Below, in pieces: positions 1-64,000 of a stretch of DNA of 64,000 nucleotides (position 1 is its first letter; every line of letters starts with the position of its first letter). The notes beneath the pieces were generated by a model. It searched no databases, was not told the DNA's origin, and saw only the letters and a list, made by a program, of their open reading frames with translations. Position numbers and translations under genes: made by a program. This DNA is from Pohlia nutans (Eukaryota; Streptophyta; Bryopsida; Bryales; Mniaceae): NCBI GenBank assembly GCA_022496805.1, contig CM040100.1:27557009-27621008 (forward strand), in the 5' to 3' direction.

Positions 1-480
1 AAATCATGGGTCGGACCTGACCACTCAAATATGAACCACCCAGACCTTGAAGACGCATTCCATAACCCACAATTGTATGCAGAAGAATGCCATCAGTCGG
101 ACCCGACCATCAGTTTTAAAGCAACTTCTGATACTGTATCTCACTCCCCGCATAGTTTAGCATCATTTCGAATCATGGGTCAGACCCGACCACTCAAATA
201 TGAACCACCCATACCTTGAGGAAGCATTCCTTAACCCACAATTGTAAGCAGAAGAAAACCATCAGTCGGACCCAACCATCAGTTTTGAAGCAACTCCTGA
301 TACTGTATCTCACTCCCCGCATAGTTTAGCATCATTTCGACTCATGGGTCGGACCCGACCATTCAAATATCACCCACCCACATCTTGAGGAACCATTCCT
401 TAACCCACAATAGTATGCAGCAATAACTATCAGTCGGACCCGACCATCAGTTCTGAAGCACCTCCTGATACAGTATCTCA
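1..480. repeat. Tandem repeat, about 170-bp unit, three copies
   Basis: Three diverged units start near 3, 171 and 341, each opening with CATGGGTCGGACCCGACC followed by an AAATATGAACCACCC-like segment. A second copy of the GTCGGACCCGAC core sits in the middle of each unit. The short frame at 31-219 lies wholly inside the repeat and is not a gene. Confidence 0.85.
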
Positions 481-1056
481 CTCACTCCTCCTGATACTGT
501 ATCTCACCCCGGCACGAAACCACGACACAATGATGCTATCAGTCGGACCCGAACCCTCATTATTGGCTTTGCCTTACTGCCGTAACTCACGAACTCATGG
601 CTCCAATACTCTGCCATTTGAAGCATCTGACCCGGCGCCACTCCAAGAGCTTAGCCCTGTGACTCGCACACCATCCCTAAATACATCTGACTTTCGAAGC
701 ATCGGACCCGACCCTTGTTTCTTTGCTTCAGACTCTGACTCGCAACACTTGCTGGAAGCCATGCTAGCGAACCTCACACGCTCGCATGCCCACAAGACAA
801 GATAACCAGCCTTAGACATTACCACGAGTCCCACTATGTGTTCCACTTGAATAATACGCAGGACTCCCACAATCACGTAGAACTCTAGTACAAAGGACTT
901 AAGAGAACTCGGACCCACACGCACAGCAGAGCAAGATTCATATCCTTCATCACAGTACAACAAGCTTCAAAACATTGAAGCAGATGAAGCATTGGACCCG
1001 AACCCTCATTCAGTACCATCCTAAGCATCGTGTAATCACACAAATAGACTGAATGA
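481..1056. other. Gene-free stretch with dispersed TCGGACCCGA motifs
   Basis: The motif TCGGACCCGA recurs near 543, 702 and 993, each time followed by AACCCTC or ACCCTT, so this is a decayed extension of the neighbouring repeat. Open frames on both strands follow the repeat composition and show no recognisable domain. The 3' end of the minus-strand ParB-like gene approaches from the right. Confidence 0.5.
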
Positions 1057-2648
1057 TTACAAACAAGTTACCACGCTGACCTGCTCCAAGAAGCCAACTC
1101 CAAGGGATGGATTTGCAACTGCTTGAGCTTTGACAAAATTAGTGAAGAGTTCCTCTTTCTTTTTGGAGACGGCCTTGTCAACATATTCCTGGAGACCAAC
1201 GTCACTCTGACTGTTGACATCCACTTCCTCCCAATACATCTGCCCAGCCTCGTTAGCAACCTGGACAATCTCATCCTGTAGAATCATGCCAAAAGTCAAA
1301 ACTAGAGCCTTGCATTTAATACATCATGCTAGAAATAGAGAAATGATGAAGGTGTTGACGAATATGACTTACGCTGAAGATGAAGTTGATCATCAAGTCC
1401 CTTGTCAGTGGGTACCATGTCTTTATTGATTTTGTTTGGCATGACTTGAATTGCTCTGCTGTAAGCAAGGGCTTGAAGTACTCTAGATCATATGATCCAT
1501 ACTTTTGAATTCGATGAATAATGTGTACCAAACTAGTCTTCACGTGAGCGGTTTGGTTAGCATTGCACATTTTTCATATAAGTGACCTCAATCCAAATTC
1601 ATAGAATCAACAAATTAAATATTATGCAAGAAAATCAAACTATCAATCGAAGGGGTTTCGTGGCTCACGAATTTATGTTATGCATGGCACTCAAAATGTC
1701 TCCACGGCCTCCATCGGTATCGAGCACCACACACTCTGGATTTCCGTTCTTTGTGTACCATTGTTGGTCATTGGCATGAAGTGTTTCGATCACCTCCTTC
1801 CACGCCAATAGTCTATGGTTCCCATCATATACAAAGAACATAGAGCCACTCAAGCATTCGAGGTCAGGATCAGATCTTAGCCTCTGCTCAAATGCATCGT
1901 TCTCTAGGACCCAACATGAGTCCCATTGCTCTTTAACATCCTCACTTACCAGCTGATTCTCACCCTGGTCATTCGTTATAGACACATACATAGCTGCTGA
2001 ATTTGGCTTATAGCCGTAACGAAATGCGCCCATCAGCTTCACTACATCACAACGAAGTGTTGGTCTTACCATAGGCATGTGAACCATACGACAGAGTGGG
2101 ATTTTAAGGACGGTCTTAGAGTAGAGTTTTTTTCTCATTTTCTCAATGAGCTCGTGCAAGTCTCTATGAATGAGACCAGCATGAACGTTATCCCCTGCCT
2201 TTGTTAGGCCAATGAATTGTCTACGCGCTCGCTCAGATGGAGGCAGAGACTCTAAACCACCACTTTGGGTCTCTTGAGTGCCCTCACCGATTGATAATAT
2301 TGCAACATCACCAACTGGAGCTTGCGAACTTCTTTCATCACCACCTGCAGGACTGCCACCTTCACCATCTCCGGAACCACCAGATCCTTCACTCGACTGA
2401 GAGTCCCCACTCTCACTAGACTCACTCTGTAGAACTATCTGGCGTCTATCGTCGACAATCGCTCCATCTGTTACAGCATTGGGTGTTGACTGCACAACCT
2501 CAACTTCCATGGCGTCATCCCGGGTAATCCCTTGACTCTGGGAATCTCCAACAGTAGTACTGGACGTGGGTCCATGGGCCTTGTTCATCCCATCATCCCC
2601 GGATCTCCCCATCTCAACAATCTGGATAGACAAGTGACTCCATCCCAT
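1057..2648 (-). CDS. ParB/sulfiredoxin-like domain protein, three visible exons, 3' end open
   Basis: Exon 1 runs from an ATG at 2648 to about 1669. It encodes an acidic Ser/Gly-rich N-terminus (about 130 aa) and then a ParB N-terminal-like domain. The domain shows an IPLCRM lead-in, a Pro/Arg pair, a helix (VVKLMGAF) and, near residue 295, FFVYDGNHRLLAW, matching the DGxHR signature of ParB/Srx folds. Exon 2 (about 1567-1375) ends at a GTAAGT donor. Exon 3 (1276-1057) follows a CTACAG acceptor and encodes a charged helical linker. The acceptor of exon 2 is not clean (TG where AG is expected), so this copy may be damaged. In the related gene at 55.7-60.1 kb the same domain is followed by a methyltransferase fold. 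Here anything further would lie left of 1057, where I see only repeats. The domain call is mine from motif order, and the nuclear location is inferred. Confidence 0.6.
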
Positions 2649-4141
2649 TAAATCCAAGAAATTGCCATACCCAATCAAGTATGATTCTAAGTTTTATTCA
2701 CATACAAGTCTGACTCTAACAGACTCACAGTACAGCTTAAATTCTTACCTCATCCAATTGCAATCAGGCATGATAGTTTTGGTGAGCATCTCATGCAGCA
2801 ATCAAGCATCGGACCCGACCACTACTTGGCGGCACTCACATCACACTTGCCTGTACGTTACTCACACCAAAGCCTGAACCCAAGTATCTCGCGCCACAGT
2901 CTGACTCTAAGTTACTCACACTGAATTCACACCATTGTTGCTCACACCACCTGACTCTATGCTACTCATTCAACAGCCTGAATCTCATGCACCCTTCCAG
3001 CTCCATGACCCTAAACTTGCACTACAGCATCTACCCACAGCATTGGAGCCAATCAACCTTCGGACCCGACCTCTACTTGGCGTTCACATCCTCTACCTGC
3101 TCTCATCAAATCAACCGTCGGTCCCGAACACTACTTGGCGTTCACAGCACAGACCCCAGCACTCATTCTCGTTGCTCATAACCCTGACAGGCATGCATAT
3201 CTCACACCATTGCATAAGCACGAGCAGTAATCGAGAATCAACAGCAACACAATCATGAGCAACGCAATTAAATCATACCTGACTGCTTAGGTCCCTAGAG
3301 CTTGTTGGGCATCTCACACGTACTGGGAGCACATGGGCAACTGAATCCTGAAACATGGATCACACCACAGCCTGACTAGACATACACTCACCAGGCCATG
3401 ACTCTCAATATGGATCACACCACAACTGCACTCGCATTACTCACAGCATCAGTCACACCACGCGGTTCCGACCTTTATCCTAGCCCAAGTTTAGGGTTTA
3501 GGGTTTCAATGGAAACTGTGCTCAAAAATTTGAATACGTACCAGACAGCTCGGGATGAAGGGGGTGGATGGAGAGCTCACTCCTACTGGCAGCACCTGCC
3601 GCATTCAACTTCAGCGCATTCAATTCAGCGCATTCAATGTGCAAACAAGGATTCTAATTACAAACCCTAAACCTGAATGGACAATCGTGCAAGTGAGGAA
3701 TGGGTGCAATTGTGAACCTGACACTCTTCAGTTGGAGAATCCAGCAGCTGGAAAACACATATGCGCCTAAGAGATCAGACCGCACGAGGGAGGCACAAGT
3801 CAATCATCATCAATGCAAGAACACACCTGCAAGAACGCACGAGCAAGAATGCACGAGCAAGAACGCACGAGCAAGAAGACAGTGACGATCTCGCACCTGG
3901 TCAGCCACGAGCGCTCTGAAGGAATGCACTGAGCTCCTCAACAACGCCCCCTGCCCACAAGTGAATGAGAGATGGTCGAGAGGTGGAAGCCTGGGCCATT
4001 AGGGTTGAGGGCCGCCACCGTAGTTCTTTGAAGCTGCCTGTTGCCCACGGCACTGCCCCCTACCCTATGCCCGCTGGTGCTGCCTCAGCCCAAGACCGCT
4101 GCCCGTGACCACTGCCCCTAAACCCATTGCTAGCCAAACAT
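2649..4141. other. Gene-free region with dispersed TCGGACCCGA motifs
   Basis: GTCGGACCCGACC-like cores occur near 2811, 3061 and 3120, linked by ACTACTTGGCGTTCACA-like segments. Several open frames exist, but their composition (His, Ser, Thr from CAC/CTC repeats) matches repeat translation. It could be intron or promoter of the ParB-like gene if the segment at 4142-4555 is an upstream exon. Confidence 0.45.
3816..3879. repeat. Minisatellite, about 14-bp unit
   Basis: GCAAGAACGCACGA repeats about four times with small changes. No coding role is apparent. Confidence 0.75.
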
Positions 4142-4555
4142 CTATCCTTTGCCCAAAAATTGTCCCTTAAAAATGCAACTGGATGTCTTGGTATCCTTGT
4201 GCAAGAAAATGTTTGATAGAAATGATACGGTGGCGGAAGAGTGTACCTGATTGTCATGAGGAACACGAAAGTCCACCGATAGGTCCACTTTTGTCTCACA
4301 ATTCGAATGGGATGGTAGACTGTCTTCTTGTTCTACTGAAGGGTGAGGCACGGTCTCTACTAGAAGTTTGGCAAACTCGGCTGTTAAGGTCTTGATCGTG
4401 CCCCTCAAGTTAGCATAACGTCTATTCCTACTCTCTGCATTTCTCATCCTAGAACGCCTGAGCTGCTTTGCATTGGAGAAAAGCAGCTTCCCCCTTTTCT
4501 GCGTCTTGGCAATAGAAGGTATCGCACCTTCACATGGTGAGACGTCGTGCATCAA
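4142..4555 (-). CDS. Possible exon of unknown basic protein
   Basis: An open frame of about 100 codons reads from an ATG at 4555 through a strongly basic stretch (many Arg, Lys, Asn) and a coiled-coil-like segment (TIKTLTAEFAKLLVE). It reaches a plausible donor (CAG|GTACAC) near 4250. Composition resembles real protein more than the flanking repeat translations. It lies upstream of, and on the same strand as, the ParB-like gene, so it could be a 5' exon of that gene or of a separate one. I recognise no family. Confidence 0.3.
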   Translation of the reverse strand: MMHDVSPCEGAIPSIAKTQKRGKLLFSNAKQLRRSRMRNAESRNRRYANLRGTIKTLTAEFAKLLVETVPHPSVEQEDSLPSHSNCETKVDLSVDFRVPHDNQVHSSATVSFLSNIFLHKDTKTSSCIFKGQFLGKG

Positions 4556-4947
4556 AATCGCAACCTATTTCACTAGCTACTACTTGCACTCACATTTTGA
4601 GAATTCTGATTTCTTTCCATCTTCTTATGCATCGTTGTGCCAATCCTCCAACGGTTGTACAACTTGGCGCCATGTAATCATTGAGCTTTAATATAGGAAT
4701 ATTGTTAATCTCGTCTTTCAGATTTCGGCTCAGATCTATCTACTTCTGCCATGCCAGTTCAACACTGACAATTGCCCTGAAATTTTACGGCTGCTCCAAT
4801 AATTCTGGAATGCCGCCAATTCCCCGTTGAGCATGTACCATTCATCATACCATGGGACTCCAATAAAAGGATCCCTTTACCCATTGTCACTTCAGTACTA
4901 TCAAATCACCATCTGCCTCGTCTAGTTGCGCGTAGTGTACTCTCATT

Positions 4948-7900
4948 ATGCCTCTTTCCACCCTACTAGATTCGCCAGATATGGTCGTGCTCCGAGCTCA
5001 TGGCGTGGGTCTCCCACTCACATTTCTTGTAGATTGGGAAGGATATGCTTTAGTGTCGTGTCTGCGTGTGAGTCTTTGCTTTAATTTCCAGGAAGACAGT
5101 CTTAGTGTTGAGGAAGAGATATTCGATGACCTCACGTTGGAGTTGAGCCACACAGTTGGTCAGTTATCAATTTCTGACGAGAGCAATTGTAGAAGCTGGA
5201 GGCTCGCCCCAGGACGGTATAGAGTCTATGGATTGACGGATTCTCAAATGGCTGCATCTACAGAATTACTAACCCCTCGTCGTTCCTCAACTTGCACCGT
5301 TCAGAACCCCCTTCCTTCCAATGTAACGGTCAAGGTTGAGCCTGGGTTAGAGAATCCTCATCTTGATAATATTCAGCTTGAGACGGGAACTATTAATCCT
5401 ATCATTACCCTCTCATCAGATGAAGACAGTAGTCCTCCAAAAACCACTCGTTCTGTCCCTGCATCATCTGACCCTCCCGTAGAGTCCAAGTCCCCTCCAG
5501 TAGTGTTTCCAAATTCTTCTTCTTCTCCACCACCGAGTTCTACTGATTGCGATAGTGTCATTACATGTCTGAAGAAACTTGCCCTCATGCCAGGGAAGAA
5601 GAATGTCCTGAAAAAAATCGATTATAGCTCCATTAGACATGAGAGAGTCATGTACTTGCCCTCGACGTTCAACGGTGACGTCATGTTTGAGTTGCCTCCT
5701 GCTGAAGCATCCGCCTCTCGTTCGCAGGCAAAGGCTATGCAAGGGATGGATAAGCGCTACGATGGCCATGTGTGGACGAAGACCATCACATCTAACATTA
5801 CTAATACCATGGGTCTCTCTTTTCGATTCTCCTGCTGTATAGGGCACCTGCGATGTGAGAATAAAGAGTGCGACTACCTTAGACGTGATCACATCTATGA
5901 TGTGAACGAGACTGAGTTTGATGGATGCACACTGCAAGCATCTGTTGTGGGCCAGGGTCCTCCTAGAGGCTCGACCGTGGTGTGCAAGGTCTGTAAGCAA
6001 CCGCCCTCCGGTCTTGCTACTTGTGGAGCAAAGATTTACTATGTGTCTGGCAAACGTAACAAAACTGGTGTTTGCATCCACCTTGGATCTCACGAGCATC
6101 CTGTTAAGGTTGGTGACTATAGGGACACCAAAGTCGAAATCAACAGTCTAATTGGAGATCAGGTTGAGAAGACTCCGCAAGCGACAAAGAGTGCAGTGGT
6201 ATTAGAGGCAAGCAAGACTCTCATTGGAGGCTACTTGTTGAGGTCCGAGGACGATCCGCCCAAGATGTTGAACTTTGAGGAACTAGTTCCGGTGCAGGAT
6301 CGATGCAAAGACATGGCTTCACCAAATATTCGAAATAAGGTTATCACCTTCAGGTACTTGAGGAGGTACGGTGTCATGGACAGCATCACTAGGTTGCGAG
6401 GCCTTAGCAATTGGGCTTTTGTTCAAATGAACATGTTTCCTGGCCAAGGTTCTGAGCTGGACAAGGTGTACGTCTTCAAGATGTCTGAAGTGGGCCCCGG
6501 CAGTGGGGTGGACCTAGTGAAGCGGATGCAACCCAATGGTGATCTGGAGAACGCCTGGTTGATGTTCGATCATGTGAAACGAGTCAAGCAATGGACAACA
6601 ATGGCTTGCCATGTCTATGACTCCACTTACTGCCGTATCATGACTATTGCTTGCTGCGACATGCAGTCGGAGGACATTGAAGCCCAAATGGTCTTCTGGA
6701 AGAATCTCAACGCCGTGATGAAGCGACACGGTGTTGACATGCCTAACTTCAAAGGCTTCATGACAGACAGTGCCCAGGCCAACTGGAACGCTGTCCGGGT
6801 TGTCTATGGGTCCGGCAACAAGGAGGAACGTATGGACGACCGGGAGAGGACTTGTCAGTTTCACTGGACCCAGTCCATGGTGAAGCATACTGAGAAGTAC
6901 ATCGCTGAAGATCTGTGGGACCAACGCAAGAAGTTGTGTCACCAGTACAGGAAGGCTCAAACAATGGCCGAGGCTGAGAGATTGTACCAAGGACTCAATG
7001 CATGGTGGGTATCCGCTGGGGCTGTGACCGAGTCAGCCTTGAGCAAACTTGAGTTGTGGCTGGCATTTTGGCACTTCTGTTATCGCCAATGGGGAGGATT
7101 TATGGTCGGGGTGAGTACACACGTCCTTTGTTGCATGCTCCATGCCCTTGCTGTCTACTCATGATTCGGATCCGACCACCAATTTTGGCTAACTTCTCTT
7201 CACATGATTTCTTCAGCTCCATGCCCTTGCTGTCTACTCATGATTCGGACCCGACCACCAATTTTGGCTAACTTCTCCTCACATGACTTCTTCAGATGTT
7301 CTCAGAGGACGAACTCGCGGACATGCCGTCGTGCAATCTTGCAGAGTCTGTCCATAACAAGTGGCTTCAAGCGTCCGGCAACAACGGTGGTGATCTCTAT
7401 GTTGCTACAGTGGATGACTACATCCGGGCTTTTCTGCAAGTCATCAATTACTACCAGTATTTGAAGGGTGATGTAGGGGGAACTGGACCAAGCAAACAAG
7501 AGCTCAAGCTTTGCATGGTTGAGCGTAGGGCTCAAAAGACAGGTGACCCCAAGGTTCTGAAAGACCCCATGCTCGACATGCCTGGGGCCGACGAGTTCTG
7601 TACACGTGATCCTCACATGGCTGGAGAGGAAGTGTTTGGCTCCATGATGCGCAGGCTGGATTTGCCACTTGGAGCTGATGATGAGTCACACAGGCCGGAT
7701 AAGGTAAACTTCTCGCATCCTCGTGGCTGTGGCAGAACAACCAAGGTGCGCAACGCTCACATGTCAGTAATAGCTGAGGAAGATGAATCCAATGTCCACG
7801 AAGTTGCACCTTCTTCACCTAAACCTGACGACGCAGTTCCTTCTCCACGTAGTCAAGGACAGATTCGTCACGTCTCTAGTGTTGAGGAGACCAGAGTTAA

Positions 7901-8780
7901 CGTGAAGGAATGGCACATTGCTCGGTTGCCAAAAACTTCAGGTAAGTGTTGTTGGGACCAAAGATCTGTTACTAAGAAGAAGTGTTCGGAGAGAATCGTG
8001 ACGGGTGCTAAACCCACCCCCGTGCCTACGTACACCGGTCTATGGCACAACACTAGGAAGAACTTACAAGAGTCTACGGAGTTCTACTTCTGCTCGGATG
8101 ATATAGAGAGGTGTGTCAAAGGTACAAGGCGGAAATGGGTAGTTCCGTACTCTAGGCAGCAAGAGAGGCCCACCATCCCTGATGTCTGGCCAGTGAAGCT
8201 TGGCACAAATCTCAAGCAAAGTGAGATCCATGCCCTCGAAGCTGCTGGGTTCCAACTACCGCAGAAAGTGCCTGTCTCTCCAAGAAGGCTGTTTTCCACA
8301 GCAAAGCCTCCTGCAAATCTAGACACCGTGCCCGTACCTGCAGACGCGGATAGGTATCCTGGAAAAAGAGAAGGGAAGATCGTCAAGCGAACTGCTGATC
8401 GTCCTAATCCGCAGCAGAGGCTGGCTTTGGACTCTTCAGAGTCCCTCAAAGCTCGAATCCATGCTGTGACAATGATTCCTCACCCTGGCCATGGCTGCAT
8501 CATCACTCTAGACTCGGGAACGCCACCAGATGTGAAGCAGTATCAGATCACAATTAGCTCCCTACCAGGCTGCAGCTGCCCTGCGTTCAAGAAGACAATG
8601 ACAAAGTTTCGTGGGAATCGCCAATTCTCATATTGCAAGCATGTGTACTTCATCTTCTTGAAGGTCTGCCATCTCGATCCCTGGGTTGACATGTTCATCC
8701 ACGCGCCAACGTTCAGCTTCAACGAAGTCAAACTAGTCCTTGAAAGCGGGATCTTGACCCACCCTTTTGCTGAAAAGTAG
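4948..8780 (+). CDS. MULE-type transposase with SWIM zinc finger, two exons
   Basis: Two exons, 4948-7110 and 7296-8780, join in phase to give about 1,215 aa. The N-terminal 250 residues are acidic and Ser/Pro-rich. A zinc-binding region follows (CxxC near 345, then HLGSHEH near 375), typical of the DNA-binding part of Mutator-like transposases. The catalytic core spans about 440-710, with a first acidic segment (LMFDHVKRV, near 538), a second (GFMTDSAQANW, near 602) and the CxxH block CQFHW (near 635). A SWIM finger (CxCx20CxH) lies at about 1146-1170. The ATG at 4948 is the first in a long open frame. The intron after QWGGFM is also present in the copy at 32.2-33.9 kb, which supports the gene model. 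No premature stop is seen, so this copy may be active or recently so. Confidence 0.88.
7111..7295 (+). other. Transposase intron built of two 79-bp tandem copies, duplicated 3' splice site
   Basis: The donor GTGAGT is at 7111. The intron holds two near-identical 79-bp units (7137-7215 and 7216-7294), each ending in CTTCTTCAG or TTTCTTCAG. This gives two candidate acceptors, at 7216 and 7295. Only the second joins directly to the ATGTTCTCAGAGG exon without added sequence. Each unit carries a TCGGACCCGACC motif like that around the ParB-like gene. Confidence 0.7.
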
Positions 8781-9087
8781 GAGTCCCATAGTACATTCAA
8801 CGGAGTCCAATGACCTACCATTTATGTTCTAGGCTTATCTGACGATTTCAGCAATATAAAGTTTCATCTAAGTATCTATTATTATATCAAAATTCTTTGT
8901 CACATGTTGAAGTTACTGTCACATGTTGAAGCTTTGTAATTACTGCATCAACATCCAAACAAGTGTATGTGTTCACTCACATCTTTGAGGACACCCTAAA
9001 CCGAAAATTGATGGAATATGCAATAAACCCTAAAATAAAAAAATCATGCGGTTGAAAGAAAAGTGTAAATCAAATGCGATTTTTCCA
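8781..9087. other. 3' flank of MULE transposase, no gene seen
   Basis: AT-rich sequence with a short direct repeat (CACATGTTGAAG twice near 8902-8928) and ACCCTAAA boxes near 8991 and 9027. It probably contains the transposase 3' UTR. I see no clear terminal inverted repeat. Confidence 0.4.
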
Positions 9088-9315
9088 CGTTACAGCCCAC
9101 GGTCATAGGTCAATATTATTTTCTAAAAATATACGAATATTCGAATCTTCTATTAATAAAAGAATATTTCACGGAATATTCGAATATTTTGAAAAATTTC
9201 TTCTAAAATTAGTTAAAAAATCTATTTATAAATTCTGTTCCCAAATTTGTGCTCTTGGCTCGCTTTTTTTCTGCTCTTTGCTCTCCGCTCTCTGCTCATC
9301 GCTCGCATGATATCC
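9088..9315 (+). repeat. Dispersed repeat R, copy 1 (ATAGGTC ... GCTCTCCGCTC)
   Basis: This ~220-bp segment opens with CCACGGTCATAGGTCAA. It continues through palindromic GAATATTCGAATATT sequence and ends in a pyrimidine-rich CTC tract (TTGCTCTCCGCTCTCTGCTC). The same order recurs at 19.49, 27.64 and 39.90 kb in the same orientation. It follows the MULE transposase by about 300 bp. Confidence 0.55.
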
Positions 9316-9359
9316 TCGTCCCAAGGAAGAGGAATGCTTGTAGGAAAAAAATAAAATAG

Positions 9360-10080
9360 GAACAATGCGAAAGGAGATTCAAACTCTTACCTTGACAAGG
9401 AACTCTTCAATCCAGAGGAAGGCCTTGTGGTGGGTCTTGGTCTTGTTGAAATGCTCCATGAGGTCCCCCATGTACACATTCTCAATGAGAGTGTACGCGG
9501 AGGTAGCCTCCGCGGAAGTGGCACTCGTAGCCGCAGCAAGAGCCTTCCTCTTGGCATGCGAGTGAAGGCGGGGGTAGTGGCTGCGCTATGAGTAGGTGCA
9601 GGGAGAGGAGAGATAGCAAGAACTAAGGGACTACCAACAACGGTGGGAGTAGGGGCAGCCGATGCCTCTACTGCAGCCATTGCAGTAGAACGGGTAGTGA
9701 TAGTACCTTGCGAAGCAGGAGTAGCTGAAGGAGTAGCAACGGTCTTGCCCTTCTTGCCCTTGGGTTCCTTCGCAGCCTTGGTTGCCTTGGAGCCCTTTGA
9801 CTTCTCTTTGGCCGACTCCTCTTGCACTGAAGGCTCATACACGACCATCTGTGAAGGAACCTCCGCATTCAAAGATGCATACAAAGGCTTCTCGGAGGTA
9901 GGAATGTAGCCCTTCGAGCAGTCTAAGTACCATCCGCCATGCTTGAGGTAGGGATGAGGCCAAACCTCATGGTCCTTGGTGTACATAAAGTCGGAGGAAG
10001 TGTCATCGACCCACTACTCCACATACACCGGTAGGAATGACGCAGTAAGAGCTTCTTTGGGAAGACGCTCATGATAGATG
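9360..10080 (-). pseudogene. Unrecognised broken gene, Ala/Ser/Thr-rich middle
   Basis: Reading the minus strand from about 10080, a plausible protein begins YIYHERLPKEALTA, meets an in-frame TAG near 10015 (a Trp position in context), and continues DDTSSDFMYTKDHEVWPH and GWYLDCSKGYIP. It then enters a Lys/Ala/Thr-rich stretch. Near 9560 the good-looking frame shifts, and the best continuation ends with YTLIENVYMGDLMEHFNK and KAFLWIEEFLVK. One stop and one frameshift make this a probable pseudogene. I do not recognise the family. Confidence 0.45.
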
Positions 10081-10204
10081 TACCTAGAGAAAAAAACAAG
10101 ATTGAGAAAAACTCAAGAGAGGAATAGGTGAAGAACAAAATAAAAGAGGTGGAAGAATGAAAGAAAAGAGGTTGAAGAAATTACCTATAGAGTACACGAT
10201 GCAC

Positions 10205-10505
10205 GATCCTAACGCCATCGACATACCCATGCTCTGCCCATATCCAACGGCCGCCCATACCCATGCTCTGCCCATACCCACCGGCCACCCATACCCATGT
10301 TCTGCCCGTATCCATGCTCTGCTTATACCCATTCTCTGCTTATACCCCGACTCTACCCATACCCCGGCTCTGCCCATACCCGGCCCAAACTCTGCCCTGG
10401 CCAATACCTTTCCCCGCCCCATACCACCTCCCTCATACCCGTGCCCCATACCATCCATACCCATGCTCCGGCCACCCATACCAATGCTCTGCCCATACCC
10501 ACAAA
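10205..10505. repeat. Minisatellite, about 18-21-bp unit CCCATACCCATGCTCTGC
   Basis: About fifteen imperfect units. The plus and minus strands both stay open through the array (10157-10513, 10084-10479), giving Pro/Tyr/Ala/His or Gly/Met-rich translations that follow the repeat and are not treated as genes. Confidence 0.9.
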
Positions 10506-10619
10506 GACTCTAGAAGCTCATCAGCACATAGTAAACCAAAGACCACGAGAACCAATTAAACACCCCTTCAGTACAAACGAACGCATCCAAACCCAACATA
10601 TAATCAAACTACAAACGAA

Positions 10620-11285
10620 CTCGACATCTCTAATGAACACATAATGCACAATACAATGACACCACAAGAGGACCCAACATCAAATCCGCAAGAGCAAAAG
10701 ACAAAAGTAGATTAGCAAAATTTGCATTTTTAGCACTCAAGAGGAAGGAGTTGGCCAATTTTTCCAATCACACGGATCCGTGGGATTGGAAAAATGGGAT
10801 CTCGACCTCGCGGCCGAGGTGCCTGCTTGTTCAAAATCCGAAAGACAACAACACAAAACCAAAAAATGCGAGCCTAGCCACACACCATACAAGCTCTATA
10901 TCATGCATAATAAAAAGTGAACACCAACATCTCTAATGAACATATAATGCACAACACAATCACACCACAAGAGGACCCAACATCAAATCCGCAAGAGTAA
11001 AAGACGAAAGTAAATTAGCAAAGTTTGCATTTTTAGCACTCAAGAGGAAGGAGTTGGCCCATTTTTCCAATCCCACGGATCCGTGGGATTGGAAAAATGG
11101 GACCCCGACCTCGCGGCCGAGGTGCCTGTCCGTTCAAAATCCGAAAGACAACAACACAAAACCAAAAAATGCGAGCCTAGCCACATACCATACAAACTCT
11201 ATATCATGCATAATAAAAAGTGAACACCAACAACATCTCTAATGAACATATAATGCACAACACAATGACACCACAAGAGGACCCA
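10620..11285. repeat. About 304-bp tandem repeat, two full units plus partial
   Basis: The block AATGAACAYATAATGCACAA ... AAGAGGACCCAACA recurs near 10632, 10937 and 11242. Each unit includes a CACTCAAGAGGAAGGAGTTGG segment and one palindrome with a GGATCC core flanked by TTTTTCCAATC and GATTGGAAAAA (10760-10797 and 11063-11099). The second palindrome is nearly perfect over about 36 bp. Confidence 0.85.
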
Positions 11286-11599
11286 ACAAAAAGTAATGGA
11301 TAAAGGGTACGTGAATTGAGGGAAGACTAAAAATAAAACAAAATTAAGAATATAATAAAATAAAAAGGAAGACTAAAAACAATAAAAAAGGTTAATGTGA
11401 ATTTGATGCAGCCAAAAAATGTAAACTAATTGAAGACTAAACTGTAAATTCCCTTTTCAAATGCTCTAAAACTTATAATTTTGTAAATATTAACTACATA
11501 AGGCCTTAAAAGTGCAAAGAATAGTCAAATAATGAAAAGAAGAGGACAAAGTAGCCATTATTTGATCATTTCAAGGAAAAACTAAATTAAAAGGTTCCA

Positions 11600-12605
11600 T
11601 AAATTTAATCCCATGGATCCATGGGATTGAAGAATGTCGAGCCAAGAACTAAGTAATGTGCACTGTGGCCAATCCCACGGATCCGAGGGATTGGAGAATG
11701 TGAAGCCCGGTGCACCCAAAGGTGCACAGTGGTTAATCTCACGGATCCGTGGGATTAAGAATTTAAGCCTCGGTGCACACAAAGGTACACAATGGCCAAT
11801 CCCATGGATCCGTGGGATTAAAAATTTAAGCCTCAGTGCACACAAAGGTACACAGTGGCCAATCCCACGGATCCGTGGGATTGAAGAATGTCGAGCCTGA
11901 TGCACACAAAGGTGCATAGTGGCCAATCCCACGGATCCGTGGGGTTAGCCACCGTGGAGTTTTCGCACCATAAAACCCAAAGTGCATCTTTTGACCACCC
12001 TGATCTACAGTCGCTTAGCGACTACAGCTTTTTCTTTTTTGATTTACGATTCCAATTTTCATCATTTTGGAGCGTGTAATATACCGTTGGAAACGTATTT
12101 TCAAGACCTTTCCAACGGTATATTACACGCCTTGAAATTTTTAAAAATTGCAGTCGCAAATCCAAAAAAAACAAAACCACAGTGGCCAATCCCACGGATC
12201 CGTGGGATTAGCCACCAGGGAGTTTTTCGCAACAAAATACCCATGGTGGCCAACCCCACGGATCCTTGGGATTGGCCACAATGGTTTTGCTTTTTTTAAT
12301 TTTAGACTTCAATTTTTGGAATTTCAAGACGTGTAATATACCGTTGGAAAGGTCTTGAAAACACCTTTCTAACGGTATATTACACGTCCCTAGATGATGA
12401 AAATTCTAATCGTAAATCAAAAAAGAAATGTCTGTAGTCGTTGAGCGACTATAGATCACGGTGGTCAAAAGAACCACTTTGGGTTTTCTGTTGCGAAAAG
12501 CTCCATGGTGGCTGACCCCACGACTCCATGATTGGCCATTGTGCGTTTTTTGGTTGCCAAAAACTCCATAGTGGCTAATCCCACGGATCCGTGGGATTGG
12601 CCACT
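11600..12605. repeat. Cluster of BamHI-core palindromes, TCCCACGGATCCGTGGGA
   Basis: Nine or more copies lie near 11609, 11670, 11732, 11797, 11859, 11923, 12186, 12250 and 12577, usually framed by CCA/TGG. Between 11.6 and 11.95 kb they sit in about 63-bp units with GTGCACMCAAAGGTRCACAGTGG. The frames that stay open through this tract are repeat translations. In places G-to-A or C-to-T changes break the symmetry (GGATCCATGGG, GGATCCGAGGG). Confidence 0.88.
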
Positions 12606-12780
12606 GTGGTTTTGCTTTTTTGGATTTGCGAGTGCAATTTTTGGAATTTCAAGGCGTGTAATATACTGTTGGGAAGGTCTTAAAAATACCTTTCCAACGG
12701 TATATTACACGCCCCTAAATGATGAAAATTGGATTCGTAAATCAAAAAAGAAAAATCTGTAGTCGCTAAGCGACTACAGA
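12000..12780. repeat. Three long hairpins (GTGTAATATACCGTTGGAAA arms) and TAGTCGCTTAGCGACTA palindromes
   Basis: Inverted repeats of about 60 bp lie at 12072-12130, 12328-12388 and 12652-12713. Each has arms GTGTAATATACCGTTGG and CCAACGGTATATTACAC around a short AT-rich loop. A second palindrome, CTGTAGTCGCTWAGCGACTA, lies near 12005, 12431 and 12757. The same hairpins recur at 33.9-34.6 kb and inside the MITE at 46.6 kb, so they belong to a mobile repeat family. They could yield small RNA if transcribed (inference). Confidence 0.8.
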
Positions 12781-12785
12781 TCAGG

Positions 12786-12848
12786 GTGGTCAAAAGAACC
12801 GCAACGGATTTTGGCTGCGGTTTTTTTGGACCATGTTTTCTACTAGTG
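12786..12848. mobile_element. Right terminus of a CACTA-like non-autonomous element
   Basis: The segment ends in TTTTCTACTAGTG, the reverse complement of CACTAGTAGAAAA, preceded by a GCGGTTT ... AACCGC inverted repeat. This matches the termini of the intact MITE at 46612-46943 (CACTATAACAAAACATGG). It abuts the broken 5' edge of the MULE copy at 12851, so the element probably inserted into that MULE. I could not locate the left end with confidence. Confidence 0.6.
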
Positions 12849-12850
12849 CA

Positions 12851-14095
12851 AGGAGGAATTGAAACTTCGTAGCGCCCAACGACGTTCCGAGCGCACCGGT
12901 GATCCTGTTGTGCTTTAGAAGGTCTTGTTAGACATGCCCGGAGGCGAGTAGTTCTGCACTCAAAATCCACACCTCAAGGGTGCCGAGGTGTTTGGATCGC
13001 AGAAGCGTAGGCCCGATATCCCCATTGGTGCAGATGATGAGACACACCGCCCCGACACCGTCAACTTCTCTCGCCGCCGTCCCGGTAAGAGACTCTCTAG
13101 ATCTAATCCCGTAATTCTACCTACAATTGTTGAAGAGTCTTCTCTAGACGTGCAAGAAGTTCAAGAGCCTCCACTGTCCGGGCTCAATTTTCGTCGAGTC
13201 ACCGCCGTTCAAGAAACCAAGGTTGATGAGTTGGTTTGGCATATAGCCCGTGTCCCTTACAATTCTAGCAAGTCTTGTTGGACCATGCGTACAGGTACTA
13301 AAAAGAAATGCACTGCGAAGCTCGTCACCAACAATCGGAGTGTTGCTTGCCCGGCCTACTCTGGAGTTTGGGATTTTTACACAATGCAAAAACAGAAACC
13401 TATAAAGTTCTTCTTCTGTCCGGACGACATCGAGCGTTGTGTGAAGGGCTTCCGTTGGAAGTGGTTCATCCCATTTTCAGACACCCAAGGCAAGTTCCCA
13501 ATTCCTCCCGTGTGGCCTATTATGCTTGGTACTAAACTCACTTGCCCGGAGATCGTGGCCCTTGAGAATGCAGGATTCCAACTCCCTTCCAAGGAGCACG
13601 TCACTCCGACTCGATTCTTCAAAAACTCTACTCCCCTATTCGATTTGTCAAGGGTTGGAATTCTCGACAACCCCGACTACATTCCTTCCATAAGGAAATC
13701 CAAGGCTACTCGACGCTCCGGCACTGGGCCCTCGATAAAACGCAGGGAGAATGTTGGATCTGCTCGAGCCATGCACGGAACCATTTTGAAGTTGACCATG
13801 ATCCCCCACCCGGAGTTCGACTGTGTTGCAGTCCAAACCTCCTCCTACAGATGCCGTTTACCAAGTGACGGTGAGCTCTCACCCGGAGTGTACTTGCGCG
13901 GCCTTCAAAGATATGATTATCAAGTTTGGGAGCAGGCGCAATTCCTATCTAAATTGTAAACAATTCTACTATATATTCGACAAGGTTTCTAACTTAAATC
14001 CCAAAGTTAACATGTTCATACACGCCCCGACCTTTAGTTTCAACAAGGTCAAGCTCATCCTCGAAGGTGGCCTTTTGACACATTCTACCACCTAG
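12851..14095 (+). pseudogene. MULE transposase remnant, C-terminal half with SWIM finger
   Basis: The frame opens at 12851 with KEELKLRSAQRRSERTGD, matching the middle of exon 2 of the 4948-8780 gene. It has in-frame TAG codons near 12918 and 12951, then a long open stretch (12988 to about 13820) covering WHIAR, FFFCPDDIERCVKG and WPIMLGTKL, which are also conserved in the other copies. Near 13820 the frame shifts into 13823-14095, which carries the SWIM finger (CTCAAFKDM ... CKQFYYIF; the final His is replaced by Gln). The N-terminal two thirds are missing. Two stops, one frameshift and a lost zinc ligand make it inactive. Confidence 0.85.
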
Positions 14096-14297
14096 ACTTG
14101 TACCCGGCTTAGGAATATTTTGTTCCTAATGGACGTGGTCGTTTGTTGACCGCGTGTGTACTTGCTCTATCACTCAAAGAAATACAAATATGTACTTCTC
14201 CACTCTACGAAAAGTACAAACCATATTCTTGTCCAATCATTGCAGTACAATAATTTTTGCATGTCTTTCAACCGTTCAACTCTAGACTTCTCACTTT

Positions 14298-14831
14298 TTA
14301 ACTACGAAACCGACGTACCCAGCTCCTTGAAGCTCTTGCTGCATGTTCCTCATTCGATCTAGGCGGGCTTACAGGATTGGGTCGAAATAAATCTACATAG
14401 CTAATGGATCGGTCCTTCATCCGTTCTCTCAACGGCAAAGGATGTGGTGATAACCCTCGCATGCTCTCACAAAATGACAAGGGCTTCGAAGAATCCATTG
14501 CCTCATTGACCTCCTCTCCCTTGTCAACCGTGTTGTTCTCATCGTCCACCTCTTCTCTTCCCTCCACCGCATCTTCTTCTCTTTCCTCCACATCTTCCCT
14601 CTTCAATTTGTCCGTATATCGTTGCCGCTCCTCCTCCTCCACCCTCCACTTCCAAGCTTGCATGGACTGTGAAAAGGGTGTCATCACATACTCATAACAA
14701 TACCGTTTTGCAGCACTTTTCTCATTCCTCTCACGTTTCGGTGATGGATTAAATGGAATGTGGTGAATTTCTACACTTACTATCTCCTCATTCCGTCCTA
14801 GGCCATCAAACATGCATCTCTCCTCTTCCAT
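14298..14831 (-). CDS. Hypothetical 177-aa Glu/Lys-rich protein
   Basis: A clean frame from ATG (14831) to a stop at 14298, convergent with the MULE remnant. The protein opens MEEERCMFDGL and has a basic/aromatic segment (MTPFSQSMQAWKWRVEEEE). It then has a long Glu/Asp-rich coiled-coil-like tract (about residues 65-110) and a basic Arg/Ser tail. No domain is recognised. It could be an accessory frame of the neighbouring transposon or an unrelated lineage-specific gene. The frame is longer than expected by chance, but composition bias (GAG/GAA runs) weakens the call. Confidence 0.4.
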   Translation of the reverse strand: MEEERCMFDGLGRNEEIVSVEIHHIPFNPSPKRERNEKSAAKRYCYEYVMTPFSQSMQAWKWRVEEEERQRYTDKLKREDVEEREEDAVEGREEVDDENNTVDKGEEVNEAMDSSKPLSFCESMRGLSPHPLPLRERMKDRSISYVDLFRPNPVSPPRSNEEHAARASRSWVRRFRS

Positions 14832-15013
14832 CGTACACTACTCGTCTACAGTCTTGTTGTGTTTGAGTTTAGAGACGTCCTTATATATTGAGTCCCAACA
14901 ACTTCGTCCACCACTATGAATTATTGCTATAGTCCAAGTTGTAGGAATCAAATCAACAAGTAGCTAGAACAAAGACAAAATTGATGAGATAAGAATGCCA
15001 CAACTACGTGCTT
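14832..15013. other. Flank of 4-kb element; left target duplication TGCTT at 15009-15013
   Basis: No gene seen. The last five bases before the element, TGCTT, are repeated at 18933-18937. Confidence 0.7.
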
Positions 15014-15080
15014 TGTCAAACCTCGTTTTCCCAAAAGCGGCTAGTTAGGGTTTCTAGGGCAACTAGGAGTAGTCTTTCCG

Positions 15081-15090
15081 CCATAAATAG
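15081..15090 (+). promoter_or_regulatory. Conserved TATA-like box of the 4-kb element
   Basis: CCATAAATAG lies about 70 bp inside the left end. The inverted copy has CCATAAATAA at the matching place (23855-23864, minus). Conservation between diverged copies supports a promoter. The start point is not determined. Confidence 0.45.
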
Positions 15091-15436
15091 GAGAAGTAAT
15101 GGCCATAACGGCCCAGTTATTTATTTCGAGAGAGAGCGGCGTCTGTGCGCAGCCTAGTGAAATTACTGCAGGACTAGATAGACAGCGGATTCCGGTTGGA
15201 AACCGGATGGGCGACCGGATAGGTGAGGACGGGTCTCCGATGGACCCGGCCACGATCCGAGCATTGAAGTGGGCCGCTTTAAATTGGGCGACCCACTGTT
15301 CATTCACTCTCTACAGTTCCAGTCTTCCGCGCCAGCAGAATTTCGTGCTTCCGGATAGCAGTAGAAATGATAGTGTGGGACCGGAGTTAGAGCAGAAGGA
15401 GCGAGTGCTGCAGGAAACCAAATCACGGAGAAGAAG

Positions 15437-17269
15437 GTGATTCCGGTAGTGCCCCAGCATCCGGGCGACTTTGAGATGCTGCGCTGCGACCTCGCCACCA
15501 TGCAATGCGAGGAGCTCCTGTACCGGAACTGGGATATCCAGGACACCGGAATACTGGCGGAAGTGCAAGGGAAGCCAGTGCCACGAGCCTTCCGGGAGAA
15601 TTACATCCGGGGGAAGCGCACGCATTGGACCTAGGAGCACTGGAGCCAGGCATACATTCTTCCGGCCAGCGAGTACGGACTCGAGTCTGGCCAGAAAGGA
15701 GATTCGGAATGGGTGAAAGGGCGGTTCTCCGAGATCTCAGAGAAGGACGGATTCCGGGTGGAGCATTGCCGAAATCCCCGGGAGAAGCGGCTGCTTCAAT
15801 TCCTGGTACCCATCCTCAGCCCGGATAAGCCCACCACCGTCACAATCAAATAGGCAAAGGGTATCTTCTCCGCTCTCCTTTATGAAAGGATAATCGGGTG
15901 GCGAGTGGTGATACATGAAATTGTAAACCGGGAGGCCATGAAGATCGGAGGAGCAAAAGGTTGTTCCATTACCCCTTTCCTTTACCACCTGTACGATAAG
16001 CACGGATGTCTCACGGATAGGGAGAAGGCGAAATTGGAGAAACCAACCTTGCCTCCAGCCGACCGGAGTCCAGGCAAAGCACGCAAACTCCGTCCGGATG
16101 AAAGGAGCCAACCGGAGGAGCGAAGGAAGAAACAGGAGGAACCGGGAGGTACCAGTCCCCGACCGGAGGAGCGCAGGAAGAGGAGAGAAGACTCGGGAGG
16201 AAGACAACCGGGAGGAAGAAGCCCACTAGCGGAGGAAGGGCGAAAAGAGAGGACGGAACCGGTAGGGAACGCAAGACCGGAAGGAGAGGGTCCCGCCGTG
16301 CACGCCCGGGGACAGCAGCCGCAGAAGCGGAAGCGGGTAATCCGGAGCGACGAAGGGGAGGATTCGGACCTCCGGGAGATTTCTCCTCCCCGAGAGGACG
16401 CTTCACCTCTCAGAAAGAAGACCCCGACCCGGATGAAGACCACTCTAGTGGACGGTAGAGGTAACCGTGCCACCGGAGAACCTGGTCCCAGCAACCGGAG
16501 GGCAAGTGCACAGGAGAAAGGGAAGCAGAAGGTGGGAACAGGACCGGAAACGGAGGCTGGGGAGCGAAATCGGGAGGACGCACCAAGCCGAAGAGAGGAG
16601 CCCACCCCTGCAGCAGAGCCAAACCGGGAGGCACGACCGGACTTACCGATCCTCGCGAGAACGGACGTTATGCTCGGGCCAATCCGGACGGCATTGGATA
16701 TGGTGGAGGAGCAGTACACTCCACTCTACAGCGCAGTGAGGGGAATTGGGAACGTCCTCCGGAGTACGGACGTGAAGGAGTTCCCGGAAATAGTCAAGCA
16801 AATCCGGCGAGAGGGAATCCGGGCTCGCAAGGAGGCCAGCAGGGTGATCCAGCTCTTGCAGGAACAGAGAAAGGAGCTGACACGGGCGAAGCGGACTATC
16901 CGGACCAGGGTGCAACAGGACCGGACTTGCTTTGAGACGGTATCCCGGTTGTTCCGACCGGATGGGGAAGTACAGACCAAGGCGCGGCTGTACGATGAGC
17001 TGATGAGTGATTTCGAGGAGGACGACGTAGACTGGCTAAAGAGCATCGTGAAGAAGTATGCTGCCCGGGTGGAAGAGGCGCTGTTGGAGTTCCGGGCGCT
17101 GGCAGCAGAGGTGCTGACAAGGTGTTCAACCGTACCTAAACCGGAAGCGGTGGAGACCAGCCACAGGGACGGGAGGGCCCCCCTGTCCGGAAGTGAGTTG
17201 CAGGGGAACTTCGGTTCATGTCTGACGAGGCACCCCAGGCAGGAGAGTTGGACCGGTTGCTGGGAGTGA
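15437..17269 (+). pseudogene. Gag-like / putative plant transposon protein, two in-frame stops
   Basis: The frame opens near 15437 (DFEMLRCDLATMQCEELLY) and meets TAG codons near 15632 and 15851, then runs open to 17269. The segment VIHEIVNREAMKIGG ... CSITPFLYHLYDKHG resembles the core of the 'putative plant transposon protein' domain found with plant retroelements. Next comes a very basic Arg/Pro/Glu linker, and then a helical segment (about residues 255-410 of the 15905 frame: MVEEQYTPLYSAVRGIGNVL ... VQQDRTCFETVSRLF). The minus-strand copy encodes a clearly homologous protein with a similar layout, so the protein was under selection in the element's past. Function is inferred as capsid/gag-like RNA or nucleoprotein binding. 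No protease or polymerase follows. Confidence 0.6.
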
Positions 17270-17404
17270 GAAGCCCCACTCCGGATCAGACTTCCCGGAT
17301 GAGGGACGAGATGGAGCCGGTTCAGGCAGCCGAGCCAGGAGAAGCAAGTCTGGCCGGGTTTCTGAATCCGGAGGAGGAGATTGTGGAGACGGATGCCCAA
17401 TAGG

Positions 17405-18770
17405 GTGTGGATGGAAGGCCAGAGGGTGGGCCAGGAGGTGACCCGGACGGTCAACCGGGTGGTGCGTAACGGCGCGAACCGGTAGGCGAACGGCAGGAGA
17501 ACGTGGTGAGCAAGAAAGCGGATTGGAGGGATCGGATCGGGAACAGTTGCTCGGGAGCGGCTGAGTAGTTAGGGTTTCGGGTTTGATGGATCCGGCCTTG
17601 TGGGCCCTTGTACAGTAAGGTAGGACTTCGTTCGGGAGTTAGGTTGTTAGGATTCTAATGTTAGTTGCAGTGTAGGCAGAGAACTGCATCGTGGGGTAGT
17701 CCCCCGGTTTTCCGGATCCCGGGTTTTTAGAATCTGCGGGTTCCCCGGATCTAGTCGGCTTTGTGTTTTCTTTTTATCCAGGGATGTTCCTCATTCTTGG
17801 GGTCTTTTTGTGTACCATTTTCTCTTTGTGAATAATCATAGGCATACTCTTCTACGGACCAGAGTGTTTGTGTATGTGTGTGTGTATGGTTGTTGATTGA
17901 GACCATGGTCCAATTAGTCCCTTGGTGACCGGAAGGATTGATCGGGTTGGTCCGTGCTTGGTTGCAAGGTATAATCCGGGTTAGTGGCTGAGTGGATAGG
18001 AGGGGGTACTCCGGTCCTCTCAGAACTCCTGGACGGGTAGTCCGGTTGAGGTGCCAGTACCTAGGTAGACCATGTAATAAGAGAGTCCGGAATGATCGGA
18101 GTAACCGGGTTCTCTTGTAGATCCAGTTAAGAGTCTGGGTATGGGGAAAACTCAGAGATTGTTTGAATGCGGATTGTCCCGTGCTTGGTTGCAGGGTATA
18201 ATCCGGGTTAGTGGCTGAGTGGATAGGAGGGGGTACTCCGGTCCTCTCAGAACTCCTGGACGGGTAGTCCGGTTGAACTGCCAGCACCTGGGTAGACCAT
18301 GTGATAAGGAGAGTCGGAAGGATCAGAGTAAAACAAACTGTTAGGAGTCCAACCAAATCCGGATACCCCGGATAAGGGTCCACCCTGGTTATCAAGTCGT
18401 TGTAGTATTTGAGAAGGGGGAAAACCGGGTTGCGCTTATGTGACCGGCTGTGGGTTTGGGATGAATCTGCAGCTGAAGTGCAGCACGGGAATGACCCGGA
18501 TTGAGGAGTTGAGTTAGAATAACCGGAAGGTAGTGAAGTTCCCATCACAGAAATCAACAGGAAGGGTGTGTTTTTCAATCCAGCACCGCTAAATGTAAAT
18601 GGAGAACCCTCTGACGGAAAACAGAGGTTAATGTAAACTGGTTTGAGTTGTTTGGATAGACCGGACAGAGTAGGGTTGGATAAATTCCCAACTCGGACGA
18701 AAACCGGATCTAGCCGTGACCGGGTCAGTCAGAAGGAGAAGGCCTGGTTCAGTAGGAAAGAGGAATTCAT
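17405..18770. repeat. 3' region of the 4-kb element with a 227-bp tandem duplication
   Basis: The block TCCGTGCTTGGTTGCARGG ... GGTAGACCATGTRATAAG occurs twice (starting near 17950 and 18177). A block matching it lies inverted at about 20505-20600 in copy 2 and 32060-32200 in the fragment. The minus-strand frame at 17751-18578 is a repeat translation, not a gene. Confidence 0.75.
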
Positions 18771-18932
18771 CTGGTGACGAGAGAGAGAGAGATCACCAGT
18801 CCGGGACCATCTCCGGAAACTTCCCACTTCACAGAATCTCCGCGGAACGATAACCCGGAAATCACCTCTACGAGCGTTCTTGATACGAAAAAGTGCGTTC
18901 TAGGGGAATATCCGGTATTACGTGCTACGACA

Positions 18933-19868
18933 TGCTTTGTCCCTTGTGCCTTGTCTTTCTGTTCACATAGTCTTCAATGGCATCAATCTTGTTCACTCAT
19001 TGATACCTTTATTGACCTCTTCATTTGCTTTGGTTTTATACAGAACTTCTATTTTTCAATTATCTATTCATTAGCAAAATAATGAGCCCTCTAAGAGCCC
19101 TTTAATATTTGACATTGTTAAAATGTATTGAGCCTAGTCCGGGTGCAATAGACGTGTGTGTAAAGTGTCGCTACCTTGTATGACTTTCTTGTTGGACAAG
19201 TGCCAAATGCCACAAAAGGCATGTCAATTTGTACATGTATATCTGACGGCCAATGGAGGTTGGACATGCCAATGTGACCCATCATTGCACTCAAAGCTTT
19301 GGGTGAGGGAAAGTAGGATGTCCGGCATTTTCCATATTCGAAAGTACAAATTAAAAGCTTTGTTGGGGTCCTTTGAAAGGGATATGGGGGGCCTTCTACA
19401 GGGTTCATTATTTTGCTAATGTCTGTGTCTATTGTAAGTAATTAAAAACAATCAAAAGTGTACCAAAAAAAAAGTGATTGTTTTTCGTGGCCCTCATTTC
19501 CACGATAATAGGTCAAAAAATTATACTACTATTAGCAAGAATCTCAAATATTCTTTGGAATATTCGAATCTTTCAAAAATAAGTTATAAAAATAGTAAAA
19601 ATATTACTATTTTTAATTTATGCCCGCTCTACGCTCTCCAAATTGGTGCTCTCCGCTCTACGCTCACATAGAGGTGTCTCTCCGCTCTACGCTCACATAG
19701 ACTTCCAGCAAGTATGCGTATGTATTAGCCAACACCGTCCGATTGATACACCATAACCAAGTCGCATTACCGAACTGGGAAACGAAGCATCTTAACCCAG
19801 ACAAGACACATCCTCCTACAGAAAGCCCATTTGATACAAGTTCCAGGAGTGAACTTGGTTTAGAAGGG
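18933..19868. other. Spacer between the two inverted 4-kb elements
   Basis: It begins with the TGCTT duplication and ends with AAGGG beside the second element. A frame at 19156-19419 gives a cysteine-containing translation on plus and an antisense frame at 19118-19408. Neither shows a domain, and I do not call a gene. It contains dispersed repeat R. Confidence 0.4.
19484..19700 (+). repeat. Dispersed repeat R, copy 2
   Basis: TTTCCACGATAATAGGTCAA is followed by AATATTCGAATC and then CTC-rich GCTCTCCGCTCTACGCTCAC, itself partly duplicated. The order matches the copies at 9.09, 27.64 and 39.90 kb. Confidence 0.55.
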
Positions 19869-22800
19869 TGTCATAGCACGTGATACCGGATACTCCCCTA
19901 GAGCGCACTTTCTCGTGTTAAAGGAGCTCGTAGAGGTGATTTCCGGGTTATCGTTCCGCGGAGATTCTGTGAAGTGAGAGGCTTCCGGAAATCAATTCGG
20001 GGTGGTAGCTAACAGCCTAGTACCACCGTCCAACTTCCTCCTTCTTACCAAACCGGGTCTTTCCCTCCTCAATGACTGACCCGGTCTCCTTTCTGATCCG
20101 GTTTCCTTCCGGGGAGGAATCTGACCAACCACCTCTCCCTGATCCACCTTTGTTACTAAATCCGGTTTAGCTTAACCTCTGTTTTCCCTCAAAGGGTTCT
20201 CCATTTTCATTAGTAGTGCTGGATTGAAAGACACACCCCTCCCTACTGATTTAAATGACGGGAACTTCACTCTTTTCCGGTGAAACCCACAACAACTCCT
20301 AATCTGGGGTTTATACCGTATTGCTCTTCAACTGCTAGTTTTACCCAACCGGCAGCAGTGTCACACAAGCGCAACCCAGTTTCACCTCCCTTGATTACTA
20401 CAGCGACTTACTAACCGGAACAAACATTATCCGGGGAGCCCGGAACTAACTCTGGAGACTAATTGACCGCCTTACTCTGGTAACTCAGTATTTGCCCTTC
20501 GCGTGGACCACCTGAGTGCTGGCACCTCAAACGGACTACCCGTCCAGGATTTTTGTGCAACTCAGAGTACACCCTCGTCACTACCCAGCCACTAACCCGG
20601 ATTATCCTATGCAAAGGTTTCCTGAAATCGCTCTTTCAAATAGTCATTCAGTCACACAAAATCACATTCAGACTCTAAACCGACGCACTCGAGAACCCGA
20701 CTTCCCTATCCGGTTAACAAGGGACTCCGGATCACTGCGCCAATCAACAAACAACCAAGACACACATGTTTTCCGTACAATGCGACTACAGTCGTTTACT
20801 AAAGAGGAAAATTAATACAAGAAGACACCAAGGAATGCCTAACATCCCTTGATAAGTAGTGAACCCCACCTTCCGGTCCGGGATTTCCGTCAGATCTTAC
20901 AAATCCGGTATCCGGAAATCAAGAGGAATCACTCAAACGTTTCCACCCTTATCCTCCTGGCTATAGCACTAAGTCTTATCCACAAAATCCTAATGCTCAA
21001 AAAGAACTAGACTACCTAAACCTAGGATGCCTACAAGCCTAAGTCTGATCCGGTTCTAACCCTATCCCGGATCTCCTAAGCTACCTGCAACTCCACGCTA
21101 CTAGCGCGGATTACACCTCATTCCCTTGGGCGGGGCAGGGCAGCTGACTTCTTCCCCTTCTCCGGTTGGAGCTTGGGCTGCCCTCTCAGTCTCCCTCCCT
21201 AGGACCCGGTCCCCTGCTGGCCCGCCGGTTTCTTCCCCTTTTCGACCGGACTGTCGCTACCGGACCCGCTCTCTCCTTTGTTCGCTGAGGTCTCCTGGGC
21301 GCTTCCTTCTGCGGCCTCGAACTCTTCTTCATCTGAACTCCCCTTTTGGTCGGATCCGGAGCTGGTGAGATCTTCCTCAGACTTCTTCCTTCGGTTCTCC
21401 AGGAAATGGGCTTCGTCCTCCTCATCTTCCGCGTCCGTCTCGTCCCCGTTCGGACCTCCTTCTTGATCTCCCGTATCTGGTTGACCTTCCAAACCTTGGT
21501 CTTCTCCTCGGCCTGATCCCTCTCCCGGTTAGGCCTTGGTCTCCCCCAACTCCACTGCTTGGTCTGCTAAGGCGGCCAAGCTTGCCTCCGACTGATCTTC
21601 CCCTAAACTTGGGGCCAACTTCCTCCTAGGCGTGCTCGTCACCGGACTAGCAGCCGGTCTTGATGTCGCCTCCGGAGTAGAAGCACCTTCACCCATCACC
21701 CCTTCGAACCCCCTATTCTCGGGTGTATCCTGAGACACCCGGAAATTAGCCAACAGCTCGCTGCTGTCTAGAAGTTCCTTGTTCCCTCTCCGGTTGGCCT
21801 CTCTTCCTTCGGTTATGGTCTTGCGTGGGACGATAGCAGGGACATCATCCACGAGCTTCCGAAATGCCTGCAATCCCTCCTCGACTCCCCTGGCATACCT
21901 TTTCACCAGTGTCATAACCCGGGCAGCCCCATCCGGTTTCGTTGTATCCAACCCAGCATTGTACAACCGAGCCTTCACTTGGGCCTCTCCATCCGTCATG
22001 AACAGCCGTTGAAGGAGGTGGATAGCCGTCCGGTCCTGCTTCTGCATGGCCCGGATTTTCTTCCTCTGGTCCTTGATCTGCTTCTTCTGATCCAGGGCCA
22101 ACAGGGCCTGCTTGGCGTTGTCCAACCCAATCTCCTCATTCTCCCCCTGCATCTTCCGGATGAGATCCGAGTACTTCTCCACGTTCCTACTCCGGAGGAG
22201 TGTCCCCACCCCTCTCATGGAGGTGTAGACCACTCCGTACTCCTTCTCAACCTTCGTCAGAGCCTGCTTGACTGGCCGGAAGAAGCCCTCCTCCAATTCG
22301 TCCTGCGGTGGGGTAGCAGCTCCTGATTCCATTCTCCGGTAAGTCTGCCCGCGTATCTGGGGCTCCTTCCACTCCATTGCCGGTTGTAGGCCCCTCCTTT
22401 TCTTGGCTCTCACCTTGAGATTCTTCTTACGGCCGCTCGGTTCCGGGAACCGGACTCCCCTTCCATCAACCGGGGTGCTCTTCCTTCTTTTGGACGGCCG
22501 GGTCACCTCAGCCCGGATTGGCTCCTCGCCCTCGTCCTCCGTTACCTGCAGAAATCTCCTTTTCTGCCCTCTTGTGCGTCTCCTGGATGCAGCCTCCTCA
22601 TCCGGTTTCTCCTCGGACTTCTCATCATGGTCCGGATCCGGTTCGTCCTCGTCCATGGGCTCTGCAGGCTCCGGTTGACCCGGTTCCTCGATGGGGTCGG
22701 CTGGCTCTTGGTCCTCCGGTTCCTATGGAGCTGGGTCATCCGGTATCTCCTTTCGGTCGGATGGCGGCTCCCTTTCCACGAACTTCTGGCGACGTTCCCA

Positions 22801-23932
22801 CTCTTCTTTCTCTCTAGCAGTGAGAATTCTGTACCTGGCATACAAATGGTAGATGAAAGGGGCCAAGGAGCATCCTTTTCTCCCTCCAATCTTGCTTACC
22901 TCCCGGAATACTACGTCGTCCAAGATAAGGCCCCATCCGCACACCCTGTTGCCCAAGTACAAGCTTCGTATATGGTCTTCATCAACTTCAGGGTGCAGGT
23001 GGTGGGCTTGTCCGGGCTCAAAGTGGGCACTGGAAACCGGAGCAGGCGCCTCTCCCGGTTACTCCTGCACTCTTCCATCCAGAATCCGTCGTTGTTCGAG
23101 GGCGGCCTCAAAAATCGCTTCTTGACCCATCCGGTATCTTCTCTCGTCTTGTCGTAGCCAAGAGGGCTATCCGGGAAATTGTAGGTGGTGTGCCAGTGCG
23201 CCTCAACCCACTTCTTCGGCCGTGCCCGGAGTTTGTGCTCTTGAAATTCCGGTACCACCTTCCCCGTCGCGATCTCCTATAGTACACGGTCGTCGAGGAT
23301 GTTCCAAGGTACGTTGAGGAATTCCTCGCACCCAATCTTCCGCAGGTCCTCCCGCAGCTACTCCCGGTGCTCCGATTTGCTAGGGATGTCCGGGCGCACT
23401 TGCTTCTCCGCGATTGGGCGTCTGGGCCTCTAATTTTCTTGCTGCTTTCTCCCCATCGCTACCGACTCCGGATGCTCTCTCTCCCGATTTCGAGCGCTCC
23501 GCCTAAATTCCCGGAAAAGTTGCCCGCCGGTTGGTCGCTCTTCTCCACCGCTCGCTAAGTCCGGAAACACGAAAATCTAAGGTCATGGAGGGCTCGACGC
23601 GTTGCGCTGGAATGAATAGTGCGCCGCCCAATTGACAGCCGCCCATTTCAAGGCGCGAAGTCCGGCCGGGTCCAGGATAGACTCGTCCATGCCACCCGGT
23701 TCCCAGTCCGGGTAGCCTAACCCGTCCGGAAACCCCCCTCCTAATCCGGATCTTCTAACAGGTCCAGAAGCCCTAGCAATAACTCTACTACGTGCACGAG
23801 CGCCTCTTCCTCATAAGTAGTTAAATGCCTCATCATGGCCACTTAAAACCGCGCTTATTTATGGAGATTCTGGCTACTCCTAGCTACCCTAAAATCCTAA
23901 CTGGATACTTCCAGGAAAAACAAGGTTTGACA
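19869..23932 (-). mobile_element. 4-kb TGTC...GACA gag-like element, copy 2, inverted
   Basis: Read on the minus strand it starts TGTCAAACCTTGTTTTTCC at 23932 and ends GCACGTGCTATGACA, the same ends as copy 1. The flanks are AAGGG on the left and AGGGG on the right, a near-perfect 5-bp (perfect 4-bp) target duplication. Overall order (TATA-like box, gag-like frame, 3' repeat block) is the same as in copy 1, but the sequence is well diverged, so these are old, separate insertions rather than a recent inverted duplication. Confidence 0.8.
21529..23258 (-). pseudogene. Gag-like protein of the inverted element, frame disruptions
   Basis: Pieces at 23258-22911, 22962-22723 and 22656-21529 together match the copy-1 protein. 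They include the shared LLRFPVPTLSPDKPTT block, IGGRKGCSLAPFIYHLYARY, and a 375-aa frame with a Glu/Asp/Lys/Arg-rich linker. That frame ends in a helical domain (EKEYGVVYTSMRGVGTLL ... KQDRTAIHLLQRLF). A frame change near 22940 and a TAG near 22723 interrupt it. The C-terminal domain of about 190 aa is intact here and aligns over its length with copy 1 despite many substitutions. Role inferred as gag-like; no enzyme domains are seen. Confidence 0.6.
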
Positions 23933-24560
23933 AGGGGGATAGTGTTATCAGTAAAATAGTAACCTCTAGTAGTTACTACCGACTTGTTTTTTTACTAGCT
24001 CGGTAATTTTCCAAATTACCTTCGAAAGTAGATCTGAAACGACTTTTTGACCAATCTGACTGTTCACTACTAGAAAATCCAACTGTTCTGTTGATTCGGT
24101 CGCGTTGATGAAGGACACTTTTCTGTTGATTTGGACAGAAATCTGTTGATTTGGACAAAAACGCGACCACATTAACGCCACCGAATCAACAGAACTGTTG
24201 GATTTTCTAGTAGTGGTTACTAGTCAGATCAGGTTGTACATGTATAAAAGCAATAAAGCCAAACCTCTTGGCAAGCGTTGTTTTTCCCATTGTTTTATTT
24301 TGTTTCTTTGTGTGTTTTGCAGGGTTCTTCTCTACTTTCAGCTCTCTTCTATCTTGTTGCTGCTACATTTACAATTAGAAACCTTTCTCTTTTATCTTCC
24401 TTTCTCGCCTTAGTGCAATGCTGAGATCTCAGATCTACTACCGAGTAGAGTTTTATTGTCTTTGTTTTCTGTATTCCTTCTGAAATTCCCTCTCCCACAG
24501 CTCAGTAGTCAACTACCGAGCTCCTGTCGAGAAAGGGGAACTACTAGTGTAACTCCTCCC
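23933..24560 (+). mobile_element. Possible LTR-like segment
   Basis: The segment begins near TGTTATCAG (23943) and contains TATAAAAGC and AATAAAG close together (24242-24258). It has TAGTAG/CTACCGAG short inverted motifs near both sides. These suit a Copia-type LTR with promoter and polyadenylation signals. No partner LTR, primer-binding site or internal domain is visible, so the call is weak. Confidence 0.25.
24065..24215. mobile_element. CACTA-type MITE, 151 bp, 3-bp target duplication GTT
   Basis: The ends are CACTACTAGAAAATCCAAC and its inverted complement GTTGGATTTTCTAGTAGTG, flanked by GTT on both sides (24062-24064, 24216-24218). The inverted arms extend inward through TGTTCTGTTGATTCGGT. 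CACTA ends with a 3-bp duplication identify the superfamily. It is non-coding and would depend on a CACTA transposase in trans. Confidence 0.92.
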
Positions 24561-25687
24561 CGTCTTGGTGTTTGCGTTGGTCTTGAATTGTCGGAGTGAG
24601 CTGGTGGATCCCGCGGTACTGACAGTTGACTGGGTTACGCCAATCTTTGGCGCAGTATAGGGCACTGACTCCTTCTATGGTGGGGTGATCCGCATGCCCA
24701 ACACGCATCATTTCGACCTGGCTGGAACGCGCCCACATTGATTTCTTTAGTTTGCATTGCTGCAATGGTTGATTTGGAATGGCGGGAATCCGGGATTCAT
24801 CGATACGAGTATTTGTGATAAAAAACCACCATCATCTGCTATGAGTTTTTCCACATGTTGATATGAGCACTTTGACTGTGCGACCGGTCAACGCGTCATA
24901 CTATTGAGCCGAGAGGTGAGTGTGATCTAAATGCCTCCAAGCAATGAACTCCTAACTTCTACGTGTCAACAAGAGAGTCAACGGCAAAGGAACGTGTCCT
25001 TCGTAGAGCCGACTTCCAAGCGTAAGGTGTCAACAAAGGAGTCAGAGAATTAACTCAGGCATTGGTGTCCATGGCTAAATCTATACGTGGTTGTAAAGAC
25101 AGTTTTTTGGCACCGGGGTTTTAAGAGAAAGAAAGATTCTGGAGTAGTATAAGAGCAACACAACACATGATAAGAGAAACAAACTGCAGTAAAAAACAGT
25201 GATAGAGAGCAATAAGGGATTGGACATTCATTCATTACTTGGTCCCCTTGGGAATACAACATACATACACACTACTGTATACACCAGAGGCGACTCAGTG
25301 TCCAAGCTAATCCTGAATACGACCCAAAGTTGAGGTAGGCGAGTGTTCTAGTTCTAACTTCTTGCATCCATTATACTACTTTGCCCTAACTATGTGCGAG
25401 CAACTGCCAGTGCCACCATCTAACGTACATGCCGTCCTTGGTCACCGCGGCTCCTAATGTTACCTTATACTGTTGTGGTAGGAGGTAACAACAAGCGACC
25501 CAATTCTTGGTATTGAATGACTTTGACGTGGTCATCTTGAAGTTGGGAGTGCCTGTGTTCTAATAGTCTTTTACTTGTAGGGTTCAAGGGTGCATTTTGA
25601 GGGGTTGCTCGACGACGAACGATCCATTTAGGGGCTTTCGCTTCAATTATATTGCCTCTGGATTTCTAATTATTATTTTATCTGTAG
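24561..25687. other. No gene recognised
   Basis: Short frames exist on both strands (24544-24765 minus, 25050-25262 minus) without domains. The right edge approaches the methyltransferase-like pseudogene. I searched for an upstream ParB-like domain by eye and did not find one. Confidence 0.4.
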
Positions 25688-26994
25688 ATTACCAGTTCGA
25701 ACAGTTCGCGGGATTCCGAATCCAAATGCTTGCCTGGATTTGCTCATTGCGGATGTCCTAGACAACCTGTCAGTCCCCTGCATCTCAATTCCCTCTTCTA
25801 TTGTGCCAGAGTAGAATACTCCATCTGCAAATGATTTTGTGGAGTTCTTTTTTGCCTTCGTCCAAAATCATCTTGGAGACAATGCGGGAGTCCTTCTTTT
25901 TGTCCCTAAAAATCTAGCCTTAAAGAAAGACGTTTTGGCGTGGGCTTCAACATATGGATTTGTACCATACAATAATTGGTAGGGCATGAACGGACTCCGA
26001 TTCTCATCTTTCAGAGATCCTACGCGCACGGTACTTACTGCTTTTTCGTGCATTGAAATTGTATTTGTGACTTAAATTCTACCTCATTTGGCATAAAATA
26101 ATTATGTATGATTACACATTCGAAATGCATGTCCTTGTAGTCACGCTGATTCTGGATCCTCCTTTTGTTCGTAACCGTTACAAGAACACATCAGTTACAT
26201 CAAAGTTTGTCCTTCACTCTAATGAAGACAAGCGTAAGGCTGGCATTGATTTGAAAGAAGACGACCTCTTTCACAATTTTACAATTGCTAAATCCCAGCT
26301 TATGAATGGAAACTTTCTATGGCGCGGTGCTCGAGAGAAACATTCCAAATTTGTTCAGATCTTTCTTGAGGCATCCACTATTCCTGGAGACATTGTGTTT
26401 GACTATATTGCATCCACTAGTTCGTCCATCATAGCCCTCATTTTCTTTTCTTGTTACATTCGTTTTCCATGTACACATCGTTAACTGTACTTCTCATTGT
26501 ATCTTAAGATGCATTTGTTCAATTACTTTTTGAATTTCAGGTGCCTTTGTTCATGCATACCGAAGTACAAGTTGCCACCTAGTTGCAGTGGAGTATGACA
26601 CGAGAATCTTCAAAGGGGTCTTGGAAGGCTTAAAGGACCCCACTCCTGCTTTTTCCTCAGCCTTGAAAAAGAGGACTCATGCAATTACACTTCTTGACGA
26701 CGAGTGGCTGGCCTCGAAAATAAAACGACCTCGATTTTGTTAGTAAGTTAACCTTCCTCCAATGCATGACAGTCTTAGATAACATTTAAGTATTTTAATT
26801 TGTTATTAAGTTACCCTAAACCCTAAATCATAATGGGTTGACAATGTTGTAGAGGGTCAATGAGCATTGAGATCAAAAAAGTCATAGCGCAATATCAAAG
26901 TCTGGATGAGTCCTTTGCTTTACCGTGCTACATTGAGCAATTAGCAAACGCTTTTGCTTGTACGCCATCCCCGCAGCCAATTTCATCAAAATAA
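25688..26994 (+). pseudogene. DNA methyltransferase-like pseudogene (N4/N6 adenine/cytosine class fold)
   Basis: Four exon-like blocks match the intact gene at 37.8-39.4 kb: 25688-26030, 26116-26419, 26541-26741 and 26853-26994. The first carries CLDLLIADVLDNL, aligned with the motif-IV strand where DPPY is expected but absent, and GVLLFVPKN. In-frame TAG codons lie at 25812 and 25980. The second carries WRGAREKHSKFVQIF and PGDIVFDYIASTG, the motif-I region; the third CHLVAVEYD, as expected for the SAM-binding acidic strand end. The second exon's acceptor is AC rather than AG. Two stops and a lost splice site show it is dead. Block order (target motif IV, then motif I) is that of the beta-class DNA methylases. 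Confidence 0.75.
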
Positions 26995-28480
26995 AAAACG
27001 GATAGGGTTTCAAATGGGGTACACAAATTCCTGGATTTAGTTGTCAAGGAAGGCAGTGAATCCAGTGACTCTAGTAGCTATAGTAGCACCTCACACTCTA
27101 TTTGAACTATTGTAAGTTTTTCAATTGAAATTTAACAGCAAGGCTAAAAGGACCTCTGATGAGGGATCATTCCGTTCAATTGACTTATGCACTCTACTCT
27201 TGAACTTATTGTTTCATATGATTTTAGCCTCCACAACAAACTTCAAAATTTGATTGAAATTACACTCTTTGGTTGATTCAATATTTGATTCAATTGTTTT
27301 TTACAAGTGGGTGTTTTTATGGTATGGTCACTATGGTGGGCACAATATTGTAACCTCTTTTTTTAATTTTCGTTGTTATTATTTTTTAAGCATTTCTAGC
27401 TAATGCATGACATGAACAATTGATATGTGCTCGCAAACTTAGTTAGCTATTTGTTTTTAAAGCTCAAAATTTCAAACTACTATAAATTATATTGATTGTC
27501 TACTGTATATATTGAAATAGGCACCCGTACCATAAAAACATCTAATTATCATTGAGAACTTAATTCCTAATGATGATATAAGTTTTTCCCGGCTTTAAGG
27601 TACTCTAAGTAAACTACCCTAAATCCCATACACTAAACCATTCATTCCATGGAAATAGGTCCTACATTACACCATGTCCTACATTGCTTCCACTGTAATT
27701 TGTGCTCACCACTCACCGCTCTACACTCACAAAATAGCATTCATGATAGCTAATTCATACACGTGTTGCAAATTCCTACGATTTTGAGTAAGGACCCATA
27801 TGTATGAGACAATCTCTTTACACTCCATTAGTATGACTTTTACGCAAATAGATTAAAAACATTTACTCGTATTGTATGATAATGAATAATGTTACTCCTA
27901 CTATAATTGTGTTTTTTTTTAATTGACTTTTATCATAGTCTAAATATTTTGTATAGAATCTTGCTATTATTGTGGAGTATGAATGTACTTTAATATTAGA
28001 ACTTATGTCATGTGATGAAGATTTGGGTTTAAATGAACTTTGGATATCATTTTTCATAGTATCTTTTGTGCTTTGGGTTCCATTTCTAATGTTTTTTAAA
28101 TTTTATTTTGTTTCAACATGTAGAAAAAGGGTACAAATGTTCAATCTCTACAACTAGACCTTTACCAAAAGTTGGATCTCCACAACTAGAATCTTTTCAC
28201 CTAGTTTTTTCATAATAGGCTAAAATTTATCTACTTATTTATAGTTGATTTTTTATTTTTCTTATTATTATTTTGGAGCCAAATGATGTGACTGGACCTT
28301 TTTAAGGATTTTTTAGGAATAGTTCAAAATTTAAAAAATGCCATAGTTCACCGGCAAGAGTGTGTTCATTGTTTGGAATCCAGGCTTATTGTCATGTCTT
28401 ATTTTAGAAGTTGAGGTGGCATGTCCATGTAGGACCCCTCAAAAGTCTTGTTCTAGATGACATATAGAATTAGTAAATTT
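26995..28480. other. AT-rich gene-free region with repeat R
   Basis: No frame of coding quality. Poly-T and poly-A tracts are common. Short frames at 27863-28057 and 27972-28157 overlap on opposite strands and look like chance. Confidence 0.5.
27630..27760 (+). repeat. Dispersed repeat R, copy 3
   Basis: CCATGGAAATAGGTCC is preceded by ACCCTAAATCC and followed by GTGCTCACCACTCACCGC and CTACACTCAC. It lies about 650 bp downstream of the methyltransferase-like pseudogene, as copy 4 lies downstream of the intact gene. Confidence 0.55.
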
Positions 28481-28489
28481 TTTACCCTC

Positions 28490-28900
28490 GATCATTATCC
28501 AATTGCTTGACTACCCCTTTCAATTCCCGACTGCCTCTAGCTCTACTTCCCCTTTCAACTCTGGACTCCCTCAAGTCCCATTGCTCCCAACTGCCTCTAG
28601 CCCTACTCCCACTTTCGACTCCGGACTCCTTCTAGCCCAATTGCTTCTTTCAACTCCCAACTCCTGCTTCTAGCCCGATTGCTCCCCTTCAACTCTTGAA
28701 TGCTTTTAGTATGATTGTCCCCCTTCAACTCCCAATTGCCTCTAGCCCTCTAGCCCAACTGCCTGACTTGCCTTTCAACTCCGGATTGCCCCTTTTCAAC
28801 TTTGGACATCCTCTAGCCCAAATGATACTATGACTTTCCCTTTCAACTCCCTACTCCGGACTGCCTCTAGCCGACTGCCCCCTTTCAATTCCAGGGGTTG
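28490..28900. repeat. Pyrimidine-rich tandem repeat, about 35-50-bp unit
   Basis: Units contain TTTCAACTCCGGACTGCC and TCTAGCCC in varied order, about ten copies. No coding role is apparent. Confidence 0.8.
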
Positions 28901-30890
28901 TAGAAGGCCTCAAGTTCCCAAGAAGTTTCATGATCCTCTTGAAGCTGATGGCCAACTACATGTTATCATGGTGGATTTCATAGTTTGTGCCACCATGGCA
29001 ATTAGACAATCATTAAAAACTTAAAATTAAAAATAACTAAAAACTGAAAAAAACAGAAAGACAACAATGAAAGCAACCTTGGCACGTTGCTGTGCCTACG
29101 GTGGGGCCCAAAATCATTTATTTATTTATTTGTAGTTTTATTTTATTTTTTAACAGTTTGAGCAATCGGGTGGGGACAGTCCAGGTAGTCGAGGCAGTCG
29201 AGGCAGTCGGGTTCGGATAGTCGGGTTGGAACAGTCAAGGCAGCAAGAGTAGTCAAGTAGGAGCAGTCGAAGTAGTCAAGTTGGTATAGTCCGGGGGTAC
29301 AACTTTGATGGCCTTCCAAAATTACTAAAGGTACAAAATTTAAATCCATATCACAAGGTAATCCTAGTCAAATATTGATGTGTCAATATACATGGTAAAG
29401 TAGAAAATAAAATTACCTAGTAAAACTAAAGGCGACATAACCTAGCATGATCTGGCATAATGCCAACATAACATCATGCCGGCAGGATACGACATTGTGC
29501 CGGGATTTCTCTCTGACACGACACGATGAACAACCATAAATGCGAATGGTTCATGCTATCATTTGTGATCAACTGTATGGGAATTGACTTCCACTTAAAT
29601 TGGAAGTTTTCATCTGTTCTCCCATGTAATAAATCCAAATCAAGTGAAAGTGTTGTGATTGATGTACATAAATTCAAGAGTTTTGCAAATCTACATGTGT
29701 CGGAAGCAAATTATACCCGATTTGACTAACCTACACCATTCTCCAATTATATTATCGGAATTTCATCATTATCATATAATCATTACTCAGTCTATATACT
29801 GCAGATATCATGGAGTCCGCATTCCTAGGTTCTCCCAAAGATTACTCTTTGGATGACAATGTTCAGGTTCTACACTTCTACCTAGGAAGTCACACAATAT
29901 TCTGAATTTCGAGGCATTCTTCAGAGGCTTTGAATTAAAAAGTTGGTCACACTTTACACTGACGGTGGTCTCCCTGCGGCGAAAGGCATATGTCACAGTG
30001 TCAGCTCCAAACTTGTGCTCAGTTGTAACTGTCCACTTGGGGACTCACACGTTGTTGTCCAAATCTCAAAGAGCCTTTCAATCGATGTGTGCCGGACAAC
30101 TGGAGGTATTCCGCGCAAGCATGGCCAATTGAATCCGTCTATTGCAATGGTGCAAGCCTCTGCAATCACAAGATCTGTAATAATTTCAACTGCCGCAAAG
30201 CCAGCCTTTCGCAGCCGGCGTCTTCGTGGAGCACTCGATATACCAGTACTTTAAGGAACCTACCACGTGAGGCTTGTGTTAAGGCCAAAGGTCTTCCCAC
30301 CCAGGAGTCCACTGATGGTGTTTCCAACAAAGTCTGTTGTCAGTTCCAATAACTGTGTTCAGCTGTTTCCAAGGGAGAAGATTCGCGCATTCCGTGAGGG
30401 TATGGAGACATCCTTTTAGTTCAGATTCCACATGAAGTTGGACATCCATAGGCAAATTCATCGTGGCTCTCAAAGTAGCAGGGTGGCAACAGTTGAGGGT
30501 ATTGATGTCTGTATACCGGCATGGAGGCACTACTAGAATTAGGGGGGTATAGCAATGTTTTCGAGCAACGTTCGGACTATAGCCCCGTTGGATTGAGCAA
30601 ACGTTGCTGTCACGGGGGCTGGGGCGGGCTACGAAGTTTTCGAGCAACGTCTGTGAGTTCTAATAGACTGCCCCCGTTCCCAGCGTTCCCGTGCTGCAGC
30701 GGTTGAAGATACTGCTCTACAGCAGCTCTTAATTTAGGGAGTTACCTTGCTCTTGCACAGTAGGGCCAGCGGTTTTGACCAGCGTAGTAAATAGTGTTTA
30801 GGCTAGTTGTAACGGAACCTCCTCGTTTACAAGTGTGTTGATTTCTAATTTCTTATATTGGCTTTTTGTTTCACAATAAACATAAAAGCT
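28901..30890. other. No confident gene; short GGCAGTCGA repeats and a degraded frame
   Basis: A tract at 29170-29285 repeats AGTCGAGGC / AGTCAAGT about ten times. At 30279-30647 the minus strand holds a 122-aa frame with Cys and Trp residues (MNLPMDVQLHVESELKGC ... ECANLLPWKQLN) that looks like a decayed protein, with stops on both sides. I do not recognise it. GTTTTCGAGCAACGTTCG recurs near 30558 and 30639. Confidence 0.4.
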
Positions 30891-30894
30891 TCTT

Positions 30895-31451
30895 AATCCA
30901 ACTGTGCAAAAAAATTCCAAAATAAAGTCCCCGTACTTATGGCTGCATTTTCCAATAATTGCAATTCCTAGTCAAAAAGCATAGAGTTAGCAACATTCCA
31001 AGAACATATGGGAAATTGTATTTCATAAATAAATAAAAATTTGGATAGTGTTCACAATGATGTTAGGCACCTAACTGTGCAAAAAAAAACCTAAAAGGAG
31101 TCCCGGGACTTATGGCTGCATTTTCCACTAATTGCAATTCCTAGTCAAAAAACATAGAGTTTGCAAACTCCCAATAACATATGGAAAATATTTTTCATAA
31201 ATATAACAAAAATTTGATGGTGTTTGCAATGATGTTAGGCCCCCACTTGTGCAAAAAAATTCCTAAAACGAGTCCCGGGACTCAAGGCTGCATTTTCCAC
31301 TAATTGCAATTCCTAGTCAAAAAGCATAGAGTTCGCAAACTCCCAATAACATATGGAAAATATTTCTCATAAATATAACAAAAATATTTCGGTGTTTCCA
31401 ATTATGTTAGGCACCCAACCGTGCAAAAAAATTCCTAAAAGGAGTCCCGGG
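30895..31451. repeat. 175-bp tandem repeat, three units and the start of a fourth
   Basis: Units start near 30899, 31074, 31249 and 31424 with CAACTGTGCAAAAAAA and contain GTCCCGGGACTTATGGCTGC and ATTGCAATTCCTAGTC. The fourth unit is cut after GAGTCCCGGG by the 4-kb-element fragment, which marks that as an insertion point. Confidence 0.9.
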
Positions 31452-32213
31452 TGTCGTAGCACGTGATACCGGGTACTCCCCTAGAACGCACTTTTTCGTA
31501 TTAAGAACGCTCGTAGAGGTGATTATCGTTCCGCGGAGATTCTGTGAAGTGGGAGGTTTCCAAAGATGGTCCCGGGCTGGTGACTCCTCTCTCTCAATCA
31601 CCAGCTGAATTCCTCTTTCCTACTGAACCGGATCTTCTTCTACTGACTGACCCGGTTGCGACTAGATCCGGTTTCCTTCTGGGTTGGAAATCTTTCCAGC
31701 CCTACTCTGTCCGGTCTATCCAAACAACTCAACTTGGTTTATGTTAACCTCTGTTTTCCGTCAGAGGGTTCTCCATTTACATTTAGCGGTGCTGGATTTA
31801 GAGACACATTCTTCTTGCTGATTCAAGTGATGGGAACTTCACTACCTTCCGGTTATTCTAGCTCAACTCCTCAATCCAGGTAATTCCCGTACTGCACTTC
31901 AGCTGCGAATTCATCCCAAACCCACAGCCGGTCACATAAGCGCAACCCGGTTTTCCCCCTTCTCAAAATACTTCATCGACTTGATAACCAGGATGGACCC
32001 TTATCCGGGGTGTCCGAGATCGGTTGAACTCCTAACAGTTCATTTTACTCTGGTTAGTCCGGACTCTTCTATCACATGATCTACCCAGGTGTTGGCACCT
32101 CAACCAGACTACCCGTCTAGGAGTTCTGAGAGGACCGGAGTACCCCCTCCTATCCACTCAGCCACTAACCCGGATTATACCTTGCAACAAAGCACGGAAC
32201 AACCCACATTCAA
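31452..32213 (-). mobile_element. 3' fragment of the 4-kb gag-like element
   Basis: It begins TGTCGTAGCACGTGATACC, the 3' terminus of the element read inverted. It continues through the CCGCGGAGATTCTGTGAAG and CCACTCAGCCACTAACCCGG blocks seen in copies 1 and 2. It stops near 32213, where it joins the SWIM region of the third MULE copy directly. The gag-like frame and the 5' end are missing. Confidence 0.82.
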
Positions 32214-33915
32214 CTAGTGTCAGCATCTCCTTGAAATAAAGGCAGGAGCAGTCTAGAAACTGGGAAATTGTGAGATGGTACTACTCAATTGTTGAAGGCG
32301 TGCCCAAATCCAACGTGACGATGCAACCTAGGGCAGGGACTGGAACCATGTCCACCTTCCTTATGCAACCTTTGTATGCTCCGGCACTGGCACAGTTGTT
32401 GGCTTGCTTGATGGATGGGCTCTTTTTGTTGCGGCGGACACTTTTGCCGTGCCGTCGCTTGGGAACTTCATCAGGGAATGCTGGAGTTGCATAGGATGAC
32501 AAGTCAACGGGGAGAGGGTGGTCTTGGAAGAGCCTTCGCGGCGATATGATTTCCCGCTGTGGAAGTCAAAAATCAGCATTCTCTAAGGCAAGTATCTCCT
32601 TGCGTGTTAGGTTAGTGCCGTTCTTGACGGGCCAGATCTCAGGGACCTCCGGGCGGGACATAACCCACTTTCTACGGGTTCCTTTGACACACCTCTCAAT
32701 GTCGTCGTTGCAGAAGAAAAATTGCATGCGGTCCTTGCAATTTTTCCTGTAGTTGTCCATCAAGCCCGTGTACGTAGGAGCAGCGGTAGATTTTCCGTCT
32801 TGTACGATTCGAGCGATGCATTTCTTCTTAGTGACAGCCTGCTACGCGAAACAAGCCTTCGCAGATGTTTTTGGCAGCCTAGCTATGTGCCACTGACTCT
32901 CGTCGCAAGCCGTTTCTTGCACGGAAGTAACGTGGTTTAGGGCTGCCGTTGGGGTGGGCTCTGGTACCTGCACTGGCACATCTAATTTCTCTAATGCTTG
33001 GGGAGAGTCTGCTAGCTCTACAGGAGAAGCATTGAGGTTTAAGACGTTGTTCCTTGCAGACCTGGTTTGGACTCGAGGACGCGAGATGCTGATCATATCA
33101 GGTCGGTGAGAGTCAAACTCCGAGCCGATGGGAACGTCTGCTTTCCGCTTCAACGACAAAAAGACTTCCTCTCCTTCGAGTTGAGGCGTTCGAGTGCAGA
33201 ACTCCTCAGCTCCCGGCATTTTCGCTAATGCTTCGTGTAGGGATTCTGAGTTCCCCGTGCGCTCTGTAGACTTCTGTGCAATCCGAAGTTTCAGTTCTTC
33301 TTTGGTAGGGTCAGTTCCAGCTCTATCCCCCTTGAGGTATTGGTAGTACGCGACGCTCTGCATGAAGGATCGGACGAAGTCATCCTCAGTAGCGACAAAA
33401 AGGTCTGACCCTCGATCACCGGATTGTTGTTTCCATTTGTTGTGGATACTTTCCGCTAAGTTGCAAGAGGACATTTCAGCCAACTCGTCCTCAATGAGGT
33501 CCTAGTATATAGAAAGCACTGCACCTTTAGAGTTTGTAGATGAAGAGAGGAAAATAAGTAATGGCAGAGACTTAGGGTTTTGGATTTAGGGTTTAGGAGC
33601 TCACCAGCTGCATGAAGCCTCCCCATTGGCGGTATCGAAAATGCCAGAAGGCAAGCCATAGGTCGAAACGTCTCAATCCATCTTCTGTTGTAGCTCTTGA
33701 GGACAGCCACCAAGCTCGGATAGCTAAGTACCTGGAATCTGCATCCGCTTGCGTTGAGGCGTTCTTGTATTGCTTCCAAAGCATGCGATGTTGGTCTTGG
33801 AGGTCAGCTCTAATGTCAGCCTTCGTGTGCATCTCCAATGATTGCACCCAATGGAAGAGACAAGTTCCTTCTCTATATGGCATTGGGATTGATGCATCTC
33901 CACAGTCCTTTTTCC
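32214..33915 (-). pseudogene. MULE transposase remnant, third copy
   Basis: Minus-strand blocks match the 4948-8780 gene. The first is a catalytic tail with CLFHW and FDLWLAFWHFRYRQWGGFM (33915-33593). An intron follows at the same position. Then come EDELAEMSSCNLAESIHNKW (33490 on), WHIARLPKTSAKACFA, FFFCNDDIERCVKGTRRKW, and IVTLDLGTPSTIE ending in a TAG. Frames change near 32840 and 32570. It stops at the start of the SWIM finger (CSCLYFKE), where the 4-kb-element fragment begins. The N-terminal half is lost where the 205-bp repeat array starts. Confidence 0.85.
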
Positions 33916-34680
33916 ACAATTTCAAGGACGCATCATATACCATTGAAAAGGTACTCTCAAGACCTTTCCAACGATATATTACACGCTCCCAGATTCCAAA
34001 AATTGCAGTCGCTACATCGAAAAGAAACTCCAGCAGAATCGAACTTGAGAATTCTCAATCTCGTCATGGCCGCTTCGCGACCCCAAAAAGAACTGCCGGT
34101 ACCGGCAGTCCTTTTTTCACAATTTCAAGGGCGCATCACATACCATTGAAAAGGTATTCTCAAGACCTTTCCAACGATATATTACACACTCGCAGAGTCC
34201 AAAAATTGCAGTTGCTACATCGAAAAGAAACTCCAGCAGAATCGAACTTGAGAATTCTCAATCTTGTCATGGCCACTTCGAGACCCCAAAAAGGACTGCC
34301 GGTACCGGCAGTCCTTTTTCCACAATTTCAAGGGCGCATAATATACCATTGGAAAGGTATTCTCAAGACCTTTCCAACGGCATATTACACGCTCCAAGAT
34401 TCCAAAAATTGCAGTCGCTACACCGAAAAGAAACTTCAGCAGAATCAAACTTCAAAAAATCTCAATCTCGTCATGGCCGCTTCAAGACCCCAAAAAGGAC
34501 TGCCGGTACCGGCAGTGCTTTTTCAACAATTTCAAGGGCGCATAATGTACCATTGGAAAGGTATTCTCAAAACCTTTTCAATGGTATATTACACGCTCCA
34601 AGATTCCAAAAATTGCAGTCGCTACACTGAAAAGTAACTTCAGCAGAATCGATCTTGAGAATTCTCAATCTCGTCGTATT
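33905..34680. repeat. About 205-bp tandem repeat, four units, each with a hairpin and a KpnI palindrome
   Basis: Units near 33905, 34105, 34310 and 34515 carry ACTGCCGGTACCGGCAGT (missing from the first), then ATTTCAAGGGCGCATAATA and the long hairpin with CCATTGGAAAGG / CCTTTCCAACG arms, then ATTGCAGTCGCTACA. The open frame at 33612-34637 is a translation of this array. Confidence 0.9.
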
Positions 34681-34684
34681 TGGG

Positions 34685-35660
34685 TCCCCTTGTATTCAAG
34701 TTTTGCTTGCCTTTTTGGACTGCCGGTACCGGCACTGCGATTATGGGTCCCTCATGACTTTAAGTGTTGCTTGCCTTTTTGAACTGCCGGTACCGGCACT
34801 GCCATTTTAGGTCCCTCATGTGTTTAAGTGTTGCTTGCTTTTCTGGACTGCCGGTACCGGCACTGCAATTTTGGGTCCCCTTGTGTATAAGTGTTGCTTG
34901 CCTTTTTGGACTGCCGGTACCGGCACTACCATTTTGGGTGCCTTTGTGTTCAAGTTCTGCTTGTGTTTTTCGACTGCCGGTACCGGCACTGCGATTCTGG
35001 GTTCCTTTGTGTTCTAAGTTTTGCTAGTGTTTTTGCACTGCCGGTACCGGCACTGCGATTTTGGGTTCCCTTGTATTCTAAGTTTTGCTTGTGATTTTGC
35101 ACTGCCAGTACCAGCACTGCCATTTTGGGTTCCCTTGTGTTCTAAGTTTTGCTAGTGTTTTTGCACTGCCGGTACCGGCACTGCGATTTTGGGTTCCCTT
35201 GTGTTCTAAGTTTTGCTTGTGATTTTGCACTGCCGGTACCGGCACTGCCATTTTGGGTTCCCTTGTGTTCTAAGTTTTGCTAGTGTTCTTGCACTGCCGG
35301 TACCGGCACTGCGATTTTGGGTTCCCTTGTGTTCTAAGTTTTGCTTGTGATTTTGCACTGCCGGTACCGGCACTGCCATTTTGGGTTCCCTTGTGTTCTA
35401 AGTTTTGCTTGTGATTTTGCACTGCCAGTACCAGCACTGCCATTTTGGGTTCCCTTGTATTCTAAGTTTTGCTAGTGTTTTTGCACTGCCGGTACCGGCA
35501 CTGCCATTTTGGGTTCCCTTGTGTTCTAAGTTTTGCTTGTGATTTTGCACTGCCGGTACCGGCACTGCGATTTTGGGTTCCCTTGTGTTCTAAGTTTTGC
35601 TTGTGATTTTGCACTGCCGGTACCGGCACTGCGATTTTGGGTTCCCTTGTGTTCAATCTC
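34685..35660. repeat. 60-bp tandem array carrying the palindrome AGTGCCGGTACCGGCAGT
   Basis: About sixteen units of CACTGCCGGTACCGGCACTG plus TTTTGGGTTCCCTTGTGTTC and AAGTTTTGCTTGTGA. The palindrome is the most conserved part. Two units (near 35101 and 35421) carry the same double change, CCGG to CCAG on both sides. They lie about 320 bp apart, which suggests a higher-order duplication. The Cys/Pro/Val-rich frames here are not genes. Confidence 0.93.
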
Positions 35661-37260
35661 ATTAGAATTAGCTTGGCCAGCATTACCTTGGCGTATACTT
35701 GACATCTTTTGTAAATAGAATGTTCCAAATTCAGAGCCCAATATCTCATTAAAATCGAGGTAGGCAGGCAGGCAGGACTCTTGATAATGGGTTCTCTCTT
35801 TTTGGTTCTAGTATATGTAAGTGTCGTTATGAATTTGTTGTTGTTGGTTTAAGCATCTTTAGTGTGTGCAATAAAAAATTTCTTTAGACAGAAACAACTC
35901 TACCTATGTGCCGTGAATGGGATGTGTCATGCTTCAACTTTGGAAATTTATAACTAATTCATTTTTCATCCAAAAATTATGTTTCAACTTGTGTTGAAAT
36001 CTATTTCTTCTTGCCTAACTCTAAAAAAAAAAAAATACTAAATAATATCAATGTCTCATATCCGTATTTCTTATTCAGTTGGCAATGGGGTAACCACCTT
36101 AAAGGCAAATGTGGCACGCTCTCCCTAGCTCATAAAAGGGATGGAATTCAAAATTGTTCTTCTCTTTGTCGGTTCCTTGCAATGAAAGTTTGCTTTCGTT
36201 TGTCCAAAGATAAGGAAGAAATCAACGTAGTTCTCTTCTGTGTTTTTAGGCTGATTGGGGCAGAAAAAGTCAAGTTGGCTTGACGATGCCTTTTCCTTTA
36301 CTTTTATTTAACCCAGATTTTTGAAATTTCAAACTACGAGTCCTAATATACCGATCATCAACATCACGATCATCCCTAATATAGGTTTAGTATCTCCAGT
36401 GGTTTGCAAAACATTTTCCAAGCACTGGCAGGTGACGTTGGTTGTGAAGGAAGCATTATTAAAACCGACTATTTCGCACATGTACACGGCAGTGTTGACT
36501 TTCGGCCCATGTACACGGCAATGTTGACTCTTTCGCACATGTACACGGAATGTACACTGAAGTGTTGACATTGCTCAGTTCTAGTTGTCTCTTGCAGTTC
36601 TCGCTTGTCAGTTGATACGTTGCCAGGGTACTGCCGGTACCGGCACTTGATTCTGAAGTGGTCCTCCATTTCATTTTTATTCTTGCCCAGGCTGGTAGTT
36701 TCAAATTTGAATCCGGTTTGTGCATTTGCGGTTTTAGGCGATTTCATGGAATGTGATGAGGTTGAATGGAGATCGTGCAGAAGCGATTTCTGATGCGACT
36801 CACCGATGCTTGTGGCTCACTTTTGTTGTTTGTTTGTGAATGTGAATATAAGCTGTAGCATTGGTGGCGAAATAAATGAGGCAGGGGAGATGAGCGAGCG
36901 CGGCCTTCTTTCCCCTGAAGGTCCGGTTGGATTTCATTGCTTTCCGTTCCTTTCCTTTCTGTTTTAGAAGTTTAGGTCTGCAGTTGATTTTAGGAGCGGA
37001 GTATGCCTCGAATTTAGACCTCAAATTCACTGCGACTCAATCCGGGAGTTTGCCTTCTCAGATCCGGGATTCTCGCTCCTCAAATTGTGTCTAAGTCAGC
37101 TCAATTTGCTCGAATCTCAAATCTTGAATTTGCTCAAATCTTGAATACTGCCGCACGATCTTGAATCTTGAATCTCGAATCTTGAATATTGTCGCACAAT
37201 CTTAAATCGTGCATGCGTACTGCCGTATGAGTACTGCCACATGATATTTTTGAACCCTTC
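35661..37260. other. No gene recognised; one stray KpnI palindrome and a 30-bp repeat
   Basis: TTTCGCACATGTACACGGCA and TGTTGACT recur three times at 36471-36565. One palindrome TGCCGGTACCGGCA is at about 36640. Between 37090 and 37210, AATCTTGAAT repeats irregularly. Frames such as 36011-36283 have no domain. Confidence 0.45.
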
Positions 37261-37261
37261 A

Positions 37262-37830
37262 TGAAGCACTGCCGGTACCGGCACTGGTCTGGTCGCCCCT
37301 CCGTCACCTGCCAAGTTCCCTTGTTTCAATATTCGTAGATGTAGCTAGAAAATAATTTGAAAAAGTAGATTTATAACTCAATAAAAATGAAGTCTTTAAA
37401 ACAGTATTGAGATTGTCTTTGAATTTGATTCATTCAGTAAGTTCTCTTGAACATATTCTAAGTCACATGTCTTTGAATTTGAATGCACAAATAAGCACAA
37501 GTTGTGCTTGGGGTTGTGCTCCTAATAATTGCTTATTATTTCAAACAGAAACTTGTGAATGTCTAATCATGGTAGTGTAAGCATGCTTGTGAATATCTAA
37601 TTATAAAATGCTCTGACCTCACTGCCGGTACCGGCACTGGTCTGGTCGCCCCTCCGTCACCTGCCAAGTTCCCTTGCTGAAGCACTGCCGGTACCAGCAT
37701 TGGTCTGGTCGCCCCTCCGTGATATTCCAAGTTCCCTTGCTGAAGCACTGCCGGTACCGGCACTGGAATGGTCGCCCCTCCGTGATATTTCTGAACCCTT
37801 GATTCTGCACTACCGGTACCGGCACTTGAT
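37262..37830. repeat. KpnI-palindrome units with GGTCGCCCCTCCGT, dispersed
   Basis: CACTGCCGGTACCGGCACTGG followed by TCGCCCCTCCGTSA occurs near 37268 and, in about 63-bp spacing, near 37620, 37684, 37748 and 37810. This array ends directly before the methyltransferase-like gene. Confidence 0.88.
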
Positions 37831-37850
37831 TGGTGCTCTTTTTTTGCTAG

Positions 37851-39374
37851 TGTTTGGGGGTGAACTCTGAGCTCATACTTGCGGGTGAGATTGTTCAGTT
37901 TTTATCCAAGGTGATTACATCTCACATTTTCCTGGTTTTTTTTTAGTTTTCTTGAGGTTCTTCTTTATCCTCTAGTTTGTCACTTTGTGTAATACTAGAT
38001 CATTTCCATTCTCATGCAGGTTAGTGCATCTAGGGAATACTACTTTGATGGTAAGCTTCTACAGAAATCAAGGATTGATTTGCTAATTGCAGAGTACCCA
38101 GACCGGCTCAGGGTCCCCGGTGTTTCTGACCCTCCTTCTCAAATTCCACATTGGAATGAGTACGTTGACAATATTCTCAAGGTAACTATGGGATTTGCAT
38201 ATGCCTATCTTCATGATGGTTCATTCCTACTTTTCTATCCGGATAGTCCCATTGTGAGGAAGGAATTGATGTCGTACTTCAAGAATTACAAGATGAAGAT
38301 TGTGGATGAATGGACTATAATCAACTATCTTCATCTTGCAAACCCTCTTTATCCCACCAAAAATGTAAGATTCTTCAACTCTCTTGGTTTCCTCTATTTC
38401 ATTCTACTATTGTACTATTATTTGTATTTGAGCTACGGCATATTAACATTAAATATTCTTTGTAGACATTGAAGTTCAAGGCAGTTCTTATGGTCCGTGA
38501 TGTCCCATCTATTGCGGCCAGGCAACCACCTCCGCTCAACATTGTGAAAGATCCATCAGTTCCTCATGTAGACTTGGCTTGTGATGACGTCCTTTTCAAC
38601 TCTGTTACATTGGAGTCACAGCTGTTGCGAAAGGACAATGGCAGACCATGGCGTGGTCCTAAAGAGAAGTCTGAAGTTCTCATGAAGCTTTTTGTGCACG
38701 GATTAACTCCAAAGGATGGTATCGTGGCAGACCTCACTGCTTCCATAGGTATTTCTTATGGCAATTTTATGGATTGTACAATTTCATTTCATTCTCAAAC
38801 TTCAATCTCATTAACATTCCATCCTCTGTTGTGAAGGTACTTCTATCCGTGCAGCCAGGGCCTGCAATTGTCACATTGTAGCTCTTGAAAGTGATTCAAA
38901 GCTATTTAACGAGGTCTTAAAACCACTCGTAGCTCCCCAAATTCGTACAACTCCACCTCCCACCACTCCAATCCAACTCAATGATGACGATGAAGACACA
39001 CTTCCTGATGAGCCCTTTGACAAAATATGTGAGTAAGTTTTATTGGTCAAGTAATGCAAATTGCAAGTACAAGTTATTACATCTACATGTGCATGATGTT
39101 TTCTAATATTTGATGTCCTCTTATTTGCAGTTTGACAAGTCCGTCTCCAATAAAACGGCGCCATTTGATTCGTAAACGCGCGTTCCAGACTTTGCTCACT
39201 CCTGACAGTTCTCCTCAAGGATTGCCAGTATACGCCGAAGCATTGGCAACAGCCTTTGCCAATGCTAGCTCGGGTAGTTCCTCTAACTCTTCCACACCGC
39301 ATCGACTATATGATCCACGAGTGCTCTCATATTTCGATGTGAGTGCTATTGAATCTGATGGAGAATCAATTTGA
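37851..39374 (+). CDS. DNA methyltransferase-like protein (beta-class N4/N6 fold), DPPY motif lost
   Basis: Five exons fit, all with GT-AG borders and in phase: 37851-37910 (5' end uncertain), 38020-38364, 38466-38748, about 38837-39032 and 39131-39374, about 375 aa. Exon 2 has REYYFDGKLLQKSRIDLLIAE then YPDRL where motif IV (DPPY) should be, then GSFLLFYPDSP, the strand and loop that follow it. Exon 3 has WRGPKEKSEVLMKLFVHGL and DGIVADLTASIG; exon 4 continues TSIRAARACNCHIVALESD. This corresponds to the methylase KP-x-ELL helix, the FxGxG motif I (here TASIG) and the acidic strand end that binds SAM. Exon 5 is basic, then Ser-rich. Since DPPY is absent, I expect no methylation, though SAM or DNA binding is possible. 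No ATG opens exon 1, so the true 5' end, perhaps a ParB-like domain, may have been replaced by the repeat array. Confidence 0.7.
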
Positions 39375-39384
39375 TTGTATGGCT

Positions 39385-39645
39385 TGAATGCTTTGTATTT
39401 ACAAAGCATTTGAAAGTTTATAATGATATTGAATACATTGTCTTTGCATCACCTTGAAAGTTTATAATGATCTTGAATGCTTTGTCTCTACAATTCTTTT
39501 GAAATTTTATAATGATCTTGAATGCTTTGTCCTTACGATTCTTTTGAAAGTTTATAATGATCTTGATTTGCTTTGTCTTTACAAATCCTTTGAATGTTTA
39601 TAATGACTTTGATTGCTTTGGCACTTTCTATGATTTGAATGTTTT
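39385..39645. repeat. About 50-55-bp tandem repeat in the 3' flank of the methyltransferase-like gene
   Basis: Five units of TTTGAAAGTTTATAATGATC followed by TTGAATGCTTTGTCT. It probably lies in the 3' UTR. Confidence 0.8.
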
Positions 39646-40750
39646 AAATGTCATTGTATGCTTTGGTGATATTCAATAACTTGATCGGTGTCCGTGGAGA
39701 CCCTAAACCATTTGAATGTTTTAAGAGATTTAAATGTTCTGATATATTTGAATGTGTAGCCTCAATTTAAGGCATCAATGATTTAGGCATCAATGTTCTG
39801 AATGCCATACATTATTGTTGAATGGGATTAATTATTCAAATTCTTTGAATGTTTTTCATTGTTTTGAAGCTACCCTAAATCCTAAACTACCCTAAACCAG
39901 ACTCTTCAAACCATGGCTATAGGTCCTTTTATTGAAACCATTAACTACAAATATTCATTTATTACACCCTAAATCCACGGTAATAGGAGGTGCTTCAAAA
40001 TTCAAAACCCTAAATTTTTTTCCAAAATCTCTGCTCACTGCTCACCGCTCACTGCTCACTGCTCACGTACTAGCATTTCCCAATATGTAACCGTTCAATG
40101 GAACAACAACTTTGTCAAGTATCCCCATAAATTGAGATTACTCTCATTCAGAGTGGGAAATAAGGTCGAGGCACCTAAAACCGATCAATTAAGACATGCA
40201 CTACACATGGGATACATGAATCTATATTTTGAGTATTTTCCTCTTTTAGCAATAAAAATTTAAGAAGTATTCATATTTAATTTGATTTTTTGATAATTAT
40301 TTGAATAAGTACAAATTTTCAAAGTGAAAGTTGTAGGTTTACCTAAAACCGATTGCATGCTCTACTGTATAAATGAGGTACATTTTCCCTTCGAAAATCT
40401 CAAACTTTTGCAATAATCTAGGGTGGTTGGTTTTGTGTACATGGTCGGTTTTAGGTGCCTCAACCTGAATGAGGCTATAAATGTGCTTGGACTTTTAGAT
40501 TTTATGCTTCATATGGTGACTCAACTGTGTACCTCATTTACCTCTGAGCCTTGGTAATATCTAGTTTATAGGCTAATATCCTCTACTTCTGTTCAACAGG
40601 TTGGTATATTTAGTGGTTACTTGGCAAAATCACAATTATTCATATATCTGACATATAATCTCCAGCTACTTCTGAGATACATAGACAAAGTGAAATCAAA
40701 TTGCACTTGAGTTGAAAAGCTCAGCACATCAAATCCAAACATAGTTGTTT
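39646..40750. other. AT-rich gene-free region
   Basis: Contains ACCCTAAATCC boxes near 39875, repeat R, and an imperfect repeat GAGGCACCTAAAACCGATC / TAGGTTTACCTAAAACCGATT (near 40170 and 40335). No coding frame is recognised. Confidence 0.45.
39895..40085 (+). repeat. Dispersed repeat R, copy 4
   Basis: CCATGGCTATAGGTCC is followed by a second CCACGGTAATAGG, then TCTGCTCACTGCTCACCGC and CTCACTGCTCACTGCTCAC. It lies about 530 bp downstream of the intact methyltransferase-like gene. Confidence 0.55.
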
Positions 40751-40751
40751 T

Positions 40752-43440
40752 CTACCTAATTGGTAGAAACTTTTTCAACTTTATGGTCTCCTCCGATATT
40801 AATTGTTCTCCAATATATCTACAAACAACGGATCTATGCTTCAGTGTTTCTATTTTTTGTGGCTCCTGCGATGCTAAAACATTGACATCCAGTTCGTATT
40901 CGTATTGCTCCTCCTCTGACTCTGATTCTTGATCGTCATCATCGACTTCTTCATTTGACTCTGGTTCCTCATTCACAAAATCAGCACTTACAAGCTCATT
41001 CTCTCTGTCGCTGTTGGATACGCCAGTAACATCTTTTGGTACTAAACCCTCAACTTCTTCTCTCTCAATTTCACCATCTCTGCTACCACCTGGAGCTGGC
41101 CCACCTTTATAAACGACAAGGGTTGATCTTGGCTCCATTACTTAAATTAGACCCCAGCGCTTGTTGATTCTATCTTCGATGAAAAAAACTTGCTCACAAT
41201 CTTCTGGGTACATAAATGGTTCATGTGTTGGTAAGTATGAAGGCAGGGTAGTTCTGGTCTTCACACGTAGGAAACCACATTCATCCTGTACTAAATTTGG
41301 AGATGCCTTGCGGGTTGACTTGCTATCAAACCACTTTCCCTTCAATAGGGTTACTTAGAAAGAGGTGAAATGAACTTGAACTATATTTTCTATGCGCCCA
41401 AAATATCGTGTCGATGTACCTTCGTCACCATTTGAAGTATTGTCATGAAAATGTGCACTAATTCCTATAAAAGGCCACAAAAGCCAATGTTAGAGACAAA
41501 TTTTTAAATCCCTACTACATACTATTATCCCCTAATGGTCTGTTTAAAGTTTTTAGGGTTTAGTAATGTTAATTTTTTTTTCTTACTTACCTTTGATTTT
41601 AGATATTTTTGTTCACAACACCATTTAAAAGTAGCTTTCTCACTTTATTCTTATGATAAACTTCGTAAATATTTATAATCTTTTTCCCGAAGGTTGTTTA
41701 CGGTTTTAGTTTCAAGTTCTCTTCCTACTGTACCGGTCTACATTCCAAAGATGTTAACTATTATGGTGTGATATTTGACTTGCGCAGAATCCAGTAATTT
41801 GACTCCAAGCACACATGTGAGTACGTTTACGGATTTGGGGTAAATTGAATGTCGTTATCAACATTGCAATCAAATTCCATCCATTTCAGTAGTACTGGTC
41901 CTATCAAAACTACGGACAAAAAGATTTGATAATCAAACACATTGTATACTCTAACTATGTATAATAAAATTATCTTAATGCATGAATTTGGGCAGGTTTA
42001 TGTCATCTCCGTCCAATTCTGGCCTAGTTGTCATACTAGACTGTCGTAGGCTTTCTTTATTCAAATCCAGGCCGCATAGTTGTCATACTAGACTGCCATA
42101 TGCTTTTTATATTCAAATCCAGGCCGCAGCATATAAGGCAAGGCTAATTAAAACTTTTGAGCTCTGCATCTACACAGTCACTGTAGAAACTATAATGGAA
42201 TGTGGGTGGGGCCTCTAGATTAGACTACTTTACCAGTGTGCTTTTTGCTTAAAGAATAATAAAAACAAATCAAATAACAAACGTAAGGATAAGACATTGA
42301 AACTTATCAGAGTCTTGAATGTGTACTCGTGTTCACTGTTTCCTTTGCTTGTATGCTGAAAATTTACCCTCAACCCACATATGGGTGAAAAATCGCAACT
42401 TTTGATGAGGCCCTATTGCTAGATGGTATTCGCGGTCAGATATATTAATTCCCATGCCTATGAGTGCTTGGATTTGAGCTAGTACCCACTCTTTGAATTC
42501 AGGAAGATTCTCCAAATCTTGGCCGTCATATGTAGCTCTCCAGTGGGCCATTGCTGGGTCATTTCTAAGAACAAAACTGTGGACTTGGTGTAGAAATACC
42601 CGCCCAAGAGGGTCTCGATCCAACCTTCATACTTTATGGGATTTAGGCAATAACGACCCTGTAAGTTTGGGACCATCACCTAAATGCCATAGTTGTGGTG
42701 ACTCCGGAGATAATCGGGTGGTGTACTCTGTGAGGTAGTGCATTCCTTCAAAAATGACATATCCTTCAGCCATGGATCCCTCTGGACGTGCCATTTGTCT
42801 CACCCAGCCTTTCATGACTTTCATGTAACGCTCTAAATAGTACATCCACCGATAATGGATGGGACCGGCTAATTCCACCTCCTCGAGTAGATGCACGATC
42901 AGATGTGGTTGAATGTCAAAAAAACTAGGTGGTAAATGTTGCTCCATCAGACATACTAGCTCTGCCGCTTCATCCACCATACTAGGCACTGTTGCCTTTA
43001 CTATCTCTTTGGAACTCAACCACCGGAAAAATGCGCCAAGTCGGTAGATGATTTCTCTAATTTCTTCTGTCAAAAAACCTCTAATTGCTATAGGCAATAA
43101 ATCGTGCAACAGATTGTGGTAATCATGTGTCTTCATTCCAGATATTTTGTTCTCAGGGAACTTATACTAGAAGGAAGACCCATACCCACGAGGTGTTTTA
43201 ATACTTTTCAAAATATCAATTACCTCCTCAAAGTCAGCTTTAGATAACATCCACGGTGCGGCTGCTGAGGTGTAAATGGAATTGCCCTTTGCATCCATTC
43301 CAGACCGCTTTGCATGCAAATGTAGCATGATGCCCATGGCGCCCATTTCTAGCCTTTGCTCCACTGAATTTCCTTTTCTGCCCTTTGCATTAGTAATAGT
43401 CTCAATGTGCATGGGATGTAAGAGATGAGGTATGAGGTGC
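40752..43440 (-). pseudogene. CACTA (En/Spm) TNP2-type transposase remnant with DUF4218/DUF4216
   Basis: The block 43412-43167 ends LKSIKTPRGYGSSF then TAG. It continues in frame as GMKTHDYHNLLHDLLPIAIR and PPSFFDIQPHLIVHLLEEVE, and RWMYYLERYMKVMKGWVRQ, the DUF4218 signature of plant CACTA proteins (to 42627). After a frameshift, 42623-42333 gives the downstream TNP2 region (RPLGRVFLHQV-like, PEFKEWVLAQI). At 41345-41142 there is a DUF4216-like block (WFDSKS ... EQVFFIEDRINKRWGLI), then a stop and an acidic tail to 40752. The DDE core upstream is missing. Stops, a frameshift and truncation make it inactive. Confidence 0.85.
41990..42130. repeat. 48-bp direct repeat, two copies
   Basis: GTTGTCATACTAGACTG and TATTCAAATCCAGGCCGCA recur at 42029 and 42077. 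The repeat falls in the gap between the DUF4218 and DUF4216 blocks, possibly an intron. Confidence 0.75.
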
Positions 43441-43899
43441 TCCTGCGCACAATTTAAAAATGTAATATTAGAAAAATTTCATCATAGTGCATAGAAAAAC
43501 CATAGTTTTTTTAACCATTAAACATCCCAATCCTTTGTAGAATAGTCAACCTACAGTTTTATACACAGTTTAGCTTTCAAGATTTGTTTAAATACATATT
43601 TTAATACTTTTCCGAAAATTACATTGCATGATTCCTATCAGTTCCAAAAGTTTTTCGGTTTTTTTAATATAAAATTCACTTGTTACATATTTCTAAGACA
43701 AATACTTCGAGAAATTCATAGTAATTACGGAAAATCTTTGCCAAAATGTATAAAATTCATTAAACCAAATTTGCGAACTTGGTCCAAATCATGCACTAGG
43801 TTTGTCTTCACGTGCGAATTTTCCGTAGATCTGCAAAGACAAAGTTTTAAGAATGGGCATTGTCACCATTTGGCATAAAGGTATTGGTATGCAAGAGTC
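43441..43899. other. No gene recognised
   Basis: AT-rich sequence upstream (minus sense) of the CACTA remnant. The plus-strand frame 43624-43878 has no domain. Confidence 0.4.
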
Positions 43900-44110
43900 C
43901 TAGGTCGGAGCAATACGGAGCTGCTCAATCGTTGCGACAGAGTTAAGCTTGTCCATCGCTCGAAGCTGATCAGTGGAAAGGTCGGTCGCATCCAATTCCT
44001 TAGCGTCGCTAGATTCGCCATCGGATTCTCCAAGAGCTGGCTGTGGGTCTTCATCATCGGAATGAGCTCCATCATCGACAATAACCCGTCTGACTGGATT
44101 GTGAAACATC
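43900..44110 (-). CDS. Possible exon: short acidic protein segment
   Basis: The minus frame ends RRVIVDDGAHSDDEDPQPAL ... LSTDQLRAMDKLNSVATIEQ and a stop at 43900. The composition (acidic, amphipathic helix) looks protein-like. It lies downstream of the CTD-like gene on the same strand and may be a separate small gene or a stray exon. No family is recognised. Confidence 0.3.
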
Positions 44111-44360
44111 ATGATACAATTATAAACCAAGTAGAGAATCATGATATAAACTGCGCGAGGCAAAAAGCAACGATACAGAGCTAGGCCAATCGCCTGCAAA
44201 CTCTCCTACCTCGTGTAGTTGATCGTCTACCTAACGCACGGAAGTCTGCGAAGCTAACGCCTAGTAGGGGAATTGGTGAAGTCGAGAAGCCAATCATAAC
44301 AGACTCTGCTAATAAAAGAGGTAACCTAGGCAAATCCATTGTAGGGGATGTATGGAAAAA

Positions 44361-45010
44361 CTAGAGAAGACGAGATAGAAACTCAGGAGGAGAAGAAGGT
44401 ACAAATCCCAGAAGATAAGCAACAACAGAATCCGGAGGAGAAGTAGGAACAAATCCTATATCTGAATCTGGAGCAGACATCGAGGGGGAGGTAGGAAGAA
44501 ACCCTGGAGGAGAAGGGGGATGAGAACCTAGAGGGAAACATGGTACAGACACTACCGGCGAAGTAGGCACATACTCTCCAGAAACTGGAGAATACGGTGG
44601 GCAGCAACTGGGACTGAACTCATCACAGTAGATAATAGGATGCGAGACACTATTTGGCAAACCAGGAGCAGCTGAGAGAAAGCAGTGAGGATCTATGCTA
44701 GCCACCTCCTCGAACTCACAAGGGTAGGTACAGAAATAATTAATGTCAATGCTGAAGTCACTCAGGTTGATAACCTCGACCAAGTGAGATGCATTATTCG
44801 CAACCGAAACCTATGACAAGAATCCAGAGTGAATGAGAATAATGCTGACAAACGAATAAAATGACATGATTCATATACCCAGATTGTCTTGGAATAAAAC
44901 TAATACCTTAGGCAAAAGAGGAGGCTGAGCAGCGTTGTCATCCTGGGATTCCTCCATATTTTGGAGAAGCACATTTGTTTGAGTATCGTGAACAATATCA
45001 ACAAAACGCT
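44361..45010 (-). CDS. Protein with Pol II CTD-like Tyr/Ser/Pro heptads, two visible exons
   Basis: Exon a (about 45010-44910) encodes RFVDIVHDTQTNVLLQNMEE and PPLLPK, ending at a GTATTAG donor. Exon b (about 44811-44361) starts after a TCATAG acceptor with VSVANNASHLVEVINLSDF. Its last 75 residues contain PYSPVSGEYVPTSPVVS, GFLPTSPSMS, IGFVPTSPPDS and GFVPSSPPEF, close to the YSPTSPS consensus of the RNA polymerase II CTD but irregularly spaced. The rest does not look like RPB1. The 5' end is not defined. The partner gene family at 49-55 kb is FCP1-like, whose classical substrate is the CTD, so this may be a CTD mimic. Low-complexity drift in a Pro/Ser-rich tail is the plain alternative. Confidence 0.45.
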
Positions 45011-45109
45011 GCACGATAAACGCGCGAGAAAATAATCCGATTACCGCGTCTTTAAAAATGCGTGGAATAACAAATCATGAAGTATTAAGCAGCTAAAGGT
45101 ATTTGAAAC

Positions 45110-45645
45110 TGACATTTAGCAGCTAAACGTTCAGAACCTTTAAAGAAATCAACTTTTAGAGCAAAAAAGGGCAAAAATTTACCCCCCCCAAGGTAAATTT
45201 GTCCAACTTTTAGCTGCTCGCGCGTCACGCGAGTAACGCGCAAGCAGCTAAAAATTTCGAAAAGTTGAATTTCTTTCACTGCTAGAGCGACACGCGAGTG
45301 GCGCGCCAGCAGCTAAAATTTGGACAAATTTACCCCCCCCCCAGGGCGGGTGGCGGTGCCGCCACCCCCCCTGGGAGAGTAATTGTTTGCCCTTTTTTAC
45401 TGCTCGCGCGCCACTCGCGTGACGCGCGAGCAACTAAAAATTTCAACTTTATGAATTTTTTCGCTGCTCGCGCGACACGCAAGTGGCGCACGAGCAGCTA
45501 AAATTTGGACAAATTTACCCCCCTACCAAGGGGTCGCGGTACCGCCACCCTCCCTGGGGGGGTAAATTGTTGTCCTTTTTTACTGCTCGCGCGTCACTTG
45601 CGTGACGCACGAGTGGCTATAAACTTGAAGAATTTAGTTGCTCAG
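45110..45645. repeat. GC-rich palindromic repeat: CGCGCGAGCAGCTAAAA with CACTCGCGTG cores
   Basis: At least four units alternate an imperfect palindrome (CTGCTCGCGCGNCACNCG and its complement CGCGCGAGCAGC) with a TTTACCCCCCC tract and a second palindrome, GGTGGCGGTGCCGCCACC. Unit length is about 110-230 bp. The frames that stay open here are repeat translations. Confidence 0.85.
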
Positions 45646-46611
45646 CCAATTCAGTATTTTAAAAATTTAATGAACTTGAATAAACTTAGTGGATGAAGTA
45701 GAACATACCACTACATTCTGCACGTGATGAGGAGATCGTGGTGGAGCCTCTCCCACGATGCAAGGTACTGGGAGCCCCGAGCCAGTGGCCAATGCGCAGG
45801 AAAATGGTATTTGAATACCCTGCATGTCAATCCATTGTTACTATCGAGTTAGAACTTTTCTTGTTGAGCCTACCGTAAACCTAGAGCTTCTAGATTTTCA
45901 TATTGAGATATTGAGCAAATTCTTGATTGACTTAATTGAAAGCAAATTGAGAATTGGACTCGGCACTAAGGCAATTGAGACTGGTCATTTACAAATTTAC
46001 TTGTCCCCCTCACATTCTCAAGAACACTTAGTGCTCTCACGATTCATTCTAATGACTCGGTATCCAACTCAGAACTCAGTCTTTACGATCACCACAAACA
46101 ATTATGGCATTAGGCAATCTACTCCCACTTCAACAGTCACCCCACATTCTCAACTGGGCTCGGTACTCTCACGCTTGTTACTTGTTACTCATCAAAGTCG
46201 TCACTCGTTAGCGCCGTCATCCTCAAGAACTCGTCACTCCTCGACCACTACACATGCGCTCGTCACGAGACTTAACTCCTCAACCATTGACTCATGAGTC
46301 TCACATTCTGGAGTGATGGCCATCCATGGATTTCAAAAGCTTTTAGATAGCGAGTACAAGTACCAGGACTGTGGGAGTGGCGAGTCCCGTCGCAGTCTGG
46401 ATCTTGTGATGGTCGAGTGACGACTCCCAGTGCGACTCCCACTGCCACTGCCATTGCCACTGTGAATCCCACTGCCTCTACCATTGCGACTCTTACTGCG
46501 AATCCCACTACCACTGCCACTTCGACTCCCACTGCGACTGTACGCCATGACGAGTACGCCATGACGAGACCCGGGAGTACGTGCACTCGCGTCACATAGA
46601 GTCGTGCACTC
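45646..46611. other. No gene recognised
   Basis: The frame at 45824-46297 is long (157 aa) but has a Ser/Thr/His-rich tail from CTCGTCACTC repeats and no domain. From 46380 the sequence is built of GACTCCCACTGC triplet-like repeats. Confidence 0.4.
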
Positions 46612-46943
46612 CACTATATCAAAACATGGTAAAAAAAAACGCACTCAAAATTGACTGCGGTTCTTTTTGCCACGTTTTTGTGCATGCGCGCGTAGTGGGC
46701 TGTTAGCTTCTTTTGCAATTTCTGACTACAATTTTTAGAATTTTGGGGCATGAAATATATCGTTAGAGAGGTATTGAAAATACCTTTCCAATGATATATT
46801 ACACACCCTAAAGTTCCAAAAATTGCACTTGGAAATTGCAAAAAACAGTGGCTGCGCACGGAGTGGGCCTGCACAAAAACATGGCAAAAAGAACCGCAGT
46901 CAATTTTGACTGCGTTTTTTCTTTACCATGTTTTGTTATAGTG
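46612..46943. mobile_element. CACTA-type MITE, 332 bp, 3-bp target duplication CTC
   Basis: The ends are CACTATATCAAAACATGG and the complement of CACTATAACAAAACATGG, flanked by CTC on both sides (46609-46611, 46944-46946). Inner sub-terminal arms include AACCGCAGTCAAAATTGAC-type inverted motifs. The centre holds the same GTGTAATATA hairpin found at 12 and 34 kb. It is non-coding. Confidence 0.9.
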
Positions 46944-48470
46944 CTCGTGCTGCGTGGAGTGACGAGTTGCATGCAGTGCGCGCACTCGCGCTGCATGGAG
47001 TGCGCTATGTCGAGTCACACCACTGCGTGACGACTCCAACTGTAGTGTTGGACATATTGCTAAGAAATTCCCACTACCACTGCCACTGCAACTCCCTCTG
47101 CGATTGTACGCCATGACGAGACATGGGCGTATGTGCATTCGCGCTGCGTGGATTCGTGCACTCGTGATGCGTGGAGTACGGGCACTGGCGCTGCGTTGAG
47201 TGCGCCATGACGAGTCACACCACTGCGTGACGAGTCCCACTGCAATGTTGGACATATTGCTAAGTGATGGTGCTGATAAGCACGAGCACTGACTAGAGCA
47301 AACAAGAGCATCACGACATCGAAAAAGAGCATCACGACTGCGAACAAGATCATCACGACAACAAAAAAGAGCATCACGACAGCGAACAAGAGCATCACGA
47401 GCTTTCGGGAACAAGAGCATGACGAGCGAACAAGAGCATCACGAGCAAACAAGAGCACAAACTTACGTGAAGCAGAGAATGGAGGCGCTGAATTTTCCCT
47501 TGCAAACACCGTATGTATATTGGGATTCCGTGAGCTTGTTGGACCCTATCCACAGCCGGCTAATTGAGTTTGTGCTTTCACTGGTTGAGATCACCTCTAC
47601 ATTCCCGGAGTTCGTGTGGCCACTGGTTCACTGCGAGATAATTGGGATCAGGGCGCAACACTGGCTTGGCTAATTATAACCGAGCATGCTAGAGATTTTG
47701 GCTGCTCGTTGAGTAACGTGAAGGGTCTCCGCAATTCGAGTGATGTGAGTGCTCGTGCCATGACTCGCCACGACTCCAAAATTTGGGACTCCCACCATGG
47801 GACTTCCGGGACTCGTCACGACTCCACGCAGTGGGACTCCCGGGATTCTTACTCCCGTCACTCCCGAGTCTCTTACTCCCATCACTCCCGAGACTCCAAA
47901 ACTTTTGACTCCCGGGACTCCACCCACATTGCCCAACACTTAGCATAATTTCCAAAAGCTTTGGAACTTCATTATGCAGTGGGACTCGTCACCCAGTCCG
48001 ATGGGACTCCCACTCCAAAACGTTAAGGCACTCCTCATGGCCAAGCACTTAGAAATTCTACGTGTTGGGCCGTGACGACTCCCATGGCATTGTGGAGTCC
48101 CTTGAGTGAGACTCCCATTCTAAGTGTTCAGACTCGTCACGACTTTGGGACTCGTCACGACTCTAGGACTCGTCACAACCCTGGGACTCCACAACCCTAA
48201 ACCCTAAACCCTAAACCCTAGAACTCGTCACAACCCTGGGACTCCTCATGACTCCAAAACTTGGGACTCTTACTCCCATCACTCCCGGGAGTCGCAGTGG
48301 GATTCTAAACACTTTGGGACTCTCAGGACTCCCACGGGACTCGTCACTATGGGAGTGGGACTGTCACGCCATGGGACTAGCAAGATATAGTGTCTCAAAG
48401 CTTTGTGACTTTCACACTTTGGAATCGCTGCTTCAAAATTTAGAAAGCACAAAAAATTATGTGTAGGATA
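46944..48470. repeat. Low-complexity region with GACTCGTCACGACTCC motifs and a 24-bp minisatellite
   Basis: The minisatellite at 47278-47465 repeats CGAACAAGAGCATCACGA about eight times. The remainder is dominated by CACTCGTCA, GGGACTCC and GACTCCCA in both orders. A frame at 47476-47673 (MEALNFPLQTPYVYWDSVSL) is not repetitive and could be a gene fragment, but has no domain I can name. Confidence 0.7.
48190..48222. repeat. Interstitial telomere-type repeat, CCCTAAA
   Basis: About four and a half units of CCCTAAA in ACAACCCTAAACCCTAAACC context. This is the plant telomere unit, but with unique sequence on both sides, so not a chromosome end. Confidence 0.85.
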
Positions 48471-48479
48471 GTCACTTAC

Positions 48480-48779
48480 TGTGTTTTCTCCGTCACCTTT
48501 GCAAATTAATATTTCCGTTGATGGCCCCCCTGCGTCGTTGAGTGGAATCACTGTTTTGATTATACTGCTGCTTGCCAAATCTACAACGTCGTCTTTGCCA
48601 AAATTTATAGCCTGTGGTAACCCAAAGTCAGTCTCAGCTAACCTTGATCTAGTCTTCAATTGCCTCATTCGACTGGCCTCAATCTCTTTCCTAGTCGAGT
48701 ATACAGGCTTCGGTTTCTTTCTTTTCTTTGTCTGCACCCTCTCACTCTGTCCCTTTGTGTCATGGTTTCGGAGTTGCAT
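48480..48779 (-). CDS. Possible first exon of an unknown nuclear protein
   Basis: From ATG (48779) about 100 codons, with a basic segment (TKKRKKPKPVYSTRKEIEA) that resembles a nuclear localisation signal. It ends at a perfect GTAAGT donor at 48479. The next exon would lie in the low-complexity region, and I cannot find it. It diverges from the FCP1-like gene on the plus strand, with less than 200 bp between the two. Confidence 0.35.
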
Positions 48780-48844
48780 CTGTCCTCTACGTTGCCTTAA
48801 ACATCAAACTCTAAAGTCCTATCTTTGGCTTTGACATAAAATTC

Positions 48845-50743
48845 TTGAGTCTGACTATCAATACGTTGCACACGAAGCAATTCTCAAAATCGATCACTGG
48901 GGCCGAATCTCTTGAAGAGAGATTGCCCCTTCTGGTCAAGGGCGCCTTGGAGTCCATTTCAGGTCCAAGGCCGTTGCAGATGATTGATCCATCCCAGATC
49001 AACGTTGCTCAATTGATGCTGACGAACCCAACAGCTACGTCAGCTGACAGTGGCGCTGCAATTCGCTCGGTGCCTTCCCGGTCGGCAACGCAAACATCAA
49101 CTCACGGGAACCCTCCATCTCCAGGTCCCGCCTGTAGAGGTGATCGCAGCGACGTCGATATGGAAGAAGAAATCACTCCAGCGCCACCAGTGAACATGGA
49201 CGTCGACCAGCCCGGGGACGGCGAAGGCCTAGAGACTACTGGGAGTCCAGTCACTGGTTCACTACCAGGTTCACCTCGATGAACGATTTAATTCTTCATT
49301 TAGCTCGAGCCGAGTTAAACTTCCTTTCGTGTGATATCCTGTAGAGTCTTTTTAAGCACTGACAATGACATTGACATCAGACATTTTGTAATTGTAAATC
49401 TCTACTGCAGAGACTCTAATTAATACATAATTGCCTTCTTACCGAACATTCTCTTTTGCATATGCCCAACGCGCAGGCACTCGCCATGTTCCCTTTGTGC
49501 ACCACGATCATCCGTCTGCTGCTTTGAGTTTGGCACCTGCGTCTAGTCCTGACCGTGTGCCCGCTGATGCTGAACAACCGCAAGTGAATTCTGCAGTAGA
49601 AAAAATGCATAGACTTTCGGGGTCTCCTGATCCGGAAGGTGCTCAAGGGACATTCCCTGAAACCGGTACCGATGAGCCGGACACTGATATCCTAGATGAT
49701 GTCCTCCTCGAGGTCCATATACCTAATCCGGCTACAGTCCATCAAGAGGCTCGGTCTTCACCAATAAGCACTTCGTCGATTCATGTAAGTCGTTCGAGTT
49801 CCTTGATTTTGTTTCCAGTGTTTCGAGGTCCTTTCATTACTGCTTCGATTTAGTTGCCTCGGTCTCGTAAATGTGACATCACAGCCCAAATAACTGTCTG
49901 CACATTTGTCTGTCCGCATCTGAACAGGGGAGAGTTCGTCCTCTCAGTCCAGTAGGTGCAGCAGAGGAGCTCGTAGGTCTTCCGTTCAGGTCCATGGTGA
50001 ATGGCAGGTGGCTCAATATCATCCTGGACCTGAATGGGATACTCTGTGTCTGTAAGGAAAGGAGATACCTGCCCAAGGAGCAACTCTACAACGATCTATC
50101 GCAACCTCACTTTGCCGTGCTTCCAGCGGTGGTGGGTCCTAAGGCCGTCTACGTTCGGCCACACTGTCAGCCGTTCCTCCGGGAGTTAGCGTTAATCGCA
50201 TACATCTCCGTATGGAGCTCAATGGCCAATTCCACCACTAGATTGATTTGCGAGTACTTATTCCATGGATTAGAGCCACCGCTTCATATCTTTGGTCAGG
50301 AATTCTGCGAGGTCATCAAGTGCAGGGGCGTCCGAGGGAAGATAACAAATTTCAAAGTGAAGGGAACCAACAAGGATTTGTTTCTGAAACCCCTTGACAA
50401 GTTGTTTGATCTTACAAATTCCAAATTCAGTAGTATCAATACAGTCATAGTGGACGACAGCCCTGAGAAGCATGTTCTCAATGAACCAGAGAACGTTGTT
50501 CTCCCTCAGACGTGGTTGGAAGGCAATGATGGTGCCAGTGATAGATTTCTAGTGGACGATCTGATGCCTTGGATTCAGCGCCTACATAACAGCAAGGGGC
50601 AGGGGTTGTTGACCTTTCAGAGGAATGATAACATTGGACGTCGGATACTGATCGAAGAGGCGGATACGAGTGAATACGATGAAGTGGTCAATGCGATAGA
50701 CAGTTCAAAGAACATAGCTAATGAACTTCCAAGTCGCCGATGA
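48845..50743 (+). CDS. FCP1/SCP-like HAD phosphatase family protein, altered DxDx motif (copy 1)
   Basis: Well-supported exons are 49477-49784 (acceptor GCGCAG, donor GTAAGT) and 49928-50743 (acceptor GAACAG, stop TGA). An upstream frame at 48845-49282 is a likely earlier exon with a Ser/Pro/Asp-rich, disordered sequence. The last exon holds the whole FCP1-homology domain. It has LNIILDLNGILCVC (nucleophile Asp kept, second Asp of DxDx replaced by Asn), YVRPHCQPFLREL, VWSSMANST, and NTVIVDDSPEKHVLNEPEN, the conserved second Asp pair and Asn. Plant FCP1-like proteins with DLNG at this site are known, but their activity is uncertain. The family acts on Ser/Thr phosphates, classically of the Pol II CTD. 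A homologous gene lies inverted at 54.2-55.5 kb. Confidence 0.78.
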
Positions 50744-51011
50744 TCCTAGAATTCAGACATTCAAATCTTGTGTAGCCTATTTTCCCTTACATATCCCGAC
50801 TCCTACTTCTATTTGTATTCCAAAAACTTTGTACGAACCTGTTTATGATGTGCTTGTCACTCCACAGAATTTGGTTAGTTGGTCCTTGATTGTACATGAT
50901 TCTTTACCTCGAGTCGAGCTGATTAGTATATTTGTCGCTTGGTTTCACGCGCCTTCGTGTTTAGCGAGTGGGGTCCTCGCTGAAGTACGCTCTAACGGTT
51001 GTTGCTCTTCA

Positions 51012-52007
51012 GGAGTTGCCCAGTTGTTCTATGCCAGTGGCTGACTCCCAGCACCAATGTGTTGCGTCCGTTGATTCAATTATGGACTATGGACAATACG
51101 CAATATCGCAGAGCGGTTTGGGTCATATCATGTATTCAGCCGCTACCGCGCAGTCGAAAATGGACTTTTCTACGTTGCCAATTGAAGATGGTGTTGTAAA
51201 TAGCCCTCTGGACGGAGGGAAGCGTCCACGTCCTATCAGCTCCCCTTCCCCACTGAAGTCGCGCACCCGCCCATCATCGCTAGAGTTTCGTTCTGAAGTG
51301 GAGAAGTCCACTCAAAGGAAGTTATACGATGATTTCAATTGTGGTCTTCCGTCATCCGAGGTACCCGGACCACCTACATCGAAGCTTCACGATGATTCTG
51401 AGATGCAGGAGGACCTCATTATGATAGAGGTACGTGTGAAGTTAACTACTCATGCATTTCGTGCATCTCATGCTTTTATTGTGATGGGATATTAGCATAT
51501 ACTCATACATCTATCACTTGGATGTAGTCTGCAGGTGGGGCTTCCAAGTTGAGAACCAGTGTATCTGACTCTCGGGCTGTGAATCCTACACCATGTTCCG
51601 CATCTTCCCCATTGGGCCCTAAACCGTTGCCACGCCCTCGGGCATCTTCAATACCTAATCGGCAATCTACGAAACCTATCGGGAAATCAACAGTCCCGTT
51701 TGCACCTACCCTACCCCGTGTTGATGTGCCTCTTCGTGCACCCTTGCGTACTCGACACCCGTCATTGAATGAGGGTCTTCGACAGACTCAGTCACACGAC
51801 GGATTCAGAAGAAGATCCGCTCCTGTTCGAAATGAGTGGGAGGAACGGATGTTGGCGCAAAGAAGGCGAGAGATTGCGCAACAACGATGTTCGATGTTTA
51901 CCTTCCATAGTCGTGAGATGTTGAAGGCAGTAGCTGAACTTCATTTGAAGGCAGATGCTAAACTGAATGCCGATCGCATTCATGATGACGCTGGGCATTC
52001 TATTTGA
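51012..52007 (+). CDS. Unknown protein paired with the FCP1-like gene (copy 1)
   Basis: Two exons, about 51012-51429 (acceptor CTCTTCAG, donor GTACGT) and 51528-52007. The first carries SVDSIMDYGQYAI and KMDFSTLPIEDGVV. The second carries VDVPLRAPLRTRHPSLNEGLR, then an Arg/Gln-rich helix (ERMLAQRRREIAQQRC). All these blocks recur in the gene at 53.2-53.9 kb, so they are under some constraint. The protein looks disordered with a basic C-terminal helix. I recognise no domain. It follows the FCP1-like gene by about 270 bp on the same strand in both copies, which suggests a linked unit. An initiating upstream exon is not located. Confidence 0.55.
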
Positions 52008-53214
52008 AATTACTATTCGGACTTACGAGGAGCATACAGATTATGCACCACTACAAAGAGAGAGACACTTGATATAGTCGAGGTCTTGAGATTTTGAAGG
52101 CGTTAGAAGAGCTCAAGAGTAGATCACATGCTTTAGGGTAGTCTACTGTCGTGTACAGATCCGTAGTCTAGATGTGTATTTTGGACCTAATTGCACGCTT
52201 TACAGTAGCTCCTACTTATAACGTAGAGCAGTTCTTTATAAATTGTATATTGCTTTATGCGGATATTATAAATAAACATATATTACGTTACATTTCTATG
52301 ACGAGTACCATAATTCTATTGCAAAGTAACTTGTTCACTCGATTTTAGTTGCATAATGGAATCAATTTCATGGATAATGTGACTCATCGGAACTCTCATT
52401 TTCAGAGTATACTCTCATTTTAATGAATATGATGTTTAAATATTAATTTAAATTTGTGGACATTAAACATCATAAAAATCCTTGGATGACTTTAATGCTT
52501 TTATGCATTAAATTAATATTATTTACAATATTTACAACCTCTCTATAGTTTTGGTTCAAAAATTTGTATTTACTTTTTAGGATTTTTACTTGATTCGGTG
52601 CATTATAATACAACGAAGTCTATACTTGAATTTTCTACCAAAGGTGTAAATTGCAATAAAGCAAGGTGGAGTTAATTATTATCATACGTGCATCTAAATT
52701 TAGAAATTTTTGCTACACCTTGGTGATCACTTCCGAACAGGAATGTGCATTAAAACACTAAATTTTAAAATATTCCCTAAAAATACATAGTGGAGTAGAT
52801 ACTAGACTTGGCTAACTCCATTTTGTTAGTTTAACTCAAATAACATAATATTCATTAAAATGAGAGAATTCCAGAATAATGAGAGTCCAAAAAGTGTTAA
52901 CCCAACCCAAATCGGAGCACTAACCATTCCATATATAAGCTGAAACAATAGAAAATGGACACACTGAAGATCAAATTGAGTACATTTAATACAAGTAGGC
53001 AATAAAAGATTAAAGAAGTGACATCTATTTATAGTAAGTATAAAATGAATATTCATTTTTTGTGTTTTTGTATTGCGGGACTGTAATTGAATCATGATAA
53101 TGTCTCATAATGCGAGGAAAAAGAATGGGCGCAGCGCAAAATCCTATATAAAAACATCAGCTCCACGTTTTTTATAAGTCTGTATAGTAATCGCAAATAA
53201 AATGCCTAGCGGTA
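52008..53214. other. AT-rich spacer between the inverted gene pairs
   Basis: No gene. At 52080-52140 a duplicate of the partner-gene C-terminal exon can be read (LEILKALEELKSRSHA), matching the last residues of copy 2 better than those of copy 1. The remainder is AT-rich. Confidence 0.5.
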
Positions 53215-53925
53215 TCATGAATGTGATCGGCTCTTAAGTTCAGCTAGTGCCTTCAAGATCGCAGGACCACGAGTATAGCCGGTCCACTTCGAACATCGTT
53301 GTTTCGCAATCTCTCGCCTCTGTTGCTGCAGCATTCGTTGCTCCCACGCATCTCGATAAGGAGCGGAGCTCCTTCTGGGTAGAAGTCCGTCGTGTGACTG
53401 AGTCTCTCGAAGACCCTCATTCAATGAAGGGTGACGAGTACGCAAGGGCGCACGAGGAGGCACATCAATACGGGCTTGAATTAGAGGAGGCGGGTTTGAT
53501 GACAGCATCGCAGGGGGTTTTCGGATAGCATTTAAAGTAGCAGAGAACTTGCATCTATTCGGCATGTCGGAACCCTGCAATACACTGAAATGTATAAGAA
53601 AATCGCAAGGCAAGTCCTTGGAAGAGAAATAATAGTGCGAGCAAGCGAGACGTAGAGGGTTCCCGTGACCCCAGAGGAGAAGGAGAGCGCACGGACAGAG
53701 GACGCGGCCCACCGTTGGGGGGGCTTGTCACTACACCATCCTCAATTGGCCTGGTGGAAAAGTCCATCGTTGACTGGGCCGTAGCTGCCGAGCACATGAA
53801 GTTTCCTTTACTGAGTATAGCATACTGGCCGTAGTCCATGATAGAGTCGACTGACGCTGTGCATTGGAGGTCAGTACCGTGGACCGGAATCGCAGTGGCA
53901 TACCTTGCCTGAAGAGAATTAGTGA
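53215..53925 (-). CDS. Unknown protein paired with the FCP1-like gene (copy 2)
   Basis: Mirror copy of the 51.0-52.0 kb gene. The first exon (about 53925-53650, after CTCTTCAG) carries ASVDSIMDYGQYAI and TMDFSTRPIEDGVVTSP. The second (53574-53215, after ATTGCAG) carries IDVPPRAPLRTRHPSLNEGL and ERQ-rich helix MLQQQRREIAKQRC, ending KALAELKSRSHS. The donor of exon 1 is not clear, and Leu/Phe-rich readthrough past it suggests intron. It lacks the middle segment (QRKLYDDFNCG) seen in copy 1. Confidence 0.55.
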
Positions 53926-54218
53926 CGAGGTCAAATCCCAGTAGCGAATTGCAACGAAACAAAATATTCTAAGCACTAGAGAAGAGCAGAACATGATGCT
54001 AATTGAACAAGAAAGCGATGAAGACATAACAAATCGAAGGGACAACATTCATAAAATTCATCTCGCAAAGTACTCAAGCGGAAATGATGTGAAGGGCAAG
54101 ATATATTACAATTAGAAGGACATATACAGATCAGTCAAGGCGACCAAAAACTAATATGTAGTCTGGAACGGCTACATCACTAGGAAAAGAGAGTCCAGCT
54201 ATACAACTGTACAATCAA

Positions 54219-55465
54219 CTAGGACCTAGGCAAACTACGGGATGCGTGTACAGCATCTATAAGGGCGTTGTACTGTCGACGGTCGGGCTCGTCGCAGAGC
54301 ATACGTCGCCCAATATTGTTGTTCATTCGGAATGATGACAACCCTGGGCCAGGACTACGATGGAGACGTCGAAACCATGGAAGTAGAACATCATGGAGAA
54401 AATTGTTACTCGCACCGTCCCCGACGTATGACCAAGAGTCAGGGAGAATTACATTTTGGGGCTCATTCAGAATGTGCTTAATAGGGCTATCGTCCACTAC
54501 AATGGTGTTTGCAGACGTGAATCTACCACCATATCCTGTGAACAACTTGACGAGATTCTTAAGGAACAAGTCCTTATCAGTGCCAGGCACTTTGAACGAG
54601 GACACCCTGCCATGCCTATCCCTACACTTGAGGGTCTCGCACGAGTCTTGGCCAAGTACAAGGGAAGGGAGCTGGATGCCACGGAAAAGATATCGAACTA
54701 CCAATTCAGTGGTAGACTTCCTCATAGAACTCCAGACGGTAACGTCAGCGATCATGCTCAGCTCCCGGACGAACGAGAAGCAGAGGGGGCGCACGTATAC
54801 TGCTTTGGGCCCCACTACAGCCGGGAGAACGGCTGAGTGCGGCGCATTGTAATCGTTAAAGGGCGGGGACTTGGATTTCCAATCCTCGCAGACGCAGAGG
54901 ATTCCATTCAGGTCCAGCACGACAGTGAGCCATTTTTTGGGCGCTCTAGGCAGTGGCAAACGAATGACCGCCTCCGAAGAACCTCCACGAGAAAGAGGAG
55001 GACCGGATTCCTAGCGACAACGGGCAGACAAATGTGCAGCCAATTATGATCCTGAACTGGCACATTTCGGACGACATCGCAAAAAAACAGTAAACGATCG
55101 AGGCGAGCACGAAGACAAGCAACCAGAAGATCCAGCCATCACTAAGAAACTAACGAAACGTACCTGAAGGCCGGAGGACTCGATTGACTTCGCACTGGCC
55201 ACAGGTGTGACCGCCGAAGGTGCACCTCCGGCGACGTTTAGAGGGCGGGAGGTCGAAGTACGTGTAGGCTCATCCAATCGCGCACTCTCCTTAAGTCTAC
55301 CAGGTGGCACAAGTGTTTGAGAGGACGGAGGGATGACAGGACAAGGGGGGACCCTAGGCGAGGGCGGACTGGGCTCCAAGGACGAACTGTCCGGAGTAGA
55401 TTGTGGTAGGGGATGCATAGCAGAAGGCAATTGAACATGAGACACATTGTGGGCACGGATGGAGC
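54219..55465 (-). CDS. FCP1/SCP-like HAD phosphatase family protein, altered DxDx motif (copy 2)
   Basis: Exons 55465-55164 (acceptor ATCGCAG, donor GTACGT) and 55010-54219 (acceptor TCGCTAG). The FCP1-homology domain is complete: LTVVLDLNGILCVC, AVLPAVVGPKAVYVRP, VWSSMRKST, NTIVVDDSPIKHILNEPQN. As in copy 1, Asn replaces the second catalytic Asp, and the substitution is therefore ancestral to both. The Pro/Ser-rich upstream exon matches copy 1 at its borders. It is followed on the same strand by the partner gene. An earlier exon between 55470 and 55690 is not resolved. Confidence 0.78.
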
Positions 55466-55699
55466 CTGCGATGACAATAGATGAACAGAAATTCCGAGTG
55501 AGGAGTATATAAATTAAAATATGGGCCAAAAATTTGAAGTACAAAAAATGTTGCTGGAATAAATGTCCTAAGTGCACTTCTCAACAAGGAGTTGAGTTTC
55601 CTAAATATTACAGCCGTCTATACAAAAATACTACAGAGTGCAACCTATGATACAAATCAACTTGAGTCGAGCTAAAACTATACAAATGACATCGAGTGA

Positions 55700-58600
55700 T
55701 TATTGAGAACCACCTGCTGCAGCGTCAGTGTCGAGCGAGGCGGCAGTGTCCGCATTTGCACTACCAGCAGCTCCGCTGAAACCTAGACTGTCGTTGGCAT
55801 CATCAGTAGCGGTCGATGACACTTGCCGGGGAGCCGGTGGAGCGGACGCTGGAGCAGGTCGAGGCGGAGGAGGCGGAGTGACAGGCGAGGCCGCAGGTGG
55901 AGCAGAACCTCCGCTGATGTCTGATCCCGACTGCTGATTACCAAGCAGCAGAGTTTGAGGAGTCGACGGCGGGGGGGTCAATGCGGCGAGAGGACCCGGC
56001 ATAAAGCCCGTCATTAATGTCTGCAATGTCTGCTGCATGACATCCTGTTGCATTTGCTGTTGCCGTTGCTGTAACAGGATCGCCTCCATCTGCGCCTTAT
56101 GCTGATCCATCATGAACTTCTGAAACTCGTGCTGGTCCTTCCTCGACTCCGCGTGCATCTTCAGATTAAGCTCCGCGTTCGCCGTGGTCGTCGTAGCGAG
56201 ACCTTGAAGCAAGGCAGCCATCGACTTGATAAGTTCAGTGACAGACCCACGCTTCTTCTTCTTCGACTTCGGCGTGGAGGAAGGAGACGCAAGAGGTTGG
56301 CCCGAGGACGCAGATGATCCGGGCGCATCAGATTTGCGGGGCATTTCCAAAGGAGGAGGAGTGAAATCTTCATCGTTCAAATCGTCACCCTCGTCATCGG
56401 AAGAGGAGTCCTCGTCGTCCGTGTCATCCCTCTTCCTCTTCGAAGGACTACCCCACGCATCACTGGCTTTCCTTTTTGATGAAGACGGCGCAGGTCGTGC
56501 ACTAGGGGTACTCCGATTTCCCTCGACCTGCACTGGGTATCCGTCCGCGAGGAAGTCTGCCTTGTCGAGGTCCAAGGCCTCGTTCGCGATGGCAGTCCAG
56601 AATACCGAAGTGTTATTCGACCCGATAGCGTAGATGTTTACGCAACTCATCCGCACAAATAGCATGACAGTCATCAAGTAAGTTAGAGAACCATACAGTT
56701 CACGGACAAATAATGTTCAGATCGAGCGGACCTAAACTGGGACGGCCGGAGAGGATACTACTTTCAGGTCGATCCGAGCTAAAGTACAGCAGCGATTCCT
56801 AGACTTGGACACATATCGGTTAGCTTGACTCGAGCTGAAATTCAATGCGGGTCAAGTTGGACACATCAGACCAGAGCAGAACAGTAATTAAGGAGTTTAG
56901 GTCGACCCGAGCTAAAATGTTGTAACGCTAACACTACATAAGATTAGCTCGACACGAGCTGAAGAGCATGTGTCCAAGTGCTGGACTACGTACCAAAGCA
57001 GCACAGGTGAGCTTGGTTCCCGTGTAGACGGCGAAGACATGCGTCCCCGGCATGCAGAACATCCTCACGACCCACAAGTACAACTCCATTCTGAGCTCCG
57101 CATTGTACATCCGGTACAGCAGCTCATCGTACGCCCTGGGCTTCGTATAGACCGCCGTGTCTGGTGCGTAGAAGGCTTCGGGGATCGCGACGTGCGGAAT
57201 ATTGGTCTTCTGCAAGAAGACGAGGAGAACTTTTGCACGCGCCTTCTTATGGTTCGGGAGAAAGTCGCCCAGACGCTCATTCTTCGCCGGATAGTAGTCG
57301 GCGAATTCCATCTTGTATCTGCCGAGGATGTCGTCGTTCTCCGCGAAATGCACAGCCTGGGACTGCTCAATCGCATCGGCGCAGATAAATAGCCAGACAG
57401 GTACTTCATCGAAGTCCGGTTCACGTCTCCTTTAGAGGGACGACATGAAGTCGAAGAAGTACGGCATCCCCGTACTCGAAACTTCTTTGTCCTCCACCCC
57501 GGGGAGGTATCTGAAATCGATGACCCCCAGGCTCAAGCCCGTAGGCGTGTCGGCTGTCCATGCGCCCTCGCCCCAGTCGGCGTGTTCGTTGTGCTGCCGG
57601 TCGTATGGCCGGTAGTGAGCTTCTCCGTCCGGTTTTCTGAATTTTTTTTTCTTCTCAAGGAAGACTTTGAAGAATTTGGCAGCGTAGGGAGATATTTCCG
57701 CGGTTTTCTTATTCTTGCTCCTGATTTGCTTGGCCTCCTTGAAGTATTGCTCTCCTGGCCGCTCGAGGAGTACATTCATGGTCGCCCTCGTGACGTTGTA
57801 CTCCTCCTTGAACTGCCTCCACTTCTCGGGCACGAGGTCCCCCGCCGGATTGAAGAGTCCGAGATCACGATTGATACTGTGCAATTCTTTCTTCACAAGG
57901 TGCTTCCGCTTCCTCCTCTCCACCCACTCCTTGGTCGAATAGCACCTCTCGAGAACCGAAAAGATCGCCTTGATCGTCACCTTTGGATAACCCAAGGTCC
58001 ACTTGGGGTTCTCGACGTTCAAGATATGTCTTGCAAGCTTCGCGAGGTCCTCGTAGGTCAAATTTCCCAGCCACTTGAAGAACTCGCGAGTGAGATTTCC
58101 ACTCTCGGGATTCCAGTTGGTCTTCGCCTTGAACTTCAACCCAGTGTCTGGATCGATAAGCTCGCCAGCACCTGCGCTTGAGATCACTTCGCTCTAGAGA
58201 TCAAACACGTCGTCCGGCGCAGTTATGAGTTTCAGCTCATTGTGGATGTCGAGAAGTACATCCGCATTACTTTTCTCGGCGTCCATCTGGGACTGCGTCA
58301 CGTCGATCATCGCGAACCGCAGTTTCATAGCATTTTGAAACTCCTGCACGGTTACATACACTATTAGCTACTATGCAATATTTAGGTCGACTCGACCTAA
58401 AGCAGCAGAGGTGTAGGAGCGCATGACTTGCATGGAGATTCAATTAGCAAGAAGTCGAACTTATGAGCATATTAGGTCGACTCGACCTAACTTGTGTTGG
58501 TATCGGTCTACTCTAAGGGGACGGACTACGGAGTGGAATTCAAAAAACGGAAGCATAGCAGAAAGCAATTTAGGTCGAGTCGAGCTGAACATTACGTTGA

Positions 58601-60059
58601 ACTTCTCTCTGTTCTTCTGGGCGTCCCTCGTCCTCAGGGCCTGATTGACCCTTCCCACCTCCACTGCTTCCTTGGGGTTCTTAGGGCGACCGAGGTTTAT
58701 CCACACTTGCCGCGCTCCCAATATGTTTGTGGCCCACGACGGCTTGATGACGCTGAAGTGGTTCACGCGGTTGTAGTAGGCGGATATGGAACGAAGAGTT
58801 TCATTATTCTTCGTCCAAACTACAAAGCAGTTCCAGTGCGCGAACTCTTTGATGTCGTCTGCGGCCATTCTTTCCTCGCGCATCATGTAACTTGCTTTGA
58901 TGTTGTGCTGCCCGTTGATAAGCCAGAACTTTCCATGTTTGATGGAGTCCCAGTCCTTCGGCCGCTCTTCCAGGTCGCAAGGCATCACGCACAGAGTCTG
59001 CTTGGTGCTCTTGTCGGACATGTTGAGGAGGAAGGTCATTATCTTCTTCGCCAGACCCGGCTCGTACGAGCGGATGTTCATGTGCGGAGGGGCTTCGACT
59101 AGTTACTCGATGGGGAGCGAGAATTTTGTCTCCACGCCGAACAGGAACACATCAGTGCATGACGACCAGAACGTCCTGTACGCCTCGGTCGAGCGTGCGT
59201 AGTCAGAAGTCTTGTTCACCTCCATGGACTCCGGCAATGAGGTCAGGGCGGACGCCAAGCTCCCCTCGTTGATGGCTGCAGGCGCCGTTTTATCTGCAGT
59301 TGGCCTCTTCTTGGAGCTGGATCCTAGGTGACTCTGGCGTAGTGCCGTCGAAGGTGTCTGAGGGGTGTTCAACTTGCGTTTGCCACGGCTCTGTTGCGGT
59401 CTAGGCGAATTTGTGCCCATGGATCCCGCACTCCCATGGCTTCGGTTATCCAGGGACACAGATTGAGGTGTCATCAATGTTCTCTGCATGTCCAGCTTCG
59501 CTTTCATAACGTCGAAATTTTGGATCAGCTTCCGGATCTTCGAGCATAGCCTTGCCCCCTGCAGTGGCTGTCCGTTGCTGCCCTCAAAGAATTTCTTGTC
59601 GAATTGCTCCTCCAGCTCCTTCATCATACCACTGAACTTTGTTGTTTCCAGGGAGGCTATTAAGGGGCTCAGGTTGAAAGGAATGAGAGCGGAGTCGAAT
59701 GTGAGCGTGAAATTGTACTGCTGGTGCTTCGGGAATTCGTTGTTTGTAGTGACGCAATGCACGTGTACTATGGATTCATTACCCGCGTTCATGTCTTTCA
59801 CCTTCTCCTGTAATGACAGCGGCAGGAATGCAGGCGCATTCTTGTTCTTCGTTATGAAGTTTAAGTCACGTGTCATCGGAATCATGTTAAGACTCCAGAA
59901 CTCTACCAAATCCTGGTCTACCATGTCCCAGTATTCACCAAAGTTTGCGAGGTCGTCGCCTTCGGCATCGTCCGCGGTTGGCTGCTCCGCAGCTCTCTTG
60001 TAGTAGCACTCCAGGTGTTTTACTTCTATTGCCTTTGGTGTCCGCATCTCTTGCGCCAT
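55700..60059 (-). pseudogene. ParB-like / degenerate DNA-methyltransferase fusion, three exons, three in-frame stops
   Basis: Exon 1 runs 60059-58596 and exon 2 58343-56994, both in phase with GT-AG borders. Exon 3 ends at 55700, and its acceptor is unresolved. About 1,250 residues. The N-terminal 310 residues are unrecognised. Near 319 a ParB-like domain starts (SLPIE, stop, LVEAPPHMNIRSYEP) and reaches WLINGQHNIKA near 380, the DGxHR box with Asn for Arg. Exon 2 holds a methylase-like fold: GVIDFRYLPG in the DPPY place (near 766), PVWLFICAD, KARAKVLLVF, and AVYTGTKLTCAAL as motif I (near 925). Exon 3 continues FWTAIANEALDLDK, then an NLS-like KRK / acidic tract, a Gln-rich coiled coil and a Pro/Ala tail. 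The stops (TAA 59103, TAG 58194, TAA 57432) each fit a C-to-T change in CAA or CAG. Family fusions occur in phages, but introns and tail mark this one as eukaryotic. Confidence 0.68.
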
Positions 60060-61378
60060 TTCTGTGCACAGAGTGTACATACAAGTGTTTAGGTCGATGC
60101 GAGCTAAAGTGCTTACTACACATAGCATGCCAATCAATGAGTCGCAGTAACCTGCATATAGAATGTCATGTACATTTTTAGGTCGACCCGAGCTAAGCGT
60201 ACTTGCTCTTTGTTATCTTACATGCATGTGTTTAGGTCGATACGAGCTAATGTGTACACGCAGGTATTTAGGTCGGTACGAGCTAAAGTGCGTTAGAAAC
60301 AGAGTTGCATGCGTCCTGAAGGTTATCGTTAGTATTCATGGCTCGGATTCAAGAATGTGGTTGTAAATATCACAAGTATCATACCTACAGTTGTGACGAC
60401 TACGGTAAGGTAGAATGTCATACACTTTTAGGTCGATTCGAGCTAAAGAGCAACTATCGTTAAACATGTTTGGATTGCATGATTTTCGAATATATGAGTT
60501 ACTTCTTGGGTTAATCCGTTTAATGGGACTCTATGTAGTACATATTAGGTCGAGTCGAGCTGAGTATTATGTCGTGTAAGTTCTTTATTTCTCATTCGCT
60601 CTTGTACTACGTTGGTGATATTTAAGCGTAGCCCATCCGTTTAGGTCGAATCGACCTAAACTGCTGTAATCGATTCATCAAATTTCTCTGAAGGCCATTT
60701 AGAGCAATTTAGCTCGGCTCGATCTGAATGGTCACAGCTCATTCATAGACGGGTTGCGTAATTTAGGTCGAGTTGAGCTGAAGCACACGCAGTGTTTAGA
60801 TTTATTTAGGTCAATTTTTATTGCATAGCAGAACTTTCTTATCGCTACCGACCTAAACTACTGTATTTGGAGCTTCGTCCTGGTTTCAATTGCCTCCTTC
60901 ATTTTCTCAGTAGGCCATTCAGTGCAGTTTAGATCGACTCGACCTGAATTTCCGCATCTTTTGGACGACGATTTCTGTCATTTAGGTCGACTCGAGCTGA
61001 ATCGTACGCAGTTTGTAGGTTAAATTGGGCAAATGTTTATTGTATGATGGGGTAATTTAGGTCGATGCGACCTGAATTTACACATGGTACATTTTGAGTG
61101 CTATACTATTGCAACCTACAGCCGGTCTATTTTATCGTTAATTGCGAATTTAGGTCAAGTCGACCTAAATTGCTGGGACGAGATAGTTCTTGTACCTTAT
61201 TTTTCCTTGTTGTTATCGTTTGCATTGATTATTTTAGGTCGGGTCGAGCTGAATGGACTGCAATTTAGGTCGATTCGAGCTGATATGTGAAATTTATTGG
61301 TGAATTTTAGGTCGGGTCGATCTAAATTGCCTTTTCTCGGCAGAGTTTCTCTGTCCATTTACATCGGGTCGACCTAAA
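56763..61378. repeat. Dispersed 21-bp palindromes, core TTAGGTCGANTCGACCTAA
   Basis: At least 23 copies, mostly spaced 30-150 bp apart in the denser parts. Examples are 56763, 56819, 56896, 56943, 58381, 58471, 58569, 60088, 60177, 60231, 60267, 60427, 60544, 60640, 60708, 60762, 60928, 60981, 61056, 61149, 61233, 61264, 61306 and 61358. The copies at 58381 and 60640 are perfect palindromes around one central base. They occur in the two introns and the 5' flank of the ParB/methylase gene, and none is seen in its exons. Related sites lie near 49299, 50907 and 55659. Confidence 0.92.
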
Positions 61379-61399
61379 CTGACATCGACCTAAACTGAC

Positions 61400-62690
61400 A
61401 TCAACCTAAACTACCGTGTATCACATGCAGGTAATCCAAAAACCATTGTGCTTGAACATAGCAAAACATAACAAAACTAAAATTATTGTTTATGAAATGC
61501 AGGTAGAGAATGCATAGAGTGCACAGAAGAATGAAACTTATACAATTCACAGTGGTGAGTAGAGCGCGTACCTAACCTCCTGGAATCTGAAGTTCAAACT
61601 CCACAAACAATTGCTCCTGATGGCCAAATTTCTGAATCTAAACAATTGCAACAAATTCACTCATCAATGAACTGAACTTGTATAGCATACATGAAATTCA
61701 TTTTTCATTCAATGTTTCAACAACATCACCATCCAGGAATCTCATACACACCAGAACACAAACATACATGATATATGAGCTTCATTGACTAATATTCAAA
61801 TACAATAGCGAAGAATGGGCAGTTTCACTCAATGTCTATGAAATCGACATCACCAGAGCTAAAATTACTGATACCACACAACTCACTGCAGCAACTAAAA
61901 ACGGCATTGCAACAAAAAACATTGCACCAAACATCCCTGCATCACTACCCATAGAATCAAAAAAGAGCTCTCAATTTGTCAATCTACGATAATAGAATTT
62001 CATAAACCACAATCAGTGGCCTCGAACAGTGCCCTGAAACCTATAATTGAATTATACAATCTGATCTCCTTTTCGTTTGAGAAAAATCGTGCCAATTGAA
62101 TTTCAAAAATTGAATCAATTTCAATCGTACCCAAACCAAAAATGATGAAGCATAACCAAAAGCCTAACAAGCAACAGGTTCAAAATTACCTGAGACCTAG
62201 AGTATTCAACCCAAAACCGTAGCAATCAATGCACAAACGAGGCATTCAAGCAAAACCCAAAAAAACAACACTAAAGTTGCTACAATGAAATAACATAAAA
62301 AATGGGTTAAAAGTTACCTGATTCCTGAAGTCTGAAGCCTTGATTTGGTGATACAATTGAAAGAGCTGAAGGTGCTGAAGGTGCTGAAGCCCTCCACCGT
62401 CACCGTTGAAGCCGTAAACCCTAAACCCTAACACGTATTTTCAAAATGTGTGTAGACAATAACACCTCCAAACTGCGCCTTGAAATTCCAGGTAAACCCT
62501 AACTGAAAACTATAACAACAAATACCCTAAACCGTAGCCCAGCAAGAACAACTCAATGAGCTTATCAATAGCTCAATGAGCTCAAACCCTAAGGAAGCAG
62601 AAGCCAGAAGAATATATGTAGTATCCTAAACTGGGGAGCAGTACCCTAAAACTGTACACTAAACGAAGGAGAGGAAACAACGAACACAAT
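61400..62690. other. No gene recognised
   Basis: AT-rich sequence with ACCCTAAA boxes near 62417 and 62498 and no coding frame of quality. The recurring phrase AAATTACCTGA and similar acceptor-like patterns suggest a decayed minus-strand intron-rich gene, but I cannot read exons. Confidence 0.4.
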
Positions 62691-62692
62691 CG

Positions 62693-62785
62693 CTAAACAA
62701 GAGAGAGAAAACAAGAGAGACAGACAAGCCGTAAACAAGAGAGACAGACAAGCCATAAACAAGAGAGACAGACAAACGGAAAGAA
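62693..62785. repeat. 24-bp minisatellite, ACAAGAGAGACAGACAAGCC
   Basis: Three and a half units of AAACAAGAGAGACAGACAAG with small changes. The minus-strand Leu/Ser/Cys-rich frame here is a repeat translation. A TATATATATA tract follows at about 62916. Confidence 0.85.
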
Positions 62786-62941
62786 AACGAGAGAGAAAAG
62801 CGGACCTAAATGAGGGCGACAGACGTGGGAGAGAAGAGAAGAAAAAACTACCCAAACCCTAGCCGTGCGAGAGAGACGATGGACTTCTTCAGCGTCCACG
62901 GGGGCAGCTAGGGTATGTATATATATATCGTACTTCATTCA

Positions 62942-64000
62942 GGGTTAGAATATGTTAGACGTTCAATTCCTGGACGCTATGACGTTTACGGGTTAAAGCT
63001 TATAGCTTTACAATTTCTTAATACACCGTAAAATAAGTTTCTAAATTTAAATTATTTTTAGATATGCTTAGAAAACGAATTGGTTTAAGAATAAATTATA
63101 TGAAAAAATTACTAGGAAAATAAAATACATTTTAAAATGTGAGAAATTGATCAGGTTAAACCTGGTAAATGTAGTGAAGACGTTTAAGGGTTAAGTAATG
63201 AAGTTATGCCATTTGTATTCCATGAATTTTGGAACTACCGTGTCATTGCACCCTAAACATACTTTCTAATTCTAAGGAGATTGTAGTCCCATAGCAAAAG
63301 CCTTAGTCAGGGAGTTGACCCCGATTGCTTTATTATGCTATATAAATGATATAAAGGATACTTGAGTTTAGGGTTAAAATAAGGGTTAATGTTCTAGTCC
63401 AATTTTAGGAGTTTGAAAACTTTCAAAATTGCATTTTCTTAAAACACTGTAATTCCTAAACGTACCACAGACTCCCTGGAATTGACAGTATGAGGAATAA
63501 CATCATTAAGTTGTATTCAGAAGAATATTCTGGAATTCATATAAAAATGCGAGCTCTGGATTGTAAATTCTAGATTCCAACCGTACGGTTGAATTAAATA
63601 ATACTATCACCAATATTTAATTGTAAAATTTCTTGGAAGGAATTTGGAATGAGATACTTTTAACCGTGGTGATTTTTTGAAATTTTTGTGTTTCTTAAAT
63701 GTATGACTTCATTTTTGAAAGGCCATTTTTTAACTACAGTCCATGCAATTTTGGCGTAGTGAATGACTGGACATACTTCTACATTCGTAATTTTAAAAGA
63801 ATATGTAATCAAGTATGACTAAACTGTCTCTCAAAAATAGGTTGACATTCATCCAAGCATTGATGAGAACGTGATAAATATTGGAATATGTTAGTCGTTC
63901 AATTCCTGGACGCTATTAATGATGTTAAGGGCTTAAAGCTTATAGCTTTACAATTTCTAAATACAGCGTAAATTATGTTTCTAAAATTTATTTATTTTTA
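62942..64000. repeat. About 118-bp direct repeat, 939 bp apart
   Basis: AATATGTTAGWCGTTCAATT ... TTAAAGCTTATAGCTTTACA and the following TTTCTAAATTTAATTATTTTTA occur at 62947-63060 and 63886-64000. The second copy runs off the window. It may be a satellite of about 940-bp period or the ends of an LTR-like unit. The DNA between has no coding frame. Confidence 0.8.

Follow-up and report, generated by a model that had tools for sequence, protein, structure and literature searches.

The 64-kb stretch of moss DNA analysed here (the window) contains a gene of three exons on the minus strand, which runs from an ATG at position 60059 to position 55700 and encodes a ParB-like domain followed by a region resembling a DNA methylase (Table 1). 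The exon ends were counted by hand from the sequence. Downstream of it lies an exon for a NIF/FCP1-like phosphatase, and copies of a 21-bp palindrome, TTYAGSTCGANTCGASCTRAA, are spread over the non-coding parts of the region. The preliminary description of this DNA had placed the gene correctly in the sequence, with respect to coordinates, strand and frame, and the two in-phase introns (both of phase 0), the INGQHNIKA box, the basic/acidic tract and the Gln-rich tail that it mentioned are all present. The palindrome arrays and the downstream NIF gene were not part of that description.

The window gene is a decayed copy, with three in-frame stops and a second intron that ends with GG, where the two related contigs described below (L001 and L002) have AG. 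Because of the three stops, masking was needed for the window gene. Reassigned stop codons would be an alternative, but decay is the simpler reading since the relatives read through these places. By sequence comparison, the window frame is real coding sequence, since the joined exons matched 77 homologous proteins at E <= 1e-3, including several long moss proteins.

Table 1. Features of the ParB-methylase-like gene and its surroundings in the window.
Feature	Position	Strand	Details
Exon 1	58596..60059	-	N-terminal domain, Ser-rich linker, ParB-like N domain; in-frame TAA 59103-59105
INGQHNIKA and YYNRVNHF	exon 1	-	positions of box II and box III, respectively, by our own reading
Intron 1	58344..58595	-	phase 0, GT..AG; 3 palindromes at 58381, 58471, 58569
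Exon 2	56994..58343	-	helical middle region, then beta-class methylase-like domain; in-frame stops 58194-58196, 57432-57434
VIDFR, then FAVYTGTK	exon 2	-	presumed motif IV position, then motif I
Intron 2	56651..56993	-	phase 0, starts GTACGT, acceptor GG; palindromes at 56716, 56763, 56819, 56896, 56943
Exon 3	55700..56650	-	last part of the methylase-like domain (stretch NIYAIGSNN..), basic/acidic tract and Gln-rich tail
Upstream array	60088..61378	.	17 palindromes TTYAGSTCGANTCGASCTRAA, <= 3 mismatches
Palindrome directly past exon 3	55656..55676	.	3 mismatches
NIF/FCP1-like phosphatase exon	54219..54959	-	PF03031, E 1.6e-13, 51.0 bits (cut-off 21.8)
Probable 3' part of NIF gene	53175..54218	-	ORFs 53555-53962, 53215-53712; similar sequence also present after the second NIF exon
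Second NIF-like exon	49994..50743	+	PF03031, E 1.8e-13; in tail-to-tail orientation with the first NIF exon, to which it is 54% identical
Palindrome upstream of second NIF exon	49299..49319	.	
Palindrome downstream of second NIF exon	50903..50923	.	

Relatives of the gene in mosses and related DNA

The closest homologue of the joined window exons is 80% identical over 67% of the query. The preliminary description had proposed a search for homologues in other streptophytes, and the 77 proteins do include five from Physcomitrium patens (P0003, P0009, P0023, P0030 and P0060) and one from Ceratodon purpureus (P0004). A search with an alignment as the query found 189 homologues, the best 120 of which were listed, and added 68 new proteins to the 77, giving a family set of 145 proteins, partial ones included. 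Most of the other family matches come from unnamed contigs and are of single-exon size. Judging from these similarities, the window gene belongs to a streptophyte gene family that includes mosses, and the assignment to this family and to the combined fold, ParB-type with beta-class methylase-like, is very probably right.

The contigs L001 and L002 were found in one genome scan, where they are filed under a cyanobacterial MAG. Both have the exon-intron-exon-intron-exon layout of the window gene, and we interpret them as plant DNA placed in the wrong bin, given that the relatives with a species name come from mosses. The dN/dS values between the two contigs (Nei-Gojobori) were 0.137 for exon 1, 0.122 for exon 2 and 0.249 for exon 3, and the two copies are therefore under purifying selection. 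The window also contains a separate ParB-like exon at 1665-2678 and methylase-like exons at 38 kb. A chimeric query built from these gave 43 matches of 241-359 residues, which is single-exon size; 39 were to the ParB part, four to the methylase part and none to both. As matches of this length cover one exon each, a second fusion family of these two parts may nevertheless exist.

Domains of the protein and the neighbouring NIF gene

In the predicted structures, the fold of a ParB N-terminal domain is present, and the best fold match in BFVD is a Caudovirales ParB/Sulfiredoxin protein. The ParB-like domain of the preliminary description is thus upheld by the predicted fold but not by the sequence profile, since PF02195 matched none of five pieces of the window gene at E <= 1 and none of 50 family members at E <= 0.5. 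ParB-fold proteins have been surveyed in bacteria, archaea, phages and eukaryotes; sulfiredoxin is the commonest eukaryotic form, and a box II arginine is needed for nucleotide binding, according to the available text of this 2025 survey (PMC12704722). The box II arginines for NTP binding are absent from all 23 aligned rows, which instead have an invariant histidine that is followed by a serine in nearly all of them (NGQHS type). Because this histidine occupies the position of the arginine, CTP binding by the ParB-like domain of the family would be doubtful or altered.

As regards the helix-turn-helix domain with which ParB proteins read a palindromic site, structural alignments to two-domain ParB/Noc proteins extend to residue 555-564, with an rmsd of 12-17 beyond the N domain, and in a structure comparison (VIA) of the exon 2 model the 50 listed rows are all methylases, with ParB not among them. 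The helical middle region encoded by exon 2 contains a conserved basic stretch, WVERRKRK, and may be DNA-binding.

The domain that follows is predicted to adopt the fold of a beta-class DNA methylase with motif IV placed before motif I, which fits the motif order given in the preliminary description. The methylase assignment was likewise supported by the predicted fold but by no PF01555 match above the cut-off; the best E-value was 0.029, in one of the 50 family members. More generally, no model in Pfam or NCBIfam reaches its curated cut-off for the window gene or its relatives. The lowest E-value in Pfam was 3.6e-4, for Tugs, which is below the cut-off of that model, and the best in PHROGs, which carries no cut-off, was 0.016. 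Foldseek gave no match below E 1e-3 in PDB, and sequence searches of PDB reached E 0.28 with P0003 as the query and E 0.38 with the alignment A2, where the motif I region aligned with an arginine methyltransferase.

The catalytic (D/N/S)PP(Y/F/W) motif is found in none of the 145 family proteins, partial ones included, and the SAM-binding D..F.G.G of motif I in none of the 86 proteins with a readable motif I. An F-x-G-x-K like form replaces motif I in 82 of these 86. A D(F/L/C/I)R motif is present in 102 of the 145 and, judging by where it aligns, presumably represents the motif IV position. The best reading of these sequences is that the methylase domain has lost its catalytic motifs and would be catalytically dead. 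The intact predicted fold and the conserved replacement motif would also suit an enzyme that still works with its altered motifs and has the palindromes described below as its substrate, but the complete lack of the DPPY-type and D..F.G.G motifs makes this highly improbable. Compared with CcrM, M.RsrI and M.BceJIV, which are beta-class N6-adenine methylases, the family has 9-12% identity, no DPPY and no motif I aspartate. A bacterial-type N4-cytosine methylase that makes 4mC marks in a eukaryote has been described in bdelloid rotifers (N4CMT; PMC8885841, available text), but the moss family differs from it in being without the catalytic motifs and in having a ParB-type domain ahead of the methylase-like one.

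An NIF exon is located downstream of the ParB-methylase gene in all three places with downstream sequence, namely the window, L001 and Physcomitrium P0023, the end of which runs into the start of the NIF domain, while L002 ends too early to show it. The catalytic motif of the NIF/FCP1-like phosphatases is DxDx(T/V). In both window copies, in P0023 and in L001, the motif reads DLNGIL, so that the second Asp is replaced by Asn. The NIF protein may be a partner of the ParB-methylase protein. No second ParB-methylase copy accompanies the second NIF exon within the 64-kb window.

Palindromic sites in the locus and across the family

With up to three mismatches, the palindrome TTYAGSTCGANTCGASCTRAA occurs in 28 copies in the 64 kb, against a mean of 0.01 and a maximum of 1 in dinucleotide shuffles. 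The non-coding parts of the gene region hold 26 of these, 17 of them upstream, three in intron 1, five in intron 2 and one just downstream, and the other two are placed around the second NIF exon. None of the 28 overlaps any of the five exons tested. The stricter form TTTAGGTCGANTCGACCTAAA occurs 20 times in the window, and the core TCGANTCGA ten times, nine in the gene region and one beside the second NIF exon. L001 and L002 contain eight palindromes each, mostly with AGC arms, which according to our gene models are located in introns, upstream and downstream. The 15-bp flanks of the window copies look unrelated by eye, and the palindromes are therefore no simple tandem repeat. A 144-bp upstream stretch is duplicated at 73% in a self-comparison of the window. 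The palindrome was also met at one place in one contig of the viral_contigs set (L003), which encodes no relative (best tblastn E 0.27), and this occurrence was taken as chance.

Some of the sites are near splice sites, and all 10 arm positions pair in 10 of the 16 sites in L001 and L002, two of which extend by 6 and 7 more pairs. This would be expected if the palindromes were RNA hairpins, for splicing or small RNA, or tiny mobile palindromes gathered in introns. However, full pairing is seen in 2 of the 28 window sites, while the rest pair at 6-9 positions and the extension is 0-2 pairs. The combination of G and C at the same arm position in 13 of the 44 sites is unpairable, which breaks the hairpin and leaves two good half-sites. 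Furthermore, the upstream array accounts for 17 of the 28 window sites, and the flanks, by eye, share no resemblance. The pairing counts disfavour the RNA hairpin, and hairpins or tiny mobile palindromes are together quite unlikely. The G arm of the window sites is confined to one side, an asymmetry that a symmetric dimer would not explain.

The palindromes of the other relatives were deduced from peptides, in ORFs that read past the exon 2 donor. Such read-through tails were obtained for 45 of the 145 family proteins, and five-residue words that encode the palindrome are present in 19 of the 45, as compared to a mean of 0.47, and a maximum of 3 over 1000 shuffles, in shuffled tails. In the exon bodies, these words occur in 19 of 1939 windows of 25 residues, several of which are also ORF ends. 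When any three-base arm was allowed around TCGANTCGA, 20 of the 45 tails encoded a perfect palindrome, against a mean of 1.0 and a maximum of 5 over 500 shuffles, and the other 25 contained no such word. The arms were AGC, TCG or TCT in 18 of the 20 matching tails. TCG arms are read in two frames, as RRVDD and as SSSRR or SSNRR, the latter of which would also fit TCT.

We placed the arm types as labels on a quick tree of 86 proteins, which carried a long-branch warning. The labels required 7 changes, as compared to 15.2 for shuffled labels, with none of 200 shuffles as low, in a test that covers 29 labelled proteins, including four with undecoded 'DSKI' tails (16 of the 45 tails have no label), that uses patterns written after reading the tails and that is helped by near copies. 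The larger clade of the tree, with 59 rows, contains the AGC and AGG arms, and the 27-row clade contains the TCG and DSKI types. AGC and AGG are each clustered when tested alone (none of 500 shuffles as low), while TCG and DSKI are weakly clustered (16 and 73 of 500 shuffles as low, respectively). The 'DSKI' tails of the divergent clade may encode another palindrome.

Possible function and origin

The best explanation for the arrays is that the protein binds its own sites, because it has a ParB-type domain and the basic stretch WVERRKRK, the palindromes within the window are confined to its own locus or a NIF gene, and the arms cluster by lineage. We give a probability of roughly 0.55 to the reading that a ParB-type protein with a dead methylase domain binds parS-like arrays in its own locus. 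The family protein would then bind DNA sequence-specifically in the manner of ParB, and as a dimer would recognise the TTYAGSTCGANTCGASCTRAA arrays upstream of its own gene, in both introns and around the NIF gene. From the bound palindromes, it would control or mark its own locus, as KorB and ParB do from operator and parS sites, while the dead methylase domain would serve for reading DNA or contacting partner proteins instead of methylating. That the palindromes are the protein's own sites is about an even call.

The two sites that flank the second NIF exon, where the window has no further ParB-methylase copy, could instead point to a host factor or the NIF protein as the binder, or to regulatory elements unrelated to the ParB-like protein. 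It would also agree with this that the comparison of the exon 2 model listed methylases and no ParB-type DNA-binding part. However, the types of arm follow the clades of the ParB-methylase protein, and proteins with the predicted fold are known to bind operator or parS sites (PMC11790492, available text). Binding by another factor, or an unrelated regulatory role, appears unlikely.

Binding of its own sites by the family protein would resemble, but not equal, the action of KorB of plasmid RK2 and of Noc. The moss family has no box II arginines and a eukaryotic host, and the scanned ORFs of the window locus include no ParA or KorA partner. The spacing between the arms in the KorB and Noc sites also differs from that in the window palindromes. 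KorB, a ParB relative, acts through OB operators that lie upstream of promoters, some close and some remote, and is capable of long-range silencing, as described in the available part of PMC11790492. A wider and more tentative reading, which we hold at somewhat less than even odds, is that of a nuclear ParB-parS-like self-recognition system in mosses and related plants, with a ParB-type clamp joined to a dead methylase, arrays in the promoter and introns, an NIF-type partner, and a site and protein that diverge together by lineage.

Fusions of a ParB-CTPase-fold domain to an N6_N4 methyltransferase are carried by phages and prophages, according to the available text of PMC12704722, and the moss gene is like them in joining a ParB-type domain to a beta-class methylase domain. 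It differs from the phage fusions in having introns, an extra N-terminal domain, disordered tails, a degenerate methylase and an NIF gene next to it, and there is no similarity at the Pfam level. Because phages carry such fusions, capture of the gene from a phage-like source is plausible by analogy. The preliminary description had inferred the entry of a mobile module into a plant genome. What stands of this is the plant-type gene with introns and the predicted ParB and methylase folds, and the mobile origin is putative. P0003 had no tblastn match at E <= 1 in phage and plasmid records. A protein scan of viral_contigs gave 297 pattern matches, none of them a relative.

The ParB-methylase and NIF genes could also be two parts of one autonomous mobile element that uses the palindromes for its recombination or maintenance. 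The proteins P0009, P0023 and P0060 of Physcomitrium are near-identical and 92% identical to P0003, and the cluster of P0075, in a divergent clade, counts 700 member sequences, which hints at either multiplication or many assemblies. These numbers, the decayed copy in the window and the phage-like architecture would suit a mobile element. On the other hand, many assemblies could account for the member counts, the pieces of the unit that were scanned contain no recognisable transposase or recombinase, and the window self-comparison at E 1e-5, which would miss short terminal repeats, revealed no repeat linking the two sides. Given also the purifying selection on L001 and L002, we consider a mobile element somewhat unlikely.

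The available main text of PMC12704722 has no word beginning with plant, moss, alga or Physcomitri, and no report of a plant ParB-methylase fusion or of cognate palindromes was found there or among the top-ranked open-licence papers. While the architecture is already known from phages, its occurrence in plants with palindrome arrays is thus apparently unreported. The family would be a large one in mosses and other streptophytes, combining a ParB fold and a pseudo-methylase with palindromic arrays in its own introns and promoter. If binding of these arrays by the protein is true, it represents a eukaryotic use of the ParB-methylase architecture with a built-in, testable target site, and such tests would be feasible in Physcomitrium, from which long family proteins are predicted.

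Separate ParB-like and methylase-like exons

Apart from the main ParB-methylase gene, the window contains a separate ParB-like exon and two groups of methylase-like exons (see table). The two groups share 35% identity across part of their length in the window self-comparison, and contain DPPF or motif-I-like stretches (GDIVFDYIAS and DGIVADLTASIG), and perhaps they represent a second degenerate methylase family within the window. In a search with a query joining the ParB-like exon to the methylase-like exons at 38 kb, 39 homologues matched the former and four the methylase half. A Pfam scan of four of the proteins recovered gave no match; one of these, P0102, aligns to the methylase half and not to the ParB-like exon.

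Features in the window and in two contigs with relatives of the ParB-methylase gene
Feature	Location	Strand	Remarks
ParB-like exon	window 1665-2678	-	FVYDGNHRLLAWKE
Transposon-protein-like ORF region	window 4948-8780	+	
Transposon-protein-like ORF region	window 12988-13959	+	
Methylase-like exon group	window 26104-26481	+	
Transposon-protein-like ORF region	window 32842-33483	-	
Methylase-like exon group	window 38014-38831	+	
DUF4218	window 42627-43136	-	E 2.2e-30
NIF gene	window 49994-52025	+	tail to tail with next
NIF gene	window 53175-54959	-	tail to tail with previous
Contig L001	1-7388		AVDCRST_MAG81
Contig L002	1-6212		AVDCRST_MAG81

The two contigs contain moss-related genes with introns. 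They are catalogued as belonging to an uncultured Synechococcales cyanobacterium, and they are probably contamination of a public MAG.

Transposon-like ORFs and paired NIF genes

The three ORF regions resemble each other and a transposon protein. The self-comparison revealed a DNA match between 7911-8125 and 32892-32678. In the Pfam scan, 7296-8780 matched a SWIM zinc finger weakly, under the cut-off (E 0.008). DUF4218 is a domain known from CACTA-type transposons. The 3' ends of the two NIF (NIF/FCP1-like phosphatase) genes form an inverted pair, 76% identical in the self-comparison.

Other palindromes

The word (D/E)S(K/R)I recurs in the tails of the divergent relatives P0149, P0156, P0157 and P0185, read through past the exon 2 donor, and perhaps reflects another palindrome type. 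Further perfect palindromes are located within repeats at 11071-12596 and 34092-34516, namely TCCCACGGATCCGTGGGA, with four copies in the window (a variant at 11609), and ACTGCCGGTACCGGCAGT, with three.
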